Below the pieces are notes generated by a model. The model ran no database searches and had not been told where the DNA came from. It worked only from the letters and a program-made list of their open reading frames with translations. 64,000 bases of DNA from Steroidobacteraceae bacterium (GTDB lineage: Bacteria; Pseudomonadota; Gammaproteobacteria; Steroidobacterales; Steroidobacteraceae), in NCBI GenBank assembly GCA_025458905.1, contig JALORN010000004.1:1-64000 (forward strand). The letters run 5' to 3'. Shown here piece after piece: positions 1 through 64,000 of this stretch (within the stretch, counting starts at the first letter, position 1; each line of letters opens with the position of its first letter). A program made the position numbers and the translations under genes.

Positions 1-597
1 CGCGGCCTTGTAGTAGAGGTTGATGCTGGTGCGGTTGTGCACCATGCCGTTGCCGGCGTCGATGAAGTTCATCGAGTAGGGCACCGGCGGGCGCTCCTTC
101 GGCTTGTTCAGGCCGCCGTAGTCCGGCTCGAACTTCTTCACCGTCTCCGAGAAGAAATGGTTCCACGGGTCGTTGATGACGTCGACCACCTCGACGGTCT
201 CGTCGATGTAGGGGTTGCGCCACGAGCGCAGGATGTCGCCGCTGGCCAAGTCGGTGTAGAAGATCGCCTCGCGGTGCAGCACGCGGTGGCTGCCGTCGGG
301 CTGCGCCCAGTTGCGCGCCACCGAGACCACCTCGAAGCCGAACAGGTCGCGCAGCGCCGCGCCCTCGGTCACGCCGCAGACGATGCCGCTGACGCTTGAC
401 CACTTCTGCTTGCTCTCGTCGAGGTTGGCGTCGATGCGCACCGCCGCGTTGACGTTGCCCTTGGCGGTGGTGAGGTCGATGTACGGCCCCTTCCAGCTGG
501 CCGGTACGGCCCCGGCCGCCGCCCGCGCCGGTTCCGGCGTCGCGGCCAGGCTCGCCGCCAGCGAGCCGGTGAGAATCATCATGTCGCGTCGATCCAT
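1..597 (-). CDS. DUF1838 family protein (5' part; cut by window edge)
   Basis: The minus strand is open from the ATG at 597 to the left edge (199 codons, no stop), so only the N-terminal part is present. It starts MDRRDMMILTGSLAAS and continues into an Ala-rich stretch, which resembles a twin-arginine-type export signal, although the second half of the Tat motif is not canonical. The following sequence (residues 40-199) resembles the DUF1838 family: a WSSVSGIVCGV segment, then VLHREAIFYTDLASGDIL and a WRNPY segment. The biochemical role of that family is unknown to me. A predicted periplasmic location is inferred from the leader only. The next gene on the same strand ends about 200 bp upstream, and I see no obvious operon link. 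Confidence 0.75.
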   Translation of the reverse strand, partial: MDRRDMMILTGSLAASLAATPEPARAAAGAVPASWKGPYIDLTTAKGNVNAAVRIDANLDESKQKWSSVSGIVCGVTEGAALRDLFGFEVVSVARNWAQPDGSHRVLHREAIFYTDLASGDILRSWRNPYIDETVEVVDVINDPWNHFFSETVKKFEPDYGGLNKPKERPPVPYSMNFIDAGNGMVHNRTSINLYYKAA

Positions 598-798
598 GTG
601 CGGCACCCGCCGTTGACGCCGCAGAGCGCGGCCCGGCGAGGCTGCGACGGTTCGCAGCGACGGTCAACCGCCCGCGCGCCGCCAGGCGAGGATCTGTGCG
701 GGGCCAACCAGAACGTGGCTACCCGCCCGGGCCGGCGGGCTGCGGCGGCGCGAGCCGGGCGGCACCCCGGCTGCGGCGCGATCCGTCCGCTCCGTGCG

Positions 799-1527
799 TC
801 AGGCCACGCGCGCCTTGCGGCACTCGTCGTCGAGGCTGCGCTGCAGGCGGGCGATGTGCGAGGTGTAGCTCATGACCACCGGGTCGGCCAGCACCGGCGA
901 CAGCCCGATCGCGTGCCGATGCAGGAACTCGGCCATGCCGAGCGACATGCGGCGCAGTTCGTCCGGCCAGTCGGGGGGCTGCGGTGCGGCAGACGGCTGT
1001 CGCGCCTGCAGCACCGGCTGCAGGGCCGTCGCGACCGCGACCTGCATCTCGAGCAGCTGGGCATCGGCGCGCAGCAGGTCGCAGGCCGCCGGGATGCTGC
1101 GAGTCGCGGCGAGCACGTGGCCGTAGGCGCGCTCGACCAGCAGCGCGGCATGGCGCGGCAGCTCGCCGCTGACGCCGGCCACGCCGCCGTGGTCGCGCGA
1201 CGGGAACACCACCTCGAGCGGGGCCCAGGCGCGGATGGCCTCGCAGAGCCAGCGGCGGTTGGCGCTCGCCGGGCGGTCGTGCGCCAGCACGCCATCGAGG
1301 CGGATGTTCAGCACGCGTTGCGCGGCGGCGCGGTCGCCGTGCACGCGCAAGGCCACCGACGAGCGGCGCGGCGTCTCGAGCCAGGCGGCGAACTCGCCCA
1401 GCGCGACGGCGCGCGCCTCGTCCGGCGGGGTGGCGCCCGCGAGCGCGGCGGCGGGCGGGGCCGCGGGCGACGCCGCGGACACGAGTGACGACGAAGGCTG
1501 CGGCGCGGCGCGCGACGGGTCGGGCAT
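799..1527 (-). CDS. hypothetical protein (242 aa)
   Basis: The reading frame shows strong GC3 coding bias. I chose the ATG at 1527 because it is preceded by an AGGGGGATC-type ribosome binding site; a longer frame reaches 1596 without a comparable site. The first 45 residues are Ala/Pro/Ser-rich and look disordered. The rest is an alpha-helical, soluble-looking domain with a WLCEAIRAWAPLEVVF segment and a C-terminal segment containing SLGMAEFLHRHAIGLSPVL. There is no signal peptide, membrane segment or catalytic motif that I recognise. It stands alone between DUF1838 and the LytTR regulator. I do not recognise the family, and no function is proposed. Confidence 0.6.
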   Translation of the reverse strand: MPDPSRAAPQPSSSLVSAASPAAPPAAALAGATPPDEARAVALGEFAAWLETPRRSSVALRVHGDRAAAQRVLNIRLDGVLAHDRPASANRRWLCEAIRAWAPLEVVFPSRDHGGVAGVSGELPRHAALLVERAYGHVLAATRSIPAACDLLRADAQLLEMQVAVATALQPVLQARQPSAAPQPPDWPDELRRMSLGMAEFLHRHAIGLSPVLADPVVMSYTSHIARLQRSLDDECRKARVA

Positions 1528-1643
1528 GCGGGATCCCCCTGGGGCGACGGCGGGATTGAAGCGGCAAGTGCGGGCCGGCGCGGTGACGGCCGTCACGGGC
1601 GGCGGGCGGGCGACGCCACGCGGCGACGCATGGATCCCTTACG

Positions 1644-2384
1644 TCAAATGCGGAAGCGCTCGCGCAGCTCGCCAGCCATGCGCCGGCTGACGGCGAGCCG
1701 CTCGTCGCGGTCGCGCAGCCGCACGTAGTACTGGCCGTCGGGGTCGCGCTCGATCGCGGCGAGGTGCGCGACGCTGACCAGCGCGCTGCGGTGGATTCGC
1801 ACGAACGCCGCGCCGAGGTCCTCCTCCAGGGACTTCAGTGACTCCTCGATCAGGTCGTCGCCGCCGGAGTGCCGCACCGTCACGTACTTCTGGTCCGCGA
1901 CGAAGCAGCGGACCTCGCTGGTCGGGACCAGGCGCGTGGCGTCGCGCACCTTGACGGCGATGTGGGTGCGCTGCGGCGCGAAGCGCGCCACCGCCGCGGC
2001 CTGCGCGAGCTGCGGGCGGGTCAGCCGGCCCGCCTGCGCGAGCGCCGCGGCGAGCTTCTCGCGGCGGATCGGCTTCAGCAGGTAGGCGACCGCCTGTGCG
2101 TCGAAGGCCTTCAGCGCGTACTCGTCGAAGGCGGTGGTGAAGATCACCGCGGGCGGCGCCGGGTTCTCGGCGATGCGGCGCGCGGTCTCGATGCCGTCGA
2201 GGCCGGGCATGCGCACGTCGAGCAGCACGATGTCCGGGTCGCACTCGTCGAGCTTGCGCAGCGCTTCCTCGCCGTCCGCGGCCTCGCCGACCACCAGCGC
2301 GTCGCCGGCCTCCGCGAGCAGCGCGCGCAGGCGCTCGCGCGCCGGCGCCTCGTCGTCGACCACCAGGACGCGCAGCGCGCTCAT
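1644..2384 (-). CDS. LytTR-type response regulator (AlgR-like)
   Basis: A 246-aa cytoplasmic transcription regulator. Residues 1-120 form a receiver domain: an acidic pair at D10-D11, the phospho-acceptor D56 in DIVLLDVRMPG, and the conserved lysine in YLLKPI around residue 107. Residues about 145-246 are a LytTR DNA-binding domain (VRCFVADQKYVTVRH, then FVRIHRSALVSVAHLAAIER). Length and domain order match AlgR/LytR family regulators. Its start overlaps the stop of the sensor kinase gene by four bases (ATGA), so the two are translationally coupled and are very probably partners. Target genes cannot be read from the sequence; in pseudomonads AlgR controls alginate and type IV pili, but that cannot be carried over here. 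Confidence 0.92.
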   Translation of the reverse strand: MSALRVLVVDDEAPARERLRALLAEAGDALVVGEAADGEEALRKLDECDPDIVLLDVRMPGLDGIETARRIAENPAPPAVIFTTAFDEYALKAFDAQAVAYLLKPIRREKLAAALAQAGRLTRPQLAQAAAVARFAPQRTHIAVKVRDATRLVPTSEVRCFVADQKYVTVRHSGGDDLIEESLKSLEEDLGAAFVRIHRSALVSVAHLAAIERDPDGQYYVRLRDRDERLAVSRRMAGELRERFRI

Positions 2385-3523
2385 GCGGCCGCCGTCGCCG
2401 CGGGTGCGTGCAGGTAGGGGAAGCGCAGCGTGACGATGTACTCGTCGTCGAAGCGCCCGGCCTTGATGGTGGCGCGCTCGTCGTACATCAGCGTCAGGCG
2501 CTCGCGGATGTTGGCGAGCGCGAGCCGGTTGCCGTCGCGCACCACCGCGCCCTCGGGCATGGGGTTGCGGACCACGAGCGTGATCAGCCCGTGCGCGAGC
2601 TCGCCGGAGACCACCACCGTACCGCCATCGCGGCGCGGCTCGATGCCGTGGTAGATCGCGTTCTCGAGCAGCGGCTGGATCAGCAGGCTCGGCACCATCG
2701 CGTCGCGCGGCAGCGCGCCGGTGCGCCACTCGACCCGCAGCCGCCCGCCGAGGCGCAGCTTCTCGATGCGCTCGTAGATGCCGGCGACCTCGAGCTCGTC
2801 GGCGAGGGTGATCTGCGCGCGCTGCTCGGACAGGTTGGCGCGGAACAGGTCGGCGAGGTCCTGCACCGCCTCCTCGGCGCGCGCCGGGTCGCTGCGCGTC
2901 AGGGAGGCGATGGTGTTCATGCTGTTGAACAGGAAGTGCGGGCGGATGCGCGCCTGCAGCGCGTGCACGCGTGCCTGCGCCTGCATCTCGATGTTCCGCC
3001 GCCACTCGTGGGTGACGTAGAAGTAGCGCAGCGCGACGCCGGCCACCACCAGGCCGATGCCGACGTTGCGCAGCAGGAACGCCACGCGCTCGCGCGGGAA
3101 CAGGTCGCCGATCGGGTCCGGGCCGACGAGAGCGCTCTGGCCGATCTGCCAGGTGACCTCCGAGACCAGCGAGATCACCAGCGCGACCAGGCCGAGCACG
3201 GTGGCCGAGCCGCGCGCGACCGAGGTGGTCGCGATGCGGCCGCGCAGCGCGCACAGCAGGCCGGCGATCATCAGGCCGATCCACAGCAGGAACAGCGAGG
3301 TGCGCGCGAGGTCGGTCCAGAAGCCGACGCGGTCCTCGTCGCGCGCCAGGGTCAGCACCAGCGCCGTGAGCTCGACGATCAGCACCACGGCGAGCACGGC
3401 GCGCGGCGCGCAGAAGTCTGGCAGGTAGAGCGTGCGGATCGCGCCCGTGCCCGCGACCGCGCCGGCACCGGCGCCGGGCAGGGCGGTGCCTGCGCTCGAC
3501 GGGCCTGGCCGCGCGCCGCTCAT
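2381..3523 (-). CDS. LytS/AlgZ-type sensor histidine kinase
   Basis: A 380-aa inner-membrane kinase. After a Gly/Ala-rich N-terminus come four membrane segments (about residues 41-60, 77-94, 108-127 and 150-170). A His_kinase domain of the LytS family follows: the phospho-accepting His196 lies in RPHFLFNSMNTI, the N-box is LLENAIYHGIEP near residue 280, and a degenerate HATPase_c domain runs to the end. There is no PAS or periplasmic sensor domain, so sensing is probably through the membrane. The start overlaps the stop of the upstream dehydrogenase by four bases and the stop overlaps the response-regulator start by four bases. This makes a tightly coupled three-gene unit. The stimulus is unknown. 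Confidence 0.92.
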   Translation of the reverse strand: MSGARPGPSSAGTALPGAGAGAVAGTGAIRTLYLPDFCAPRAVLAVVLIVELTALVLTLARDEDRVGFWTDLARTSLFLLWIGLMIAGLLCALRGRIATTSVARGSATVLGLVALVISLVSEVTWQIGQSALVGPDPIGDLFPRERVAFLLRNVGIGLVVAGVALRYFYVTHEWRRNIEMQAQARVHALQARIRPHFLFNSMNTIASLTRSDPARAEEAVQDLADLFRANLSEQRAQITLADELEVAGIYERIEKLRLGGRLRVEWRTGALPRDAMVPSLLIQPLLENAIYHGIEPRRDGGTVVVSGELAHGLITLVVRNPMPEGAVVRDGNRLALANIRERLTLMYDERATIKAGRFDDEYIVTLRFPYLHAPAATAAA

Positions 3524-4398
3524 GGGTGCTGGCGCTTCCGGAACAGTTCCTGCTTGAGGCGGAACACCGCCGAGATGTCCTCGTCGCCGTGGCCGCGGCG
3601 GACCAGCTCGGCGTACTCGCCGAGCATGTCCTCGACCACCGGCAGCGCGACGCCGGCGGCGGCGGCCATGTCGCGGCAGATCCGCAGGTCCTTCTCGTGC
3701 AGGCGCACGCGGAAGCCCGCCGGGTAGTCGCCGGCGATCATGTTGGGCGCGCGGTGCACGAAGTACCACGACGAGCCTGCGCCCTGGCCGAGCGTGTCGA
3801 CCAGCTTGCGCAGCGGCAGGCCCTGCGCCTCGGCGAACGCCATCGCCTCGGCGACGGCGCGGATGATGCCGGCGCACATGATCTGGTTGGTGGCCTTGGC
3901 CGCCTGCCCGGCACCGCTCTCGCCGAAGCGCGTGACGGTGCGGCCGAGCGTGCCGAGCACCGGCTGGGCGCGCTCGAACGCCAGCGGATGGCCGCCGCAC
4001 ATGATCGCGAGCTTGGCGTCGCGCGCGCCCTCGACGCCGCCGCTCACCGGGCAGTCGAGGAACTCGGCGCCGCGGGCGGCGAGGCGTGCCGCGGCGGTGC
4101 GCGCCGTGTCCGCGGCGACCGTCGAGGTGTCGATCACCAGCGTGCCGTGGCGGATGCCGGGCAGCAGCGCGTCGACCACCTCGAGCACGTCGGCATCGGC
4201 CGAGACGCAGATCACCAGGGCCTCGCAGCGCGCGGCGAGCTCGGCGGGCGTCGCCGCCGCCTCGCAACCGAGGTCGGCCGCGAGCGCCGTGGCCTTGTCG
4301 CGGGTGCGGTTCCAGACGCCGGCGAGGATGCCGGAGCGCGCGAGGTTGCGCGCCATCGGCGCGCCCATGGCCCCGAGACCGAGTACACCTGCCCGCAT
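3520..4398 (-). CDS. NAD(P)-dependent beta-hydroxyacid dehydrogenase (3-hydroxyisobutyrate dehydrogenase family)
   Basis: A 292-aa cytosolic oxidoreductase of normal family length. The N-terminal Rossmann motif is GLGAMG at residues 7-12, the substrate-binding CPVSGG lies at about 116-121, and the catalytic lysine is K168 in GQAAKATNQ. Family members oxidise beta-hydroxyacids such as 3-hydroxyisobutyrate, tartronate semialdehyde or D-glycerate derivatives; the substrate cannot be fixed from sequence. It is the first gene of an overlapping unit with the sensor kinase and LytTR regulator, which is unusual for this enzyme family and suggests co-expression rather than a shared pathway. Confidence 0.9.
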   Translation of the reverse strand: MRAGVLGLGAMGAPMARNLARSGILAGVWNRTRDKATALAADLGCEAAATPAELAARCEALVICVSADADVLEVVDALLPGIRHGTLVIDTSTVAADTARTAAARLAARGAEFLDCPVSGGVEGARDAKLAIMCGGHPLAFERAQPVLGTLGRTVTRFGESGAGQAAKATNQIMCAGIIRAVAEAMAFAEAQGLPLRKLVDTLGQGAGSSWYFVHRAPNMIAGDYPAGFRVRLHEKDLRICRDMAAAAGVALPVVEDMLGEYAELVRRGHGDEDISAVFRLKQELFRKRQHP

Positions 4399-4444
4399 CG
4401 CCGCCTTCGTCGCTGGCGCGCCCCGTGGGCGCGATCGGGGAAGT

Positions 4445-4933
4445 CTAGCGGGTCTGCGGTCCGCAGGCCGCGTCGCGGTCGGTGCGCGCCTCGACGCGCG
4501 CTTTCTCGGCCTCGGCCTCGGAAAGGTAGACGCGCTGGCCGGGCTTGTCCTCGCGATAGATGCGGCGCGCGGCGATCGAGCGCTCGTAGCGCGCGGTGGC
4601 CTCCTTGCACTGCTCGGCGCGCTTGCGGCGCAGGTCTTCCTGCACCTTGCGCGCGGTCGACTCGGTCTCGAGCTGGTCCGAGATCGCGGTGGTGCGCGCG
4701 GCCAGGCGATCGACCGGGGGCGGCGCCGGGGGGTTCGCCTCGGCCGCCGGCTCGGCCGCCGCCTGCGGCGGCGGCACGCGGGTCGTCGACTTGATCAGCT
4801 GTGCGCCCTCGACGGGCACGTCGCTGTAGTGCCAGTTGCCCTGCGCGTCCTTCCAGCGCCAGACGTCCGCCTGGGCGAGGCTTCCCGCGAAGGCGAGCGT
4901 CGCGGCAACGGCAACGAGGGTGCGTGCGGTCAT
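4445..4933 (-). CDS. DUF4124 domain-containing periplasmic protein
   Basis: A 162-aa secreted protein. Residues 1-22 are a Sec signal peptide (AFAGSLAQA cleavage region), followed directly by the DUF4124 signature VWRWKDAQGNWHYSDVP. A Pro/Ala-rich linker (about residues 50-75) leads to a charged, helical, probably coiled-coil C-terminal region with two cysteines (ECKEATARYERS-like and DAACGPQTR). DUF4124 proteins are common small envelope proteins in gammaproteobacteria and have no established role. It is a single gene separated from the dehydrogenase by about 45 bp. Confidence 0.85.
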   Translation of the reverse strand: MTARTLVAVAATLAFAGSLAQADVWRWKDAQGNWHYSDVPVEGAQLIKSTTRVPPPQAAAEPAAEANPPAPPPVDRLAARTTAISDQLETESTARKVQEDLRRKRAEQCKEATARYERSIAARRIYREDKPGQRVYLSEAEAEKARVEARTDRDAACGPQTR

Positions 4934-5020
4934 GGGCGGTTCTCCGTGAGGAGACAGTATGGCCAGAAGCGTGCCGGCCGGAGCTTGAACTCTGTCACAA
5001 CGGGCCGGGCGCTGCGACCG

Positions 5021-6424
5021 TCACTGGCCCGCGAGGCTGGCCGCCGCGGGCCGCGACGGCGACGGCGACGGCGACGGCGCTGCGCGTGCGCCGCCGGTGC
5101 CGGGCCTGGCGTCCGAGGTCGTCGCCGGCGCCGACTCCGCTGCCTGCCGCAGTCGCTGCAGCACCGTGCGCGCGAGCGCGACGGTGACGGCCGGTGGCTG
5201 CGTCGAGGCCTTCGGCGGTGGCGGCCGACCGAGCGCGCGTGCCGCGAGGCGCGAAGCATCCTCCAGCATCCGGCGCGCATCGAGCAGTCCGGGGCCGGGG
5301 TCGTTCCAGCGGAAGGTCTCGGAGCGTGCGCCGCGGAACCAGCCGCCGACGAAGTCGCGGATCGCGCCGCGCGCCCCGGGGTCGGCACCCGGCGTCGGCG
5401 AGGCGCCGCCCCGCAGGTAGCCGATCAGCGACTGCAGGTCGCCGTAGCGCCAGACGGTCTCGCTGCCGCCGCGCAGCGCCGGGACCTCGGGGCGCTCGCC
5501 GTCGACGAACCAGCGGTACACCCACCACGGGAAGTCCCAGCCGGCATCGACCGATACCTGGGTCGAGCCCCAGAAGCGCCCGTTGACCTCCATGTAGCCG
5601 GTGCGCCCGGTGCGCGCATCGCTGAAGAAACCGACGTGCGCCACGCCGTCCCAGTCGAGCGCGCGCAGCAGCCGCCGCGCATGTGCCTCGAGCAGCACGT
5701 CCGCCGGCACCGTGCGGCGCAGCACCCCACAGCCCTCCCAGGTGCGCAGGCTCTGGTACTGGTGGATCGCGACCACCTCGCCGCGAATCGCCATGCAGAC
5801 GAGGTTGTAGGCCTCGCCGGCCACGAATTCCTGGAACAGCGGGAACGGCGCGCCGGGCGGCAGCGCATCGAGCGCCGCCTCCAGCGCCCCGCGGTCGTGC
5901 AGCACGCGCACGCGGATCGGGCAGTGCGGCACGCGCGGGTCGAGCGGACTGCCCGGGCGCTTCAGCACGATCGGCCAGCCGAGCTGCGCGATCATCTCGG
6001 GCAGCTGGTCGCGGTGCTGCAGCCGGAACTCGCGCGGCACGGGCACGCCGTGCAGCGCGGCGAGGTCGAGGTTCGCGCGCTTGTCGAGCACCAGCCGCAG
6101 CGACTCGCTCGGCGCCATCGCGAGCCGCACGTCGCCGAAGCTGCCGCGCGCGGCGTCGAGCGCCAGCAGATCCTCGTCGGAGATCGGTACCACCAGGCCG
6201 ATGCCGCGGCGGCGCACCACGTCGCGCACCGCCTCGAGGAAGGCGCGCGGGTCGGCATCGGAGCGCGGTGCCACCACGACCTCGCGCAGTGCGCGGGTGC
6301 GCGACGCGTAGCCGCCACGGTCCGGCGCGAGCGCCAGCACCTCGATCCCGCGCGCGTGCAGCGAGCGGGCGACCGCCAGTGCGGAGCGCTGGTCGCCATT
6401 GGTGAGCAGGACGGGGACGGGCAA
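5021..6424 (-). CDS. ATP-grasp domain protein
   Basis: A 467-aa cytosolic ligase-like protein. The N-terminal pre-ATP-grasp Rossmann region starts PVPVLLTNGDQRSALAVAR. The ATP-grasp fold follows (VLKRPGSPLDP, FQEFVAGEAYNLVCM) with the metal-binding YMEVNGRFWGST motif near residue 300. The family joins a carboxylate to an amine or thiol through an acylphosphate; the substrate is unknown. Its position divergent from a Wzx-like flippase suggests a role in glycan or cell-surface biosynthesis. I chose the TTG at 6424, preceded by CGAGGC; a longer frame from a GTG at 6511 has no ribosome binding site. The C-terminal 70 residues are low-complexity Pro/Ala/Ser and include the hexamer repeat listed separately. 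Confidence 0.85.
   Translation of the reverse strand: MPVPVLLTNGDQRSALAVARSLHARGIEVLALAPDRGGYASRTRALREVVVAPRSDADPRAFLEAVRDVVRRRGIGLVVPISDEDLLALDAARGSFGDVRLAMAPSESLRLVLDKRANLDLAALHGVPVPREFRLQHRDQLPEMIAQLGWPIVLKRPGSPLDPRVPHCPIRVRVLHDRGALEAALDALPPGAPFPLFQEFVAGEAYNLVCMAIRGEVVAIHQYQSLRTWEGCGVLRRTVPADVLLEAHARRLLRALDWDGVAHVGFFSDARTGRTGYMEVNGRFWGSTQVSVDAGWDFPWWVYRWFVDGERPEVPALRGGSETVWRYGDLQSLIGYLRGGASPTPGADPGARGAIRDFVGGWFRGARSETFRWNDPGPGLLDARRMLEDASRLAARALGRPPPPKASTQPPAVTVALARTVLQRLRQAAESAPATTSDARPGTGGARAAPSPSPSPSRPAAASLAGQ
5053..5079. repeat. GCGACG hexamer microsatellite inside the ATP-grasp gene
   Basis: About 4.5 tandem copies of a 6-bp unit encode a Ser-Pro-Ser-Pro run near the C-terminus of the ATP-grasp protein. 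Because the unit is a multiple of three, copy-number change would alter the tail length without shifting the frame. Confidence 0.8.
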
Positions 6425-6576
6425 GCAGGCCTCGCGTGGCGGCGGCGCCGCCCCGGGGGCGGGGCGACTTATGCCCAATCTAGGGAGGCGGCTGGCTGCG
6501 CGGCGTGCCACGCATCACAGCCGTGACGGAGCGCGCGGCGCGCGATGGCGCGCATTCGACAGAATCCCGGACCCGC

Positions 6577-8034
6577 ATGCCGAGCCTCGCCCGACAGGCC
6601 TTCCTCGTCAGTGCCTCGCGCCTCGCGAACCAGGCGCTGATGGTGCTGGGCCCGCTCGTGCTCGCGCGCCTGCTGAGCGTCGCGGACTTCGGCCGCTACC
6701 GCGAGTTCCTGCTGTACGCGACCCTGCTCGGCAGCGCGGCCGCGTTCTCGCTGCCGAACTCGCTGCTCTACTTCGTCGGCCGGCAGCCCGCCGCCGCGCT
6801 CGGCTACGCACGCCGCGTCGCGTTCGCGACCGGTGTCGCGTCGGTGGCGACCGTGCTGGTCTACACCGCGATCGAGGCGCTGCTGCCGCGCCCGCCGCTC
6901 GGCGAGCTGCTGCTGCCCTGCCTGCTGTACGTGCTGTGCTTCGCCAACCTCGACTTCTGGGAGTTCCTGTGGCTCGCGCGCCGCGAGCCGGCGCGCGTGG
7001 CGGCCTACACCGCCGGCAGGCTGGTCGCGCGCACCACGCTGGTCTGTGGCGTCGCCTGGGCCACCGGCAGCGTCGCGTGGATGATCTGGTCGATGGTCGC
7101 GCTCGAGGCGCTGCGGCTCGCGGTGAGCGCGGCGGCGTGGCGACGGCTCGCGGCCGGCGCTCGCGCGGTCGCGCCCGAGGCCTCGTGGCGCGAGCAGCTC
7201 GCGTTCGCGCTGCCGAGCGGGCTCGTGGTGCTCGGCTCGACGCTGAACCGCTCGATCGGTGGCATGGTCGTCGGCGAGGCGCGCGGCGCGGCCGAGCTCG
7301 CGCTGCTGGTGGTCGGCGGCTACCTGCTCGGGCTCGTCTCGCCGCTGCGCAACGCGGTGTCGGACGTGCTGCTGCCGCAGCTCGCCTCGCAGGCGCGACA
7401 CGGCGTGTCCGCCTGGGTCGAGGCCTGGCGGCGCTCGTCGGTGCAGGTGTCGATGCTGCTGTTCCCGGCAGCGGTGCTGTCGTGGCGCCACGCCGAGACT
7501 TTCCTCGCCGTGGCGTTCGCGCCCGAATACACCGCGGCCGCGCCGCTGCTGCGCTGGCACGCCGTGATGATCGCGCTCGCCTGCCTCGACTTCGCGCTGG
7601 CGATGCGCGTGCTCGGGCGCACGCGGCGCATGCTCGGCGTCAGCGCGGTGACGCTCGGCGCGAACCTCGCGCTGCTGCCGCTGCTCGTGCCGCGGCTGGG
7701 CGCCGAGGGCGCCGCGATCGCGCTGCTCGCCTCGACCGCGGCCGGCAGCGCATGGCTCGCCTGGCAGGTCGCGCGGGGCGCCAGCATCGGCCTCGCCGCG
7801 CTGCTGCCGCTCGGTGGCCTCGCACGGGTCGGCGCGGCGGCGCTGCTCGCCCTGGTAGCGACCTGGCCGTCCGTCTGGGCGTGGTTGCCGGAGGTCGCCG
7901 CGGCCTGCGCCGCGACGTTCGCCTACCTGCTCGCGTTCGTCGCGCTGCTGCGCCTGTTCGGCCCGGCGGAGTCCGCCGACCTCGGAGCGCGGCTGGCCGC
8001 ATGGCTCGCCGCGCGTCGCTCGACGTCCACCTGA
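6577..8034 (+). CDS. Wzx-like oligosaccharide flippase (MOP superfamily)
   Basis: A 485-aa polytopic inner-membrane protein with about 12-14 hydrophobic segments. The N-terminus MPSLARQAFLVSASRLANQA and the LARLLSVADFGRYREF segment are typical of polysaccharide-biosynthesis and O-antigen flippases. These proteins move undecaprenyl-linked glycans across the inner membrane. The ATG at 6577 was preferred to an upstream GTG at 6505 because it begins exactly at the conserved family N-terminus. It is divergent from the ATP-grasp gene, and the 150 bp between them must hold both promoters. No glycosyltransferases are adjacent, so the glycan is unknown. Confidence 0.88.
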   Translation: MPSLARQAFLVSASRLANQALMVLGPLVLARLLSVADFGRYREFLLYATLLGSAAAFSLPNSLLYFVGRQPAAALGYARRVAFATGVASVATVLVYTAIEALLPRPPLGELLLPCLLYVLCFANLDFWEFLWLARREPARVAAYTAGRLVARTTLVCGVAWATGSVAWMIWSMVALEALRLAVSAAAWRRLAAGARAVAPEASWREQLAFALPSGLVVLGSTLNRSIGGMVVGEARGAAELALLVVGGYLLGLVSPLRNAVSDVLLPQLASQARHGVSAWVEAWRRSSVQVSMLLFPAAVLSWRHAETFLAVAFAPEYTAAAPLLRWHAVMIALACLDFALAMRVLGRTRRMLGVSAVTLGANLALLPLLVPRLGAEGAAIALLASTAAGSAWLAWQVARGASIGLAALLPLGGLARVGAAALLALVATWPSVWAWLPEVAAACAATFAYLLAFVALLRLFGPAESADLGARLAAWLAARRSTST

Positions 8035-8074
8035 AGCCCACTGCGCGACGCGCGGGAGTCGCCCGGGCCGTCCG

Positions 8075-8878
8075 CTAGCGGTGTCGCCAGAGCCTCGCCG
8101 CGGAGAGCAGCAGGACGGCCGCCAGCAGCGGCACCAGGACTTCGCCGGACACGAGCCGCACCAGGGATGCGCCGAGCGCGACGCCGGCCACTGAGCCGGC
8201 CGCCAGCGCCAGCCAGAAGGCGGCGTGGCTGCGCAGCACGTCGAACGACCGGTCGCGGCTGTAGCGCGCGAACCCGACCAGCATCGTCGGCAGGCTGATC
8301 GCGAGCGAGACGCTGCCGGCGAGCTTCACGTCCAGCCCGAACAGCAGCACGAGCGTCGGGACCAGCAGTTCGCCGCCCGCGACGCCGAGCAGCGATGCGA
8401 CGACGCCGATCGCGCCGCCTGCCGCGATGCCGGCCAGCGTCGTCGCGATCGGCGGGAGCCGCGGCGGCGCCGAGCCCGGATCGTGCGCCGCCAGCAGGAC
8501 GACTGCGATCGCCGCCAGGGCGAGCGCGATCACGCGTGGCAGCGCGGCGCCGAGACGCGTCGCCCAGGACGCCCCGATCCAGGCGCCGGCGAGGCTGCCG
8601 CTGAGCAGCGTGGCGATCGCCGGCCACTGCTCGAGCACCGCCGCCGGGGGCACCGCGGCGCTGCGGAACGCGAGGCCGGAGCCGACCACGACCAGGCTCG
8701 TCGCCTTGTTGAGGATGACCGCCGGCAGTGCGGGAAAGCCGAAGGCGCCGATCAGCAGCGGCAGGCGGAACTCGGCGCCGCCCAGCCCGATCAGGCCGCC
8801 TGGAACGCCGACGCACAGGCCCGCGGTTGCGGCGAGTGCGAGGCGGGCTGAAGGCTTCGGCGGCGTCGCATCGCTCAT
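8075..8878 (-). CDS. TauE/SafE (TSUP) family transporter
   Basis: A 267-aa inner-membrane protein with about eight hydrophobic helices arranged as an inverted repeat. The halves begin with GGLIGLGGAEFRLPLLIG and SLLGVAGGELLVPTLVLL, which are the characteristic Gly-rich TSUP repeats. Family members export sulfite, sulfoacetate or related anions, or take up small organic acids; the substrate is not predictable here. The start is the ATG at 8878 (MSDATPP); the open frame extends further upstream but without a better site. It is convergent with the flippase and is followed upstream by the amtB-glnK operon on the same strand. Confidence 0.9.
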   Translation of the reverse strand: MSDATPPKPSARLALAATAGLCVGVPGGLIGLGGAEFRLPLLIGAFGFPALPAVILNKATSLVVVGSGLAFRSAAVPPAAVLEQWPAIATLLSGSLAGAWIGASWATRLGAALPRVIALALAAIAVVLLAAHDPGSAPPRLPPIATTLAGIAAGGAIGVVASLLGVAGGELLVPTLVLLFGLDVKLAGSVSLAISLPTMLVGFARYSRDRSFDVLRSHAAFWLALAAGSVAGVALGASLVRLVSGEVLVPLLAAVLLLSAARLWRHR

Positions 8879-9014
8879 CGGGCGATTCCAGGGGCTCACC
8901 CGCGCAGCGCGGGTCGCGGGCAATCGTCGGGGACGCTGCTGGGAAACGCCTACCGGGGAGAGGCGAGGGCGGGCGCCGGTCGACGCCCCGCCCTCCCCGG
9001 AAACGGGACGGCCA

Positions 9015-10451
9015 TCAGCTGGTGTAGGCCCGCTCGCCGTGCTCGTTGATGTCGAGCCCTTCGCGCTCCTTCTCCTCGACGACGCGCAGCCCGACCACGA
9101 GGTCGGCGATCTTGAAGGCGACGAACGCCGTGACCGCGCTCCAGACGATCGTCACGCCGACGCCCTTGGCCTGGATCCACAGCTGCGTGCCGATCGGGTT
9201 CGAGCCGACGGTGGCGGTGACCCAGTCCATCACGAGGCCGGGGCCGCCGAGCGACTGGGTGTTGAACACGCCGGTCAGCAGCGCACCGAGGATGCCGCCG
9301 AGGCCGTGCACGCCGAACACGTCGAGCGAGTCGTCGGCGCCGAGCAGCTTCTTGAGGCCGGTGACGCCCCACAGGCAGACCACGCCGGCCGCGAGGCCGA
9401 TCACCAGCGCGCCCATCATGCCGACGTTGCCGGCGGCGGGCGTGATCGCGACCAGGCCCGCGACCGCGCCGGAGGCGGCGCCGAGCATCGAGGGATGGCC
9501 CTTCAGCGCCCACTCGGCGAACGTCCAGGCGATCACCGCGGCCGAGGTCGCGAGGAAGGTGTTGAGGAAGGCGAGCACCGCGGCGTTGCCGGCCTCGAGC
9601 GCGGAGCCGGCGTTGAAGCCGAACCAGCCGACCCACAGCAGCGCGGCGCCGACCATCGTGTGCACGAGGTTGTGCGGCGGCATCGCCTCGCGGCCGTAGC
9701 CGGTGCGCTTGCCGACCATGTACGCGCCCACCAGGCCCGCGATGCCTGCGTTGATGTGCACCACGGTGCCGCCGGCGAAGTCGAGCGCGCCCCACTGCCA
9801 GATCAGCCCGGCCTTGGAGTTGAGGTCCGCGACCACCTCGGCGCTGGTGTAGGCGTCCGGGCCCATCCAGAACCAGACCATGTGCGCGATCGGCAGGTAG
9901 CTGATCGTGAACCAGATCACCATGAACACCAGCACCGCCGAGAACTTCATGCGCTCGGCGAACGCGCCGACGATCAGGCAGCAGGTGATGCCGGCGAAGG
10001 TGGCCTGGAACGCGACGAACAGCAGCTCGGGGATCACCACGCCCTTGCTGAAGGTCGCGGCCATCGCGAACGAGCCGGCGGCGGCGTCGAAGGTGCCGTC
10101 GAGGAACAGCCGCCCGAGACCGCCGATGAACGCGCTGCCCTCGGTGAAGGCGAGCGAGTAGCCGTAGATGCACCACAGCACGACGATCAGGGAGAAGCCG
10201 ACCATCACCTGCATCAGCACCGAGAGGATGTTCTTGGCGCGCACCAGGCCGCCGTAGAACAGCGCGAGCCCGGGCAGCGTCATCAGGATCACCAGCAGCG
10301 TGGACACCAGCATCCAGGCGTTGTCGCCCTTGTCCGGCACGGGTGCGTCCTGCGCCAGTGCGAGTGCGGGCAGCCCGCAGGCCAGCGCGGCGGCGGCCGC
10401 GCGCGATGCCCGGGCGCGACCCCGGACGGTGGTTCGACTCTCGATGCTCAT
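9015..10451 (-). CDS. amtB: ammonium transporter AmtB
   Basis: A 478-aa channel of the Amt/Mep/Rh family. Residues 1-33 are a cleavable signal peptide (LPALALAQDAPV). Eleven membrane helices follow with the Amt signatures FYGGLVRAKN, the pore histidines in VHINAGIAGLVGAY and in HGLGGILGALLTG, and GWFGFNAGSALEAG. The C-terminal tail VVEEKEREGLDINEHGERAY is the conserved segment that GlnK contacts to close the channel. It lies 27 bp downstream of glnK on the same strand, the usual glnK-amtB operon, and would be expressed under nitrogen limitation from the sigma-54 site upstream of glnK. Confidence 0.97.
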   Translation of the reverse strand: MSIESRTTVRGRARASRAAAAALACGLPALALAQDAPVPDKGDNAWMLVSTLLVILMTLPGLALFYGGLVRAKNILSVLMQVMVGFSLIVVLWCIYGYSLAFTEGSAFIGGLGRLFLDGTFDAAAGSFAMAATFSKGVVIPELLFVAFQATFAGITCCLIVGAFAERMKFSAVLVFMVIWFTISYLPIAHMVWFWMGPDAYTSAEVVADLNSKAGLIWQWGALDFAGGTVVHINAGIAGLVGAYMVGKRTGYGREAMPPHNLVHTMVGAALLWVGWFGFNAGSALEAGNAAVLAFLNTFLATSAAVIAWTFAEWALKGHPSMLGAASGAVAGLVAITPAAGNVGMMGALVIGLAAGVVCLWGVTGLKKLLGADDSLDVFGVHGLGGILGALLTGVFNTQSLGGPGLVMDWVTATVGSNPIGTQLWIQAKGVGVTIVWSAVTAFVAFKIADLVVGLRVVEEKEREGLDINEHGERAYTS

Positions 10452-10478
10452 CTTGCTTTTCTCCCGGCTCGACGTGGG

Positions 10479-10925
<447 letters not shown>

Positions 10926-10958
10926 CTATGCTTTCGGTCGCTCCGGCCCCGAACCGGA

Positions 10959-10976
10959 TTGCAGCTTCCGTGCCAG
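10959..10976 (-). promoter_or_regulatory. candidate sigma-54 promoter of glnK-amtB
   Basis: Read on the minus strand the sequence is CTGGCACGGAAGCTGCAA. This fits the RpoN consensus YTGGCACGRNNNTTGCW with one mismatch (C for T at the start of the -12 block). It points towards glnK and lies about 140 bp before the start codon. A loose GCAC-type dyad further upstream (near 11025-11045) might be an NtrC site, but it is too weak to call. The other 300 bases between glnK and ubiK hold no gene that I can support. Confidence 0.6.
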
Positions 10977-11144
10977 CAGCGCCTCCGCCTCAAGTGCGTG
11001 ATTTGGCGCCTGCTGCCCGGTCCGGGCGCACTGTTTTGGAGCCGGCCCCGGGTGTGCTGCGCCACGGCGGGGCAGGTGTCGCAGGCCGCCCGGCGAAGGT
11101 CGCCCGGCGCAGGCGTTCCGCGAGAATCCGAGGAGGCACGACCG

Positions 11145-11393
11145 ATGGAACAACCCCGTATCGAAGACATCGCCCGTCGGCTGATGGAGAGCCTGCCGCC
11201 GGCGCTCCGCACGATGCAGCAGGACATCGAGACGAACTTCCGCGCCGTGCTGCGCGCTAACCTGGGCCGGCTCGACCTCGTCGCGCGCGACGAGTTCGAC
11301 GCCCAGTCCAAGGTGCTCGAGCGCACCCGCGCGCGCCTCGAGGAGCTCGAGCGCCGCTTCGCCGAGCTCGAGTCGAAGCTGCCCCCGGGCTAG
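11145..11393 (+). CDS. ubiK: ubiquinone biosynthesis accessory factor UbiK (BMFP family)
   Basis: An 82-aa protein of the YqiC/BMFP family. It starts MEQPRIEDIARRLMESLP. An amphipathic N-terminal helix is followed by VARDEFDAQSKVLERTRARL and a coiled-coil C-terminus (LEELERRFAELESKL). In enterobacteria UbiK trimerises through the coiled coil and supports aerobic ubiquinone synthesis with UbiJ. The ATG at 11145 follows a strong GAGGAGG site; the much longer open frame upstream is not coding. It lies 10 bp before the ComM gene, an arrangement common in gamma- and betaproteobacteria. Confidence 0.92.
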   Translation: MEQPRIEDIARRLMESLPPALRTMQQDIETNFRAVLRANLGRLDLVARDEFDAQSKVLERTRARLEELERRFAELESKLPPG

Positions 11394-11403
11394 GTCCCGT
11401 CCG

Positions 11404-12942
11404 ATGGACGTCGCGCGCATCGCCTGTCGCGCCCAGGTGGGGCTCGCGGCGCCACCGGTCGCGGTCGAGGTGCACCTCGGCAGCGGACTGCCGTCGTTCG
11501 CGATCGTCGGCCTCGCCGCCACCGAGGTGAAGGAGAGCAAGGAGCGCGTGCGCGCGGCGCTCGCCAACGCCGGCTTCGAGTGGCCCGCCGGCCGCATCAC
11601 CGTCAACCTCGCGCCGGCCGACCTGCCGAAGGACGGCGGGCGCTTCGACCTCGCGATCGCCGTCGGCATCCTCGCGGCCTCGGGGCAGGTGGCGCGCGCG
11701 GCGACCGGGCGCCTCGCGGGCCTGGAGCTGCTCGGCGAGCTCGGCCTCGCGGGCGAGCTGCGGGCAGTGCGCGGCGCGCTGCTCGCGGCGCGTGCAGCCG
11801 CGGCCGCCGGTCGCGTGCTGGTGCTGCCGCGGGCCAACGCACCCGAGATGCGGCTGCTGCCCTCGCTCGGCGCGCGCGCCGCGGCCGACCTGCTCGAGGT
11901 CTGCCGCGCGCTCGACGACGCGGCGCCGCTGCCGCTGGCACACGAGATCGAGTGGCCGGCCGCCGCCGCGGGCGACGCCGCGTCCGCGCCCTCGCTCGCC
12001 GATGTCTGCGGCCAGGCGTTCGCCAAGCGCGCGCTGCGGGTGGCGGCCGCCGGCGGCCACAGCCTGCTGCTGGTGGGGCCGCCCGGCTGCGGCAAGAGCA
12101 TGCTCGCGCAGCGCCTGCCGACGCTGCTGCCACCGCTCGGCGAGGCCGAGGCGATCGACGTCGCCGCGGTCGCCTCGGTCGCGGGCGTGCCGCCGGCCTG
12201 GCCGGTGCCGCGCCCGTTCCGCGCGCCGCACCACACCGCCTCGGCCGGCGCGATCATCGGCGGCGGTGCGCGTGCGCTGCCCGGCGAGATCACGCTCGCG
12301 CACCTCGGCGTGCTGTTCCTCGACGAGTTTCCCGAGTTCGACCGCCGCGTGCTCGAGGCGCTGCGCGAGCCGCTGGAGAGCGGCGTGGTGTCGATCTCGC
12401 GCGCCGGCCTGCAGGCGGAGTACCCGGCGCGCTTCCAGCTGGTGGCGGCGATGAACCCCTGCCCCTGCGGGCACCATGGCGATCGCGCGCGCGCCTGTCG
12501 CTGCCCGCCGCGCGAGCTCGAGCGCTACCGCGCGCGGCTCTCCGGTCCGCTGCTCGACCGCATCGACCTGCGCGTCGCGCTCGAGACGGTGGGCGAGGCC
12601 GATCTCGCGGCGCATCGGCTGGCGCTCGACCGCGGCGAGGCGCGGCGCGAGACCGAGCGCGCCATCGCCCAGGTGCGCGCCGCGCGGGCGCGCCAGCAGG
12701 CGCGCCAGGGCCGCCTCAACTGCGCGCTGGCGGGCCCGTCGCTCGAGCGCTGCGCGCAGCCGACGCGCGCGGCGCTGCAGACGCTGGCCCTCGCGCGCGA
12801 CAAGCTCGGCCTGAGCCTGCGCGGCACGCACCGCACGCTGCGGGTCGCGCGCACGCTCGCCGACCTGGAGGACAGCGAGAGCGTGGGCGAGGCACAGCTC
12901 GCCGAGGCGATCCAGCTGCGGCGGGCGCTCGGTGGCGACTGA
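11404..12942 (+). CDS. comM: YifB/ComM family Mg-chelatase-like AAA+ ATPase
   Basis: A 512-aa cytosolic hexameric AAA+ protein of family-standard length. The N-terminal ChlI-like/Lon-protease-fold domain (residues 1-170) precedes Walker A GPPGCGKSMLAQRLP near residue 222 and Walker B VLFLDEFPEF near 305. The Cys-rich NPCPCGHHGDRARACRC segment and the C-terminal Mg_chelatase_C domain follow. ComM is a branch-migration helicase that helps integrate DNA during natural transformation; other relatives are only called YifB. It sits directly downstream of ubiK and is probably co-transcribed. Confidence 0.93.
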   Translation: MDVARIACRAQVGLAAPPVAVEVHLGSGLPSFAIVGLAATEVKESKERVRAALANAGFEWPAGRITVNLAPADLPKDGGRFDLAIAVGILAASGQVARAATGRLAGLELLGELGLAGELRAVRGALLAARAAAAAGRVLVLPRANAPEMRLLPSLGARAAADLLEVCRALDDAAPLPLAHEIEWPAAAAGDAASAPSLADVCGQAFAKRALRVAAAGGHSLLLVGPPGCGKSMLAQRLPTLLPPLGEAEAIDVAAVASVAGVPPAWPVPRPFRAPHHTASAGAIIGGGARALPGEITLAHLGVLFLDEFPEFDRRVLEALREPLESGVVSISRAGLQAEYPARFQLVAAMNPCPCGHHGDRARACRCPPRELERYRARLSGPLLDRIDLRVALETVGEADLAAHRLALDRGEARRETERAIAQVRAARARQQARQGRLNCALAGPSLERCAQPTRAALQTLALARDKLGLSLRGTHRTLRVARTLADLEDSESVGEAQLAEAIQLRRALGGD

Positions 12943-13014
12943 TCACCGCGGGCGCGCATCGGGCGTGGCGGCGGGCGCCCGGCCGCGCGGCACGCGCCTT
13001 GCGCGGGCATCGCG

Positions 13015-13515
13015 ATGAGCTTCGTGGTCACGCTCGGCCTCGACGAGTGCACGTTCGCGCTGCTCGATGCCCTGCGCCGCGAGCACTTCCCCCCGGCGCG
13101 CAACTTCCTGCCCGCGCACCTCACGCTGTTCCACCAGCTGCCCGAGGATCCGGCCGCCGCCGTCGAGGGCACGCTCGCGGCCGCGGCCCGGGGCACCGCG
13201 TCGTTCCCGCTCGTGGTCGGTCCGCCGCGCCCGCTCGGTCGCGGCGTCGCACTCGCGGTGCAGGCCGAGGCGCTGCACGCGCTGCACCGGCGGCTCGCCG
13301 AGGCCTTCCGGCCGTGGCTGACGCGCCAGGATGCGCAGGGCTTCCGTCCGCACGTGACCGTGCAGAACAAGGCCGACCCGGCCTCCGCACGGGCGTCGTT
13401 CGAGCGACTGCGGGCCGAATGGTCGCCGCACCCCGGGCGCGGCGAAGCCCTGCTGCTGTGGCGCTATCTAGGGGGGCCGTGGGAGCGGGTCGCCGAGCAT
13501 CGGTTCGGCGCGTGA
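13015..13515 (+). CDS. 2'-5' RNA ligase family protein (2H phosphoesterase fold)
   Basis: A 166-aa cytosolic protein. It carries the two HxT/Sx motifs that define the 2H superfamily: HLTLF near residue 35 and HVTVQ near residue 113. ThpR and related proteins act as RNA 2',3'-cyclic phosphodiesterases or 2'-5' ligases; the physiological RNA substrate is not known. The start is the ATG at 13015, 73 bp after comM, possibly as a third gene of the ubiK-comM unit. It is convergent with the cytochrome c gene downstream. Confidence 0.82.
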   Translation: MSFVVTLGLDECTFALLDALRREHFPPARNFLPAHLTLFHQLPEDPAAAVEGTLAAAARGTASFPLVVGPPRPLGRGVALAVQAEALHALHRRLAEAFRPWLTRQDAQGFRPHVTVQNKADPASARASFERLRAEWSPHPGRGEALLLWRYLGGPWERVAEHRFGA

Positions 13516-13655
13516 TCACGTCGGCGCGTGGCTGGCGGGTCGGCGGAGCGGCGGCAGATGGGGATGCGCATGCGGCGGCGACTCCTCGGGCAGGTTGCCG
13601 AGCCGGACGCTGGGGCCGACGCGGTCGCGCGCGCACCTGCCCCGGTCACGCGATC

Positions 13656-13694
13656 CACAAAAAAACACGGCCCGTCCAGCGGGACGGGCCGTGC
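13656..13694 (-). terminator. Rho-independent terminator of the cytochrome c gene
   Basis: On the minus strand a perfect 12-bp GC-rich stem (GCACGGCCCGTCC with its complement, 3-nt loop) is followed by about eight T residues. It begins 30 bp after the stop codon at 13726 and is the clearest intrinsic terminator in the window. Confidence 0.9.
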
Positions 13695-13725
13695 GACGTC
13701 GGAACGAACGGCTGGGAGGCGCCGG

Positions 13726-14253
13726 CTACTTCGCGAGGCTGACCATGTAGTCGACGGCTGCCTGGATCTGCGCGTCGCTGGCGTCGGTGCGGCCGCCCTT
13801 GGCAGGCATCACGCCGGCCTTGCCGGTGTAGCCCTCGATCGCGTGCTTGTAGAGCGTGGCGGTGCCCTGCGCGAGGCGCGGCGCCCAGGCGGCCCTGTCG
13901 TCGGCCTTGGGCGCGCCACCGATGCCGGCGCCGTGGCAGGCGGTGCAGACGGCCTCGTAGACCCCCTGGCCGTCGTCCGGCAGCGCGGCCAGCGCGCCGG
14001 CGCCGGTGTCGGCCGAGCCGGTGGGCGGGTCGATGACCAGCGCACTGTTGTCCTGGCCGGCGACGGCCACGCGGGCGAAGGGCTTGACCCGCTCGGCGAC
14101 CCCCGCAACGTATTCCGGATCGGAGCGCACGTGCTGCACCTGGGTGTTGGCGCCGACGGCGCGGGCGAACGCCATCAGGATCAGGGCCGCCGCGACCAGC
14201 AGGCCGATGACCACGCTGAACACGTTGAAAAACTGGGAATCCTGCTTGCTCAC
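13726..14253 (-). CDS. membrane-anchored class I cytochrome c (c5-like)
   Basis: A 175-aa protein. Residues about 13-32 form an uncleaved membrane anchor (VVIGLLVAAALILMAFARAV). A single haem-attachment motif CTACHG lies near residue 98, and a methionine in GVMPAKGG near 150 is the likely sixth ligand. The start is a GTG at 14253 (SKQDSQFFN), which matches family N-termini and has a GGA-type site; the frame upstream is not coding. Such cytochromes carry electrons in the periplasm between bc1-type donors and terminal oxidases or reductases. The gene stands alone and is followed by a strong terminator. Confidence 0.9.
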   Translation of the reverse strand: MSKQDSQFFNVFSVVIGLLVAAALILMAFARAVGANTQVQHVRSDPEYVAGVAERVKPFARVAVAGQDNSALVIDPPTGSADTGAGALAALPDDGQGVYEAVCTACHGAGIGGAPKADDRAAWAPRLAQGTATLYKHAIEGYTGKAGVMPAKGGRTDASDAQIQAAVDYMVSLAK

Positions 14254-14448
14254 GATCTCGTCCGGTGGGGGTCTTTTCGAAGGGTCGGGAGTATAGCGGG
14301 TCGGGCCGGCAGGGCCCACCGGACGGGTCCCCGGGGCGCCGGCGGCGCCCTTGCCGAACCGCGAAGTGGCCGGCCGAGAGGCGAGCGCTCGTCGCGGCCG
14401 CCGCGCACGTCCCACGCGCGTCGCGGTGGCCCCCCGGCGGCGGGCCGG

Positions 14449-16278
14449 TCAGGTCCGCGGCGGCTCGAGCGAGCGCAGCCGGCGGATCGCGGTGACGTCC
14501 GGCAGCCGTCGCAGGAACAGGGTCGCTTCGCGCGCGCCCATCGGATGGCTGACGAGGTAGCCCTGGGCCTCGCGGCAGCGGTGCGCGCGCAGCAGCACGA
14601 GCTGCTCGGGGCGCTCGACGCCCTCGGCCGCGACCCGCAGGCCGAGGGCCTGCGCCATCTCGAGCGTCGCGCGCGCCAGCGCGGCGTCGCGACCGCCGCC
14701 GGCCAGTCGCGCCACGACCCGGCGGTCGACCTTGACGCGGTCGATCGCCAGTTCCATCAGCCGCGACGGGTCGCTGAAGCCGTTGCCGAAGTCGTCGATG
14801 GTCACCAGCGCGCCGAGGCGCTTCAGGCCGTCGATGGCGCGCCGCGTCGCGGCCTCGTCGGCGAGCAGCGCGGCCTCGGTGAGCTCGATCTCCAGGCGAT
14901 CCCCCGGCAGTGCCGCGTCGGCGAGCGCGCGCTCGACCTCGCCGAGGAAGTCGGGGCCGACGAGCTGCGAGGGCGAGACGTTGACGGCGACCCGCCCGAG
15001 CGGCAGGCCGGCGGCGAGCCAGCCGGCCGCGTCGCGGCAGGCGCGCGCCAGCACCCAGCCGCCGATCTGCGCCATCAGGCCGCTCGCCTCGGCGATCGGC
15101 AGGAACTCGCTCGGCGCGATCGCGCCGATGCCGGGCAGGTCCCAGCGCAGCAGCGCCTCCATCGCGCAGACTTGGTCGCTGCCGAGGTCGACCAGCGGCT
15201 GGTAGACGAGCCGCAGCTGCTGGTCGGGGATCGCGAGACGCAGGCCCGCCTCGAGCGTCGTGCGGCGCGCCGAGAGCTCCGACATCGAGCGGTCGAAGAA
15301 CGCGAACGGCTCGCCGCGCGAGCGCTTGGCGTGGTACATCGCGAGGTCGGCGTGCTTCAGCAGCTCGTCGATGTCGGCGCCGTCCTCGGGCCACATCGCG
15401 ATGCCGATCGACGGCGAGACGGTGATCTCGTGGGCGTTGACGCGCGCCGGCTCGGCGAGGCGCTCGAAGATGCGCTGCGCGACCGCGCTCGCGTCGTCGC
15501 GGCTCGCGACCTCGGCGAGGTAGACGATGAACTCGTCGCCGCCCTGGCGGGCGAGCAGCCGGCCGTCGCGGATCGTCGCGCCGTCGGCCGCCGCCTCGCC
15601 CTGGCTCTGCACCACGCGGTCGGTGTCGCGCACCGCGGCGTTGAGGCGCGCGGCGACCTGCCGCAGCAGCTCGTCGCCGACCGCGTGGCCGAGCGTGTCG
15701 TTGATGCGCTTGAAGTCGTCGAGGTCGAGGAACAGCACCGCGGCGGCGCTCGCGGCGCCGGGCGCGCGGCGCAGGTCGGCCGCGACGCTGGAGCGGAAGT
15801 TCTCGCGGTTGGCGAGGCCGGTCAGCGAGTCGAAGTACGCGAGGCGCCGCACGTGCGTCTGCGCGGCGCGCTTGGCGGCGAGCGCGCGCGCCAGCTGGCG
15901 GATCTCGCGCGGGTGGAATGGCTTCTGCAGCAGGAAGGTACGGTCCGGGGCCGCGCCGTCGGCGATCAGCGCCTCCGGGTCGAGTCGTGCGCAGTCGGTG
16001 CACAGCACCACGTCGGCCTCGGGGTCGAGCTTCACGAGCTCGCGCGCCGTGCGCAGCGCCTGCGCGCCCGAGGCTGAGGGCAGGTCGAGGAAGATGGTGT
16101 CGAAGTGCCGGCCGTCGCGCGCCGCGCGGCGCATCGCCTCGACCGCCTCGACGCGGTCGCGGACGTACTCGGCGGCGAAGCGGCGCTGGGTCGACGCGAA
16201 CGCGTCCTGCCAGCCGTCCCAGGAGCCGCTGGCCTCGTCGACGACGAGCACGTGGATCTGCGGCAGCGGTTCGCTCAC
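14449..16278 (-). CDS. REC-GGDEF-EAL cyclic-di-GMP signalling protein
   Basis: A 609-aa cytosolic protein. Residues 6-125 form a receiver-like domain (IHVLVVDEAS, TIFLDLPSA with a possible phospho-Asp, and LLQKPF with the conserved Lys). A GGDEF domain covers about residues 155-325 with an intact RQGGDEF active loop, and an EAL domain covers about 345-590. In the EAL domain EALLRW, NVSPSQL, ELTE, DDFGNGF and AEGVE are present; the usual DFGTGYSSL and KIDRSF loops are altered to DFGNGFSDPSRL and VKVDRRVV. It may make or degrade c-di-GMP or do both; a full set of key acids suggests catalysis is possible. The GTG at 16278 begins the conserved part. It is a single gene. Confidence 0.9.
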   Translation of the reverse strand: MSEPLPQIHVLVVDEASGSWDGWQDAFASTQRRFAAEYVRDRVEAVEAMRRAARDGRHFDTIFLDLPSASGAQALRTARELVKLDPEADVVLCTDCARLDPEALIADGAAPDRTFLLQKPFHPREIRQLARALAAKRAAQTHVRRLAYFDSLTGLANRENFRSSVAADLRRAPGAASAAAVLFLDLDDFKRINDTLGHAVGDELLRQVAARLNAAVRDTDRVVQSQGEAAADGATIRDGRLLARQGGDEFIVYLAEVASRDDASAVAQRIFERLAEPARVNAHEITVSPSIGIAMWPEDGADIDELLKHADLAMYHAKRSRGEPFAFFDRSMSELSARRTTLEAGLRLAIPDQQLRLVYQPLVDLGSDQVCAMEALLRWDLPGIGAIAPSEFLPIAEASGLMAQIGGWVLARACRDAAGWLAAGLPLGRVAVNVSPSQLVGPDFLGEVERALADAALPGDRLEIELTEAALLADEAATRRAIDGLKRLGALVTIDDFGNGFSDPSRLMELAIDRVKVDRRVVARLAGGGRDAALARATLEMAQALGLRVAAEGVERPEQLVLLRAHRCREAQGYLVSHPMGAREATLFLRRLPDVTAIRRLRSLEPPRT

Positions 16279-16553
16279 GGGCGGTGGGGTCCCTCGTCGG
16301 AAGTGGACGGCCGCGATGCGCCTCGCCCCGGCGAAGCGCACCAGCCTTGCACTCGGAGGCTAGGCCGTCGGCCGCCGCGGCGTGCGGCTTAAGTCACAGT
16401 CGCGTCGTGCGATCGCGACGGTCGGGCAGGGCGTGTGACGGTCGTCACGTTTCCCGCCCCTCGCCGCAGCCCGGCGCCGATCCGCTAGAGTGCAGCGGCG
16501 CCGCGGCACCTGGTGCCGCGCATCGCCCGGTACATCCACGAGGAGCGCTCCGC

Positions 16554-17132
16554 ATGCTGCCCGAACCCTGCCGTTCGCCGTCCGACCGCCCGTCGCGCTG
16601 CGGCATCCGGGGCGTGGCGTTCGCGCGCGCGCTGGTGCTCGCCTGCACCCTGGCGACGCAGGTCGCGGCCGGTGCCGGTGCCGCCGCGGGCCCGGCAGTC
16701 CTCGCCGCCGCGTCACCCGGTGGCGCCACGGCGAACGGTGCGAGCGCGCCGGGAGGCGTCGCCGTGGAGCAGGCGTGGTCGCGCGCCACCGTGCCCGGCA
16801 TGACGGTCGGCGTCGGCTACCTGACGTTGGTCAATCGCGGCCGGGTCGCCGATGCCCTGGTCGGCGCGAGCAGTCCGCTCGCCGCGCGCGTCGAGGTCCA
16901 CTCCAGCCGTATGGAGGGCGGAACGATGCAGATGCGCCAGTTGCAGCGCGTCGAGCTGCCGCCGGGCCAGGTGGTGCGCTTCGAACCCGGCGGCCTGCAC
17001 CTGATGCTGGTCGGGCTGGAGCGGGCGCTGGTCGCCGGCGAGTCCGTGCCGTTGCTGCTGCGCTTCGCGGCCGGGGGCGAGCGGCGCGTGCTGCTGCGCG
17101 TCGAGCCGCTCGGTCACGCCCCGTCGCGCTAG
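16554..17132 (+). CDS. periplasmic copper chaperone PCu(A)C family
   Basis: A 192-aa exported protein with a strong GAGGAGCG site before the ATG at 16554. The N-terminal 60 residues hold a long, Ala-rich signal region. The mature domain carries the PCu(A)C copper motif: H and M in VEVHSSRMEGGTMQM, then the distal pair in GGLHLMLVGL. Family members bind Cu(I) through His and Met and deliver it to the CuA centre of cytochrome oxidase together with Sco. No Sco or oxidase gene is adjacent, so a more general copper-trafficking role is also possible. It ends with a 4-bp convergent overlap with the TPR lipoprotein gene. Confidence 0.88.
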   Translation: MLPEPCRSPSDRPSRCGIRGVAFARALVLACTLATQVAAGAGAAAGPAVLAAASPGGATANGASAPGGVAVEQAWSRATVPGMTVGVGYLTLVNRGRVADALVGASSPLAARVEVHSSRMEGGTMQMRQLQRVELPPGQVVRFEPGGLHLMLVGLERALVAGESVPLLLRFAAGGERRVLLRVEPLGHAPSR

Positions 17133-17641
17133 TCGCGCGACTCTTCCCGCTGGCCGCGTGCGCGCCGGCTCTCGGCGATCACGCGCCGGGCCGCCGCCTC
17201 GGCGGCCGGGTCGCCGCTCGCCCGGGCGAGCGCCTTGCGCCCCATCGCCTCGGCCTGCGCCGCGTTGCCCTGCGCCTGCCGCACCTTCGCGAGCTCGATC
17301 CACAGCAGCGGGTTGTCCGGCTCGATGCGCATCGCGCGCTCGAGCGTGGCCGCGGCGACGGCCGGCTCGCCGCGCGCGAGCTGGCCGCGCGCCTGGGTGA
17401 CCAGCGCACCCGCAGCGGTGCCGAGCGCGTAGCGGCGCGCAGCCGGCGCGGCGGGTCGCGCCGGTCCTGCGGGCGGGCGCTCGCGCCCGGCGCTGGCGCT
17501 GCCCGGCGCGGGTGCCGGCACAGGCGCTGGCACCGGCACCGGCACCGGCGGGCCCGGTGTCTCGCAGCCGGCGACGCAGGCGAGCGCCACGAGCAGCGCG
17601 GCGTGGGTGCCGAGTGCGTGTCGCAGGGTGCGTCTCTTCAT
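17129..17641 (-). CDS. TPR-containing lipoprotein downstream of PBP1B
   Basis: A 170-aa protein. A lipoprotein signal peptide ends in LLVALACVAGC. A Pro/Val/Ala repeat linker (VPVPVPAPVPAPAP) follows, and then about three tetratricopeptide-like helices (LERAMRIEPDNPLLWIELAK, RQAQGNAAQAEAMGRKAL). The gene start overlaps the mrcB stop by four bases (ATGA), so the two are coupled. A lipid-anchored TPR protein made together with PBP1B may be a cofactor of the synthase, in the way that LpoB is, although it does not resemble LpoB in sequence; this is inference from context. Confidence 0.82.
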   Translation of the reverse strand: MKRRTLRHALGTHAALLVALACVAGCETPGPPVPVPVPAPVPAPAPGSASAGRERPPAGPARPAAPAARRYALGTAAGALVTQARGQLARGEPAVAAATLERAMRIEPDNPLLWIELAKVRQAQGNAAQAEAMGRKALARASGDPAAEAAARRVIAESRRARGQREESRD

Positions 17642-19983
17642 CGACCCGTCATCCGTCGCAGCCACTGGCGCGCGCGGCTGCCGAGGCCCTCGCGCGCCGG
17701 GGCGCAGCCCGGCAGCACCGGCAATTCGGCGCCCTGCGGCACGGCCACGACCAGCACGTCGTCCGCGCACCGTGGGTCGGCCAGCGCGCCGCTGGCGTAG
17801 TCGATCCATACTTCGCCGAGCGACTCGGGCAGCGCCGCGTCCCAGGGACTCGTCCCGAGGCCGGCCATCAGGCCGGTCCACACCGGCAGCGCGCCCGAGG
17901 CACCGGTGAGCCGGGTCGGCCGGTTGTCGTCGCGCCCCACCCAGACGACCACGACGTGCGAGCCGGAGAAGCCCGCGAACCAGCTGTCGCGGTTCGAAGA
18001 GGAAGTGCCCGACTTGCCGCCGACCACGAGCGCCGGGGGCAGGCGCTGGCGGGCCGCGGCGCCGGTGCCGCGGTTCACGACCTCCACCAGCATGCGATCC
18101 AGCTCGTACACCGACTCGGTCGAGGCGACCGCGCGCGTCTCGAGCTCGAAGGCCTTCAGCGGCCGGCCGCGGGCGTCGACCACCGCGCGCACGGCGCGCA
18201 GCGGCGTCAGGAAGCCGCCGTTGGCGAGCGTCCCGTAGACCTGCGCAACCTCGAGCGGCGTCGCCTCGACGGCCCCGAGCAGCATCGCGGGCACCGCGCG
18301 CGGTTCGCGCCCGAGGCCCAGCGCCGCGAAGGTCTTCGCCACCCGCGCGACGCCGACGTCCAGCCCGACGCGCACGGTCGCGAGGTTCATCGACTGCGCG
18401 AGCGCGCGCACCAGCGGCACCGGGCCGTTCGCCTGCCTGTCGATGTTCTGTGGCCGCCAGGCGTCGCCGTCGTCGAGTCGCACCTCGAGCGGTGCATCCT
18501 CGACGATGCTCGCGGCGTGGTAGCGGCCGCTCTCGAGGGCCGCGAGGTAGACCACTGGCTTGGCGAGCGAGCCGATCGGGCGGCGGGCATCGAGCGCGCG
18601 GTTGAAGCCCTGCAGGGCGGTGCGGCGGCCGCCGACCAGGGCGACGACGTCGCCCGCCTGCGGGTGCGTGACGATCGCCACGCCCTCGAGGCGGCCGGCG
18701 CTGCCGTCGGCCGCCTTCGCACCCGCGACCTGCGCCTTCTCGAGCCGCGCGAGCTCCTGCGTCAGGGTGCGCTCGGCCAGCGACTGCACGCGCGGGTCGA
18801 GCGTCGTGAACACCCGCAGCCCCGACTCGGTCAGGTCCTCGTCGCGATAGTCGCGCCGCAGCGTGCGGCGCACGAGGTCGAGGAAGCCCGGGTGGTAGCC
18901 CGGCTCGCGGCTCGCGCCGTCGACGAGGCCGAGTGGCCGCGCGGCCGCCGCACGGGCCTGCTCGCGCGTCACGATCCCGGACTCGCCCATCAGCCGCAGC
19001 ACGAGGTCGCGGCGCGCCCGCGCGCGCTGCGGATGGCGCCGCGGGTCGTACCACGACGGCCCGCGCACGATCGCCACCAGCGTCGCGACCTCGTGCGGCG
19101 CGAGCTCGGCGAGCGCCTTGCCGAACCAGAACTGGCTCGCGAGGCCGAAGCCGTGCACGGCACGGCGCCCGTCCTGGCCGAGGTACACCTCGTTGGCATA
19201 GGCGGTCATGATCTCGCGCTTGTCGAAGTGCCGCTCGAGCAGCAGCGCCATCAGCGCCTCGCGCAGCTTGCGTGCGAGGGTCTGGCGGTTGTCGAGGAAG
19301 TAGCTGCGCACCAGCTGCTGGGTGAGCGTGCTGCCGCCCTGCTCGATCGCGCCGGCGCGCAGGTTCGCGAGCAGCGCCCGCGCGATCGCGGTGAAGTCGA
19401 CGCCGGCGTGCCGGTCGAAGTCGCGGTCCTCGACGAGCTTCAGCGTGCGCTGCAGGAGCGGCGGCACCTGCCCGGGGGCGAGTACGATCCGGTCCTCGCC
19501 GTGGGCCGCGAAGAAGCTGCCGATCAGCAGCGGGTCGAGGCGGAACGTCGCGAGGGCGCGGCCGCGCGCGTCGGCGATGCGGCGCACGCCGCCGGCATCG
19601 AAGTCCACGACCACGTCCGTCGCCGCGCGCGCCTCGTCCCAGAAGAGCGCCGGCCGCGCCGCGAACTCGAGGCGCGCGCCGCGGCGCCGGTAGGTGCCGG
19701 TGCCGGTCTCCGCCGCGGCCTCGCGATAGCCGAGCCTGCGCAGCTCCGCCTCGAGCGCGGCGGCCGAGAGCGCCCGGCCCGCGTACAGTTCGAGCGGCTC
19801 GGCGTAGACGCGCGCCGGCTCCGACCAGCGCCGCGCCTCGAACTCGCGCACGATGCGCCGGTCGAGTGCGACGACCCACCCGATGGCGAGCAGTGCGCCG
19901 GCGACGAGTGCGCCGGCAGCGGCGCGCTTCACGCCGCGCGGCAGCCGGGAGCGGCGGGGCCGTCGGCCCGATGCGGCTGGCAC
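17638..19983 (-). CDS. mrcB: bifunctional penicillin-binding protein 1B
   Basis: A 781-aa class A PBP. A short cytosolic tail and one membrane helix (about residues 22-43) precede a UB2H-like region. The glycosyltransferase 51 domain follows (LVEDRDFDRHAGVDFTAIAR, GGSTLTQQLVRSYFL). The transpeptidase domain carries the catalytic serine in GSLAKP, then SMN, and KSGTSSS near residue 660. It polymerises and cross-links peptidoglycan in the periplasm. The GTG at 19983 has an AAGGAA site. The C-terminus runs to GSRARQWLRRMTGR and is coupled to the TPR lipoprotein. Confidence 0.95.
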   Translation of the reverse strand: MPAASGRRPRRSRLPRGVKRAAAGALVAGALLAIGWVVALDRRIVREFEARRWSEPARVYAEPLELYAGRALSAAALEAELRRLGYREAAAETGTGTYRRRGARLEFAARPALFWDEARAATDVVVDFDAGGVRRIADARGRALATFRLDPLLIGSFFAAHGEDRIVLAPGQVPPLLQRTLKLVEDRDFDRHAGVDFTAIARALLANLRAGAIEQGGSTLTQQLVRSYFLDNRQTLARKLREALMALLLERHFDKREIMTAYANEVYLGQDGRRAVHGFGLASQFWFGKALAELAPHEVATLVAIVRGPSWYDPRRHPQRARARRDLVLRLMGESGIVTREQARAAAARPLGLVDGASREPGYHPGFLDLVRRTLRRDYRDEDLTESGLRVFTTLDPRVQSLAERTLTQELARLEKAQVAGAKAADGSAGRLEGVAIVTHPQAGDVVALVGGRRTALQGFNRALDARRPIGSLAKPVVYLAALESGRYHAASIVEDAPLEVRLDDGDAWRPQNIDRQANGPVPLVRALAQSMNLATVRVGLDVGVARVAKTFAALGLGREPRAVPAMLLGAVEATPLEVAQVYGTLANGGFLTPLRAVRAVVDARGRPLKAFELETRAVASTESVYELDRMLVEVVNRGTGAAARQRLPPALVVGGKSGTSSSNRDSWFAGFSGSHVVVVWVGRDDNRPTRLTGASGALPVWTGLMAGLGTSPWDAALPESLGEVWIDYASGALADPRCADDVLVVAVPQGAELPVLPGCAPAREGLGSRARQWLRRMTGR

Positions 19984-20176
19984 TTGCGGTTCCTTGTTTC
20001 CCGGCGGACGGTTCGGTCGGGCGGCGGGACTCTAGCAGCTGCGGCGCGCCCGGTCTGCCGGCCGGCGCACGACGTCGCGGCGTGCCCGCCGGGCCAGCGG
20101 GCGCGCGCCAGCGGATGCGGGTGCAACCGCACGCAAAGGGCGGTAAGTTGCCACGGGAGTCCCGACGGAGATTTCG

Positions 20177-20812
20177 ATGCACGCGTTCCCGAGGTTCCTC
20201 GCCGCCATCCTCCTGGTCACGTCGATGGTCGCCGCCGTGCCGGCGCAGCAGCCCGGCGATGCGCGACCCGCCGCGTCCGGCGCGGCCAAGCGCGCGGTGT
20301 TCGCCGCGGGCTGCTTCTGGTGCGTCGAAGCGGCCTACGAGGGCACGCCCGGCGTGCTCGACGTGATGTCGGGCTTCGCCGGCGGCACGCTCGCGAATCC
20401 GTCGTACGAGCAGGTCACCGCGGGCGGCACCGGGCACTACGAAGTGGTGCAGGTCACCTACGACCCTGCGCGGGTCAGCTACGCGCGCCTGCTCGACATC
20501 TACTGGCGCAACGTCGACCCGTTCGATGGCTCCGGACAGTTCTGCGACCGCGGCGACAGCTATCGCCCGGCGATCTTCGCCGGCGACGCCGCGGAACGGC
20601 AGCAGGCGGAGGCCTCCAAGGCGGCGCTCGAGAAGCGCCTCGGCAAGCCGTTCGCGGTGCGCGTCCTAGCAGCCGTGCCGTTCTACCCGGCGGAGGACTA
20701 CCACCAGGACTACCACGTGAAGAATCCGCTGCGCTACAAGTTCTACAGCACCTCCTGTGGCCGCGCCGCGCGGCTCGAGCAGGTCTGGGGCAAGCCGGCG
20801 CCCGCGCGCTGA
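20177..20812 (+). CDS. msrA: periplasmic peptide-methionine (S)-S-oxide reductase MsrA
   Basis: A 211-aa enzyme with a Sec signal peptide (cleavage around AVPAQQ, residue 24). The catalytic motif GCFWCVEAAYEG lies near residue 45; the first cysteine is the nucleophile. FCDRGDSYRPAIF and the C-terminal DYHVKNPLRYKFYSTSCG with a resolving cysteine are present. It reduces methionine-S-sulfoxide in envelope proteins. The TGA overlaps the ATG of the next small gene by one base. Confidence 0.95.
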   Translation: MHAFPRFLAAILLVTSMVAAVPAQQPGDARPAASGAAKRAVFAAGCFWCVEAAYEGTPGVLDVMSGFAGGTLANPSYEQVTAGGTGHYEVVQVTYDPARVSYARLLDIYWRNVDPFDGSGQFCDRGDSYRPAIFAGDAAERQQAEASKAALEKRLGKPFAVRVLAAVPFYPAEDYHQDYHVKNPLRYKFYSTSCGRAARLEQVWGKPAPAR

Positions 20813-21093
20813 TGTCGCCCGGCGCCGGGGCGCGCGATCGTCCGCTGCCGCCCGCCGTGCACCTGGCACTGCAGGACGGCCAGCTGATCGAGGCGGTCCG
20901 GCTGCTGCGCGAGCAGTCCGGCAGCGACCTGGCCTCGGCCAAGGCGCGGATCGATCGCGAGATCGCCGCCGACCCGCTGCTGCGCGAGCGCTTCGCCGGC
21001 CAGCGGCGCCGCAACCGCCGCAAGCTGGTCGTGGCCGTGCTGGTCGTCGATGCGCTGCTCGCCATCGCCCTGCTGTGGTGGCTGGCGCGCTGA
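20812..21093 (+). CDS. small protein with L7/L12 C-terminal-like domain and membrane anchor
   Basis: A 93-aa protein translated from an ATG overlapping the msrA stop. Residues about 18-46 (LIEAVRLLREQSGSDLASAK) resemble the ribosomal protein bL12 C-terminal fold (xEAIKLLRExTGxGLKEAK). A basic stretch (RRRNRRKL) is followed by one C-terminal transmembrane helix (VVAVLVVDALLAIALLWWLA). Proteins of this layout occur in many proteobacteria without known function; a cytosolic interaction domain tethered to the inner membrane is what the sequence shows. Confidence 0.75.
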   Translation: MSPGAGARDRPLPPAVHLALQDGQLIEAVRLLREQSGSDLASAKARIDREIAADPLLRERFAGQRRRNRRKLVVAVLVVDALLAIALLWWLAR

Positions 21094-21126
21094 GCGCGCC
21101 ATCGCGGCGCGCGTAGACTGCGGCCG

Positions 21127-21801
21127 GTGCTGATCGAGAGCCACCTGCTGTCGGCGCCCGTGCTGCTCGCCGCGAGCGTGCTCGCCCTGCTAGCACTCGG
21201 CGGCGCCCTGGCGCTGCGGCCGTGGCGCGGCTGGCTCGACGACCCGGAGCGGCGCGTCGTGTGGGTCGCGAGCCTCGTGCTGCTCGGCGCCGTCTGGTCG
21301 CTGCGCGCCGGCTTCGTGCCGGGCCTCTCGCAGCGCTTCCTGCTGGTGACGGCCTGCGTGCTGCTGCACGGCTGGGCGCTGACGATCGCCGGTGCTGCGC
21401 TGGTGCTCGCCGCGCTCTCGCTCGCCGGGGTCGCCGAGTGGGCCAGCTTCGGTCCGAACCTGCTGTGCACCGCGGTCGTGCCGGCGCTGTTCGCGGCCCG
21501 GCTGCATGAGCTCGTGCACCGCCGGCTGCCGCGCAACTACTTCGTGTACTTCTTCGTCAGCGTGTTCCTCGGCGCGGCGCTCGCCTGGAACCTCGCGGCG
21601 CTCGCCCGCGGGCTGCTGCTGGTGCTCTCCGGCCAGCCGGCCCTGGAACCGGATGCCGGCGCCGACTACCTCGCGCTGCTGCCGCTGATGAGCTTCGGCG
21701 AGGCGTTCATCAACGGCATGCTGGTCGCGACCGCCGCCGTCTACCGGCCGCGGTGGGTCATGAGCTTCGACGACCGCGCCTACCTGGGCGGACGCTCCTA
21801 G
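21127..21801 (+). CDS. CbiM-like energy-coupling permease
   Basis: A 224-aa integral membrane protein with six or seven helices and a GTG start. The core segment SFGPNLLCTAVVPALFAARL, the helix YFVYFFVSVFLGAALAW and the conserved LMSFGEAFINGMLVA are typical of the CbiM/ECF permease family. CbiM proteins form the membrane part of cobalt or nickel ECF importers. Here there are no CbiN, CbiQ or CbiO genes adjacent and the N-terminal metal-coordinating HxM-type motif of true CbiM is absent. It is therefore probably one of the stand-alone relatives of unknown substrate. Confidence 0.8.
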   Translation: MLIESHLLSAPVLLAASVLALLALGGALALRPWRGWLDDPERRVVWVASLVLLGAVWSLRAGFVPGLSQRFLLVTACVLLHGWALTIAGAALVLAALSLAGVAEWASFGPNLLCTAVVPALFAARLHELVHRRLPRNYFVYFFVSVFLGAALAWNLAALARGLLLVLSGQPALEPDAGADYLALLPLMSFGEAFINGMLVATAAVYRPRWVMSFDDRAYLGGRS

Positions 21802-21859
21802 CGTCGCCCGCGCCGCGGGTGCCGGACGACCCGGCCACCGCGCGTCGCGTCGACCGTCG

Positions 21860-22666
21860 TCAGAGATCGATCGGCATCGTGTAGCTGACCACGAACTTCA
21901 CCTCGCGGTTGTTGTTCGGCAGGATCGAGAAGGTGTCCGGCCCGAAGCCGCCGCAGGTGCCGGTGGTGCAGCTGCCGTACTGGTCGCCGGTCGAGAGGTT
22001 GGTGTCCGTCACCATGAACTTGAAGTTGCCCTTGCTGACCGAGACGTTGTAGTCGACGTAGTCCCTGCTCGTGAAGGCGTTGAACGAGCGCGCGAAGTCG
22101 CCGTCGTGGCGGCCGACGTGGAAGCCGAGCGTGATCTCGTTGGGCAGCTTGTAGGCGTAGTCGAGTGCGACGTAGCTCGCGGAGCCGAAGCCGTAGTCGG
22201 GGGTCGGGCCGACGCCGCGCGTGCCGGCGTCCAGGCTCTCGTCGCGCTCGGTCTGCACCAGCGTGGAGTACTTCAGCGTGAAGCCGTTCCAGCCGAGCGC
22301 GACATAGGCCTCGCTGAAGTCGTAGTTCGCCGCCTGGTCGTAGTTGTAGTAGAGGTAGCCGACGTCCCACAGCAGGGTTTCCCCGCCGCGGATCCCGAGG
22401 TAGAGGTCGTGCTCGTAGGAGAACGGGTCGCCGGGCAGGTAGGTGACGTTCGAGGCCCAGGTGCCGGCATAGAAGCCGTTGCCGGCCGTGTAGTCGAGGC
22501 CGCCCTGGACGGCGGCGCCGTTCTCGTTCTGGGTCAGGCCGCGCCAGATGTAGTTGTTGCTCACCGCCACGTTGGCCGTCAGGTCGCCGGCGGCCGCGGC
22601 GCCGTGGCCGAGGCTCCCGACGAGCGTGGCCGCCACCCAGGCCATGCCCCTTGCAGTCGTCTTCAT
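21860..22666 (-). CDS. TorF family putative porin
   Basis: A 268-aa outer-membrane beta-barrel protein. The ATG at 22666 follows a GGGGGAAC site and begins a signal peptide ending near GAAAAGDL. The mature start DLTANVAVSNNYIWRGLTQ is the hallmark of the TIGR02001 family. Alternating hydrophobic strands continue to the C-terminal VKFVVSYTMPI strand. It contains one disulphide-like pair in SCTTGTCGG. Members are assumed to be porins, and the solute is unknown. It is convergent with the CbiM-like gene. Confidence 0.88.
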   Translation of the reverse strand: MKTTARGMAWVAATLVGSLGHGAAAAGDLTANVAVSNNYIWRGLTQNENGAAVQGGLDYTAGNGFYAGTWASNVTYLPGDPFSYEHDLYLGIRGGETLLWDVGYLYYNYDQAANYDFSEAYVALGWNGFTLKYSTLVQTERDESLDAGTRGVGPTPDYGFGSASYVALDYAYKLPNEITLGFHVGRHDGDFARSFNAFTSRDYVDYNVSVSKGNFKFMVTDTNLSTGDQYGSCTTGTCGGFGPDTFSILPNNNREVKFVVSYTMPIDL

Positions 22667-22899
22667 GATGTTCCCCCGATGCGTCGTTCTGGTTGCTTCG
22701 GGCGGCGCAGCCGATGCGCCGCCCTGGGGCGAGCACGCAGCAGGTTCCATGCCACGGGGCGAGGGCCCGCGGTATCAAGGGCTTGGGTGAGCGGCGCACG
22801 CCTGCCGGGTGCTTTGATGGTGCAAGCACCGTGCGCGGGCGCCGGATTGGTGCAAGGAGGGCGGCAAGAGCGGGTGGCTTGCCGCGTCGGCGGCGTCCT

Positions 22900-23826
22900 T
22901 CAGGGCGGCACGGCCCGCCAGGCCTGCGCCAGCTCGGCGCCGGTCGCGAACCAGACGCCTGGCTCGCGGCGCAGGTCGCTCAACAGTTCGCGCAGCATGC
23001 CGAAGCGATACGGCAGGCCGACCACGTACGGAGTCAGCGGCAGGCTGAGGATGCGCCGGCCGTACGGCCCCGACTCGGCGAGCAGGCGCCGGAACTGGTC
23101 GCGCACCTGCTCGGCATACTCTGCCTCGGAGTGCCGGTACTCGACCAGCACCTGGCGGTCGGAGAGCTCGTGCGAGTGTGGCATCGCCAGCAGCGTGCCG
23201 GCGCCGGTGTCGAACTCGTAGGGCAGCTCGTCGTTGACGAAGTCGCAGAAGTACTCGAGGCCACGGGCCGCGAGCAGTGCGGCGGTGCGCGGCGACTCGC
23301 AGCGCGCCGGCGACAGCCAGCCGTGCACCGGGCCGGCTCCCGCCTGCCGCAGCACGGCGAGGCACTCGTCGACCAGCAGGCCCTCGGCGGTCGCGTCGAG
23401 CCCGCCGTGGTGGAGCCGGTCCATGTCGACCCCGTGCGCGACCACCTCGTGCCCGTCGCCTCGCAGGTCGGCGATCAACTGCGGATAGCGTTCCGCGACC
23501 GCGGAGTTCACCGCGAAGCTGGTGCGCAGGCCGAGCTCGCCGAACAGCCGCAGCAGCCGGTAGGCACCGACGCGGTTGCCGTAGTCGCGCGTCGTGTAGT
23601 GGCGAAGGTCCGGGTAGGCCGTGACCATGCTGCCGGGCGCCTTGAACGGCTTGCCGAGCGGGTTCAGCGGGAAGAACTCGAGGCTGGTGCAGATCCACAC
23701 CGCGAGGCGCGCGCCGTTCGGCCAGGGGTGCGCCGGCTGCTCGAAGTGCGGGCGCCAGCGGTACCAGTCCTGGTCCATGCCGTGGCGACGGCGCGGGTAG
23801 CGCAGGTAGTCGTCGGGAAGGCTCAT
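22900..23826 (-). CDS. polysaccharide deacetylase family hydrolase (PuuE-like), copy 2
   Basis: A 308-aa cytosolic protein with a NodB-type beta/alpha fold. HYTTRDYGNRVGAYRLLRLF, EVVAHGVDMDRLHHGG, GWLSPARCESPRT and LSLPLTPYVVGLPYRFG are shared with its upstream neighbour and with PuuE-type allantoinases. In those enzymes this fold hydrolyses cyclic amides instead of sugar acetyl groups. The start overlaps the stop of the neighbour by four bases. Together with the cysteine hydrolase upstream this makes a three-gene catabolic operon. The substrate, probably a cyclic amide or ureide, cannot be named with confidence. Confidence 0.82.
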   Translation of the reverse strand: MSLPDDYLRYPRRRHGMDQDWYRWRPHFEQPAHPWPNGARLAVWICTSLEFFPLNPLGKPFKAPGSMVTAYPDLRHYTTRDYGNRVGAYRLLRLFGELGLRTSFAVNSAVAERYPQLIADLRGDGHEVVAHGVDMDRLHHGGLDATAEGLLVDECLAVLRQAGAGPVHGWLSPARCESPRTAALLAARGLEYFCDFVNDELPYEFDTGAGTLLAMPHSHELSDRQVLVEYRHSEAEYAEQVRDQFRRLLAESGPYGRRILSLPLTPYVVGLPYRFGMLRELLSDLRREPGVWFATGAELAQAWRAVPP

Positions 23827-24740
23827 GCGGCCCCCGGCTGGCGGCGCGCGATGTCGGCGAGTGCCTCGTCGTAGCAGTGGGCGTAGTAGTGCTCGGCGAT
23901 CTCGCGCGCGGTCGTCACCCACACGCCCGGGTGCGAGGTGATGTAGCGCAGCGCCTCCTCGAACGGCCCGATGCGGTGCGGATGCCCGACGAGATAGGCA
24001 TGCAGCGGGATGCACATCACCGTGCCCGACGAGGCGCCTTCCTCGTACAGCGTGTCGAACTGGCGGCGGATCATCTCGCCATAGGCGCGCGGCGTCGCGA
24101 GGCAGCTGCCATAGGCGATCACGTCGTTGATCTCCAGCGAATAGGGCATGCTGATCAGTCGGCCGCTCGCCACCTTCACCGGCTGCGGCTGGTCGTCCTG
24201 GAACAGGTCGCAGGTGTAGAGGATCCCGTACTCGGCCAGCAGGTCCATCGTGCGCTCGGTGTGCGTCAACGCGGGCGCGAGCCAGCCCGCAATGGTCTGG
24301 CCGGTGGCCTCGCGCACGGTGCGGATCGAGTCCTCGATGATCGCGCGCTCCTGCGCCTCGTCCATACCGTAGCTGTAGCGCGTGTTGTAGATGCCGTGCG
24401 AGAAGAACTCCCAGCCGCGCTCGACGCCGTCGCGGACCAGCTCCGGATGGTGCTGGCACATCGCCACCGACAGCGACACCGAGCCGCGCACGCCGCAGCG
24501 ATCCATCGCCTCCATCATCCGGTAGTGGCCGACGCGGTTGCCGTAGTCGCGGTGCGAGTAACCCAGCACGTCGGGGTAGGGGCGGGGCCACGGCTGGCGA
24601 TGCGGGTTCGGCGGCGGGTCGAGCTCGTAGTACTCGATGTTGGGCGCCACCCAGAACGCGACGCGCGCGTCGCCCGGCCAGCGGATCGGCGGCCGGTCGC
24701 GGTAAGGCCAGAAATCATAGAGCCCCGGATCGCGCTTCAT
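23823..24740 (-). CDS. polysaccharide deacetylase family hydrolase (PuuE-like), copy 1
   Basis: A 305-aa paralogue of the downstream gene. It has the same skeleton: YSHRDYGNRVGHYRMMEAMD, WEFFSHGIYNTRYSYG with a likely metal-binding histidine, TIAGWLAPALTHTERT, and MCIPLHAYLVGHPHR. The two copies are clearly diverged, which suggests a heteromer or successive steps. It overlaps the amidohydrolase upstream and its paralogue downstream by four bases each. Enzymes of this fold usually need a divalent metal; that matters because a Zur-like box lies upstream of the operon. Confidence 0.84.
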   Translation of the reverse strand: MKRDPGLYDFWPYRDRPPIRWPGDARVAFWVAPNIEYYELDPPPNPHRQPWPRPYPDVLGYSHRDYGNRVGHYRMMEAMDRCGVRGSVSLSVAMCQHHPELVRDGVERGWEFFSHGIYNTRYSYGMDEAQERAIIEDSIRTVREATGQTIAGWLAPALTHTERTMDLLAEYGILYTCDLFQDDQPQPVKVASGRLISMPYSLEINDVIAYGSCLATPRAYGEMIRRQFDTLYEEGASSGTVMCIPLHAYLVGHPHRIGPFEEALRYITSHPGVWVTTAREIAEHYYAHCYDEALADIARRQPGAA

Positions 24741-25444
24741 CGCCCGGCTCCGGGGGCGCCGGACGACGACGTGCCCGTCGCCGGGATCGCGGCGAGCGCG
24801 CGCTGCACCTCGGCGAGCGGCAGCACGTCGGCGTACTTCAGGGCGAGGTCGGTCAGGTTGGCGTAGTGGTAGCTCTCGTGCTTGTCGGCGACGCACTCCT
24901 CCGGGACGATGCAGCGGTAGCCGCGGCTCAGGCCGTCGACGGCAGCCGCACGGACGCACCCGGAGGTCGAGCCGCCGGTGATCACCACCGTGTCGCAGCG
25001 GTGCCAGACCAGCAGCGACTGCAGCGGCGTCTCGTGGAACGGCGAGGGCATCTTCTTGCAGTAGACGACGTCGCGCTCGCGGTCCACGTGACAGCGCTCG
25101 TCGAAGGCGGCACGGTCGGAGCCGAACTTGATGTTCTGCAGCGAGTCCGGCGTATTGCTGCGCGTCCCCCAGATGCCGGCGTCCTCGCCCGAGTCCATGT
25201 AGGCGACATAGGTCCAGACCACCGGCCAGCCACGGCTGCGGAACAGCGCCGCGAGCGCATTGACGTGCTCGATCTGCGCCGGGTCGTTCTCGTAGGCCGT
25301 CTTGTAGAGGTCGGTTCGCGTGTAGGCCTTCTGCAGGTCGATGTTGACGAGCGCCGGGCGCCCGCCGAACCCGAAGCGTGCCCGTGCAGGATTGGCGCGG
25401 ACGGTGTCGTAGATCTGCCGGGCAGTCAGCGAGGTGCGTTCCAT
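24737..25444 (-). CDS. isochorismatase-family cysteine hydrolase
   Basis: A 235-aa cytosolic enzyme, probably an amidohydrolase. The catalytic Asp lies in ALVNIDLQKAY near residue 35 and the nucleophilic Cys in GGSTSGCVRAAAVDG near residue 170. FHETPLQSLLVWHRCDTVVITG is typical of the N-carbamoylsarcosine amidase and ureidoacrylate (RutB) branches. The ATG at 25444 starts MERTSLTARQIYD; the longer frame upstream reads through the Zur-like box and is not plausible. It is the first gene of the operon with two PuuE-like enzymes, so the pathway is probably degradation of a cyclic amide to a carbamoyl intermediate and ammonia. The start codon is 38 bp from the Zur-like box. Confidence 0.85.
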   Translation of the reverse strand: MERTSLTARQIYDTVRANPARARFGFGGRPALVNIDLQKAYTRTDLYKTAYENDPAQIEHVNALAALFRSRGWPVVWTYVAYMDSGEDAGIWGTRSNTPDSLQNIKFGSDRAAFDERCHVDRERDVVYCKKMPSPFHETPLQSLLVWHRCDTVVITGGSTSGCVRAAAVDGLSRGYRCIVPEECVADKHESYHYANLTDLALKYADVLPLAEVQRALAAIPATGTSSSGAPGAGR

Positions 25445-25481
25445 GGCTCGGGAATGGCCGATGATGCAAAAGGGGAAAGGT

Positions 25482-25493
25482 ATGTTATAACAT
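25482..25493. promoter_or_regulatory. Zur-type operator between the amidohydrolase operon and the CobW-Zur operon
   Basis: A perfect 12-bp palindrome ATGTTATAACAT lies in the 85-bp divergent region. The same core recurs at 29905 and 47853 and, with one mismatch, at 52362. Zur boxes of beta- and gammaproteobacteria have a GTTATA/TATAAC core, and the downstream operon encodes a Zur-family protein, so autoregulation is likely. It could also repress the divergent amidohydrolase operon. Confidence 0.75.
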
Positions 25494-25529
25494 CGCAGCA
25501 CTGCGTCAGAAGCCCGTCGGAGCGCCGCG

Positions 25530-25892
25530 ATGCAAGAGATCCACACTGCAGTCGACGTGCCGCACGTCCGGCCGAGCGATTTCGCCGCCTGCGCAGTGGC
25601 GATCGCATCGGCGCCGGGTACGTCGGCGTCGTTCTCCGGACTGGTCGAGCGGATCGCCGACGAGAAGGCCTGGGATGCCGACTACGCGCGCGCCATCGCG
25701 CTGCGCTACCTGGCCCTCGGTCGCTACCTCCAGTCGACGCCGCGTCCTTCCGGTCTTCCCGAGCTGCTCCTGGTGCTGGCGGCAGCCGCGACGCCGGTCT
25801 CGGCGGACCATGGCTTCGATCCCCGACTGCTGGAATCGGTCGCGCGCCAGTGCGGCGCGCGCCTCGGTGCCGCCAATGCACGCGCGACCTGA
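25530..25892 (+). CDS. hypothetical protein in the zur operon
   Basis: A 120-aa protein, the first gene after the Zur-type box. It is helical and soluble-looking ([41 protein letters not shown]), with few cysteines or histidines and no signal peptide. I do not recognise the family. It is followed five bases later by the CobW gene, so it is co-transcribed with a zinc-type GTPase and its regulator. That is the only clue to its role. Confidence 0.65.
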
Positions 25893-25896
25893 GTCG

Positions 25897-27120
25897 ATGC
25901 CGACCCCCCTCGACTCCGCTGCCCGGCTGCCCGTGACGGTGCTGTCCGGCTTCCTCGGCGCCGGCAAGACCACCTTGCTGAACCACGTGCTGCGCAATCG
26001 CGAAGGCCGTCGCGTGGCGGTGATCGTGAACGACATGAGCGAGGTCAACATCGACGGCGCGCTGGTCCGGGCCGGGGGAGCAGACCTGTCGCGCACCGAG
26101 GAGCGCCTGGTCGAGTTCTCCAACGGATGCATCTGCTGCACGCTGCGCGACGACCTGCTCCAGGAGGTGCGGCGCCTCGCGGGCGAAGGTCGCTTCGACT
26201 ACCTGCTGATCGAGTCGACCGGCATCTCCGAACCGATGCCGGTCGCGGCCACCTTCGCGGTGCGCGACGAGGGCGGCTTCTCCCTGTCCGACGTCGCCCG
26301 CCTCGACACCCTGGTCACCGTGGCCGATGCCGCGACCCTGGTGCGGGATTTCGGCTCGACCGACATGCTCGCGGACCGCGGCGAGACGGCAGCGCCGGAC
26401 GACGAACGGAGCGTCGTCGACCTGATGACCGACCAGCTGGAGTGTGCGGACGTGATCGTGCTGAACAAGGTCGATCGCGTCGATGCCGCCCAGAAGCACC
26501 AGGCACGGGCGATCATCAAGGCACTCAATCCGACCGCTACCCTGCTCGAGGCGCAGCACGGACGCGTGCCGCTGGAGCGGGTGCTGGACACCAGGGCCTT
26601 CGACTTCGAGGCGGCGCAACGGGCACCGGGCTGGGCGCGGGCGATGAGCGGTGACCATGCGCCCGAGACCGAGACCTATGGCATCGCGAGCTTCGTCTAC
26701 CGTCGCTGGCGGCCGTTCCATCCGGCGCGGTTCATGGCTTTCCTGAACTCCGACTGGCCGGGCGTCGTCCGCAGCAAGGGGTACTTCTGGCTCGCCTCGC
26801 GCTACGACTGGGTCGGCTCGATGTCCCAGGCGGGCGGCGCGCTGACGCACGAGGCGGCCGGACTGTTCTGGGCGGCCGCGCCCCGCGACAGCTGGCCGCA
26901 GGACGCCGAGGCGCTGGCGGGCATACGAGAAGTGTGGCGCGAGCCCCATGGCGACCGCCGCCAGGAGATCGTGATCATCGGCATAGGACTGGACGAAGCG
27001 GCGCTGACCGCCCGGCTCGACGCCTGCCTCCTGACGGACGGCGAATGGGCCGCCGGCCCCTCGGCCTGGGCGACCTACGAGGATCCCTTCCCCCTCTGGC
27101 GTCTCGTCGGCAACGAGTGA
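25897..27120 (+). CDS. CobW/COG0523 family metallochaperone GTPase (ZagA/YciC-like)
   Basis: A 407-aa cytosolic GTPase. The P-loop [13 protein letters not shown] lies at residues 18-30, the metal-binding CxCC (NGCICC, C78, C80, C81) follows, and IESTGISEP and LNKVDRVD complete the G domain. A CobW_C domain follows with WRPFHPARF and the [15 protein letters not shown] segment typical of the YciC branch. COG0523 proteins load metals into client enzymes, and Zur-controlled members serve zinc during starvation. I chose the ATG at 25897; one at 25876 overlaps the upstream gene. Its TGA overlaps the ATG of zur. Confidence 0.93.
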
Positions 27121-27671
27121 TGAAAGGGTCGGCCCCCCGGGAGGCTCCGTCGCGGCCCCCTCCCGCGCCGACCGGGCAGGCCAGGGCCGCGGACCTGGGC
27201 GACCTCGAGGCCTGGTGCCTCCAGGCGGGCCTGCGGATGACGAGCACGCGTCGCGAGGTCCTCGACGTGCTGCGCGCGCACCCGGTGCCGCTGAGCGCCT
27301 ATGAGCTGATCCGCATCCTCTCAGTCCGGCGTCGTCGCAAGGTGTCGCCGCCGACGGTCTACCGGGCGCTGGACGCACTGCGGGACCACGGCCTGATCGC
27401 GCGGATCGCGAGTCGCAACGCGTTCCTCGCGCGCGAGTGCCCGGCCTCGCGCGACGCCACGCTGATCTACCTGTGCATCCGGTGCGGTTCGGCACGCGAA
27501 GTGAGCGATCCGACCATCGCACGCCGCGTGGCGATCGACGCCACCCGGCTGGATTTCCACGTCGCGCGGGAGATCCACGAGGTCGAGGGGGTATGCGGCG
27601 GCTGCGCCGGGGGCTCCGTGGTCAAGGCTTCGGCCGGAACACCTTCATCCGCTCCGTGTGGGTCTCGATGA
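27120..27671 (+). CDS. zur: Fur-family zinc uptake regulator (Zur)
   Basis: A 183-aa DNA-binding repressor. After a 25-residue Pro/Ala-rich extension comes the winged-helix domain (LRMTSTRREVLDVLRAH, PPTVYRALDALRDHGLI). The dimerisation domain has two CxxC pairs (C119/C122 in YLCIRCG and C159/C162 in GVCGGC), the structural zinc site, and a DFHVAREIHEVEG metal-binding strand. Absence of typical Fur residues and coupling to a CobW gene favour Zur. The ATG overlaps the cobW stop. The last 15 residues run past the family end and overlap the 3' end of mog on the other strand by 50 bp. Confidence 0.88.
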   Translation: MKGSAPREAPSRPPPAPTGQARAADLGDLEAWCLQAGLRMTSTRREVLDVLRAHPVPLSAYELIRILSVRRRRKVSPPTVYRALDALRDHGLIARIASRNAFLARECPASRDATLIYLCIRCGSAREVSDPTIARRVAIDATRLDFHVAREIHEVEGVCGGCAGGSVVKASAGTPSSAPCGSR

Positions 27672-28185
27672 AGGCGCCGCCCGCGAGATCGATGCAGTAA
27701 GGCACGGCTGGGAACACCGCCTCGAGATTCTCCCGGATCGCCTTCGGGCGACCCGGCAGGTTGACGATCAGGCAGCGACCTCGCAGCCCGGCGGTCTGTC
27801 GCGAGAGGATCGCCGTGGGCACGTGGCGCAGTGAGGCCGCCCGCATCTGCTCGCCGAACCCGGGCAGTAGCCGGTCGCAGACCGCGACCGTCGCCTCGGG
27901 CGTGACGTCGCGCGGCGCAGGACCGGTGCCGCCGGTCGTCACCACCAGGCTGCAGCCGGCTTCATCCACCATGCGCAGGAGTGCGCGCTCGATCTCGGGC
28001 CGCTCGTCCGGCACGACTGCGTACTCCGCGCGAAACGGCGTCGCGATCCAGTCGTGCAGCAGCGCGAGGCAGCTCTTTCCCGGCACGTCCTCGTACACGC
28101 CGGCGCTGGCGCGGTCGGACACGTTGATGACGCCGATGACCAGCGGCCGAACGTGGTCGGTGCCACCCGGCGTCGAGTCCTGCAT
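27622..28185 (-). CDS. mog: molybdopterin adenylyltransferase
   Basis: A 187-aa enzyme of the MoaB/Mog family, which adenylylates molybdopterin before molybdate insertion. VINVSDRASAGVYEDVPG at the N-terminus, TTGGTGPAPRDVTPEAT in the centre and LIVNLPGRPKAIRENL near the end match Mog. It is the last gene of a minus-strand run behind a CobW GTPase and a Zur-type box, so its expression may rise in zinc limitation. Mog being in a zinc-type operon is unusual; no other molybdenum-cofactor genes are in the window. Confidence 0.9.
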   Translation of the reverse strand: MQDSTPGGTDHVRPLVIGVINVSDRASAGVYEDVPGKSCLALLHDWIATPFRAEYAVVPDERPEIERALLRMVDEAGCSLVVTTGGTGPAPRDVTPEATVAVCDRLLPGFGEQMRAASLRHVPTAILSRQTAGLRGRCLIVNLPGRPKAIRENLEAVFPAVPYCIDLAGGAFIETHTERMKVFRPKP

Positions 28186-28201
28186 GGCAGCCTCCGCCCG
28201 T

Positions 28202-29569
28202 TCAGTCCGCGAGGCAGGCGTCGAAGCCGTCGATCAGTGCCTGCGTGTCGAGGTTGCGGCCGATGAATACCAGCTGCGTGCGCCGCGGCTTCTCGCCCCA
28301 GGGGCCGAGCGTGGTGTTGTCGGTCAGCATGTGCACGCCCTGGATCACCACGCGCTGGTCGACGCCCTTGAAGTTCAGGAAGCCCTTCATGCGGTAGATG
28401 CTCGCGCCCTGCGCCTGCAGCTCGCGCGACAGCCAGTCCGAGAAGCGGCGCGGGTCGAGCGGCTCCTCGGTCTCCAGGCTGATCGAGCCGACCTCGTCGT
28501 CGTGGGTGTGCCCGGCCGCGAAGGCGCGCTCGAGCCCCGGGCGCACCGGCCGGCCCTGCGGGTCGTGCAGGGCCAGCGCGAACTCCTCGGGCAGGTGCTG
28601 CGTCACCAGCCAGTAGCGGCCGGGCGCGTCGACCTGCACCGGGAAGCGCTTGCTGCCGGTGCCCTGCAGGTCGAGGATCGCCAGCGACTCGGCGGGCCGC
28701 AGCAGCGTGCCCGGCGCGTTCGCTTCGACGTCCTCCGCGAACCACTTGAACGCACGCTCGGCGGCGACGCGCGCCGGGTCCTCGGCCTCCACGGGCGGTG
28801 CCGGGAACAGCGCCAGCCCCATGTCCGGATCCGGTCCCTCGCCGAGCACGAGCTCGTGTCGACCGGCCGCGAGGTCGAACCGCCCGGCCCACTCGAACGG
28901 GTACTCGGGCTCGAGGAAGGTCGGCTTGTACTCGAGCGCCCGCGACAGGTCGAAGCCGCCGATGCCGAGCACGCTGTCGACCGGCACTGCGGCGCGTGCC
29001 GCCGGGTCGGAGCGCACGATGCGCGCCAGCGCGTTCATCGCGCGCACCCGGCGCTCCACCGCCTCGAGCTCGGTGGCGGTCACGAGGTCGGTCTTGTTGA
29101 GCACGATCACGTCCGCGAACGCCACCTGCTCGCGCGCCTCCTCGTTGGCGTCCACCTGCTGCCCGAAGTGCCGTGCATCGACCAGGGTGACGATGCCGTC
29201 GAGCGCGAACCGCTCGCGCATGTCGTCGTCGACGAAAAAGGTCTGCGCGACCGGGCCCGGGTTGGCCATGCCCGTGGTCTCGACGACGATGCGGTCGAAG
29301 CGGTCGCGGCGCTTCATCAGGCTGCCGAGGATGCGGATCAGGTCGCCGCGTACGGTGCAGCAGATGCAGCCGTTGTTCATCTCGAAGATCTCTTCCTCGG
29401 CGTTGATCACCAGTTCCTGGTCGACGCCGATCTCGCCGAACTCGTTCTCGATCACCGCGATCCGCTGGCCGTGGTTCTCGGTGAGGATGCGGTTGAGCAG
29501 GGTGGTCTTGCCGGCGCCGAGGAAGCCGGTGAGCACGGTCACCGGGACCTTGTCGTTCGTGTCAGTCAT
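28202..29569 (-). CDS. CobW/COG0523 family metallochaperone GTPase, second paralogue
   Basis: A 455-aa GTPase. The P-loop [13 protein letters not shown] lies at 15-27, CxCC at C68, C70 and C71 (NNGCICCTV), VETTGMANPGPV and VLNKTDLV complete the G domain, and a long CobW_C half carries an AGHTHDDEV histidine pair. About 50 residues longer than the other CobW here, and of a different subfamily. The ATG at 29569 has a GGAGG site six bases upstream. It overlaps the small cysteine protein upstream and is followed by mog 16 bp later. A Zur-type box precedes the unit, which supports zinc delivery under starvation; the client is unknown. Confidence 0.92.
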   Translation of the reverse strand: MTDTNDKVPVTVLTGFLGAGKTTLLNRILTENHGQRIAVIENEFGEIGVDQELVINAEEEIFEMNNGCICCTVRGDLIRILGSLMKRRDRFDRIVVETTGMANPGPVAQTFFVDDDMRERFALDGIVTLVDARHFGQQVDANEEAREQVAFADVIVLNKTDLVTATELEAVERRVRAMNALARIVRSDPAARAAVPVDSVLGIGGFDLSRALEYKPTFLEPEYPFEWAGRFDLAAGRHELVLGEGPDPDMGLALFPAPPVEAEDPARVAAERAFKWFAEDVEANAPGTLLRPAESLAILDLQGTGSKRFPVQVDAPGRYWLVTQHLPEEFALALHDPQGRPVRPGLERAFAAGHTHDDEVGSISLETEEPLDPRRFSDWLSRELQAQGASIYRMKGFLNFKGVDQRVVIQGVHMLTDNTTLGPWGEKPRRTQLVFIGRNLDTQALIDGFDACLAD

Positions 29570-29864
29570 GCGAGCCTCCACAGGGTGTCGGTGCGAGCCA
29601 CGCGGCGCGCACGCGCGACTCGTCGAGTTCGGCCAACGCGCAATGGATGCGGCACTGGCGGCGCGGGGCGTGCGGCGCGAACACCGCGATCACCACTTCC
29701 CGCGGCGGGCAGCCGGGCTCGGCACAGCTGAGCTCGGTCACCAGCACGGTGGCGGACTCGCCGAGCCCGAGCGTCGCGCAGGTCCAGTCGCGGACCGCGG
29801 CGCGCTGCGCGGTCTCGCGCAGGGCGGCGGCAGGGTCGCGGTCGAGTCGCAGCAGGTCGGCCAT
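29562..29864 (-). CDS. small cysteine-containing protein of a CobW-linked operon
   Basis: A 100-aa soluble protein. The core ATVLVTELSCAEPGCPPRE has two cysteines spaced for metal or disulphide binding, and RRQCRIHCALAEL adds a third and fourth together with a histidine. It is the first gene after the Zur-type box at 29904 and overlaps the start of the CobW GTPase. I have seen similar short proteins next to COG0523 genes but know no function. A metal-carrying partner or client of the GTPase is a reasonable guess, based only on the cysteines and context. Confidence 0.72.
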   Translation of the reverse strand: MADLLRLDRDPAAALRETAQRAAVRDWTCATLGLGESATVLVTELSCAEPGCPPREVVIAVFAPHAPRRQCRIHCALAELDESRVRAAWLAPTPCGGSHD

Positions 29865-29903
29865 CGGTGCACGGCTCCAGCAGGCCAGGAATGCCAGATT
29901 GCG

Positions 29904-29917
29904 TATGTTATAACATA
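29904..29917. promoter_or_regulatory. Zur-type operator of the small protein-CobW-mog unit
   Basis: TATGTTATAACATA is a perfect 14-bp palindrome that contains the same 12-bp core as at 25482. It lies 40 bp upstream of the 100-aa gene. The stop codon of the upstream amidotransferase-fold gene is inside the palindrome, so the operator is also read as the last codons of that gene. Confidence 0.75.
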
Positions 29918-30546
29918 CTAACTGACGGGCGCTGTGCGCCGTCGGCGAGCCAGCCGAGCAGGCCGTGCAGGAAGCGTGTGGCGTTCGGCATGAACCCGGC
30001 GCCGTGGTGGTAGAAGGGGTCGAGGCCGGTCGCGATCACCCGTCCGGGCGCGCAGCACGCCGTATCGTCGAGCAGCACCGCATGCCCCTCGCGACAACCG
30101 ATCACCGTGGTCGCACCGCTGCCGACCTCGAACCCGCCGTGGTAGTGCCACTGGCAGTGCTCGAGCGCCACGTGCGAGAACAACGGATGGCTCGGGTCGG
30201 GGAACTGCAGCCCGCTGACGCCGCCCGGCCGGCGCCACCACGTGAAGTCGACCGGCAGCCGCACGAAGCGGTGATGCGGCCACCACTCTTCGGGAAAGGT
30301 CTCGCCCATGATGACCAGCGTGTGCCCGGCGGCGAGGAAGCGCTCGAGCAGCGGCACGATGGGCCGGATGCGGCGTGGCGGAGTGCGGCAGGTCACGACC
30401 AGCGTGTCGAGGTCGACCAGCGCCGCTGCATCGAGTTCCGGCAGGTAACAGGTCCGGTGCAGCCAGCGTGCCACGGCCGGATCGGTCAGTGCGGCGCGAT
30501 GATAGTAAGTACCGGCGTCGAGCGCGCCGATGCGGGCGTCCTGCAT
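29908..30546 (-). CDS. uncharacterised amidotransferase-fold (GATase1-like) protein B
   Basis: A 212-aa soluble protein with a strong AAGGAGGAT ribosome site. LDTLVVTCRTPPRRIRPIV resembles the strand-nucleophile elbow region of class I glutamine amidotransferase-like folds. It also has HTLVIMGETFPEEWWPHHRF, many aromatic residues, and a C-terminal ATGLDPFYHHGAGFMPNATR segment like the membrane-distal end of ThuA-type proteins. No catalytic triad can be assigned with certainty. It follows protein A by 13 bp and its stop codon lies in the Zur-type box. Function unknown; it is the fifth gene of a metal-importer operon. Confidence 0.68.
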   Translation of the reverse strand: MQDARIGALDAGTYYHRAALTDPAVARWLHRTCYLPELDAAALVDLDTLVVTCRTPPRRIRPIVPLLERFLAAGHTLVIMGETFPEEWWPHHRFVRLPVDFTWWRRPGGVSGLQFPDPSHPLFSHVALEHCQWHYHGGFEVGSGATTVIGCREGHAVLLDDTACCAPGRVIATGLDPFYHHGAGFMPNATRFLHGLLGWLADGAQRPSVSML

Positions 30547-30559
30547 GCGGGATCCTCCT

Positions 30560-31186
30560 TCAGTCGTCGCCGGCGAGCCAGTTCACCAGCGCGTGCGCGA
30601 ATGCGACCTGGCGCGCCGGGTCGTCGCCGGTCGTCCACGGATCGTTGCCGGCATGCACGAGCAGCCGGCCACGACCCGGCCAGGCGAGTTCCCAGTCGAC
30701 CGGGAAGCGCCCACCGATGAGCCGCAGCACGCGTGCGCCGGGTAGTGGCGGCACGTGCCCGCGCGCATAGAAGCCCTGTACGCCTGCGTTCGCCTGCGCG
30801 ACTTCCGGTGGCAGCGTGTCGAGCACCGGATGCACGTCGACCACGGTGATGCCGAGCTGCGCCGGCGTGACGTGCTCGACCCGGCGGAACGGCGCGAGCC
30901 CGGGGAGCAGCGGATAGTTCGTGTTGCCGCCGACGTACAGGCGGCCGCCCCGGGCGAGCCAGCCGGCGATCGCGTCGGCTCCGGCGGCGAAGCGGCGCTG
31001 GTCGACGTGCATCGGCAGGATCACGCCCCGCCAGCCAGCGAAGTCCGCGGCGCAAAGCTCGTCCTGGTCCAGCGACTCCAGGCCCGGGACCGCCGCAAAC
31101 GGCGGCGATCGCGGCCGGCCGGGCTCGACGTAGAGCACGGGCGCACGCGCGCGGGTCGATGCGCCCTGCAGGTCCATCGTGCTCAT
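30560..31186 (-). CDS. uncharacterised amidotransferase-fold (GATase1-like) protein A
   Basis: A 208-aa soluble protein. ARAPVLYVEPGRPRSPPF at the start, WRGVILPMHVDQRRF, GWLARGGRLYVGGNTNYP and a closing RLLVHAGNDPW with ALVNWL give the alternating strand/helix pattern of ThuA or GATase1-like folds. It looks like a distant relative of protein B downstream, so the pair may have arisen by duplication and may form a complex. The ATG overlaps the ABC ATPase stop by four bases, tying it to a siderophore-type importer. I do not know the family function. Confidence 0.68.
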   Translation of the reverse strand: MSTMDLQGASTRARAPVLYVEPGRPRSPPFAAVPGLESLDQDELCAADFAGWRGVILPMHVDQRRFAAGADAIAGWLARGGRLYVGGNTNYPLLPGLAPFRRVEHVTPAQLGITVVDVHPVLDTLPPEVAQANAGVQGFYARGHVPPLPGARVLRLIGGRFPVDWELAWPGRGRLLVHAGNDPWTTGDDPARQVAFAHALVNWLAGDD

Positions 31187-31938
31187 CGCGCCACCTCGAA
31201 GCAGGGGATCAGCAGGGTCTCGCCGTCGTCGGCGACGACACGGCGGAACGGGACGCCGTAGAGTTCGCGCAGGTTCTCGGCGGTGAGCGTATCGACCGGC
31301 CGGCCCTCGAGGTGACGCCCGTCGCCGAGCAGCAGCAGCACGCGATCCCCGACTTCGCGCGCATGCTCCGGGTCGTGCGTCGTGAACACCACCAGCGCGC
31401 GCCGCTCCTGCGCCACCTCGCGCAGCAGCGCGAGCAGGCGCACCTGGTTGCGCAGGTCCAGCGGCGCCGACGGCTCGTCCAGCAGCCAGAGGCTCGCCTC
31501 CGCGGCGAGCGCACGCGCCAGCCAGACGAGCTGGCGCTCGCCGCCCGAGAGCTCCGTGACCGGGCGGTGCGCCAGGTGCGCGATGCCGAGGCGCGCCAGT
31601 GCCGCATCGGCCGCGATCCAGTCCGGCTCGTCAGGGGTTGCGAGCAGGCCGCGCCGCGTCAGCCGCCCCATCACGGCCACCAGCCGTGCCTCGAATGCGA
31701 AAGGCGCGCCCGGGCCCTGCGGCAGCCAGGCCGCGAGCCCACTGCGCTCGACGCGTCCGGCGCTCGGCGCGCACAGACCGGCCATGCAGCGCAGCAGCGA
31801 GCTCTTGCCGCGCCCGTTGGGGCCGAGGATCGCGAGCACCTCACCCGGCTCCAGGGTCAGCGTCAGGTCCTGTACGAGCGGCGCGGCGCGGGCATGGCGC
31901 ACCGTCACGCGCTCCAGTCGCAGGCGCGCGTCAGACAT
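31183..31938 (-). CDS. FepC/BtuD-type ABC transporter ATPase
   Basis: A 251-aa ATPase. Walker A is GPNGRGKSSLLRCMAG near residue 39, with Arg in place of the usual Ala or Ser after Asn-Gly. The signature TELSGGERQLVWLARALA lies near 133, Walker B LWLLDEPSAPLD follows, and the switch His lies in FTTHDPEHA. It energises uptake by the adjacent FecCD-type permease. It overlaps the permease gene upstream (8 bp) and protein A downstream (4 bp). Confidence 0.92.
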   Translation of the reverse strand: MSDARLRLERVTVRHARAAPLVQDLTLTLEPGEVLAILGPNGRGKSSLLRCMAGLCAPSAGRVERSGLAAWLPQGPGAPFAFEARLVAVMGRLTRRGLLATPDEPDWIAADAALARLGIAHLAHRPVTELSGGERQLVWLARALAAEASLWLLDEPSAPLDLRNQVRLLALLREVAQERRALVVFTTHDPEHAREVGDRVLLLLGDGRHLEGRPVDTLTAENLRELYGVPFRRVVADDGETLLIPCFEVAR

Positions 31939-32977
31939 CGCGGACGAGCCCGCCGTTGCGCGCGAGCAGCCACAGGAAGACCGGCGTGCCGAGCATCGCG
32001 GTGAGCACCGACAGCGGCAGCTCCTGCGCCGTTGCCGTGCGTGCGAAGGTGTCGACCGCGAGCAGCAGCGTCGCCCCGAGCAGCGCCGATGCCGGGATGC
32101 TCACGGCATGGTCCGCCCCGACCAGCAGCCGCGCCATGTGCGCCACCACCAGGCCGATCCAGCCGACGATCCCGGCGACGGCGACCGTGCCGGCGGTCGC
32201 CAGCGCCACCGCGACCACGAGCAGGGCGCGCAGGCGCTGCGGCTCCGAGCCGAGGGCGCGTGCCTCGTCGTCGCCGAGGGCCAGCAGGTTGACCTGGAAA
32301 CGCAGCGCGAGGATCAGCGCGACTGCGGGCAGCGTGGCGAGCGCGAGCCAGCCCGCGCCGGACCAGGATGCATCGGCGAAGCTGCCCATCAGCCAGTAGA
32401 CGATCGAGGGCAGCTCGTCCTCGGGATCGGCCAGCACGGTCGCGAGCGTGACCAGCGCGCTCGCGAGCGCCGAGACGATCACGCCGCAGAGCACCAGGCC
32501 GAGCGGATCACGCCGGCCGACCTGCCGCGCGAGCAGCAGCACCAGGGCGACGGCGCCGAGGCCTCCCGCGAACGCGCCGGCGAGCGTGACGAGGCGATCG
32601 TCGAACAGCAGGATCATCGCCGCACCGCCGAACGCGGCACCCGACGAGGCGCCGACGAGATCCGGGCTGACCAGCGGGTTGCGCGTCAGGCCTTGCAGCG
32701 TGGTGCCGGCCGCTGCCAGGGCGGCGCCGCCGAGCGCGGCCATCAGCACGCGGGGGAGGCGGATGTCGCCGACCAGGATCGCCGCGGGATCGCGGACGCC
32801 GCCGGCCCATGCCCAGAGCGCGCGCAGCACCTCGGTCACGCCGAGGCCGACCCTGCCGACCGCGAGCGCGACCACCATCGCGGCGAGCAAGGCACCGCCC
32901 AGCCCGATCCAGAGCGCGCTGCGGCGAGCGTGCCCGCCCGGGCGCGCCGCCGCGCTCTCGATGGCGACGACGCTCAT
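31931..32977 (-). CDS. FecCD-type ABC transporter permease
   Basis: A 348-aa membrane protein with about ten helices. GDIRLPRVLMAALGGAALAA and GTTLQGLTRNPLVSPDLVG are the family signature near residue 70-110. GWIGLVVAHMARLLVGADH near 280 is the cytosolic loop that contacts the ATPase. Family members import Fe-siderophores, haem or cobalamin through a homodimer. The ATG overlaps the substrate-binding protein gene by four bases. Substrate unknown, probably a ferric chelate given the Fur-type boxes upstream. Confidence 0.93.
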   Translation of the reverse strand: MSVVAIESAAARPGGHARRSALWIGLGGALLAAMVVALAVGRVGLGVTEVLRALWAWAGGVRDPAAILVGDIRLPRVLMAALGGAALAAAGTTLQGLTRNPLVSPDLVGASSGAAFGGAAMILLFDDRLVTLAGAFAGGLGAVALVLLLARQVGRRDPLGLVLCGVIVSALASALVTLATVLADPEDELPSIVYWLMGSFADASWSGAGWLALATLPAVALILALRFQVNLLALGDDEARALGSEPQRLRALLVVAVALATAGTVAVAGIVGWIGLVVAHMARLLVGADHAVSIPASALLGATLLLAVDTFARTATAQELPLSVLTAMLGTPVFLWLLARNGGLVRDV

Positions 32978-34047
32978 CGAGACGCAGCCCCGTCGACGAT
33001 CGTCGCGAGCGTCTGCGGCGCGAGCCGCACGCCGTAGAGCACGTCGAAGGCCTCGATCGCCGCGGGCTCGAGCCCGGGCCAGGGCGCGGCGGGATGCAGC
33101 TGGTGCGCGAGCCAGAGCCAGTACAGCGGCGATTCCTGGCTCGGCGGATCCCATCGGTAGCCGCCGACCGGCACGTGATGGACGCGCCCATTGCGGATCG
33201 CCGGCACCGCCGCGAGCCGCGGATCGGCGCGCAGCCGTGCCACGCCCGCGGGCGACTCGAAGCTGCCGACCACGATCACTTCCGGCGCCAGCTCGACGAC
33301 CTGCTCCGGGCCGAGCACCGGTGTGCCGCGCAGCAGCGTCGCGACGTTGCGGCCACCGGCGCGCACCAGCGCCTCCTCGAAATAGTGGTCTCCGCCGGCT
33401 GCCTGGTAGCCCCCGGTGGTGCGCGCGAGGTAGAGGACCGCCGGCGGCGGCGAGCCGAGCGTCGCGCGCACCGCGGCCAGCTCGCGTTCGACGCGGTCGC
33501 GCCAGGCGAGCATCGCGCGGGTGCGCGCTGCGCCGCCCTCGACGGCCGCGCCGAGATCGGTCAGCGCGGTGCGGGCATCGGACTCGGTCCCGAAGCGCAC
33601 TGGCAGCACGCGCAGCCCGGCGCGTTCGATCGGCTCGACCAGGCCGGCGCCACGGTCGGCCCACTGCATCACGAGGTCGGGCCGGACCCGCAGCAACTCC
33701 TCGACGTTCGGCCGGAAGCCGGCGCCGACCATCGCGGTCGACGTGCGCAGCGCATCGCCGTAGGCCGTGCGCAGCGGACTCGCGCCGAGTGCGGCGATCG
33801 CTTCGGAATGGGCGCCGACGAGGACCTCGGCCCGCCGCGTCGTCGCGAGCACGGCGGTCGTCCCCGGCATCGGGAAGCTGACGATCCTTTCTGCCCCTCG
33901 CGAGGGCGGTCCGGCCGTCGGGGCGATGCCGGGCGCGTCGCCGCCGCAGCCCGCAGCGAGTGCAGCGAGCACGCCGACGGCCACGCGACGCCCGCGCGAT
34001 GCCAGGCACCTGCCCGGGGTGGAACGGGAGAACCGCTGGATGGCCAT
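32974..34047 (-). CDS. FecB/BtuF-type periplasmic binding lipoprotein
   Basis: A 357-aa protein. A basic N-terminus and hydrophobic stretch end in the lipobox LAALAAGC, so it is anchored in the membrane. The mature part has the two-lobe fold with a long linking helix (RTRAMLAWRDRVERELAAVR). LLRVRPDLVMQWADRGAG and APEVIVVGSFESPAG are typical of the PF01497 family. It is the first gene of the importer operon, divergent from a TonB receptor across 90 bp with two Fur-like boxes. Together they should import one chelate from the medium to the cytosol. Confidence 0.9.
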   Translation of the reverse strand: MAIQRFSRSTPGRCLASRGRRVAVGVLAALAAGCGGDAPGIAPTAGPPSRGAERIVSFPMPGTTAVLATTRRAEVLVGAHSEAIAALGASPLRTAYGDALRTSTAMVGAGFRPNVEELLRVRPDLVMQWADRGAGLVEPIERAGLRVLPVRFGTESDARTALTDLGAAVEGGAARTRAMLAWRDRVERELAAVRATLGSPPPAVLYLARTTGGYQAAGGDHYFEEALVRAGGRNVATLLRGTPVLGPEQVVELAPEVIVVGSFESPAGVARLRADPRLAAVPAIRNGRVHHVPVGGYRWDPPSQESPLYWLWLAHQLHPAAPWPGLEPAAIEAFDVLYGVRLAPQTLATIVDGAASR

Positions 34048-34064
34048 GCCTACAGCCTAAATCG

Positions 34065-34085
34065 AAATGCAACTTGTTCTCAATC
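34065..34085. promoter_or_regulatory. Fur-like box 1 in the importer/TonB-receptor divergent region
   Basis: AAATGCAACTTGTTCTCAATC resembles iron-box halves (GAGAAC and AAATGC arms) found in other proteobacterial Fur targets. It lies 18 bp from the binding-lipoprotein start, in the right place to repress the minus-strand operon. The match is partial, and I give it only because a better site lies 20 bp away. Confidence 0.5.
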
Positions 34086-34103
34086 GCATCTGCGAGCCAG
34101 AAT

Positions 34104-34121
34104 CAAGAACGATTCTCATTC
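34104..34121. promoter_or_regulatory. Fur-like box 2 upstream of the TonB receptor
   Basis: Read on the minus strand, GAATGAGAATCGTTCTTG has the AATGAGAATCGTTCT core of Fur boxes. It lies 16 bp before the TonB receptor start. With box 1 it suggests iron repression of both directions. Confidence 0.65.
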
Positions 34122-34136
34122 AGGACAGGGAAGGGC

Positions 34137-36266
34137 ATGAACGACTGTCGAAACGTACGGCGTGGGCCGCAGTGCTGGGCTCTCGCTGCCGCTCTCGCCG
34201 CGGCCGCGCCGGCGGGCGCCGCCGAGGCCGACCGGCCGAAGCTGCTGGAGGAAGTGGTGGTGACGGCGTCGCGGGCGCCCCAGGCCCGCACGGCACTGAG
34301 CCGCGCCGTCAGCGTGGTGACCACCGACGATCTGCTGCGGCGCCAGTCCCCCGATCTCGTCCAGGGCCTCGCGGGGCTGCCGGGCATCTCCGCGTCGGGC
34401 AACGGCGGCTACGGCGGCCAGCTCGTCGTGCGCGGCTTCTCGACCAACGGCTTCCGTGCGCCGCTGTTCGTCGACGGCGACCGCTTCCGCGGCCGGAACA
34501 CGCTCGAGTACCTGCTGTTCCCGCCCGAGCTCGTCGAGCGCGTCGAGATCGTGCGCGGGCCTGCCGCCTCGCTCTACGGCACCGACAGCTTCGGCGGCGT
34601 CATCAACGTCATCACCCGGCGGCCCGCCGGCATCGACCGCGACTCGTTCCAGCTCGATTCCAACCGCGTGGTGCTCGGAACCGACACCGCCAACGACGGC
34701 CGTCACGCCCGGGCGCAGTTCGGCGGCGCCGGCGGTGGCTTCGACGTGCTCGCCGGATACTCCCATCGCGAAGGCGACGACTTCGAGTCGGCGCGCGGCA
34801 CGATCCCCAACAGCGACTATCGCGTCCGCATCTGGGACGGTGTGCTCGGCTACAGCTTCGCGCCCGGCCAGCGCATCGAGTTGTCCGCGAAGCGCGCCTC
34901 GGTCGAGCGCGGTCGTGCCGGCGGCGTGGCCGCGGCTCCGGGCGCCGCGAATCCGCCCGGCACCCTGAACCGGATCCAGCGCGAGGATCCGATGGACGAA
35001 CGCTTCGTGCGCCTCGCCTACGTGGGCGAGGGCTTCGGCGAAGGCGCCTGGCTGGATCGCGTCGAGGCCACGCTCTACCGCCGGCACCTCGACACCGACA
35101 TCCTGCTGATCCCCGACACGCGCACACCCGCGAACTTCTCCACCTCGCGCGTGCCCGGTCCCACGGTGTGGGGCGGGCGGGTGCTCGGCTTCTCGGGCTT
35201 CGGCGACGTGTCGCTGACCTTCGGCGTCGATGCGTACGACGAGGACCGGCCGGCCTCGCTGCAGTCGGTGCGCGGCGGCCTGTTCTTGCCGCAGAACCCG
35301 GACAGCGAGCAGCTCAACGTCGGGGCCTTCGTGCTCGCCGAGTGGCGCGCGGACCCGTCCCTGACGCTGTCGGGCTCGCTCCGCTATGACTACCTGCGGA
35401 CCGACCTCGACGTGGCGGCGATCACCAACGCCCGCACCCGCGCGCTGTTCGCGGCGGCCGGCGAGACCGAGAACCATCCGCTGGTCGGTTCCCTGGGCGC
35501 GGTGTGGCAGGCAACCCCGACCGTCGCCGTCTTCGGCAACGTCGCGACCGCCTTCCGTGCCCCGTCCGTCACCGAGCTGGTGGCGGTCGGCACGATCGCC
35601 GGCGCGACGTTCCGCGTCCCGAACCCTGCGGTCGAACCGGAGACCGGCCGCACCGCCGAGCTCGGCCTGCGGCTGACGGGCGAGCGGCTCCGCGCCGAGC
35701 TCGTCGCCTTCCACTCCGACTATCGCGACCTGATCGACCGCGAGGTGCCGATCGTCTTCGAGGGCGCCCCGGCGGTGCAGCTGCGCAACATCGGTCGCGC
35801 GCGGATGCAGGGCGTCGAGTTCGAGACTGTGCTGGCCCTGACCGAGGCCTTGCGCGTCGATGCGACCGCTACCTGGCTGCGCGGCACCGACACCCGCACC
35901 GATCGTCCGCTCGACCAGGTGCCGCCGCTGAACGGCCGACTCGCACTTCGCTACGCGGCGCCGGGCAGCGCATGGTCCACGTCCGCGATGCTCGACTGGG
36001 CGCGCCGGCACGAGCGCATCGACCCGCGCCTGGAGCGCGAGAGCGCCGGCTATGCGGTCGCCTCGCTGCACGGCTCGCTCGACCTCGGGCGCTGGCTGCC
36101 CGGCGACTGGGCCCGCGTGCGCGCCGATGCCACCGTCGAGAACCTGTTCGACCGCGCCTACGCGCTCGCCGCGACGCCCGAGAGCCTGCTGTTCCCGAAC
36201 AGCCCCTCGAACCCGCTGCTGCAACCGGGCCGCAGCCTGCGCCTGACGCTCACGGCGGAGTTCTGA
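34137..36266 (+). CDS. TonB-dependent outer-membrane receptor (Fur-type promoter)
   Basis: A 709-aa receptor. The signal peptide (AAALAAAAPAGAAEA) is followed by a TonB box-like LLEEVVVTASRAP. The plug domain covers about residues 60-170 (PGISASGNGGYGGQLVVRGF, SLYGTDSFGGVINVITRRP), and a 22-strand barrel ends in the canonical PGRSLRLTLTAEF. It is divergent from the FecB/FecCD/FepC operon and shares Fur-like boxes with it, so both probably handle the same ferric chelate. The ATG at 34137 has an AGGGAAGG site. Confidence 0.93.
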   Translation: MNDCRNVRRGPQCWALAAALAAAAPAGAAEADRPKLLEEVVVTASRAPQARTALSRAVSVVTTDDLLRRQSPDLVQGLAGLPGISASGNGGYGGQLVVRGFSTNGFRAPLFVDGDRFRGRNTLEYLLFPPELVERVEIVRGPAASLYGTDSFGGVINVITRRPAGIDRDSFQLDSNRVVLGTDTANDGRHARAQFGGAGGGFDVLAGYSHREGDDFESARGTIPNSDYRVRIWDGVLGYSFAPGQRIELSAKRASVERGRAGGVAAAPGAANPPGTLNRIQREDPMDERFVRLAYVGEGFGEGAWLDRVEATLYRRHLDTDILLIPDTRTPANFSTSRVPGPTVWGGRVLGFSGFGDVSLTFGVDAYDEDRPASLQSVRGGLFLPQNPDSEQLNVGAFVLAEWRADPSLTLSGSLRYDYLRTDLDVAAITNARTRALFAAAGETENHPLVGSLGAVWQATPTVAVFGNVATAFRAPSVTELVAVGTIAGATFRVPNPAVEPETGRTAELGLRLTGERLRAELVAFHSDYRDLIDREVPIVFEGAPAVQLRNIGRARMQGVEFETVLALTEALRVDATATWLRGTDTRTDRPLDQVPPLNGRLALRYAAPGSAWSTSAMLDWARRHERIDPRLERESAGYAVASLHGSLDLGRWLPGDWARVRADATVENLFDRAYALAATPESLLFPNSPSNPLLQPGRSLRLTLTAEF

Positions 36267-36268
36267 GC

Positions 36269-36796
36269 ATGCTCGCGCCACAGGCCGGCGATCCGCCGGT
36301 GATCGTCACGGAACTCGGCCGCGAGCTGCGCTACGGCTGGCACGACCTGGTGCTCTACCACGGGCATGGGTTCCCCGGCGGTGTCGCGCACGCGCTGCGC
36401 GTGATGCAGCGTGCGCTGCCGATCGTCTCGCCCGACGGCCCGCCCGAGCGCCGCGAGATCCGCATCCGGACCGCCTTCCGCGGCCCCGGTGCGCGCGATG
36501 CCTTCGAGATGATGACCCGCGCCGTGACCGAGGGACGCTACCACGTCGATCCCGCGCTGGAGCGCCCCGAGCGGGGACCGACGCTCGAGCGCTACGTGTT
36601 CGAGGTGGGCTACCGCGACCGGTCGGTCGTGCTCGTGATCCGCGAAGGCATCGTCGACGACGAGTTCGTGCGGCTCGGACGCCTGACGTCGCGGACCGCC
36701 GAGGAGGAGCTGCGCCTGGAAGGGCTGAAGCTCGACATGGCGCGCCGCCTGCTCGCGCTCGAAGCGAGGGAGACGTACATCGTCGTTGCACGATGA
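36269..36796 (+). CDS. FmdE-like domain protein next to TonB receptor
   Basis: A 175-aa soluble protein two bases after the receptor stop. LYHGHGFPGGVAHALRVMQ resembles the HGHxCPGxxxGYRxA motif of the FmdE/formylmethanofuran-dehydrogenase E family, but the zinc-binding cysteine is Phe here. RTAFRGPGARDAFEMMTRA aligns with the GVDAIQxxTG part. C-terminal helices (EEELRLEGLKLDMARRLLAL) complete it. FmdE-like domains occur beside metal importers, and a chelate-binding or processing role is possible. The loss of the cysteine makes a standard FmdE role unlikely; the family assignment is tentative. Confidence 0.6.
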   Translation: MLAPQAGDPPVIVTELGRELRYGWHDLVLYHGHGFPGGVAHALRVMQRALPIVSPDGPPERREIRIRTAFRGPGARDAFEMMTRAVTEGRYHVDPALERPERGPTLERYVFEVGYRDRSVVLVIREGIVDDEFVRLGRLTSRTAEEELRLEGLKLDMARRLLALEARETYIVVAR

Positions 36797-37081
36797 AGCA
36801 AGGCGGGCCGTCCAACCTATCTGCAGATGCGTCTAGTCCGCTCCGTTCTCGACGGTCCGCCACGCGCGATCGGGGAACGTTCGCGCATCGCACGAACTCT
36901 GCATGGACGCTGCCCCCTGCGAGCAGCGTCCCGCATTGCCCTGCCGATCCCGCGGCTCGGCACCCGCACGGGCCGTGGCGACAACCCGTCGTCTGCTGGC
37001 CACGTCGCGGCTACGCGACGCGCCGGCTGAGTTCCTGAGTCGCTACACTGAGCCCGTCGTCGGACGCTGGACTGGCCGGTC

Positions 37082-38167
37082 ATGCCATATTTCGTGCCGC
37101 TTCGGGGCTTTTCCCACGAGGCCCCCGAGCGTGTAGGTATCCTTCTGGTCAATATCGGAACGCCGGATGCCCCTACCTTCCGTGCAGTGCGTCGCTACTT
37201 GTCGCGATTCCTGTCCGACCGGCGCGTCGTCGACCTTCCTGCCGCGGTTTGGCAGCCATTGCTCCAGGGCATCATCCTCACCACGCGACCACTCCGCAGT
37301 GCGCGCAAGTACCGGAAGATCTGGATGGATGGAGGTTCGCCGCTCCGCGTGCATTCGGACGCGCTGCGCCGTGAACTGGAACGCCAACTCGCCGAGTGCG
37401 GCGACCGCGTCCTCGTCGAACTAGGGATGAGCTACAGCGAGCCGGGAGTGGCATCGGCGCTCGAGAAACTCGTGCGGGCCAACTGCCGCCGGATCGTGGT
37501 CGTACCGATGTATCCGCAGTACTGCAGCAGCACGGTCGGCGCCGTCCACGACGCCGTGATGCGCGTGCTCGCGAGATGGCGCTGGGTGCCGGACGTGCGT
37601 TTCGTTCCGGCCTATCACGACCATCCGGCCTATCTCGCGGCGCTCGCGCGCCGCACGGCGTCGACGCTGCGCGCCGCGCCCCCGCAGAGTCACCTGGTGA
37701 TGTCGTTCCACGGCGTACCGGTGCGATACGTCACCGACGGAGATCCGTACTTCTGTCACTGCCAGAAAATGGCCCGCTTGTTGGCGCAGCGACTTGGACT
37801 GTCTGAGGGGCAGTGGTCGATCGCGTTCCAGTCGCGCTTCGGCCCGGCGGCCTGGTTGCAGCCCTATACGCTGCGCGTCCTGGACGACCTGCTGGCTCGC
37901 GGCACGCGGGACGTCGTCATCGTTTCGCCGTCGTTTCCAGTCGATTGCCTGGAAACCCTGGAAGAAATCGACATCGACTATCGTCGCCACTTCCTCGACC
38001 GCGGCGGTGCGAGTTTCCGGCGAGTCCCTGCGTTGAACGACGGTGCGGATCATGCCGCTGCGCTGCTCGAAGTGATCAACGACATGGACGCCGGTTGGCC
38101 CGCTGATCTAGGCCGACCAGCGGCCAACATGGGGCGCGCGGCGCCCGTCCAACGTCGAGGGGCCTGA
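37082..38167 (+). CDS. hemH: ferrochelatase
   Basis: A 361-aa enzyme that inserts Fe(II) into protoporphyrin IX, the last step of haem synthesis. GILLVNIGTPDAPTFRAVRR at the N-terminus, VVPMYPQYCSSTVGAV, the catalytic His in VMSFHGVPVRY, YFCHCQKMARLLA and the metal-side SPSFPVDCLETLEEIDID are all present. Length matches proteobacterial HemH. The C-terminal 25 residues are an unconserved tail. Codon GC is visibly lower than in the first 36 kb. It is convergent with a ferritin-like gene. Confidence 0.95.
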   Translation: MPYFVPLRGFSHEAPERVGILLVNIGTPDAPTFRAVRRYLSRFLSDRRVVDLPAAVWQPLLQGIILTTRPLRSARKYRKIWMDGGSPLRVHSDALRRELERQLAECGDRVLVELGMSYSEPGVASALEKLVRANCRRIVVVPMYPQYCSSTVGAVHDAVMRVLARWRWVPDVRFVPAYHDHPAYLAALARRTASTLRAAPPQSHLVMSFHGVPVRYVTDGDPYFCHCQKMARLLAQRLGLSEGQWSIAFQSRFGPAAWLQPYTLRVLDDLLARGTRDVVIVSPSFPVDCLETLEEIDIDYRRHFLDRGGASFRRVPALNDGADHAAALLEVINDMDAGWPADLGRPAANMGRAAPVQRRGA

Positions 38168-38197
38168 GCCCACCGCCTGGAATCCCCTCTGGTCGGA

Positions 38198-38220
38198 GCA
38201 CGGGCGCTACAGTCCCGTGC
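38198..38220. terminator. short inverted repeat between hemH and the ferritin-like gene
   Basis: GCACGGG and CCCGTGC, separated by nine bases, form a 7-bp hairpin between the two convergent stop codons. No T-run follows on either strand, so it may be a weak bidirectional terminator or only an RNA 3'-end stem. Confidence 0.4.
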
Positions 38221-38233
38221 GTCGCCACGTAGC

Positions 38234-38689
38234 CTAGATCGAGCCAGGCGTGCGCATCATCTTCAGGATCTCCGCCAGATGTGATTCCTCGGACGCGATC
38301 TGCGTCCGGGCGAACTCTTCGAGCATGATGTTGCGGTCGCGGACCAGCGCCAAAAGCTTCCGATATTCCTCCAGGCCCTGGTGCTCGTGCGAGTAGGCCT
38401 CGGAGAGGATGTCGTTGATGCTGTGCTTGTGCGTCTCGAGAAGGGAACCAATCTTCAGTGAAGGATGCCCGCCTATCGAGGTGATGTGCTCGCCGACCTG
38501 CACGGCATGGTCTCGCGACTCGTCTGCCTGGGCCCGTAGCCAGGCGCTTATCGGAATGCGGCTGTGCCCGAATACCATGAAGCTGTAGTGCAGGTAGCGC
38601 ACTACCCCAGCCAGTTCGAGCTCCAGGATGCGATTGAGCGAGGCGATTACGGCCTCGGAGTCCTGGCCTGCAATGGGAGAGTCGTTCAT
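38234..38689 (-). CDS. ferritin-like (bacterioferritin-type) protein
   Basis: A 151-aa four-helix protein. ILELELAGVVRYLHYSFMV supplies the first Glu ligand, ADESRDHAVQVGEHITS the Glu/His pair of helix B, and ASEESHLAEILKMM the closing Glu/His. GGHPSLKIGSLLETHKHSI is the inter-helix loop. It is shorter than classical bacterioferritin and lacks an obvious haem Met at the expected place. It probably stores or buffers iron and is placed tail to tail with ferrochelatase, which may be meaningful for iron partition to haem. Confidence 0.85.
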   Translation of the reverse strand: MNDSPIAGQDSEAVIASLNRILELELAGVVRYLHYSFMVFGHSRIPISAWLRAQADESRDHAVQVGEHITSIGGHPSLKIGSLLETHKHSINDILSEAYSHEHQGLEEYRKLLALVRDRNIMLEEFARTQIASEESHLAEILKMMRTPGSI

Positions 38690-39252
38690 CGGGGGTTCTC
38701 CAGGCGCCCGCTGGCTCAGGCGCCGATCGAGGTGGACGGACGTCTGCAGACGATCCGCGAATGCGTGAAGTGTGCCGCCTCTCGCAGATGGATACGCGCA
38801 CGTGGGGGGGTCGTCGGTGGCGCGATTCGCGAGGCTGGCCTCCTTGCGGTTGATCGCACGCCGACTCGGGCGTCAGGTCGCCGGCGTGCAGACGACGAAG
38901 AGGGTGGCGCCAAGATGCCCTTTTCGTCCGTGCAGCCGTCGGTCCGTATGGCGCCCGATGCTGGTCTCGAGAACCGTAAGCCGCACGCTCGAGGCGACGC
39001 GTCCGGCAGCGCCACGTGGCGTAGCGTTTCCGGCCATGCCGTCCAGAGGCGAGCCGCGCGCCGAGCCGGCATATACTGAGGGCACCCGCCGACGGGCGAG
39101 GCGGCGCTCGCGGATTCTCTTGGCGGAGCTGCCGGACCGTCGGGGGGCGTGCGAGATCGCCATAGGCGCCATGGCCGCATCGCAACCGTACTGGCAACGG
39201 AACGGCATCGTTCGTGTTGGAGACCGGAGTTCCTTGCCGGAGGATGCGCGGT
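38690..39252. other. 563-bp region without a supported gene
   Basis: Frames on both strands are open because of GC content but none shows conserved motifs or a plausible ribosome site. It must hold the promoters of the ferritin-like gene (left) and of the methyltransferase (right). No Fur or Zur box was recognised. Confidence 0.5.
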
Positions 39253-40089
39253 ATGCACGATAACGATGAGCGCGCCGCGGCCATGGCTGTTCCTGCCCTG
39301 AGTGGCGTTCCAGAGACGATGCTGTGGACGTTGCACAACCGCGCGAGCGAGGCATTGCGGCCAGATGGCGTGCTGCGTGATCCCGACGCGGTGCGCATCT
39401 ACCACGCGATCGACTATGACTATCGGCGCAGCTTCGGCGACGCCGACGGCTCGCATGGTTTGCGCTCGCGCGTCTTCGACGACGCGCTGCGTCCGTGGCT
39501 CGCGGCGCATCCGGGGGCCACCGTCGTCGAGCTGGCTTGCGGACTGGAGACCCAGTTCCAGCGTTGCGACGACGGTCGAGTGAACTGGCTCTGCGTGGAT
39601 GTGCCGGAGGCGATCGCGCTGCGCGAGCACTTCCTGCCCGCCAGCGCACGCTGCCGCTCCCTTGCGATGAGCGCGCTCGATCCGCGCTGGATGGACGCGG
39701 TGGACGATTCCGGGGGTGTGTTCATCACGGTGCAGGGGCTGCTGATGTATCTCGACGAGGACGAGGTACGAGGTCTGCTCCGCCGGATCGGCGAGCGCTT
39801 CCCTTCTGCCGAGCTGATGTTCGACGCGATCCCCCGGTGGTTCTCGCGCAAGACGCTCCGCGGCTTCTACAAGACCCCCGCCTACCGTAGTCCACCGATG
39901 CCCTGGGGGATAGACCGCGCCGAGATCGAGTCTACCCTCGTGCGGTGGCTGCCGCGCCGTACGGAGGTGAGACTGGTGCCTTTTGGTTACCTGCGGGGCC
40001 TTGCAGGGGTCCTGCTGCCGATCGTGTCGCGTATTCCAGGGCTGCGCGACTTCCTCCCCAGCATCGTCCGGGTGACGCTGCAGCCGTGA
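39253..40089 (+). CDS. class I SAM-dependent methyltransferase, leucine carboxyl methyltransferase (LCM/Tcm) type
   Basis: A 278-aa cytosolic enzyme. The SAM-binding motif is TVVELACGLETQFQR near residue 90, and WLCVDVPEAIALRE and FITVQGLLMYLDEDEV follow, as in LCM/polyketide O-methyltransferase-type proteins. A C-terminal region (FYKTPAYRSPPMPWG) is unlike the neighbours. The start at 39253 has GGAGG nine bases upstream. The substrate is not known. It stands alone between the ferritin-like gene and iron-gene debris, so a role in modifying a metallophore is possible but unproven. Confidence 0.82.
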   Translation: MHDNDERAAAMAVPALSGVPETMLWTLHNRASEALRPDGVLRDPDAVRIYHAIDYDYRRSFGDADGSHGLRSRVFDDALRPWLAAHPGATVVELACGLETQFQRCDDGRVNWLCVDVPEAIALREHFLPASARCRSLAMSALDPRWMDAVDDSGGVFITVQGLLMYLDEDEVRGLLRRIGERFPSAELMFDAIPRWFSRKTLRGFYKTPAYRSPPMPWGIDRAEIESTLVRWLPRRTEVRLVPFGYLRGLAGVLLPIVSRIPGLRDFLPSIVRVTLQP

Positions 40090-40139
40090 CCGACGCTCCG
40101 GGCAGCTGACCTGCCTAGCTCCGCGGTACATCACACGCA

Positions 40140-40330
40140 GTGACTGCCGCCACGCCCCGGATGGACGTGGGCGCGCGCCACATGACACGACTGAGCGGGC
40201 GGGCCACGACGCTGCGTGGTGGCATCGACAACGTCCTGGACGAGTCCTATCGGATGTCAGACGGTTGGAACACCCTCGTCGTCGCCGAGCCGCGCCTGGC
40301 GGCTGTCTTCCACCATGCCCTCCTGATTGC
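40140..40330 (+). pseudogene. C-terminal remnant of a TonB-dependent siderophore receptor
   Basis: In one plus frame the sequence reads VGARHMTRLSGRATTLRGG, then IDNVLDESYRMSDGW and VVAEPRLAAVF. This is the pattern of the last barrel strands of FpvA/FoxA-type receptors (VGARYxTRxxGRxTTFRxxVDNVxDRxYW, GxPRTVRLS). There is no start codon, plug or rest of barrel upstream, and the terminal Phe-ending strand is out of order. I read it as the leftover 3' end of a lost receptor gene. Confidence 0.6.
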
Positions 40331-40362
40331 CTCACGTAACCCCCCTGAAAGAGCGTGTCCGC

Positions 40363-41028
40363 ATGAATCGCATCGATGGGAACCGCCGTCGCACATCCCC
40401 GAGGCTCGCCTGTGGGAGGAGCGCCATGGCCGTGCTGCTCACGCTCGCACTCGCCACGATCCAGACTTTCGCAGCGGATCCGACCGCCACCGTCCCGCCG
40501 GCGCTGATCGATGCCTTGCGAGCCGGGAAACACGTGATCGTGATGCGACATGCCGCTTCCCCGACCGACCTGCCGGACTCCGCCGCGGCCAACGCCGACA
40601 ACCCGGCGCGAGAGAGACAACTTTCGAAGACAGGTCGTGCCGAGGCCGAGGCGATGGGAGCGGCGCTGAAAAGACTGGGCATCCCGGTGACGCGGGTACT
40701 GTCCAGCCCGACCTATCGCGCCCGCGAAACCGTGAAGTACTTGGCGGTCGGGGAGCCGGAGATCGATCCGCTACTCGGCGATGGCAGCACGAACATGAGC
40801 GGCGTCGGCGACGCCGAGGGCGCGTGGTTGCGCGGCCTCGCGCACCAGGCCCCGGCGATTGGCAACACGTTGATCGTCACTCATTTGCCGAACCTGCGCG
40901 CTGCGTTTGGCGCCGATGCCGCGGCTACGGCCGAGGGCGAGTCCCTGATCATGAGTTTCTCAGCGGACGGGCATGCGTTCGTCGAGGCACGCGTCGCGAT
41001 GACCCAATGGCAGTCGTTGCTGCGTTGA
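40363..41028 (+). CDS. histidine phosphatase family protein, exported
   Basis: A 221-aa protein. A signal peptide (LLTLALATIQTFAADP) is followed by the phosphoryl-accepting RHA in VIVMRHAASPTDLP. The SPTYRARETVKYLA segment with the second catalytic Arg and a C-terminal TLIVTHLPNLRAAFG with the second His complete the fold. It is probably periplasmic, with an unknown phosphomonoester substrate. The ATG at 40363 starts MNRIDGN after a GAAAGAG site. It lies in a stretch with decayed iron-uptake genes. Confidence 0.85.
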   Translation: MNRIDGNRRRTSPRLACGRSAMAVLLTLALATIQTFAADPTATVPPALIDALRAGKHVIVMRHAASPTDLPDSAAANADNPARERQLSKTGRAEAEAMGAALKRLGIPVTRVLSSPTYRARETVKYLAVGEPEIDPLLGDGSTNMSGVGDAEGAWLRGLAHQAPAIGNTLIVTHLPNLRAAFGADAAATAEGESLIMSFSADGHAFVEARVAMTQWQSLLR

Positions 41029-41447
41029 TCGATGCCCGCGACGCAAGTGCCGGCAAGGCCGGGGTGGCAGGACCCGCACCCCTTCCCCAGCGTTCCGGAT
41101 TCGAATTCGGAGGCGATTCCCAGATTGCTTCCCCGCCGCAGGTGCGCCTCGTGTCGGCCTTACTGAGGTGTTGGCGCACTGCGCGCGCTTTCGCGCCACG
41201 ATCGCTCCGCTGCTCGCGATGACCTGCGCGGCGCAGGCTCTACCGTCATGGGCCCGACGCCACCGCGGGATCTTGGCCTCATCGCCAGTCGCCCCCTCGA
41301 TCCTTCTCGACGTGTCGCGTTGACGTTTTAGATGCGAACGATTATCATTCGTATATAAGTCGCCAGCCAGTGCAACATGCGCGCCCCGTCTGTGGCCGCG
41401 AGACGCACGCCAGCAGCCTGCCTCTCACCGCCAGCCTGGAGCTCACT
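41029..41447. other. 419-bp intergenic region with a Fur-like box
   Basis: No gene is supported. Near its right end, 41334-41352, is a good Fur-like box (listed separately) followed by a TATATA stretch at 41351-41356 that could be a -10 element. Confidence 0.5.
41334..41352. promoter_or_regulatory. Fur-like box upstream of the 41.4-42.6 kb operon
   Basis: GCGAACGATTATCATTCGT reads on the other strand as ACGAATGATAATCGTTCGC. It shares the AATGATAATC core with the 19-bp Fur consensus and is itself almost palindromic. It overlaps a likely -10 element about 95 bp before the GTG at 41448. Confidence 0.7.
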
Positions 41448-41957
41448 GTGTTGTCGTCACTTTCCCTTCAGACCGCCGCCATTCCGCCCGCATATGCCGA
41501 CTTGCCGTTGGCCGGACAGTTCCTGCTGTGGGCGGCGCGGCAATGGATCTGCCGACTCGATCCCGCGCACCCCTGCAGTTCCGTGCTGGCGCAGGCCTTC
41601 GCGCGAGCGGGCGTCCCCGAGGCATTGCGCGATCTCGACATCGTGCTCGGCACACTCGCGGTGCATGCCCGCCGGCGCCTCGACTTCCGCCCACCCAGCG
41701 ACGGCGGCTTGGGCGACGACGAGCGGCTCTACCTCCACGCACTTGCAGCGTTGCAGGCGCGTACGCCCGCCCATGCGCGCGACGTCTGCGCAGAATGGCT
41801 CCCACCATCCGAAGCCGCTCTCGCCGTTGACTGTCTGTCGCGCATCGCCGATCGATTCCTCGTTGCCGGCCTCGACCTTTCCAGGCTGCGCGCCAGCGCC
41901 GCCGGCCTCGCGCCAAGCCGCGCCTCGGCGTCGCAACCAGCAGCGACGGTTCACTGA
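41448..41957 (+). CDS. hypothetical protein of an iron-regulated operon
   Basis: A 169-aa helical protein. PPAYADLPLAGQFLLWAARQW at the N-terminus and DDERLYLHALAALQARTPAH, EWLPPSEAALAVDCL further on resemble short, unnamed proteins found in siderophore loci of alphaproteobacteria. No signal peptide or catalytic motif is clear. I chose the GTG at 41448 because GGAG lies six bases upstream and the conserved part begins there; the frame opens at 41370. It is the first gene after the Fur-like box. Confidence 0.65.
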   Translation: MLSSLSLQTAAIPPAYADLPLAGQFLLWAARQWICRLDPAHPCSSVLAQAFARAGVPEALRDLDIVLGTLAVHARRRLDFRPPSDGGLGDDERLYLHALAALQARTPAHARDVCAEWLPPSEAALAVDCLSRIADRFLVAGLDLSRLRASAAGLAPSRASASQPAATVH

Positions 41958-41968
41958 GCGAACGCTTC

Positions 41969-42244
41969 ATGACTGGACGCACCGCTTCAGACCCGACAGT
42001 CGTCCGAGTCGTCCTCGCCGTCCTCGGCTGCGTCGAATTCTCGGCATGGGGTCTCGTTGCACTCTATTTCGTGTTGACGACACCTCGGCATACCCGATGG
42101 GGTGCCCGCCGCCTCGTCACTGGTCGTGCCGTAGATCGCTGTGTCGGTCGGCGCCTTCCCCACAACGCTTCTGGGACGCCCTTCGGCGTACCGCTGCGGG
42201 CCGTCCACATCCGCATCAACGGTTCGCAGCGGCCAGCGGAATGA
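41969..42244 (+). pseudogene. probable degraded DUF3649-like small membrane protein
   Basis: The first 40 residues (VVRVVLAVLGCVEFSAWGLV, ALYFVLTTPR) resemble the N-terminal helix of DUF3649 proteins, which are linked to iron acquisition. After that the frame turns into Arg-rich, non-hydrophobic sequence and stops after 91 residues, so the remaining helices are lost. A frameshift is likely near 42090. Its ATGA overlap with the next gene could be chance or the relic of an operon. Confidence 0.45.
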
Positions 42245-42573
42245 CTGCGATGGGTTCTCGTTCAACCCGTACCCAGAAAACCCGACGGGCACGGTCGACC
42301 CTGGGCACGTCGCTCGCTGCCGCCGACGATCTCCGGATGGCCGCGCTGCTTTCTACGATCGCCATCGTCGAACGCAGCGTCCGCAACCTACCGCCCAGCT
42401 CGCGCGAGCACGCCGGCAACGCCCTGCTGAACGTGGCGCTGGGCTACCTGTGCGAGCAGTACGGCCGCCTCGGTGCAGCGGGTCTCCTCGCTCGCGTCGC
42501 CGATGCGCTCGCAGGAGACAGCCTGCCCAACTGCCCCGACCGGGCGTTCGATCCCCTCCGAACCGATGCCTGA
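42241..42573 (+). CDS. hypothetical protein, iron-regulated region
   Basis: A 110-aa protein. After a basic start it has AADDLRMAALLSTIAIVERS and NALLNVALGYLCEQYGRLGA, LLARVADALAGD, an amphipathic helical profile without membrane helices. The family is unknown to me. The frame shows good coding bias and is followed by azurin 16 bp later. The first 20 residues read through Arg/Thr-rich sequence, so the true start may be further in (Met about residue 31). Confidence 0.55.
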   Translation: MTAMGSRSTRTQKTRRARSTLGTSLAAADDLRMAALLSTIAIVERSVRNLPPSSREHAGNALLNVALGYLCEQYGRLGAAGLLARVADALAGDSLPNCPDRAFDPLRTDA

Positions 42574-42589
42574 CCGCGGAGAATCCCCG

Positions 42590-43129
42590 ATGCTCGAACA
42601 CACTACGATCCGTCTTGCTGACCGGCGCCCACCGCGCGCCACCGCTGCCTCCCTGTTCGCGACTGCTTTGCTGGCGGCGGGCGGCACTGCCGCCGCCCTG
42701 GCGCAGACGCCCACGTCGGCGCCGCGCCCCGTCGCCGCGAACGCCTGCACCGCGTCGGTCGTTGCCAACGACAACCTGCAGTACGACCTCAAGAGCCTGT
42801 CGTTCTCACAGCGATGCACCCAGATCAAGGTGACGCTGCGCAACGCCGGCAAGCTCCCGAGGAACACCATGGGGCACAACTGGGTTCTGGTGAGGACCGC
42901 CGATGTCGACGCAGTGGCGAAGGACGGGATGGCCGCGGGTCTCGCCAACAGCTATTTAAAGCCGAAAGATCCTCGGATCATCGCTTCGACGCCCCTGCTC
43001 GGCCCTGGCGAAACAGCCACCGCCGTGGTGCCGATGAGCAAGCTGAGGCGGGGGGAGAAGTACACCTTTCTCTGCACGTTCCCGGGCCACTACGGCCTGA
43101 TGCGTGGCGTCCTCACCGTGACGACCTGA
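42590..43129 (+). CDS. azu: azurin
   Basis: A 179-aa periplasmic blue copper protein with a signal peptide (ATALLAAGGTAAALAQ). The mature domain carries the type 1 copper ligands: His in TMGHNWVLV, and the Cys-His-Met set in FLCTFPGHYGLMRG. The NDNLQYDLKSLSF start of the fold is typical of azurins. It transfers electrons in the periplasm, for example to denitrification or peroxidase systems; no partner is adjacent. The ATG at 42590 follows GCGGAGAA. Confidence 0.95.
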   Translation: MLEHTTIRLADRRPPRATAASLFATALLAAGGTAAALAQTPTSAPRPVAANACTASVVANDNLQYDLKSLSFSQRCTQIKVTLRNAGKLPRNTMGHNWVLVRTADVDAVAKDGMAAGLANSYLKPKDPRIIASTPLLGPGETATAVVPMSKLRRGEKYTFLCTFPGHYGLMRGVLTVTT

Positions 43130-43157
43130 TCCGTCTCTCGGCTCCGGCGCCGTCCTC

Positions 43158-43573
43158 TGTCAGTCGCACGGCACGACATGCGCCCTCTTCGTCAGCGCCA
43201 ACTCTGCGGGCGAGCGCGAGTTCCCGTGCACCAGGGCGTCGGACGGCCCGCTCACCTCGCGCCTGCAACATCTTCGCGTCGGCGACGCGACTCTGCTCGC
43301 CGACACGGTTCCCGGTCGGCTCCGCTACATCCCGGTCGTCGCCCGCGAGCCGTTTGCCGAGACGCTCGCATCAGCACGCTGATCCAAACGAATGCATTGC
43401 AGAACACCGTAGGCATCGGAGCACCGGACCCGTCGCATGACCGCTTCATGACTCGCGGGAGCCCCGTGGCTCTGGCTGGGAGTTGCGCGCCATCGAAGGC
43501 CCTGGGCTTCTCGGCACATGAGCATCGCTGCCCCCCCCAAGTGGTCTACGAGCTGGCCCTTCCACGAAGATCG
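43158..43573 (+). pseudogene. ferredoxin-NADP reductase pseudogene
   Basis: Two frames together resemble the Fpr family. The first carries DGPLTSRLQHLRVGD and then directly GRLRYIPVVAREPFAETL, with about 80-90 residues of the usual centre missing, and stops at 43382. Another frame continues with ISTLIQTNALQ and PDPSHDRFMTRGSP, then ALGFSAHE and PQVVYELALPRR, which correspond to RITxLIESGKL, DPAHDRxMxCGSP and the C-terminal YVIERAFV-type end. So an internal deletion and at least one frameshift have destroyed the gene. It is decayed, not a short functional form. Confidence 0.7.
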
Positions 43574-43852
43574 AGGCACGCGCCTGCGGGAGCCCGCCAC
43601 CATTGAGGTCGATGGTAACGCCTGTCTCGAGCAATCTCGGCTCGCTGCTGCCTTTCCGCACACAGCCATCGCACTGGCCGCCGCAGCCGAACTCCTCTAC
43701 TCGCCTACGTCAGCCACACCTGTCGAGTCCCGTCCCGACGATGCCGATCCAGGCGTGATTCGGTTGCGTACCGCCGAAGTGATCGCGGGGCAGACGATCG
43801 TTGTGAATGCGCACTCGCTCAGTGGTCGGCAAGACGCGTACGAAAGAAAAAT

Positions 43853-44575
43853 TTAGATAGAGTCCGATCCGCCTCTCAGCACCACGAGGCTGCCCCTGAT
43901 CGCGCCTCGCAACCCTGACGCTGCCGCTTCCTCGATGATCTCCGCCGGCGATGCGACCCAGCACTCGAATTCGGTGATCTGTCGGTCGATTTCGGTGTCG
44001 TCGATCGCGGCGACGTACGTCATGCGCCATTTCTGGCGCCGGTCGTCGATGCGCGTCGCTGCGGACCAGCCCTGGTAGTCGATACGGCCAACTCGTACCG
44101 TCGCGAAGCGGATTTCGGGGATGTCGAGCGAGGTTGGGCACAGCACCTCGACCAGGATGCAGCCCGTCGGGGCGAGGCGCCGAGCCAGCAGGCCCCACAG
44201 CCGGCGCCGCTCGTCGGGACTGAAGTGCACGGCCGAGGCGCTCGCGACCGCGGCGGCGATCGTACTCGGCAAGGGCGCGGCGAAGATCGACATCGGGAGG
44301 ATGCTCACCCGTCGTCGCAGGCCCGGGTCGGCCCACACCCGCGTCATCAGCGCCGACCTCATCGACGGGTCGGGCTCGACGGCGAGGATCTCGGCATCCG
44401 GAAGCGCACCGGCGATCACCTGCACGGTCAACCCGGTGCCCGCACCGATGTCGACGATCGGATCTCCCATCGGCGCGAGACCCTCGAGAGCCGAGCGGAT
44501 CTGTCGGTCGACCCGGTCGTGCTGTGCGGCAGCCATCGGGTCATAGAACTGGGCCGTCACCGCATAGTCGTTCAT
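43853..44575 (-). CDS. class I SAM-dependent methyltransferase in a TonB-receptor operon
   Basis: A 240-aa cytosolic enzyme. [16 protein letters not shown] begins the fold; [20 protein letters not shown] is SAM-binding motif I near residue 42, [15 protein letters not shown] motif II, and [17 protein letters not shown] and [16 protein letters not shown] follow. The ATG overlaps the stop of the TonB receptor by four bases, so it is made with the receptor and AraC regulator. That context suggests methylation of a transported or synthesised small molecule, perhaps a metallophore. No nicotianamine-synthase or opine-dehydrogenase partner is visible. Confidence 0.85.
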
Positions 44576-46746
44576 CGGAGGTCCGCGATGAAACCCAAGC
44601 CGACGACTCGCTCGCGGGCGTAGGACGCTCCTTCGACGCCGGGTCCGTACAGCACGCCGTTGAGTTCCTGCGCATCGTCGGTCAGGTTGCGACCGAAAGC
44701 GTAGATCTCCCTGCTACCGAATCGCAGGCCGACACGCGCGTCCAGGTTGCGCTGCGCCCGGAGATCGAAGCTGTCGGCGACATCGGCGGCGCGCCGGCCG
44801 ACGTACTGATGCGTCACGACGACGAGGGGCGTTGCGGAGCCACGCCCCACGGCGATCTCGGCGCCTTCGTACCGGAGCGTCGCGGTCGAGCTGAGCCGCG
44901 CCACGTTCGGGATGCGATTGCCGGCGCGAGCGCCGGAGATCACAGCGGCCTCGCGGATCTCGCCGTCCGTCCATGCCAGGCCGCCGGCGACCGACCAACC
45001 ACCACCCAACGCGTAGTCGCCCTGCAGTTCGAGGCCGAAGCTGCGCGTGTCTAGGTTCACGGGCAGGAACTGGAAACTGACGAAGTCGAGTACGAAGAGC
45101 TGCTCATCCGTGACGTCGTTGTAGAACGCGGAGAGCTCGAGGCGGCCCCGTCCGTCGGCCACCTCGGACTTCACGCCGGCTTCGTAGGTCCACGACGTGG
45201 ACTCGGCATAGCTCCTGCTGGCCTGGCCGAGCGCTGCGCCCAGCGTGAATCGGGGAAAGCCCCCGCTCTTGGCGCCCCGGCCGACCGTCCCATAGACGTT
45301 GACGTTCTCGGTGGCCTCGAACAGCAGCGCCGCGCGCCCGGTCCAGAGGTCAAAGCGGGCGGAGGACGACTCGGCGAACCGGTTGACGGTCCCTGGGAAC
45401 CCGACTCCGGTGAAGCTCGCATCCAGGCTCTTGTCGTCGCGCGTGAATCGCGCCCCGAGGGTCCCCTTCAGGCGCGGAGTCCCGAGCGGCGCCGACAGCT
45501 CGCCGAAAGCGGCATAGGAGTCGATGCCCTGCGTCGCCACCCGGTCGCCGTTCAGGAACGGCGAGAACGAGGAACGGTTGTCCAGCTCGACGTCGAAATC
45601 CGAGTTGAAGTAGACCAGTCCCGAGGCCCAGGCGATCTCCTGTCCCGGCATGCTCGAAAGGCGCAGCTCCTGGTGGAAGCGACTCTCTCGCTCCCGCCAG
45701 TCCGAGAAGGAGACGGGCGCCAGGAAGGCCGCGGCAGGCAGGCCGAACAGCGGGCCGTAGATGAGTCCGTCGGTATCGTCCGTCACCTGATCGTTCCGGA
45801 AGCCGTTCAGCGCCGTTATGGCGGTGAACCGCAGGTCGTCGAGTGCCACCTCCGAGGTGACGCTGACGCCCCATGCCGTTCGCGTCACGCGGTTCTCCGG
45901 TGCAAGCTCGACCGCCGCGCGCGGCTGGCCGCGCCGCACGTAGTAGAACGGGTCGCTGACCTGCCGGTCCGCGTTCACCGCCACCGTGAAGCGGGACCCG
46001 TCGTCTCCGGACGGGGTCACGACCAGCGTGCCGCGGGCGGCGTACGAGTCCCGGTCGCCGAGCTCGCCGCCGGCCGGTGCGACGTTGCGAACGAAGCCAT
46101 CGGTCGTCGAGGCGTGGAACGCCAGGCCGGCTGCGAGCCGGTCGGAAATCACGGGTCCCGAAATCGTGCCCTGCGCGAGACCGGTTCGCAGGTCGCCGGC
46201 TTCGAGCCGGACACGCCCGTCGAAGTCGTCGCCGGGCTTGCGCGTCGCGATGTTCAGCGCACCACCCTGGCTGTTGCGCCCGAACAGGGTTCCCTGGGGT
46301 CCGCGCAGCACTTCGATGCTTTGCAGGTCGAGGTATGCGAACTCCGAGGCGTATACCGGCTGGGGTACGCCGTCGACGTAGGTCACCACCGAACCATCGT
46401 CGGGACTGATGGCCTGGCTCAGCGGCCCGATGCCACGCAGCTGGAAGTATGCGAAGCGCCCGTCGTCGAAGCTGGTCAGCGAAAGGCCCGGAACCTGCCG
46501 GAACAGGCTGTGAGTATCGTCGATCCTGCGTTCCCGCAGTTCCGCTTCCCGTATGACCGTGACGGCGAAGGGTACGTCGCGCGCGGCCTCTTCGCGCAGG
46601 CGCGCGCTGACGATCACGGTCTCAGTCGGAGCGTGCTCCTGCGCCGCACGTGACTTTCTTGGACTCTCGCTGGCTTGCCCGGCGGCCAGTTGAAGGGGCT
46701 GGCCCAGCAGCGAGGCCACGACCAAGGCTTGCGCGCCGATACGCAT
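44572..46746 (-). CDS. TonB-dependent receptor in an AraC-linked operon
   Basis: A 724-aa receptor. The signal peptide ([16 protein letters not shown]) is followed by a TonB-box-like [14 protein letters not shown]. The plug has [20 protein letters not shown] and [20 protein letters not shown], features of the IroN/FyuA-type group. The barrel ends in [18 protein letters not shown]. The ATG at 46746 gives a proper signal peptide. The AraC gene frame runs 125 bp past this start, an unusually long overlap. The receptor is probably activated by the AraC protein, whose inducer may be the transported chelate. Confidence 0.9.
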
Positions 46747-47770
46747 CGATGTCCATCCCGGATTCACAGCGGTCAGGCAAGGCTGCCAGTCCGGGCAAGG
46801 CGAGCGTGTGTGTCGAGCGGGAGTCATGCGCGTACTGCGCGGGAGGATCACTGCGAAACCGCCGCCTGACCGTGCTCGGGAGGACGCCCGTGTGGCGGCG
46901 GAACGCGATGGCGAAACTGCGGGTGCATCCGTATCCGGCTGCGCGCGCCGCCTGCTCGACCGGGCAGCCCGCGAGCAGCTCCGCGATCGCGCGTTCCATG
47001 CAACGCGCTCGCACGTAGCCGAAGATGGTGACGCCGAACGCCCGCTTGAACTCCCGCTTCAGGAAGAACTCGTTCGTGCCGACGCTACGGGCGAGAGTCG
47101 CAATCGTGGGCGGGTCGAGGAGTCGCGCGTCGAGGTGCTCGCGGGCAGCCTCGAGCTTCTTGCGATGAGACAGCCGATACCTGCCCTGGTCGGTGCGCCG
47201 CTCGTGCGTCGCGGAGTCGACCTGTGTCGCGAGCAGCGCGAGTGCGCAGGACTCCAGAAAGAGCGTGCGTGCCGTGCCGGTGTAGGGGGTGGAGAACATC
47301 GACGCGACCATCCTCGCGCCCGCCATGTCCAGCGACGGCAGGCGGGCGACCGCGGCGTCATGCTGCGCGCGACGCGCCAGGTCGACGATGCATCCCGACG
47401 CGGGCGTCCGCCCATCGAGCAGGTGCTGCAACGCTTGCGGCGTGAATCGAAGGGCGACCGTGCGGAACCCGGAGACCGACAACCTGAAGCGGGACGTGCT
47501 GCAACGCGGCGCCGTGCCTGCCCAGACGTCCAGGGGCTGCGTATCGAAGACAGACCCCTCCAGGGCAAAGCGACTGCCGCCCTTCAGGTGGAAGCCGATG
47601 CCGAACACATCGTGTGGCTCTGCATACGAAAACTCGAGCGGCTCTTCCAGATCGAGTGCACTGAGCACCAGCGAGATGCCCTCGCGTAGCTGCCACGTCT
47701 CCACGTGCTCGCGGGTCGTCTCGATGTTGGGTTGCCACTCGCGAGTCGCCATCGCGTTGCCGGTGGTCAT
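46622..47770 (-). CDS. AraC-family transcription regulator with C-terminal run-on
   Basis: A 382-aa regulator. The N-terminal ligand-type domain (residues about 1-220) is followed by two helix-turn-helix motifs ([20 protein letters not shown] and [20 protein letters not shown]), as in PchR-type siderophore regulators. The family domain ends at [12 protein letters not shown], but the frame continues for about 75 residues of Arg/Ser-rich sequence into the receptor gene. A lost stop codon is the simplest reading. The start at 47770 has CAGGAGCG. The Zur-type box at 47853 lies 83 bp upstream, so zinc may control this activator. Confidence 0.85.
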
Positions 47771-47852
47771 GAACGCTCCTGCTCCCGGGAAGGGACTCGT
47801 CGGTGGATGCCGTTTTCTGCAGATCGGGATTGTCTTGCCCGGTAAAAAAGCA

Positions 47853-47864
47853 ATGTTATAACAT
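47853..47864. promoter_or_regulatory. Zur-type operator between AraC gene and TonB receptor operon
   Basis: ATGTTATAACAT, the same perfect palindrome as at 25482 and 29905, lies 22 bp upstream of the receptor ATG. It may serve both the plus-strand receptor operon and the divergent AraC gene. Confidence 0.75.
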
Positions 47865-47886
47865 ACCATTACGTCAGCGACAGAGA

Positions 47887-50016
47887 ATGATCGCCGTGCG
47901 CAAGTATGTAGCGGCCGTCCGCAGCCTCCTGTTCGTACCGCTCGCGTTCAGCGCGATCGTCGTGGCTTCCGCCGCCGAAACCCCGGCGCGCCGCCCTGCG
48001 CGGGAAACGCTCGAAACGGTGACCGTCACCGGCAACCGTCAGCTGACGGTCGCCGCCGTGGGCTCGCGGCTCGGTCTCTCGCCGAAGGAACTACCGGCGT
48101 CGCTGGCCGTCATCCCGCGCGATGCGTTGCTGCAGCGGGGCGACCAGTCGACCGCTGCGGCGGTGGCGCGCGCGCCCGGCTACGCCCCGGTCGGCATGAG
48201 CGCCTTCGCCGGCTCGGCGCTCGCCGCGCGCGGCTTCACCGGCAACAACTCGATCGCCCAGCTCTACGACGGCAACCGGCTGTTCGTCAGTGGCGGGGCA
48301 ATGAGCTTCCCGGTCGACACCTGGCCCTTCGAGCGGATCGAGGTGCTGTCGGGGCCCGCCTCGGTGTTGTTCGGGGCGGGCGCGATCGGCGGCGCCGTCA
48401 ACTACGTGCCCCGCGACATCCCGGAAGACCGGAGCCGCCACGAAGCCTTCCTCGGCCTCGGCAGCTGGGACACGCGTCGACTCGGGCTTGCGAGCGCCGG
48501 GCCGCTGTCCGAGGCGATCGGCTATCGCGCCAACGCGGTGTACAACGCCACCGATGGCTACGTGGAGCGCAATTCCAATGAACGCTGGGCCGTCTCGACG
48601 GCGCTGCGCACCCGCCTGCGCCCCGACCTGACGCTGACGCTGCTGTACGACGGCGGCCAGATCGACGACACGGGATACTTCGGCACGCCGTTGATCGATG
48701 GGCGGATCGACCCGCGGACGCGGCGTGTCAACTACAACGTGACCGACGCGCGCACCCGCTTCCGCAACGATTGGGGGCGTGCGCGCCTCGACTGGCAACC
48801 GGCCGACGGCCTGGCCCTGACCAACGAAGCCTACTACCTCGACACCACGCGCGAGTTCCGCAACGTCGAGAACTACACCTGGAACCCGATGACGGGCCGG
48901 GTCGACCGCAGCTTCAACTTCGGCACGGACATCGCGCAGGCGCAATGGGGTAACCGTCTCGACCTCCGTACCGACGGCGAGCTCGCCGGCCTCGGCCATC
49001 GCTCCCTCGTCGGCCTGGAAATCAACCGCATCCGCTTCGGCACGCGGAACATCACCGCAGGTTCGACCAGCGTCGAACCGTTCAACCCGGTCACGGGACG
49101 CTTCAGTCCCGGCGCCGGACCCGTCGCCACCCTGGGCACCGACACCGAGCAGGCCGCCGCGTACGCCGAAACTGCGCTCGACCTGTCGCGCCGGCTGAAG
49201 CTCGTCGCAGGCCTGCGTGCCGAGACGATCTCCCTCGCACGCCTCGACCGCATCACCGGCACGCGCGTCGACCTCGACTTCGAGCCCCTGACGTGGCGGC
49301 TCGGCCTGGTCTTCGCGGCCAGCGCCGAAAGCTCTCTGTACGCCCAGTACGTGACCGGCAACGACGCCGCCGGCTCCCTGATCAGCCTGCCTGCGACGAA
49401 CGCCGCCGAGCTGCAGACGGGTCGTCAGTGGGAGCTGGGCGCGAAGCAGTCGTTCTGGGACGGTCGCGGCGACTGGACCGTGGCGCTCTACCACATCGAG
49501 AAGGACAACCTCGTCTCGCGCGATCCGCTGCTGCCGACCGTCGCGCAGCAGATCGGTCGCCAGACCTCGCGAGGCGTCGAGGTGTCACTGTTTCTCGCCC
49601 CGCTGCCGAACCTCTCCATCGACCTCAACGCCGCCGTGCTGCGCGCCGAGTTCGCGGACTTCAACGAGCTGGTCGGTGGCACCGCGGTGTCCCGTGCCGG
49701 CAACCTGCCGCCGAACACGCCCGAGCGACTCGCCAGCGCCTTCGCGACCTGGCGCTTCGCCGGCGACTGGGAGGCGGGCGGCGGTGCGCGATACGTGGGG
49801 CCGCGCTTCTCCAACAATGCCAACAGCCTGCCGATCCCTTCCTATGTCGTCGCCGACGCCTTTCTGGGCTATCGCTGGCGCGAACGCAGCGTCTTCACTC
49901 TCCGGGTGCGCAACCTCACCGACGAGCCGTGGGTGGTCGCGCCCTACAACGCCGGCGCACAGTGGGCCCTCGGCGACCCGCGCTCGTACGAGCTCTCGGC
50001 GCAGTTCGATTTCTGA
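47887..50016 (+). CDS. TonB-dependent receptor under a Zur-type box (FecA/FhuE-like)
   Basis: A 709-aa siderophore-type receptor. The signal peptide (VPLAFSAIVVASAAETP) precedes the TonB box LETVTVTGNRQLT. The plug runs to about residue 190 (SALAARGFTGNNSIAQLYDG, LSGPASVLFGAGAIGGAVNY). The 22-strand barrel ends in ALGDPRSYELSAQFDF. It lacks the His-rich loops of ZnuD-type zinc receptors, so a zinc chelate is more likely than the free ion. The ATG at 47887 has only a weak ribosome site. A PepSY protein and SufE follow directly. Confidence 0.92.
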   Translation: MIAVRKYVAAVRSLLFVPLAFSAIVVASAAETPARRPARETLETVTVTGNRQLTVAAVGSRLGLSPKELPASLAVIPRDALLQRGDQSTAAAVARAPGYAPVGMSAFAGSALAARGFTGNNSIAQLYDGNRLFVSGGAMSFPVDTWPFERIEVLSGPASVLFGAGAIGGAVNYVPRDIPEDRSRHEAFLGLGSWDTRRLGLASAGPLSEAIGYRANAVYNATDGYVERNSNERWAVSTALRTRLRPDLTLTLLYDGGQIDDTGYFGTPLIDGRIDPRTRRVNYNVTDARTRFRNDWGRARLDWQPADGLALTNEAYYLDTTREFRNVENYTWNPMTGRVDRSFNFGTDIAQAQWGNRLDLRTDGELAGLGHRSLVGLEINRIRFGTRNITAGSTSVEPFNPVTGRFSPGAGPVATLGTDTEQAAAYAETALDLSRRLKLVAGLRAETISLARLDRITGTRVDLDFEPLTWRLGLVFAASAESSLYAQYVTGNDAAGSLISLPATNAAELQTGRQWELGAKQSFWDGRGDWTVALYHIEKDNLVSRDPLLPTVAQQIGRQTSRGVEVSLFLAPLPNLSIDLNAAVLRAEFADFNELVGGTAVSRAGNLPPNTPERLASAFATWRFAGDWEAGGGARYVGPRFSNNANSLPIPSYVVADAFLGYRWRERSVFTLRVRNLTDEPWVVAPYNAGAQWALGDPRSYELSAQFDF

Positions 50017-50018
50017 CG

Positions 50019-51548
50019 ATGCTGAAGCGGATCCGCACGCTGCTGATCGCGTTGCACCTGTACCTCGGTGTGGCGCTCTGCCTGCTGTTCGTGGTCTGGT
50101 TCGTCTCCGGCATCGCGATGGCCTACTACCGCTCTCCCGTGCTCACGGACGCGACCCGGCTCGCGTTCGCCGAACCGCTGTCGGACACCCCTGCGGTGCA
50201 GCGGCCTGCGGCGGTTCCCGGCCTCGCCGCGCAGTGGTCCGAGGTGGAGACGCTGCGCCTCGCCCAGTGGGGCGGTCGACCGCTGTACCGCTGGCTCACC
50301 CGCGATTCCGGCTGGCAAAGCGCGTGGGCGGACGATGGCAGCGCCGCACGCTTCGACGCCGCGGCGCTGCGCGCCGAGGCGCAACGCTGGTTGGAGACTG
50401 ACCGCATCGAATATCGCGGGGCCTGGCAAGCGGCCGGCCAGTGGAGCTACTTCAGCGCCGCCCGCGCGCATTACCCGCTGCACCGCTACTCGAGCGGGGG
50501 CTGGGCCGCGCGGGAGGTGCTGCTGTCGAGCCGTACCGGCGAGGTGGTGGTCGCCACGACGCTGCCCAGCCGACTGCTCTACTACCTCGGCCCGGGCCTG
50601 CACTACCTGTCGTTCTACCCGATCCGCAACGACGACCCGCTGTGGCGCGGTCTCGTCAACTGGAGCTCGGGTCTCGGCGCCGCCGCCTGCCTGTTCGGCC
50701 TGGTCCTCGGGCTCTGGCGGCTGCGCTGGCACGCCGATCACACCGATCGTCGGCTGATCCCGTACACGCGCTTCTGGATGTACTGGCACCACTGGACCGG
50801 CCTGGCCTTCGGATCGTTCACCCTCACGTTCGTGCTCAGCGGGTTGTTCTCGATGAATCCCGCGAAGATCTTCCCGCCGACCGAGATACCGGATCCGCTG
50901 CAGCAGGCCTGGCGCGGACCGGCGCCGCCGCTGGAGGCGGTGCCCGCCCTCGGCGGGGCGGGCCACCGACCAGGCCTGCGCGAGTACGAGTACCGCCGGA
51001 TCCGCGGCGCGCAGTTCAGCGTGGCGGTGGGCGAGGCGGGTGACCAGCGCCTGTTCCAGTGGCAGGGGGCCAACTGGCGACCGCGACCGCCCTTCACGGC
51101 CGCAGAACTGCGGGCGCTCCTGCAGCCGGTATCGCCCGCCCGCATCGTCGGCCATCGGTGGCTCCGGCAGTTCGACACGTACTACTACGCACGCAAGGAG
51201 CGCGCCCAGCCGCTGCCGGCGCTGCGCGTCGAACTCGGCGACGCACGGCGCACCTGGTTGTACCTCGAGCCCGCTTCCGGGCGCCTGTTCCTGCGCAGCG
51301 ACCAGGGAACCCGCACCCGCCGCTGGTTGTACAACGGCCTGCACAGCCTGGACTTCCCGTTCCTGCTCGCGCGCGAGCGGCTCTGGGAGGTCGTCATCTG
51401 GCTGCTGAGCCTCTGCGGGCTCGCGCTGAGCGTGACCAGTACCGTGATCGCCTGGAAGTGGCTACGGCGTCGCTCCCGCGCGCGCGCCGCCGCAACCACG
51501 CCGTCGCGCCACGCGCGCCTCGAGCCCGCGGCGGTCGATTCACGATGA
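50019..51548 (+). CDS. PepSY-associated TM protein (FoxB/PiuB-like)
   Basis: A 509-aa membrane protein. Four hydrophobic helices, with PepSY regions between them in the periplasm, are seen: RIRTLLIALHLYLGVALCLL, GAAACLFGLVLGLWRLRWHA, MYWHHWTGLAFGSFTLTFVL and WLLSLCGLALSVTSTVIAWK. Histidines in the helices (HLYLGV, HYLSFYP, YWHHWTG) may bind haem as in siderophore-reducing relatives. Such proteins help release iron from ferrisiderophores by reduction. Zinc cannot be reduced in that way, so its place behind a Zur-type box is puzzling; cobalt, iron or a redox-active ligand are options. It is two bases after the receptor. Confidence 0.88.
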   Translation: MLKRIRTLLIALHLYLGVALCLLFVVWFVSGIAMAYYRSPVLTDATRLAFAEPLSDTPAVQRPAAVPGLAAQWSEVETLRLAQWGGRPLYRWLTRDSGWQSAWADDGSAARFDAAALRAEAQRWLETDRIEYRGAWQAAGQWSYFSAARAHYPLHRYSSGGWAAREVLLSSRTGEVVVATTLPSRLLYYLGPGLHYLSFYPIRNDDPLWRGLVNWSSGLGAAACLFGLVLGLWRLRWHADHTDRRLIPYTRFWMYWHHWTGLAFGSFTLTFVLSGLFSMNPAKIFPPTEIPDPLQQAWRGPAPPLEAVPALGGAGHRPGLREYEYRRIRGAQFSVAVGEAGDQRLFQWQGANWRPRPPFTAAELRALLQPVSPARIVGHRWLRQFDTYYYARKERAQPLPALRVELGDARRTWLYLEPASGRLFLRSDQGTRTRRWLYNGLHSLDFPFLLARERLWEVVIWLLSLCGLALSVTSTVIAWKWLRRRSRARAAATTPSRHARLEPAAVDSR

Positions 51549-52039
51549 GCGCCACCGGCAGTCCGAGCGATCGTCGGAGCAGCGGCTCGCCGGGTCCGGG
51601 CCTGCCGTCCGACACGATCGCGGAAGCGCAGCGCTCGATCGTCGACGCTTTCCGCGGGCTCGAGGACTGGACCGAGCGCTATCGCTTCCTGATCGACCTG
51701 GGTCGGCGCCTGCCACCGCTCCCGCCCGAGCAGTGCGTCGAAGACAATCGACTACCGGGCTGCCAGGCCCAGGTCTGGCTCGTGTCGGAGCAGGCGGAGG
51801 GCGTGCTGGTGTTCCGCGCCGCGAGCGACGCCGCCATCGTCGCAGGGCTGATCGCTCTGCTCCTCAAGGTCTACTCGGGGCGAACGCCCCGGGAGATCCT
51901 CGCGACCGAGCCTGCGTTCATCGACACGATCGGGCTCGCGAGCCACCTGTCCCCGAATCGCGCGAACGGACTGGGCATGATGTACCGGCGCATCAGGGAG
52001 ATCGCGAGTCATTCTCTCGCTCTCGAAGCGCAGCCATGA
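51545..52039 (+). CDS. SufE family sulfur-acceptor protein
   Basis: A 164-aa cytosolic protein. After a 25-residue Ser/Pro-rich start, WTERYRFLIDLGRRLPPLP and CVEDNRLPGCQAQVWLVSE match SufE, including the persulfide-carrying Cys in PGCQAQVW. HLSPNRANGLGMMYRRIRE closes the domain. SufE passes sulfur from SufS to the SufBCD scaffold, or in some pathways to other acceptors. The ATG overlaps the PepSY stop by four bases. No other suf gene is near, so a dedicated sulfur-transfer step of this operon, or repair of Fe-S clusters during metal stress, is likely. Confidence 0.9.
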   Translation: MSATGSPSDRRSSGSPGPGLPSDTIAEAQRSIVDAFRGLEDWTERYRFLIDLGRRLPPLPPEQCVEDNRLPGCQAQVWLVSEQAEGVLVFRAASDAAIVAGLIALLLKVYSGRTPREILATEPAFIDTIGLASHLSPNRANGLGMMYRRIREIASHSLALEAQP

Positions 52040-52463
52040 AAGCCAGCCCGGTGATCTTCCGGACGTAAGCGGAGTAGCACTGCTGCATCAGCGCCGCCTG
52101 CCGGATCGCACTCGAGCCGCGCCGCAGCGCTGAACGCCTGTTCGTACCGACGCGTGCCGAGCACGACGGCAACGCGCCGATTCTTCGCCCTCCATGGGGC
52201 GAAGCACTGGCGGTCAGTCGTCGGCTGGTCCGAAAAGGCCGGACGCATCTCCGGACGTGGCGAGGCGCGCCAGAGATAAAGAGGGGACGAGAGCGGATGG
52301 CGTGCGGCGCCAAGCGGTTCCCGCGAGCAAGGCCATAGAGCATCACCCTGATTCGAAGGCAATGATATAACATTACTCGCCGTCACGACTTCGGGCACCG
52401 CGCAGGCCCGAATCTGCGATCGGTCGATTCGACTGGCTCTGCGTCTTCACTACCGGGGTTTCC
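52040..52463. other. 424-bp intergenic region with a Zur-like box
   Basis: No gene is supported on either strand. The right end holds a Zur-like box (52361-52374) about 90 bp before the receptor ATG. The rest is featureless. Confidence 0.5.
52361..52374. promoter_or_regulatory. Zur-like operator upstream of receptor and DUF3526 transporter
   Basis: AATGATATAACATT differs at one base from the palindrome AATGTTATAACATT, that is, from the core found at three other sites. It lies about 90 bp upstream of the receptor ATG. Confidence 0.62.
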
Positions 52464-54860
52464 ATGGCTGTTTCCGAGCTGAATTCAAAGACATCTCGTT
52501 CAGGTTGCGTGGCGCTCGCCGTTGCGCTGGCGGCGACCTCATCGCCTGCGCAGGAGGCACGCCCGACCACCGGCACGCAGGATGGCCTCGACGAAGTCGT
52601 CGTCGTCGGGTCTCGCATCCGGGGCCTGAGCGTGACGCCTCCGTCGCCGGTGCGCGTATTCGACAAGCTGGACATCGACCAGACGGGCGCCGCCACGGTC
52701 CAACAGTTCCTGGAAAAGCTTCCACAGAATTTCGGCGGTGGCGCCAACGCAGGCAATGTCGCCAATTCGGGCGTCGACCGTGACGTCACGGTCAACGACG
52801 GGCGCGGCTCGAGCATCAATCTCCGCGGACTCGGCACCGGCACGACTCTCACCCTTCTCAACGGTCGTCGCCTGACTGCGTCGAACCAGTTCCAGTACGT
52901 CGACGTCTCGCTGATCCCGGTCTCTGCCATCGAACGCATCGAGGTGCTCACGGACGGCGCGTCCGCCATCTACGGTGCCGACGCCATCGGCGGGGTCGTC
53001 AACATCGTGCTCCGAAACGACTTCGACGGATACGAGACGCTCGCGCGCTATGGCAGCGTGACCACGGGCGGCCTCCAGGAGTTTCAGGGAGCTCTGACTG
53101 GTGGCTGGAAGTGGGGCGGCGGCAACGCGCTGCTGAGCTACGAATACTTGTCGCAGGACAACCTGGAAATCACCGACAGGGACTTCTCGGTCAATCCACC
53201 GCTGCCTTTCGATCTGTATCCCAAGTCAGAACGGAACAGCGTGTACGGCAGAGTGTCGCAAGCACTCACATCCGGTCTCGTCCTCGAGGTGAGCGGCATC
53301 TACTCCAGGCGCGACGTCACCGCGATACGGGGCTTCTTCACCGATTTCGAGACCAACGTCCCCAATACCGAGCAGTACGATCTGTCGGCGGGGCTGACCT
53401 ACGACCTGCCCGCAAGGTGGCAGGCGCGGGCGCATGCTGCCCTGGGCCGAAGTTTCGTCGAGAATACGGGGTTCCGGACCACGACCACGGGTGTTCTCGG
53501 CGTCATCAGCCAGTCGTCCCAGTTCCGCATCACGTCGGACTCGTGGTCCTTCGACGTGGCTGCCGACGGCCCTCTGTTCGCGCTGCCCGGCGGGGAAGCC
53601 CACGCCGCGATCGGTGCCACGTATCGAGACGAAGGGTACGAGTTCGCCAGCGTCTCGGGCGCCGGAGTCCCGCGGCCGGGCCTGGACGCCGTGCGAGGAG
53701 TAACCTCGGTCTTTGGTGAGGTCGTCATGCCGGTCGTCGGCGCGGCCAACCGCATGCCCGGCATCGAGAGTCTGGTGGCGACGGGCGCCGTCCGCTACGA
53801 CCGGTACAGCGACTTTGGTTCCACCGTGAATCCGAAGGTCGGCATCGCCTGGGAATTGACGCCAGCCCTACTGGTGCGGGGCACATATGGCACATCGTTT
53901 CGTGCGCCGGTGTTCCAGGACCTCACGGCGCAAACCGTCGGCACGACGGTGAGCTACTTTCCGGATCCGCGTTCCACGCTGCCGTCAGGTCGCACGGTGA
54001 CCATGTTGCTCAACGGCGGCGACCCCGATCTCGGCCCCGAACGTGCAGATACGTGGACTGCGGGCATCGAAATCAAGCCCGACTGGCTGCAAGGGCTCGC
54101 CGTCGGCTTGAACTATTACAACATCCGCTACCGTGACCGCGTCGACCGCGGCGGCCCGGCGAACATCTCGACGATCTTCCTTCGGGAAGCGCCATTCGCG
54201 GCGATCATCACCAGGAATCCGAGCCGTGCGCGCATCGACGAGGCGATCGCGCTCGGCCGGGCCGGAGCGCAGTACACGGTCTTCCGTGCCGGCCCATTCG
54301 GAGTCCCGGCGGCGCTCAGCGAATTCGACACGACCGCGATCGTCGACAACCGTACGCGCAACAACGCGTCCACCTTCCAGGATGGAATCGACCTCGACGC
54401 ACGCTACGACTTCGACGTCGGCGACAACCGGATCGGGCTCTCCATTGCAGGGCAATACATTCTGAACGGCACCAGGCAGGTCACTGCCACGTCTCCCGAT
54501 GCGCAGGCGATCAACCTCAGTTTCCTGCCGGTGGATCTCAAGTTCCGCACCGGCGCGAACTTCAGTCGCGGGGGTTGGACTGCAGCGGCGTTCGTGAACT
54601 ATACGGGAGGCTATACCGATCTCTCGAACACGGCGGATTCCGATGTGGAGGCCTGGACGACCGTCGATCTCGATGTCCGCTACGCCGTGCCTGCCTCCGA
54701 TGCGACGTTCCTGGGCAACACGTCCTTTGCTCTCAGCATCCAGAATCTGCTGGATGCCGACCCGCCCTTCGTCGTCACCAACTTCGGCATCGGCTTCGAT
54801 CCGGTCAATGCCAATCCCCTGGGTCGCTTCGCTTCCTTCACGGTGACCAAGAAATGGTGA
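52464..54860 (+). CDS. TonB-dependent receptor upstream of DUF3526 ABC genes
   Basis: A 798-aa receptor of a different type from the other three. The signal region is short (VALAVALAATSSPAQE). A TonB-box-like LDEVVVVGSRIRGL precedes the plug, with NFGGGANAGNVANSGV, NLRGLGTGTTLTLLNGRRL and ADAIGGVVNIVLRN. The barrel ends in ASFTVTKKW. The GLGTGTTLxLLNGRR plug belongs to the large group of receptors of caulobacters, sphingomonads and xanthomonads that often handle carbohydrates or peptides. It is followed 22 bp later by a membrane transporter set, an arrangement I would call a conserved unit of unknown substrate. A Zur-like box upstream hints at zinc. Confidence 0.9.
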   Translation: MAVSELNSKTSRSGCVALAVALAATSSPAQEARPTTGTQDGLDEVVVVGSRIRGLSVTPPSPVRVFDKLDIDQTGAATVQQFLEKLPQNFGGGANAGNVANSGVDRDVTVNDGRGSSINLRGLGTGTTLTLLNGRRLTASNQFQYVDVSLIPVSAIERIEVLTDGASAIYGADAIGGVVNIVLRNDFDGYETLARYGSVTTGGLQEFQGALTGGWKWGGGNALLSYEYLSQDNLEITDRDFSVNPPLPFDLYPKSERNSVYGRVSQALTSGLVLEVSGIYSRRDVTAIRGFFTDFETNVPNTEQYDLSAGLTYDLPARWQARAHAALGRSFVENTGFRTTTTGVLGVISQSSQFRITSDSWSFDVAADGPLFALPGGEAHAAIGATYRDEGYEFASVSGAGVPRPGLDAVRGVTSVFGEVVMPVVGAANRMPGIESLVATGAVRYDRYSDFGSTVNPKVGIAWELTPALLVRGTYGTSFRAPVFQDLTAQTVGTTVSYFPDPRSTLPSGRTVTMLLNGGDPDLGPERADTWTAGIEIKPDWLQGLAVGLNYYNIRYRDRVDRGGPANISTIFLREAPFAAIITRNPSRARIDEAIALGRAGAQYTVFRAGPFGVPAALSEFDTTAIVDNRTRNNASTFQDGIDLDARYDFDVGDNRIGLSIAGQYILNGTRQVTATSPDAQAINLSFLPVDLKFRTGANFSRGGWTAAAFVNYTGGYTDLSNTADSDVEAWTTVDLDVRYAVPASDATFLGNTSFALSIQNLLDADPPFVVTNFGIGFDPVNANPLGRFASFTVTKKW

Positions 54861-54882
54861 TACCGAACCCGCGCTGAACGCC

Positions 54883-56319
54883 GTGACGTCTGCGTCGTCC
54901 CAGACCCTTGCGGTGGCCGCGACCCAGCTCAAGCTGATGTGGCGGGAGCGGCGGCTCTTCTGGCTGGCGCTGGCGGTGCTGCTGCTCGCCGGCGCTTCAG
55001 TCGCAACGAGCGCCGGCCGCCTGTCCGCCCAGTCGAGGGAGCGGCTCGCCGTCGCGGAGGAGGAGGCGCGGCTCTGGGACAGCCAGGGCGTGATCGATCC
55101 CCACGACGCAGCGCACACCGGTCGTGCCGTGCCCGCACCCGTCAGGCCGCTGGCCGCTTTCGACCCGGGGTTGTCCGATTTCCTAGGATCGTCGGTGTTC
55201 ATCGAGGCCCATGCGCAGAACCCGGCCCGGCACCGGCCGATCGAGGCGGGCGCTGCCCTGAGCCGATTCAGTGGATTCTCGGCTGCGTGGGCTCTGCAGG
55301 CTGTCGCACCGCTGCTGGTCATCCTCGCCGGATTCGCGACCATGTCCGGCGAAGTCGCCCGGGACCGGCTTCGGCACGAGCTCGGCGCCGGGGCCTCCGC
55401 CGCGGCGCTGGTCGGGGGGCGACTGATCGCCCTGGCAGCGGCTGCCGGATTGCTGACGCTCGCGATGATCGGTGTGAGCCTCCCGGCGATCCTGCTGCAG
55501 GATGCAGCCCTAATCGAAATGATGGCGCTTGCCGTCATGGCGGGTGGCCATGTCCTCTATCTCGTGGCGTTCTGCGCGCTCACCGTCGCCGCCTCGGGAT
55601 TGTTCGCCTCGGCCCGCACCGCTCTGGTCACCCTGCTCGCCTTCTGGGCGGTGGCAACTCTGCTCGTACCCCGGATCGCGCCTGCCGTGGCCGAGGCGCT
55701 CGAGCCGACACCGTCCGCCCCCGCGTTCAGGGCGGCTGTCCTGGAGGAGGTGGAGAATGGCGTCAGCGGTCACGACCCTGCCGACGCGCGGCTCGACGCC
55801 GTCAAGGCCGGTTTGCTGGCCCTGTACGAGGTCGGCGACGTCGCGGACCTGCCGATCAACTTCCGGGGCGTATCCCTGGAGTTCGGCGAGAAGAATTCTA
55901 CTGAAACCTACAACCGCCATTTCCAGCGCCTCTACGCCGTCTACCGAAGGCAGGAGGCCGCGCTACGCACGTTCGCGGTGCTCTCGCCGACCGTCGCCCT
56001 GCAACCCTGGTCGCGCGCCTTCGCCCGCACCGACTTCGGAGCGCACCTGGACTACGTGCGTGGCGTCGAGGACTACCGCTATCGATTGATTCAGACACTG
56101 AACCTCGAAGTGAAGATGAACAAGCCGCCTCCCGGCGAGCGATACCACCTCGCAGACATTGCGAGCCTTACGCGTTCAGTCGTCTTTGCGCCGCACCAGC
56201 AGCGCCTCGTCGACGTTGCGGTGGCGCAGTTGCCCAACCTGGCGATCCTGGTGGCCTGGGCGGCTTTCGCCCTCTGCCTGGCGGGGGTCTCGGCTCTGCG
56301 CATCGAGCGCCTCTCGTGA
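54883..56319 (+). CDS. ABC-2 type permease with DUF3526 domain, first copy
   Basis: A 478-aa inner-membrane protein with GTG start. An N-terminal helix (LFWLALAVLLLAGASVATSA) is followed by a large soluble loop (about residues 45-170), five further helices, a second soluble region with FRGVSLEFGEKNSTETYNRH, and a C-terminal helix. This is the DUF3526/NosY-like layout of ABC-2 permeases. It should form a heterodimer with the next gene product. The substrate is unknown. The stop overlaps the next GTG by four bases. Confidence 0.86.
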   Translation: MTSASSQTLAVAATQLKLMWRERRLFWLALAVLLLAGASVATSAGRLSAQSRERLAVAEEEARLWDSQGVIDPHDAAHTGRAVPAPVRPLAAFDPGLSDFLGSSVFIEAHAQNPARHRPIEAGAALSRFSGFSAAWALQAVAPLLVILAGFATMSGEVARDRLRHELGAGASAAALVGGRLIALAAAAGLLTLAMIGVSLPAILLQDAALIEMMALAVMAGGHVLYLVAFCALTVAASGLFASARTALVTLLAFWAVATLLVPRIAPAVAEALEPTPSAPAFRAAVLEEVENGVSGHDPADARLDAVKAGLLALYEVGDVADLPINFRGVSLEFGEKNSTETYNRHFQRLYAVYRRQEAALRTFAVLSPTVALQPWSRAFARTDFGAHLDYVRGVEDYRYRLIQTLNLEVKMNKPPPGERYHLADIASLTRSVVFAPHQQRLVDVAVAQLPNLAILVAWAAFALCLAGVSALRIERLS

Positions 56320-57671
56320 GCGCCCTCGGCATCTCGGGATACGAGTTGCGCCGCATGGTGCGCGACCCTGCCCTTCCGGTGCTGCTTGTCCTGCTCCTCG
56401 TGCTGAGTACCGTTGCAGCACGGAACGGCGCCGACTGGGTCGAACAGCGTGAAGCGGCGATCGCCGTCATCGAGGCAGAGGAACGGGCCGCCGTGGCGCT
56501 CCTGCGACCGCGGATCGATCAGTTGCCGGGGGCCACCCCCCGATCGCAACCGGTGTTGCCGCCCGGATCGATGGCGGCGCTGTCGATCGGTCAGGCCGAT
56601 GCCTACCCCTTCGCCGCCAGCGTCCATGCGTTGGCGGATTCGCAGATCTTCAGCCGCCTGTCGACGGACATCGGCAACCCGACACTGCGCGCAGCAGGGC
56701 GATTCGACCTCGCCTTCGTCGTCGTCTTCCTGCTGCCGCTGGTCCTGCTCGCGGCGACCTATGATCTGTGGTCGCGCGAGCGCGAACGTGGGATCGCCGC
56801 CATGGTTCTCTCGCAGCCAGTTGCCATCGGACCGTTGATCGCCGTGAAGGGCCTGAGCCGTGGTCTGACGGTGCTGCTCCCAGCGGCGGCCATCATCATG
56901 GCCGTCGCCGCCTGGGCTGGTGCGACCAGCCCGGCGGGCCTCGCGGCCCTCGGCCTGATCGTCCTGGCGTACGGCGGCTTCTGGCTGGCGGCGGCCGTCA
57001 TGATCAATCTCTTCGCGCGCCGTTCGACGGAGGCGGCGATCGGCGCTGGCACCATCTGGCTCGCGGTCGTGGTCATGGCGCCGGCGCTGACGCTGGCCGG
57101 ACTCGAGCTGGCTGCCCCGCCCCCGTCGGAGATGCGCTTCGCAACCGCGCTGAAGACCCGAGATGCCGCGATTCGTGAGCGCCAGCGCCTCCATCGAGTG
57201 GCCCATCCAACGACCGACCGCACGCCGCCGCCCCGGATTCCCGATCGGATGCGGGACCTCTACGCCGACCGCGTCGCCGCCGACGGTGAACTGGCGCCGC
57301 TGATCGACGCGCAGCAACGCGCCAGGGATGCGCGTCGTCATTTGCTCGACCTGGCGCGCTTCTTGCTGCCGTCGGTCGCCGTACAGGATGCGCTCGATCG
57401 CATCGCCGGCTCTGACGCGGATCGTGCGTTGGCGTTCCAGAGGCAGGCGCTCGAATTCCAGGCGGAGCGCCGGCGGTGGACCAAGCAGAGGATGGACCTC
57501 GATGCTCCGCTGACCCTCGCTGAGCTCGACCTCCTGCCACGGTTCCAGTTTCGCGAACGCGGCAGCGCCTTTCAGTCGAGCGTGCTGGCGGACCTCGCGG
57601 CGCTGCTGGTCGCCACCTTGCTGATTCTCGCCGCCGCCCGGGCCTTGCGCGGACGGGCGGCGACGCCATAG
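56316..57671 (+). CDS. ABC-2 type permease with DUF3526 domain, second copy
   Basis: A 451-aa paralogue of the preceding permease. It starts with GTG at the GTGA overlap. PALPVLLVLLLVLSTVAARN is its first helix, then the soluble loop (YPFAASVHALADSQIFSRLS), LLPLVLLAATYDLWSRERERG, and a long helical, Arg-rich insert (RDARRHLLDLARFLLPSVAV) before the last helix. The conserved YDLWSRERERG motif is the ABC-2 coupling region. It probably works with the other copy and the ATPase. Confidence 0.86.
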   Translation: MSALGISGYELRRMVRDPALPVLLVLLLVLSTVAARNGADWVEQREAAIAVIEAEERAAVALLRPRIDQLPGATPRSQPVLPPGSMAALSIGQADAYPFAASVHALADSQIFSRLSTDIGNPTLRAAGRFDLAFVVVFLLPLVLLAATYDLWSRERERGIAAMVLSQPVAIGPLIAVKGLSRGLTVLLPAAAIIMAVAAWAGATSPAGLAALGLIVLAYGGFWLAAAVMINLFARRSTEAAIGAGTIWLAVVVMAPALTLAGLELAAPPPSEMRFATALKTRDAAIRERQRLHRVAHPTTDRTPPPRIPDRMRDLYADRVAADGELAPLIDAQQRARDARRHLLDLARFLLPSVAVQDALDRIAGSDADRALAFQRQALEFQAERRRWTKQRMDLDAPLTLAELDLLPRFQFRERGSAFQSSVLADLAALLVATLLILAAARALRGRAATP

Positions 57672-58402
57672 TGGGCGAACTCCGTATGCTTTCGGCAAAG
57701 GCCTTGACCAAGGACCACGGCACGCACCGGGCGCTCGACGCCGTCAGCTTCACGGTGAGGGCGGGGGAGATCTTCTGCCTGCTCGGGGCCAATGGCGCCG
57801 GCAAGTCGACGACGCTCAAGTTGTTCCTCGGCTTCCTGGAGCCGACGTCGGGCTCTGCCGAAGTAGAGGGTCTGGATCCGCAGCGGCAGCCGCAGGCGGT
57901 GCGGCGTCGGCTGCTCTACATCCCCGAGACGGTTGCGCTCTACGACGAATTGACAGGCTACGAGAATCTCGACTATTTCGCTCGTCTGGCCAGCGTGGAG
58001 GACCGTTCACCCGGGCGACTGCGCGATTCCCTGGCGGCGGCGGGCTTGGCGGCCGCCGTCTTCGACCGGCGGGTCGCCCACTATTCCAAGGGCATGCGCC
58101 AGAAAGTCGGCATCGCGCTCGCCATCGTCAAGGAGGCCAGGGCGCTGCTGCTCGACGAGCCCACCTCTGGTCTGGACCCTCAGGCGTCGGCTGAATTCCA
58201 CGACCTGCTCGTGCGCCAGCGCGATCGCGGAGCGGCGATCCTGATGGCGACCCACGACTTGTTCCGCGCGCGGGAGGTGGCCACCACGATCGGCCTCATG
58301 CAGTCCGGACGGCTGCGCCGGACGCTGGACGCCTCGACGGTGTCGGCGAGCGATCTCGAGGGGATTTACCTGGAGGAGATGCGTCCGCGCGGCTTCGGGT
58401 AG
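57671..58402 (+). CDS. ABC transporter ATPase of the DUF3526 system
   Basis: A 243-aa ATPase with GTG start overlapping the permease TAG by one base. Walker A is GANGAGKSTTLKLFLGFLEP, the signature is YSKGMRQKVGIALAIVKE (SKGMRQ instead of LSGGQ, normal for this branch), Walker B is ALLLDEPTSGLDP, and the switch His is in MATHDLFRA. It powers the two DUF3526 permeases, which is typical of an exporter. Together with the receptor upstream it may form an inner/outer-membrane route of unknown direction. Confidence 0.92.
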   Translation: MGELRMLSAKALTKDHGTHRALDAVSFTVRAGEIFCLLGANGAGKSTTLKLFLGFLEPTSGSAEVEGLDPQRQPQAVRRRLLYIPETVALYDELTGYENLDYFARLASVEDRSPGRLRDSLAAAGLAAAVFDRRVAHYSKGMRQKVGIALAIVKEARALLLDEPTSGLDPQASAEFHDLLVRQRDRGAAILMATHDLFRAREVATTIGLMQSGRLRRTLDASTVSASDLEGIYLEEMRPRGFG

Positions 58403-58453
58403 GACATCGCGGCGGCGCCGTCCATGCTGCTGCCCTGTTCTGCGGCGCAAGAT

Positions 58454-58660
58454 TCAGTCCTGTGCCTCGCCGGTGGTGTTCGGCCGCGGCAGGTTGCGCA
58501 GCCGACGGGCGAGCTCCCGTTCTATGCGCTGACGGTGGAACGGCGGCAGCTTCCGCCACTGCCGCGCCTCGTCGAGCGTGCGGCCGCAACCGATGCACCA
58601 TCCTGTCTGCGGGTCGAACCGGCAGACGTCGATGCAGGGCGAGCTCGCCGAGCGGCTCAC
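58454..58660 (-). CDS. DUF1289 family protein
   Basis: A 68-aa protein with the DUF1289 pattern SPCIDVCRFDPQTGWCIGCG followed by RTLDEARQWRKLPP. Four cysteines suggest a zinc or iron-sulfur site. The function is unknown. The start overlaps the znuA stop by four bases, so it is the last gene of the zinc-importer operon here, although DUF1289 genes are found in many contexts. Confidence 0.88.
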   Translation of the reverse strand: MSRSASSPCIDVCRFDPQTGWCIGCGRTLDEARQWRKLPPFHRQRIERELARRLRNLPRPNTTGEAQD

Positions 58661-59541
58661 GGGCCACCCAGGGCGGCGAGCAAGGTCGCGAGGTTGTGCT
58701 GCATCATCCCGAGATAGGTGCCAGCCGGCTGGCCCGGTCGCGCCAGCGCGTCGGAGTAGAGGCGACCGCCGACCGTGGCACCGCCTTCGGCCGCTATGCG
58801 TTCGATCAGGCGCGGGTCGGTCATGTTCTCGATGAACACGGCGCGGACTCCACCGGTCTTCAGCTGTCGGATCAGCGCCGCCACGTCGCGCGCGGAGGGT
58901 TCGTCGTCGGTCGACCAGCCCTGCGGCGCGAGGATCGTGAAGCCGTAGCGCCGCGCGAAATAGCCGAAAGCATCGTGCGAGGTGACGAACCGGCGGCGTC
59001 CGGGCGGCAGCGCGTCGACGGCCTGCTGGATCCGGGCATCGAGTGCCAGCACGTCGCGCCGGTAGCGTGCGGCGTTGGCGGCGAACGACGCGGCGTCGGC
59101 AGGCCGGCTCGCAGCGAACGCCGCCGAGATCCGGTCGACGTAGCGGACGACGTTGCGCGGGTCCTGCCAGGCATGCGGGTCTGCGCGGCCGTCGGCCGGC
59201 AGCGCCTCGATGCCTGCCGACGCGACGATCCAGCGGCCGCGGAAGCCCGACGAGTCGACGAGGCGGTCCATCCAGCCCTCGAAGCCGAGCCCGTTGGTCA
59301 GCACCACGTCGGCGCCGGCGAGCGCGGCGACGTCGGAAGGCCTGGGGTCGTAGACGTGGGCATCCGCGTCGGGACCGACGATCGACGTCACCACGACGCG
59401 ATCGCCGCCGACGTTGCGGGCGATGTCGGCCAGGATCGAGAAGCTCGCCACGACGCGCAGCGGCGGTTCGGCAGCCACGGTGGTCGTCAGCGACGTCCCC
59501 GTCGCCAGCAGGATCGCGAGGACCAGGCGTCTCAAAATCAT
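58657..59541 (-). CDS. znuA: zinc/manganese ABC importer binding protein ZnuA
   Basis: A 294-aa periplasmic protein with signal peptide (VLAILLATGTSLTTTVAAEP). The metal ligands fit the cluster A-I group: His in DAHVYDPRPSD near residue 65, His in RADPHAWQDP, His in FVTSHDAFGYF and Asp in GGRLYSDAL. It has no His-rich loop, so zinc or manganese cannot be separated by sequence; zinc is favoured by the surroundings. The ATG overlaps the znuB stop. Confidence 0.9.
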   Translation of the reverse strand: MILRRLVLAILLATGTSLTTTVAAEPPLRVVASFSILADIARNVGGDRVVVTSIVGPDADAHVYDPRPSDVAALAGADVVLTNGLGFEGWMDRLVDSSGFRGRWIVASAGIEALPADGRADPHAWQDPRNVVRYVDRISAAFAASRPADAASFAANAARYRRDVLALDARIQQAVDALPPGRRRFVTSHDAFGYFARRYGFTILAPQGWSTDDEPSARDVAALIRQLKTGGVRAVFIENMTDPRLIERIAAEGGATVGGRLYSDALARPGQPAGTYLGMMQHNLATLLAALGGP

Positions 59542-60380
59542 CCGTCTAGTCTCCGGGCATGTGCGCGCAGCGCGCTGGCGATCACCGACAGCAGGTAGGC
59601 GAGGCCGGCGCAGAGCACGATCGACGGGCCGCTCGGCAGGTCCGCCTGGAAGCTGAGCATCAAGCCGGCGACCGCGGCCGCGAGGCCGATCGTCGCCGAC
59701 AGGCCGAGCAGTGCCTCCAGGCGCGTCGCCCAGTGGCGCGCCGCGGCGGCCGGCAGGATCAGCAGGCCGACCGCCATCAGCGTGCCGAGCACCTGGAAGC
59801 CCGCCACCAGGTTCATCACCACGAGGGTCGTGAAGGCGACCTGCACCAGCATCGCGACGTGCGTACCGTCGAAGAAGCTCTCCTGCAGCGTGGCCAGTAC
59901 CAGCGGGCGGTAGAGCAGCGCGAGGCCGCACCAGGTGCAGGTCGCGACGACGGCTGCCAGCACGAGGCCGTCCGCATCCACGGCGAGCACCGAGCCGAAC
60001 AGCAGGTGGGTGAGGTCGACCCGTCCCCCCGTCGCTGCGACGCCGGCGACGCCCGTCGCGAGCGCGATCAGGTACAGGGCGGCGAAGCTCGACTCCTCGT
60101 ACTCGCGCGTGCGGCGCGAGATCAGGGCTGCGAGCAGCGCCACCACGATCGCCGCGACGAAGCCGCCGAGCGCCATCGCCCAGACCGACAGGCCCGCCAG
60201 CAGGAATCCCGCCACCGCGCCCGGCAGAACGGCGTGCGCCATCGCGTCGCCCACCAGGCTCATGCGGCGCAAAATCAGCAGCGTGCCGAGCGGCGCCATC
60301 GACGTCGCGAGGATCGCGCTGCCCACCAGCGCGCGCCGCAGGAACAGGAACTCCAGGAACGGCGTCCAGGCGCCACTCAT
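59538..60380 (-). CDS. znuB: zinc/manganese ABC importer permease ZnuB
   Basis: A 280-aa membrane protein with about eight helices. RMSLVGDAMAHAVLPGAVAG near residue 40 is the ABC-3 family signature, and GFQVLGTLMAVGLLILPAAA is the conserved core helix. It forms a homodimer in the Znu importer. Overlaps with znuA and znuC by four bases each indicate coupled translation in the order C-B-A. Confidence 0.94.
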   Translation of the reverse strand: MSGAWTPFLEFLFLRRALVGSAILATSMAPLGTLLILRRMSLVGDAMAHAVLPGAVAGFLLAGLSVWAMALGGFVAAIVVALLAALISRRTREYEESSFAALYLIALATGVAGVAATGGRVDLTHLLFGSVLAVDADGLVLAAVVATCTWCGLALLYRPLVLATLQESFFDGTHVAMLVQVAFTTLVVMNLVAGFQVLGTLMAVGLLILPAAAARHWATRLEALLGLSATIGLAAAVAGLMLSFQADLPSGPSIVLCAGLAYLLSVIASALRAHARRLDG

Positions 60381-61084
60381 GCGACGTGCCGCCAGCGGTG
60401 ATGCGCGATCGTGGCCTCCGTCGGCCCCCAGGCGAGCACGCGCCGATCGAGCAGCAGCGTCCGCGGGCAGAGCTCGCGCGCCAGCTCGCGATCGTGCAGC
60501 ACCACCACCAGCGTCAGGCCGCCGCGGTGCCAGCCGCGGATCAGCGCGACCAGGCGCGTCGTCGTCTCCTCGTCCATGCCGGCGAACGGCTCGTCGAGCA
60601 GCATCAGGCGCGGCGAGCGCATCAGCAGCTGCGCGAAGCGCGCCCGCTGCAGCTGCCCGGCCGAGAGTTCGGCGAGACGGCGCGCGGCGAGCGCCTCCAG
60701 CCCGGTCTGGTGCAGCGCCTCGACGGTGGCTTGCCGCAAGCGTTCGGGAATGCCGCGCAACGCACCGACCCGGCACCAGTCGCCGAGCGCGACGAAGTCC
60801 GCGACCGTGACCGGCACCCTCAGGTCGATTCGCGCCAGCTGCGGCAGGTAGGCGATCTCCGGTCGCGGCACCGGGCAGCGGACCCGGCCCCGCACGGGCT
60901 GCAGCCGCCCGGTCAGCGTCTCCAGCAGCGTGCTCTTGCCCGCGCCGTTCGGGCCGACCAGCGCAGTCAGCGACCCGGCGGCGAACTCGCCGGTCACGTC
61001 CTCCAGCGCGAGCACGGCGCCTCGCCGCACGTGGATCGACTCGAGCGCCACGCTGGCGGCGACCTCCGCGACCGGCGCGCTCAC
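60377..61084 (-). CDS. znuC: zinc/manganese ABC importer ATPase ZnuC
   Basis: A 235-aa ATPase. Walker A is GPNGAGKSTLLETLTG near residue 45, the signature AELSAGQLQRARFAQLL is slightly altered from LSGGQ, Walker B is RLMLLDEPFAGMDEE, and the switch His is in VVLHDRELA. I chose the GTG at 61084, which overlaps the stop of the small membrane protein (GTGA); a GTG at 61096 is possible. Confidence 0.93.
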   Translation of the reverse strand: MSAPVAEVAASVALESIHVRRGAVLALEDVTGEFAAGSLTALVGPNGAGKSTLLETLTGRLQPVRGRVRCPVPRPEIAYLPQLARIDLRVPVTVADFVALGDWCRVGALRGIPERLRQATVEALHQTGLEALAARRLAELSAGQLQRARFAQLLMRSPRLMLLDEPFAGMDEETTTRLVALIRGWHRGGLTLVVVLHDRELARELCPRTLLLDRRVLAWGPTEATIAHHRWRHVA

Positions 61085-61218
61085 CAGGCCCACCACACGG
61101 CGAGCCAGGCGATCGCGCTGAGCGCCAGCGCGCCGGCGACGCGGCTCGCGGCACTCGCCCCGAGCAGCGATGCCGTGGCGCGCCCGTGCGTCGTGCGGTC
61201 CTCACTCGTCGGGGACAT
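61081..61218 (-). CDS. 45-aa single-helix membrane protein between DUF2149 and znuC
   Basis: A short open frame of 45 codons (MSPTSEDRTTHGRATAS, then one helix VAGALALSAIAWLAVWWAW). It overlaps the DUF2149 gene by 17 bp and the znuC GTG by four bases, fitting the tight spacing of the operon. The terminal AWLAVWWAW helix is convincing as a membrane segment. It may be a small subunit of the transporter or only a coupling leader; expression is not shown. Confidence 0.5.
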   Translation of the reverse strand: MSPTSEDRTTHGRATASLLGASAASRVAGALALSAIAWLAVWWAW

Positions 61219-61549
61219 AGACGATCTCGCCGCTCTCGAGCTGGTAGGCCGCGCCGACGCGCTTGCCACGCGGGCCGCTGGCCTCGCTCGAGGCCTGGGG
61301 CTTGTACTGGGTGACCGTCTCGCCGCGCTTGGTGACGATCTCCATCTGCGGCGTGCCGGGGTTCTTCACCCACGTGAAGTTCTCCGCGACCAGCAGGTCG
61401 GACATGTCGAACCGGCCGACCAGTGCCGCCATCAGCGCCACGGCGAACACCATCGCGACGTCGAACAGGTTGGTCAGCGAGGCGAGCGGGTCGTCCTCCT
61501 CCCCGGGCCGGGCGATCAGGCGTCGCCGACGACGTCGCCGGGCGCTCAT
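61202..61549 (-). CDS. DUF2149 family protein (ExbD-like partner)
   Basis: A 115-aa protein. A basic start (RRRRRRRLIARPG) and PLASLTNLFDVAMVFAVALM with one membrane helix are followed by a periplasmic domain (FTWVKNPGTPQMEIVTKRGE). The DPLASLTNLFDVAMVFAVAL segment, with its acidic residue near the helix start, recalls ExbD/TolR. It overlaps the ExbB-like gene by four bases. Together they may form a proton-driven motor for the CobN-like protein. Confidence 0.86.
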   Translation of the reverse strand: MSARRRRRRRLIARPGEEDDPLASLTNLFDVAMVFAVALMAALVGRFDMSDLLVAENFTWVKNPGTPQMEIVTKRGETVTQYKPQASSEASGPRGKRVGAAYQLESGEIVYVPDE

Positions 61550-62148
61550 GGCGCGGCTCCGGGCGGTTCGTCGAACAGGTCCGAGGCGAACTCCAGCAGC
61601 ATCAGGTCCTCGGCGTGCCAGCGCTGGCGCGACTGGGTGACCAGGAAGCCGATCGCGCCGGCGACGAGACCGACGACCGTGGTGGCGAAGGCGACCTGTA
61701 CGTTCTGCACCAGCGACTTGACGTCGCCCGAGGCGAGGCCGAGCAGCGCGGGCCCGAGCGGGATCAGCGTGCCCATCAGGCCGAGCAGCGGGCCGAGGCG
61801 GGTCAGGGTGCGCGCCGGCGCGAGGTCGAGGTCGGCGGCCACCTCGTACTCGGCGAGTATCCGGTTGCGCCGTGCCGGCGAGGTTCGATGCTCGACCAGG
61901 GCGGCGAGGCTGGCGGCGACCGGCAGCGCGCCCTGGCGCAGCGCCGCGGCCGCCTCGATCACCGCACCCGCATCCGCGCCGACGCCGCCGGCGCGCAGCG
62001 CCACGGCGTGGCGCCGGCGCTCGAGACGCCGCTGGTAGGTCTCGCCGGCGAGCCACAGCGCGCGCCCGAACAGCCAGGCGAGGCCGAGCAGCGTCGGCAG
62101 CAGCAGCCCGTTCGACAGCCAGTAGAGTGCGTCCGCGAACCACTTCAT
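61546..62148 (-). CDS. MotA/TolQ/ExbB proton channel family protein
   Basis: A 200-aa membrane protein. One helix (LYWLSNGLLLPTLLGLAWLF) precedes a cytosolic loop, then RTLTRLGPLLGLMGTLIPLG and VQVAFATTVVGLVAGAIGFL give the typical MotA/ExbB pattern. It should conduct protons with the DUF2149 protein. It overlaps its neighbours by four bases on each side. Confidence 0.9.
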   Translation of the reverse strand: MKWFADALYWLSNGLLLPTLLGLAWLFGRALWLAGETYQRRLERRRHAVALRAGGVGADAGAVIEAAAALRQGALPVAASLAALVEHRTSPARRNRILAEYEVAADLDLAPARTLTRLGPLLGLMGTLIPLGPALLGLASGDVKSLVQNVQVAFATTVVGLVAGAIGFLVTQSRQRWHAEDLMLLEFASDLFDEPPGAAP

Positions 62149-62819
62149 CGACGGGACCTCCGGCGTTCGCGGACGAAGCCCGCCGCCGCGACCAGCAAGC
62201 CACCCGCGGCGATCGCGGCCAGGGCGACCAGGTCGAGCGGCGGGGCGGTGCCCCCGGGCGGCGCGCTGGCGAGTGCGGCGAGCCAGGCGGCCACGGGCAG
62301 CATCGGCAGCGCGCCGGCGAGGCGCAGTTCGAGACGCGCGGCCGGCGCGCGTGTCGCCATGGCGAGCAGGGTGGCGCCGGCGAACGTCGCGGCGAGCACG
62401 CCGGCCGCGACCCGCACGCGCAGCGTGCCGAAGGCCAGCGTGTCCGCCGACTGGGCGGCGATCACGCACGCACCGAAGACGGCGAGCGGGGCGGTGAGCG
62501 GTGGGCTCCAGCGCAGCAGCGCCTGCTCGCGCCCGCTCGCGGTTCCCCAGAGCGCACGGACCGTGAGCGCGCCGCCGGCCATCGCGTCGAGCGTCGCCAA
62601 CGCCGCGAGGTCCCGGGCGCGTTCCGCCTCGCCGAGCCAGAGCGTCAGGTCGCGCAGCCCGGTCTCGAGTGCGAGTGGCAGCAGCAGCCACGTCAGCAGC
62701 GCGAGCAGCGACGCCGCGACCAGCCGGGCTGGTGCGCCGGGCAGCGCGGCTGCCCAGGCCAGCAGCGACAGCGCGGCCAGCGACGCGAGCAGCGTTGCGG
62801 CAACCAGCGGTGCGCTCAC
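62145..62819 (-). CDS. polytopic membrane protein of unknown family between CobN and ExbB-like genes
   Basis: A 224-aa very hydrophobic protein with about six helices (LVAATLLASLAALSLLAWAA, LVAASLLALLTWLLLPLALE, DLVALAAIAAGGLLVAAAGF) and a basic C-terminus. GTG start at 62819 overlaps the CobN-like gene by four bases. I do not recognise the family; membrane proteins occupy this place in other CobN-ExbB-DUF2149 clusters. A permease or scaffold role is possible. Confidence 0.75.
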   Translation of the reverse strand: MSAPLVAATLLASLAALSLLAWAAALPGAPARLVAASLLALLTWLLLPLALETGLRDLTLWLGEAERARDLAALATLDAMAGGALTVRALWGTASGREQALLRWSPPLTAPLAVFGACVIAAQSADTLAFGTLRVRVAAGVLAATFAGATLLAMATRAPAARLELRLAGALPMLPVAAWLAALASAPPGGTAPPLDLVALAAIAAGGLLVAAAGFVRERRRSRR

Positions 62820-64000
62820 GCGGCAGCGGGACGGCGGCGGCGGACCGCGAACAGCAGGCCGCCGAGGCCGGCGAGCGCGGCGAGCCACCACAGCCAGGAG
62901 GGCGCCGCGAAGCGCGCGGCCTCGTCGCTCGACGCCCGGCGCGCCGGGGCGTCCTCGGCCTTCAGCACGACCGCGGCAGGTGCCTCGGCCGCGAGCCTCT
63001 CGGTCGCCGCCTTGCGGGCCTGCTCGTAGGCGTCACGGGCCGCCGGCTCGATCCTGGCGGCGATGAACTGCGCGAGCGGTGCGTTGTCGCAGGTGAAGCC
63101 GGTGCAGGAGAGTCCGTGCGCGGCGACCAGTGCCTGATGCAGCCGGGCGAGCTCGCGCAGCTGCGTGGCGTCGGCCTGCCAGAGGCCCTTGCGTGCGGTC
63201 TCGAGCATCACCGCCGTGATCTCCTGCAGCGCCGCCGGGTTCTCGCGCTCGAAGAAGCGGCGTACCCCGAGACCGTAGCGGTCGCGGACGTAGACCTCGT
63301 GCAGGTCGTTCCAGAGCGAGTCCTTGATCACCTCCGGCTTCATCACGTTCCAGCCATAGGTGTTGCGGAAGGTCTCGGCGAACTTCTCGGCCGACGAGGC
63401 GCCGCCGGCCGCGAGGTCGGCGATGTACTTCGGGTTCAGCAGCGTGGCGCGCGACTCGACTGCGATCGCCTCGCCGGCTTCCTGCACGTAGGCATTGCCC
63501 GCGGCGCGGAAGTCGTTGAAGTATGCGTCCGGGTCCTGGCCGGTGACCTCGCGCACCGCGAGGTTCAGGCCGCCCATGAACTCGTACACGTGGTCCAGCG
63601 ACAGCGGGCCCCAGGTGTTGCTCTCGCGCGGCTGGATCACCGCCTCGGTGCCCATCAGGGCGGCTTCGAACACGCCTTCGGTGTACTGGCTCCAGAGCTC
63701 GCCCTCGGCATAGGTCGCACCCATGTTGGAGAGGTAGGTGCGCGCGACCTCCGAGTCCTCGCTCCAGCGCCCGCCGGACTCGACCATCTGCATGATGCCG
63801 GTGCCGTAGGCGCCGTTCGCGCCGCCGAACACCCGCACCCCGGCGAGGCGCCGGGCCTGCGCCGGCGCGAGGCCGCGCGCCTTCAGCGCGCGCTCGCTGG
63901 CAGCGACGCTCTCGGCGACGGCGTTCGGCGCCTCGGCGGTGGCCGTCTCCTGCGCCGCCAGCGCGACCGCCTTGTTGATCAGGTAGAGGCGCGAGGCCGC
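62816..64000 (-). CDS. CobN-like (cobaltochelatase-type) protein with C-terminal membrane anchor; 5' end outside window
   Basis: The frame is open to the right edge, so about 394 C-terminal residues are seen. VRVFGGANGAYGTGIMQMV, DSEVARTYLSNMGATYAEGE, WGPLSLDHVYEFMGGLNLAV and AETFRNTYGWNVMKPEVIKD are characteristic of the CobN/BchH large subunit. The end differs from cytosolic CobN: CTGFTCDNAPLAQFIAARIE is followed by a helix (APSWLWWLAALAGLGGLLFA) and a basic tail (VRRRRPAAA), so the domain is probably anchored with its body outside. In B12 synthesis CobN inserts cobalt into a corrin ring; here no cobS/cobT or cobalamin genes accompany it. Its neighbours are ExbB-like, DUF2149 and znuCBA, arguing for a metal-uptake role. 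Confidence 0.88.
   Translation of the reverse strand, partial: AASRLYLINKAVALAAQETATAEAPNAVAESVAASERALKARGLAPAQARRLAGVRVFGGANGAYGTGIMQMVESGGRWSEDSEVARTYLSNMGATYAEGELWSQYTEGVFEAALMGTEAVIQPRESNTWGPLSLDHVYEFMGGLNLAVREVTGQDPDAYFNDFRAAGNAYVQEAGEAIAVESRATLLNPKYIADLAAGGASSAEKFAETFRNTYGWNVMKPEVIKDSLWNDLHEVYVRDRYGLGVRRFFERENPAALQEITAVMLETARKGLWQADATQLRELARLHQALVAAHGLSCTGFTCDNAPLAQFIAARIEPAARDAYEQARKAATERLAAEAPAAVVLKAEDAPARRASSDEAARFAAPSWLWWLAALAGLGGLLFAVRRRRPAAA

Follow-up and report, generated by a model that had tools for sequence, protein, structure and literature searches.

Results

Palindromes and operons in the window. Three exact copies of the palindrome ATGTTATAACAT and one copy with a single mismatch, ATGATATAACAT, lie among genes of metal uptake and handling in the window, that is, the whole 64,000-nucleotide stretch of Steroidobacteraceae DNA that was analyzed (Table 1). 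They are the only four matches in the window when up to two mismatches are allowed. The site at 25482 is 36 bases ahead of a 120-aa open reading frame (ORF; 25530) and 37 bases from a divergent isochorismatase gene (25444), while the site at 29905 is 40 bases ahead of the minus-strand 100-aa ORF (29864) and overlaps the stop codon of the upstream ORF. The remaining two precede the ATG codons of TonB receptors, at 22 bases (site 47853, ATG at 47887) and 90 bases (site 52362, ATG at 52464). Judging by spacing and strand, each row of genes is probably one transcript; promoter scans, terminator scans, and Rfam added nothing.

Table 1. Features of the window discussed in the text
Feature	Positions	Strand	Basis or context
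Isochorismatase-type hydrolase and two polysaccharide-deacetylase-like genes	22900..25444	-	Pfam; divergent from site 25482
Zur-type palindrome ATGTTATAACAT	25482..25493		Between zigA-zurB operon (+) and isochorismatase operon (-); counterpart at G089 L063:15503
120-aa protein, opens zigA-zurB operon	25530..25892	+	Relative at same place in G089, likeness by eye
ZigA, COG0523 zinc metallochaperone GTPase	25897..27120	+	NCBIfam NF038288; Pfam cobW
ZurB, Zur paralog lacking the sensing site	27120..27671	+	Pfam FUR; comparison of zinc ligands
Mog-like protein, closes 29905 operon	27622..28185	-	Pfam MoCF_biosynth
Second COG0523 GTPase, not ZigA	28202..29569	-	Pfam cobW and CobW_C
100-aa protein, opens 29905 operon	29562..29864	-	BLASTP 8e-13 to a G764 ORF
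Zur-type palindrome ATGTTATAACAT	29905..29916		Before 100aa-CobW-Mog (-); counterpart at G089 L063:10668
AraC regulator, TonB receptor, methyltransferase	43853..47869	-	Pfam; AraC start uncertain
Zur-type palindrome ATGTTATAACAT	47853..47864		Before TonB receptor-PepSY-SufE (+), beside divergent AraC (-)
TonB receptor (siderophore-type), PepSY_TM protein, SufE	47887..52039	+	Pfam; TIGR01783
One-mismatch palindrome ATGATATAACAT	52362..52373		Window and genome pattern search
TonB receptor, two DUF3526 ABC-2 permeases, ATPase	52464..58402	+	Pfam
ZnuA, ABC-3 permease, ATPase importer	58657..61096	-	Pfam ZnuA and ABC-3; end of operon facing C105:68191
DUF2149, MotA/ExbB-like, 224-aa protein, C-terminal part of CobN	61202..64000	-	Pfam

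An earlier, sequence-only reading of this DNA had placed the four sites, with the mismatch at 52362, exactly where the window pattern search found them, and had described each as lying just upstream of a metal-type gene or operon, with which the distances and the Pfam content agree. The regulon that it listed stood as to gene content, since Pfam confirmed two CobW proteins, two TonB receptors, PepSY, SufE, two DUF3526 permeases with their ATPase, Mog, and a Fur-family protein. Its extent was too small: the ZnuA-type importer at 58657-61096, the divergent genes faced by sites 25482 and 47853, and two further genomic places (below) were absent from it.

In the first operon, ZigA scores 622.6 bits against NF038288, above the equivalog cut-off of 600, and the ATG of zurB, directly behind it, overlaps the zigA stop codon (TGATG); the 120-aa protein matched no Pfam or NCBIfam family. 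The gene order of the isochorismatase/deacetylase-like row is shared, by eye, with G089, a genome of the same genus. The stop end of the Mog-like gene overlaps the 3' end of zurB. In the same 29905 operon, the second COG0523 GTPase fell below every NCBIfam cut-off, and the 100-aa protein, with no Pfam or NCBIfam family, has relatives that adjoin CobW in G089 and G764. The receptor at 47887 scores 231 bits against the siderophore-receptor model TIGR01783, above its cut-off of 223.5, so that "metal type" is right for this operon but "zinc" rests on the box. The divergent AraC-TonB-methyltransferase row is possibly under the 47853 site as well; a like set adjoins the site in L091, a soda-lake Pseudomonadales metagenome-assembled genome (MAG). 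For the importer at 58657-61096 the best NCBIfam matches were AztC/B/A, all below cut-off. The CobN gene (688.8 bits; L007) continues past the end of the window, and the 224-aa protein beside it belongs to no family.

Other metal-related genes are interspersed among these operons. Adjoining the 29905 operon (30560-36266), a TonB receptor gene (+) and, in divergent orientation, genes for Peripla_BP_2, an FecCD permease, and an ABC ATPase (-) make up an importer of B12/siderophore type, which has no separate box at up to two mismatches. A ferritin-like protein (38234-38689) and a plastocyanin/azurin-type copper protein (42668-43129) are also encoded there.

Genome-wide specificity. In the genome (4,276,071 bases in 109 contigs, 85.8% complete), six places match the palindrome with at most one mismatch: the four in the window, C105:68191, which is on the window's contig 4.2 kb past the window end, and C67:43119. 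A control scan with the pattern read backwards found no place in the genome. The fifth place faces a TonB receptor gene in one direction and, in the other, genes for DUF1826, CobN, the 224-aa protein, the MotA/ExbB-like protein, DUF2149, and the ZnuA-type importer; the sixth heads a row encoding a TonB receptor, ZrgA, an ABC ATPase, an FtsX-type permease, and DUF3299. All six places head metal-uptake or metallochaperone operons, and three of these operons contain families tied to zinc by name (ZigA; ZnuA, in the operon with CobN; ZrgA). The sequence-only reading had named a palindrome common away from promoters as the result that would count against it; the genome holds six copies, every one at an operon head. 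The fifth site (C105:68192-68206) doubles as a spaced box with an exact match, TGTTATATCATAACA, as found at Caulobacter znuK and ahead of importer genes at G065:C25:2555.

Promoters are presumably AT-richer than the genome mean, and an AT-rich palindrome might recur at them by chance. The sequence-only reading had already called recurrence by chance very unlikely in such GC-rich DNA; it has a negligible probability and is refuted by the counts (six genomic places against 0.054 expected from a first-order model of the window and 0.40 from a model fitted to its AT-richest 8 kb; a mean of 0.02 matches in 100 shuffled windows, none of which had four) and contradicted by G089, in which the corresponding operons carry the same sites.

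Likeness to Zur boxes. Sequence comparison lends good support to the palindrome being Zur-type and to its marking a Zur regulon of known type, larger than was first proposed. A Zur box predicted for the Rhodobacter group, GATATGTTATAACATATC (cited in PMC2706843), contains the present 12-mer exactly, although it comes from another class of bacteria and is a prediction rather than a footprint. In addition, E. coli Zur binds an hlyII probe that contains ATGTTATAACAT (PMC5916954). The skeleton bound by two E. coli Zur dimers, RNNNYRNNRYNNYRNNNY (PMC4219657), is matched at 8/8 positions by 9 of 13 sites and at 7/8 by the other 4; this match is weak evidence, since 6/8 positions are already fixed by the 12-mer and a full score of 8/8 is reached at 346 positions of the window. 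The zinc-uptake genes among the targets (the ZnuA operon, the ZrgA operon, and zigA) and a Zur with intact zinc sites elsewhere in the genome are as expected of such a regulon.

Alternatively, the boxes could serve another metal regulator, such as an iron-sensing Fur or a cobalt/B12-linked protein, with zinc incidental, given that the siderophore-type receptor and the PepSY, SufE, CobN, and FecCD-type genes have links to iron or cobalt too. We regard this as very improbable: ZigA, ZnuA, and ZrgA belong to zinc families, the Zur regulon of P. aeruginosa itself includes CobN and TonB operons (PMC4542158), the sequence is that of a published Zur box (PMC2706843, PMC5916954), and no cobalamin riboswitch was matched in the window at the Rfam gathering score. 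Against a purely zinc-based reading stands a PepSY-TonB pair of Caulobacter, which belongs to Fur rather than Zur repression (PMC4176598). Zur binding to some P. aeruginosa promoters needs no added zinc (PMC8531726), so zinc dependence may vary.

A Zur paralog that has lost three of four sensing ligands. The genome has three Fur-family matches, on contigs C68 and C22 (the latter beside a divergent cobW) and in the window. The window protein, here called ZurB, matches Pfam FUR at 45 bits (cut-off, 23.1), and its closest curated family is Zur, yet it fails the NF008646 equivalog cut-off (71.8 versus 167 bits), as does the intact C22 Zur (103.3 bits). Residues were numbered by E. coli Zur through alignment with chain 4mtd. 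In that protein, Cys103, Cys106, Cys143, and Cys146 form the structural zinc site, His77, Cys88, His96, and Glu111 form the regulatory site, and Tyr45 and Arg65 contact bases (PMC4219657).

ZurB keeps the four structural cysteines as CxxC pairs. In the regulatory site it retains Glu111 only, with Ala for His77, Arg for Cys88, and Asp for His96, so that five of the eight zinc ligands are present; C22 Zur has all eight. The implication of the sequence-only reading that the Fur-family protein of the window is the zinc-responsive regulator is not borne out, given three of four sensing ligands lost and an intact Zur on C22. The regulatory residues of G089 ZurB are identical to those of the window's protein, and those of the L091 protein are Ser, Arg, Arg, and Glu; Cys88 is thus Arg in all three ZurB proteins found, each of which keeps Tyr45 and Arg65. 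The single substitution C88S in E. coli Zur was enough to abolish repression in vivo as well as DNA binding in zinc-limited gels, and binding was much weakened even with excess zinc (PMC4219657). That C22 and the window's contig come from one organism is supported, though not proved, by the presence of both kinds of Zur in G089 and by similar GC (0.724 and 0.71).

Among 78 distinct aligned rows, which were chosen as good matches to ZurB and not at random, all ten residues are intact in 69, including C22 Zur. Only His77 is missing in four (G298, G253, G220, and G764), one has Asn for His96, and one is the C68 Fur. In a tree of such best matches (not a random sample), the three ZurB proteins, the four rows lacking His77, and Fur fall outside a branch of 60 other Zurs, with support of 91/86, below the 95 mark; L091 and Fur have very long branches, and ZurB forms one group in 35% of bootstrap trees. 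Among the records listed by literature searches there was no Zur paralog without its regulatory site, which does not prove that none is in print.

Conservation in related genomes. Across 200 genomes of the family, a close relative of ZurB was found only in G089 (63% identical); the others among the matches listed were at most 40% identical. G089 has four places within one mismatch of the palindrome, all heading matching or related operons: zigA-zurB with the divergent isochorismatase gene; 101aa-CobW-Mog; DUF1826 and znuCBA-type genes, divergent from an Fe/Mn superoxide dismutase gene; and methyltransferase, TonB receptor, and FecB/FecCD/ATPase-type genes. The superoxide dismutase gene (L063:3843-4502), opposite a one-mismatch site, is possibly a zinc-sparing replacement. 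Beside an exact palindrome on G089 contig C327, a 29-residue COG0523-like ORF (L064:7939-8028) looks by eye as if it were perhaps a gene remnant. Two G089 near-matches, on C195 and C350, were counted as chance; they need the outer bases relaxed to R/Y and lie inside predicted ORFs.

When the 24 genomes of the genus (own included) were compared, exact palindromes occurred in the two with ZurB and in none of the 22 without it, counted irrespective of whether a genome holds these operons. Intact Zur-like genes are present in most of the 24. With a looser pattern, 11 of the 24 had some match; in the nine other than the ZurB genomes, 12 of 14 places were read, one preceding ABC-importer genes (G065) and one a TonB-type ORF (G177), and none of the remaining 10 was assigned to zinc genes. 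A scan of the 24 genomes for the spaced box was noisy, with a match in at least 23 and controls exceeding matches in several; repeated on six genomes, it placed a spaced box ahead of the G065 importer genes and a related site before the G177 ORF. ZurB was found in neither genome.

Outside the family, a close-relative scan of the named genome collection returned L091 as the sole relative. Its ZurB-like gene (41% identical) is followed by a COG0523 gene, and ATGTTATAACGT lies upstream of a hydrolase gene preceding them; the opposite flank of the site holds genes for Fe-ADH, AraC, a TonB receptor, and a methyltransferase. Among the genomes whose paralog lacks His77, G764 carries an exact copy of the palindrome, flanked by ZigA (638.4 bits) on one side and by its Zur paralog, which a COG0523 gene follows, on the other, and G298 has a one-mismatch copy before its paralog and CobW, with a Mog gene 1.7 kb off. 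In G220, the paralog lies with SufE and znuCBA-type genes, with no copy within one mismatch; in G253, it adjoins a zinc-type cation-efflux gene, with no copy. A second Zur-like match is present in each of G298, G220, and G764, while G253 has one Zur-like match.

At loci of intact Zurs in the order and class, the 12-mer occurred within one mismatch in 6 of 51 (four exact), against 0 to 1 in 20 resamplings. The zur-cobW promoter on C22 has no copy of the palindrome within two mismatches. Between the divergent cobW and zur (L010, just before position 1408) it carries ATGATAACKTA (ATGATAACGTA or ATGATAACTTA), as do 10 of the 11 genus loci read; this motif may reflect overlapping divergent promoters or another operator.

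Discussion

We propose, with fair confidence, that these boxes serve to silence a zinc-scavenging gene set, that the C22 Zur is the likelier sensor, and that ZurB is most likely a zinc-independent modulator. When zinc is plentiful, zinc-loaded Zur would bind the boxes, probably with two dimers side by side across the promoters, and thereby silence the TonB receptors, the ABC importers, ZigA and the second COG0523 GTPase, and the DUF1826/CobN and ZrgA operons. When zinc is scarce, Zur would leave and the scavenging operons would be expressed. Since zurB is itself headed by a box, ZurB should be made when zinc runs out, and it would most likely modulate the same operators without zinc. It may act as a zinc-independent brake, a dominant-negative partner, or a rewired sensor.

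The intact C22 Zur is more likely than ZurB to be the sensor, with ZurB as a modulator, and the strongest counter-evidence is that, within the genus, exact boxes occur only together with ZurB. ZurB could instead be the metal sensor of the regulon through other ligands, box and ZurB forming one module, while C22 Zur controls something else. The strict pattern of exact boxes (2 of 2 genomes with ZurB, 0 of 22 without) and the boxless C22 zur-cobW promoter, with ATGATAACKTA in place of the palindrome, both fit ZurB as the box reader, and a box heads the ZurB operon in the window, G089, and L091. We nevertheless judge this arrangement improbable, since all three ZurB proteins have lost three of the four site-B ligands, the box also lies close to intact zur genes elsewhere, and boxes precede the G065 importer genes and the G177 TonB-type ORF in genomes where no ZurB was found. 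A division of labor in which ZurB alone reads the compact 12-mer, and intact Zur the spaced GTTA-N5-TAAC form, was not kept as a firm claim, because intact Zur loci carry the 12-mer, which also fits the E. coli two-dimer skeleton.

Returning to sensing by the intact C22 Zur, a more specific role for ZurB can be put forward only tentatively, as we think it somewhat less probable than its negation. ZurB may be a zinc-independent Zur in which Arg105, at the Cys88 position of E. coli Zur, forms a salt bridge with the retained Glu127, at the Glu111 position, that replaces the regulatory zinc and holds the DNA-binding form. The zurB operon should open only after zinc-Zur leaves, and ZurB would then be a starvation-made brake or dominant-negative partner. 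The paralogs lacking His77, which in four genomes lie beside ZigA/CobW, znuCBA-type genes, or a zinc-type exporter, would be intermediates.

The type of Zur regulon is known; what appears to be new, as read from the sequence, is a regulon-encoded Zur paralog without the sensing site. With six of six places at metal operons, the regulon is a clean bioinformatic case, and it ties unstudied genes to metal scarcity, including DUF1826, DUF2149, the 100-aa CobW partner, and the extra Mog and SufE copies. If the proposal for ZurB holds up, some bacteria carry a box-headed copy of their zinc sensor that is unable to sense zinc by the known site, which would add a layer of feedback to the textbook one-protein switch and offer a natural test of the role of regulatory zinc.

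Several known systems resemble this one in part. The Zur regulon of P. aeruginosa shares a ZnuD-type receptor, znuABC, COG0523 genes, and the PA4063-4066 ABC set, and its PA1921-1925 genes (methyltransferase, TonB receptor, and CobN) have likenesses here (PMC4542158, PMC8531726). Unlike in P. aeruginosa, zigA here shares an operon with a Zur paralog, most sites are on one contig, and SufE, Mog, and DUF3526 genes are included; the available text of those two sources describes no Zur paralog. The znuK/znuGHI genes of Caulobacter crescentus, in which a TonB receptor shares a Zur site with an ABC-2 ATPase and two permeases, are arranged like the operons at 52362, and the Caulobacter znuK site is matched by the core of the fifth site, TGTTATATCATAACA (PMC4176598). 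The Caulobacter box differs in having the spaced GTTA-N5-TAAC form, and the permeases are likened by description only, as DUF3526 is not named for that system in the available text of PMC4176598. COG0523 genes that follow Zur sites, in clusters that include DUF1826, have been reported (PMC2770081). The same source describes Zur-regulated DksA and PyrC paralogs that lack zinc residues and lie beside COG0523 genes; they are likewise box-headed and have lost ligands, but here the paralog is one of the zinc sensor itself.
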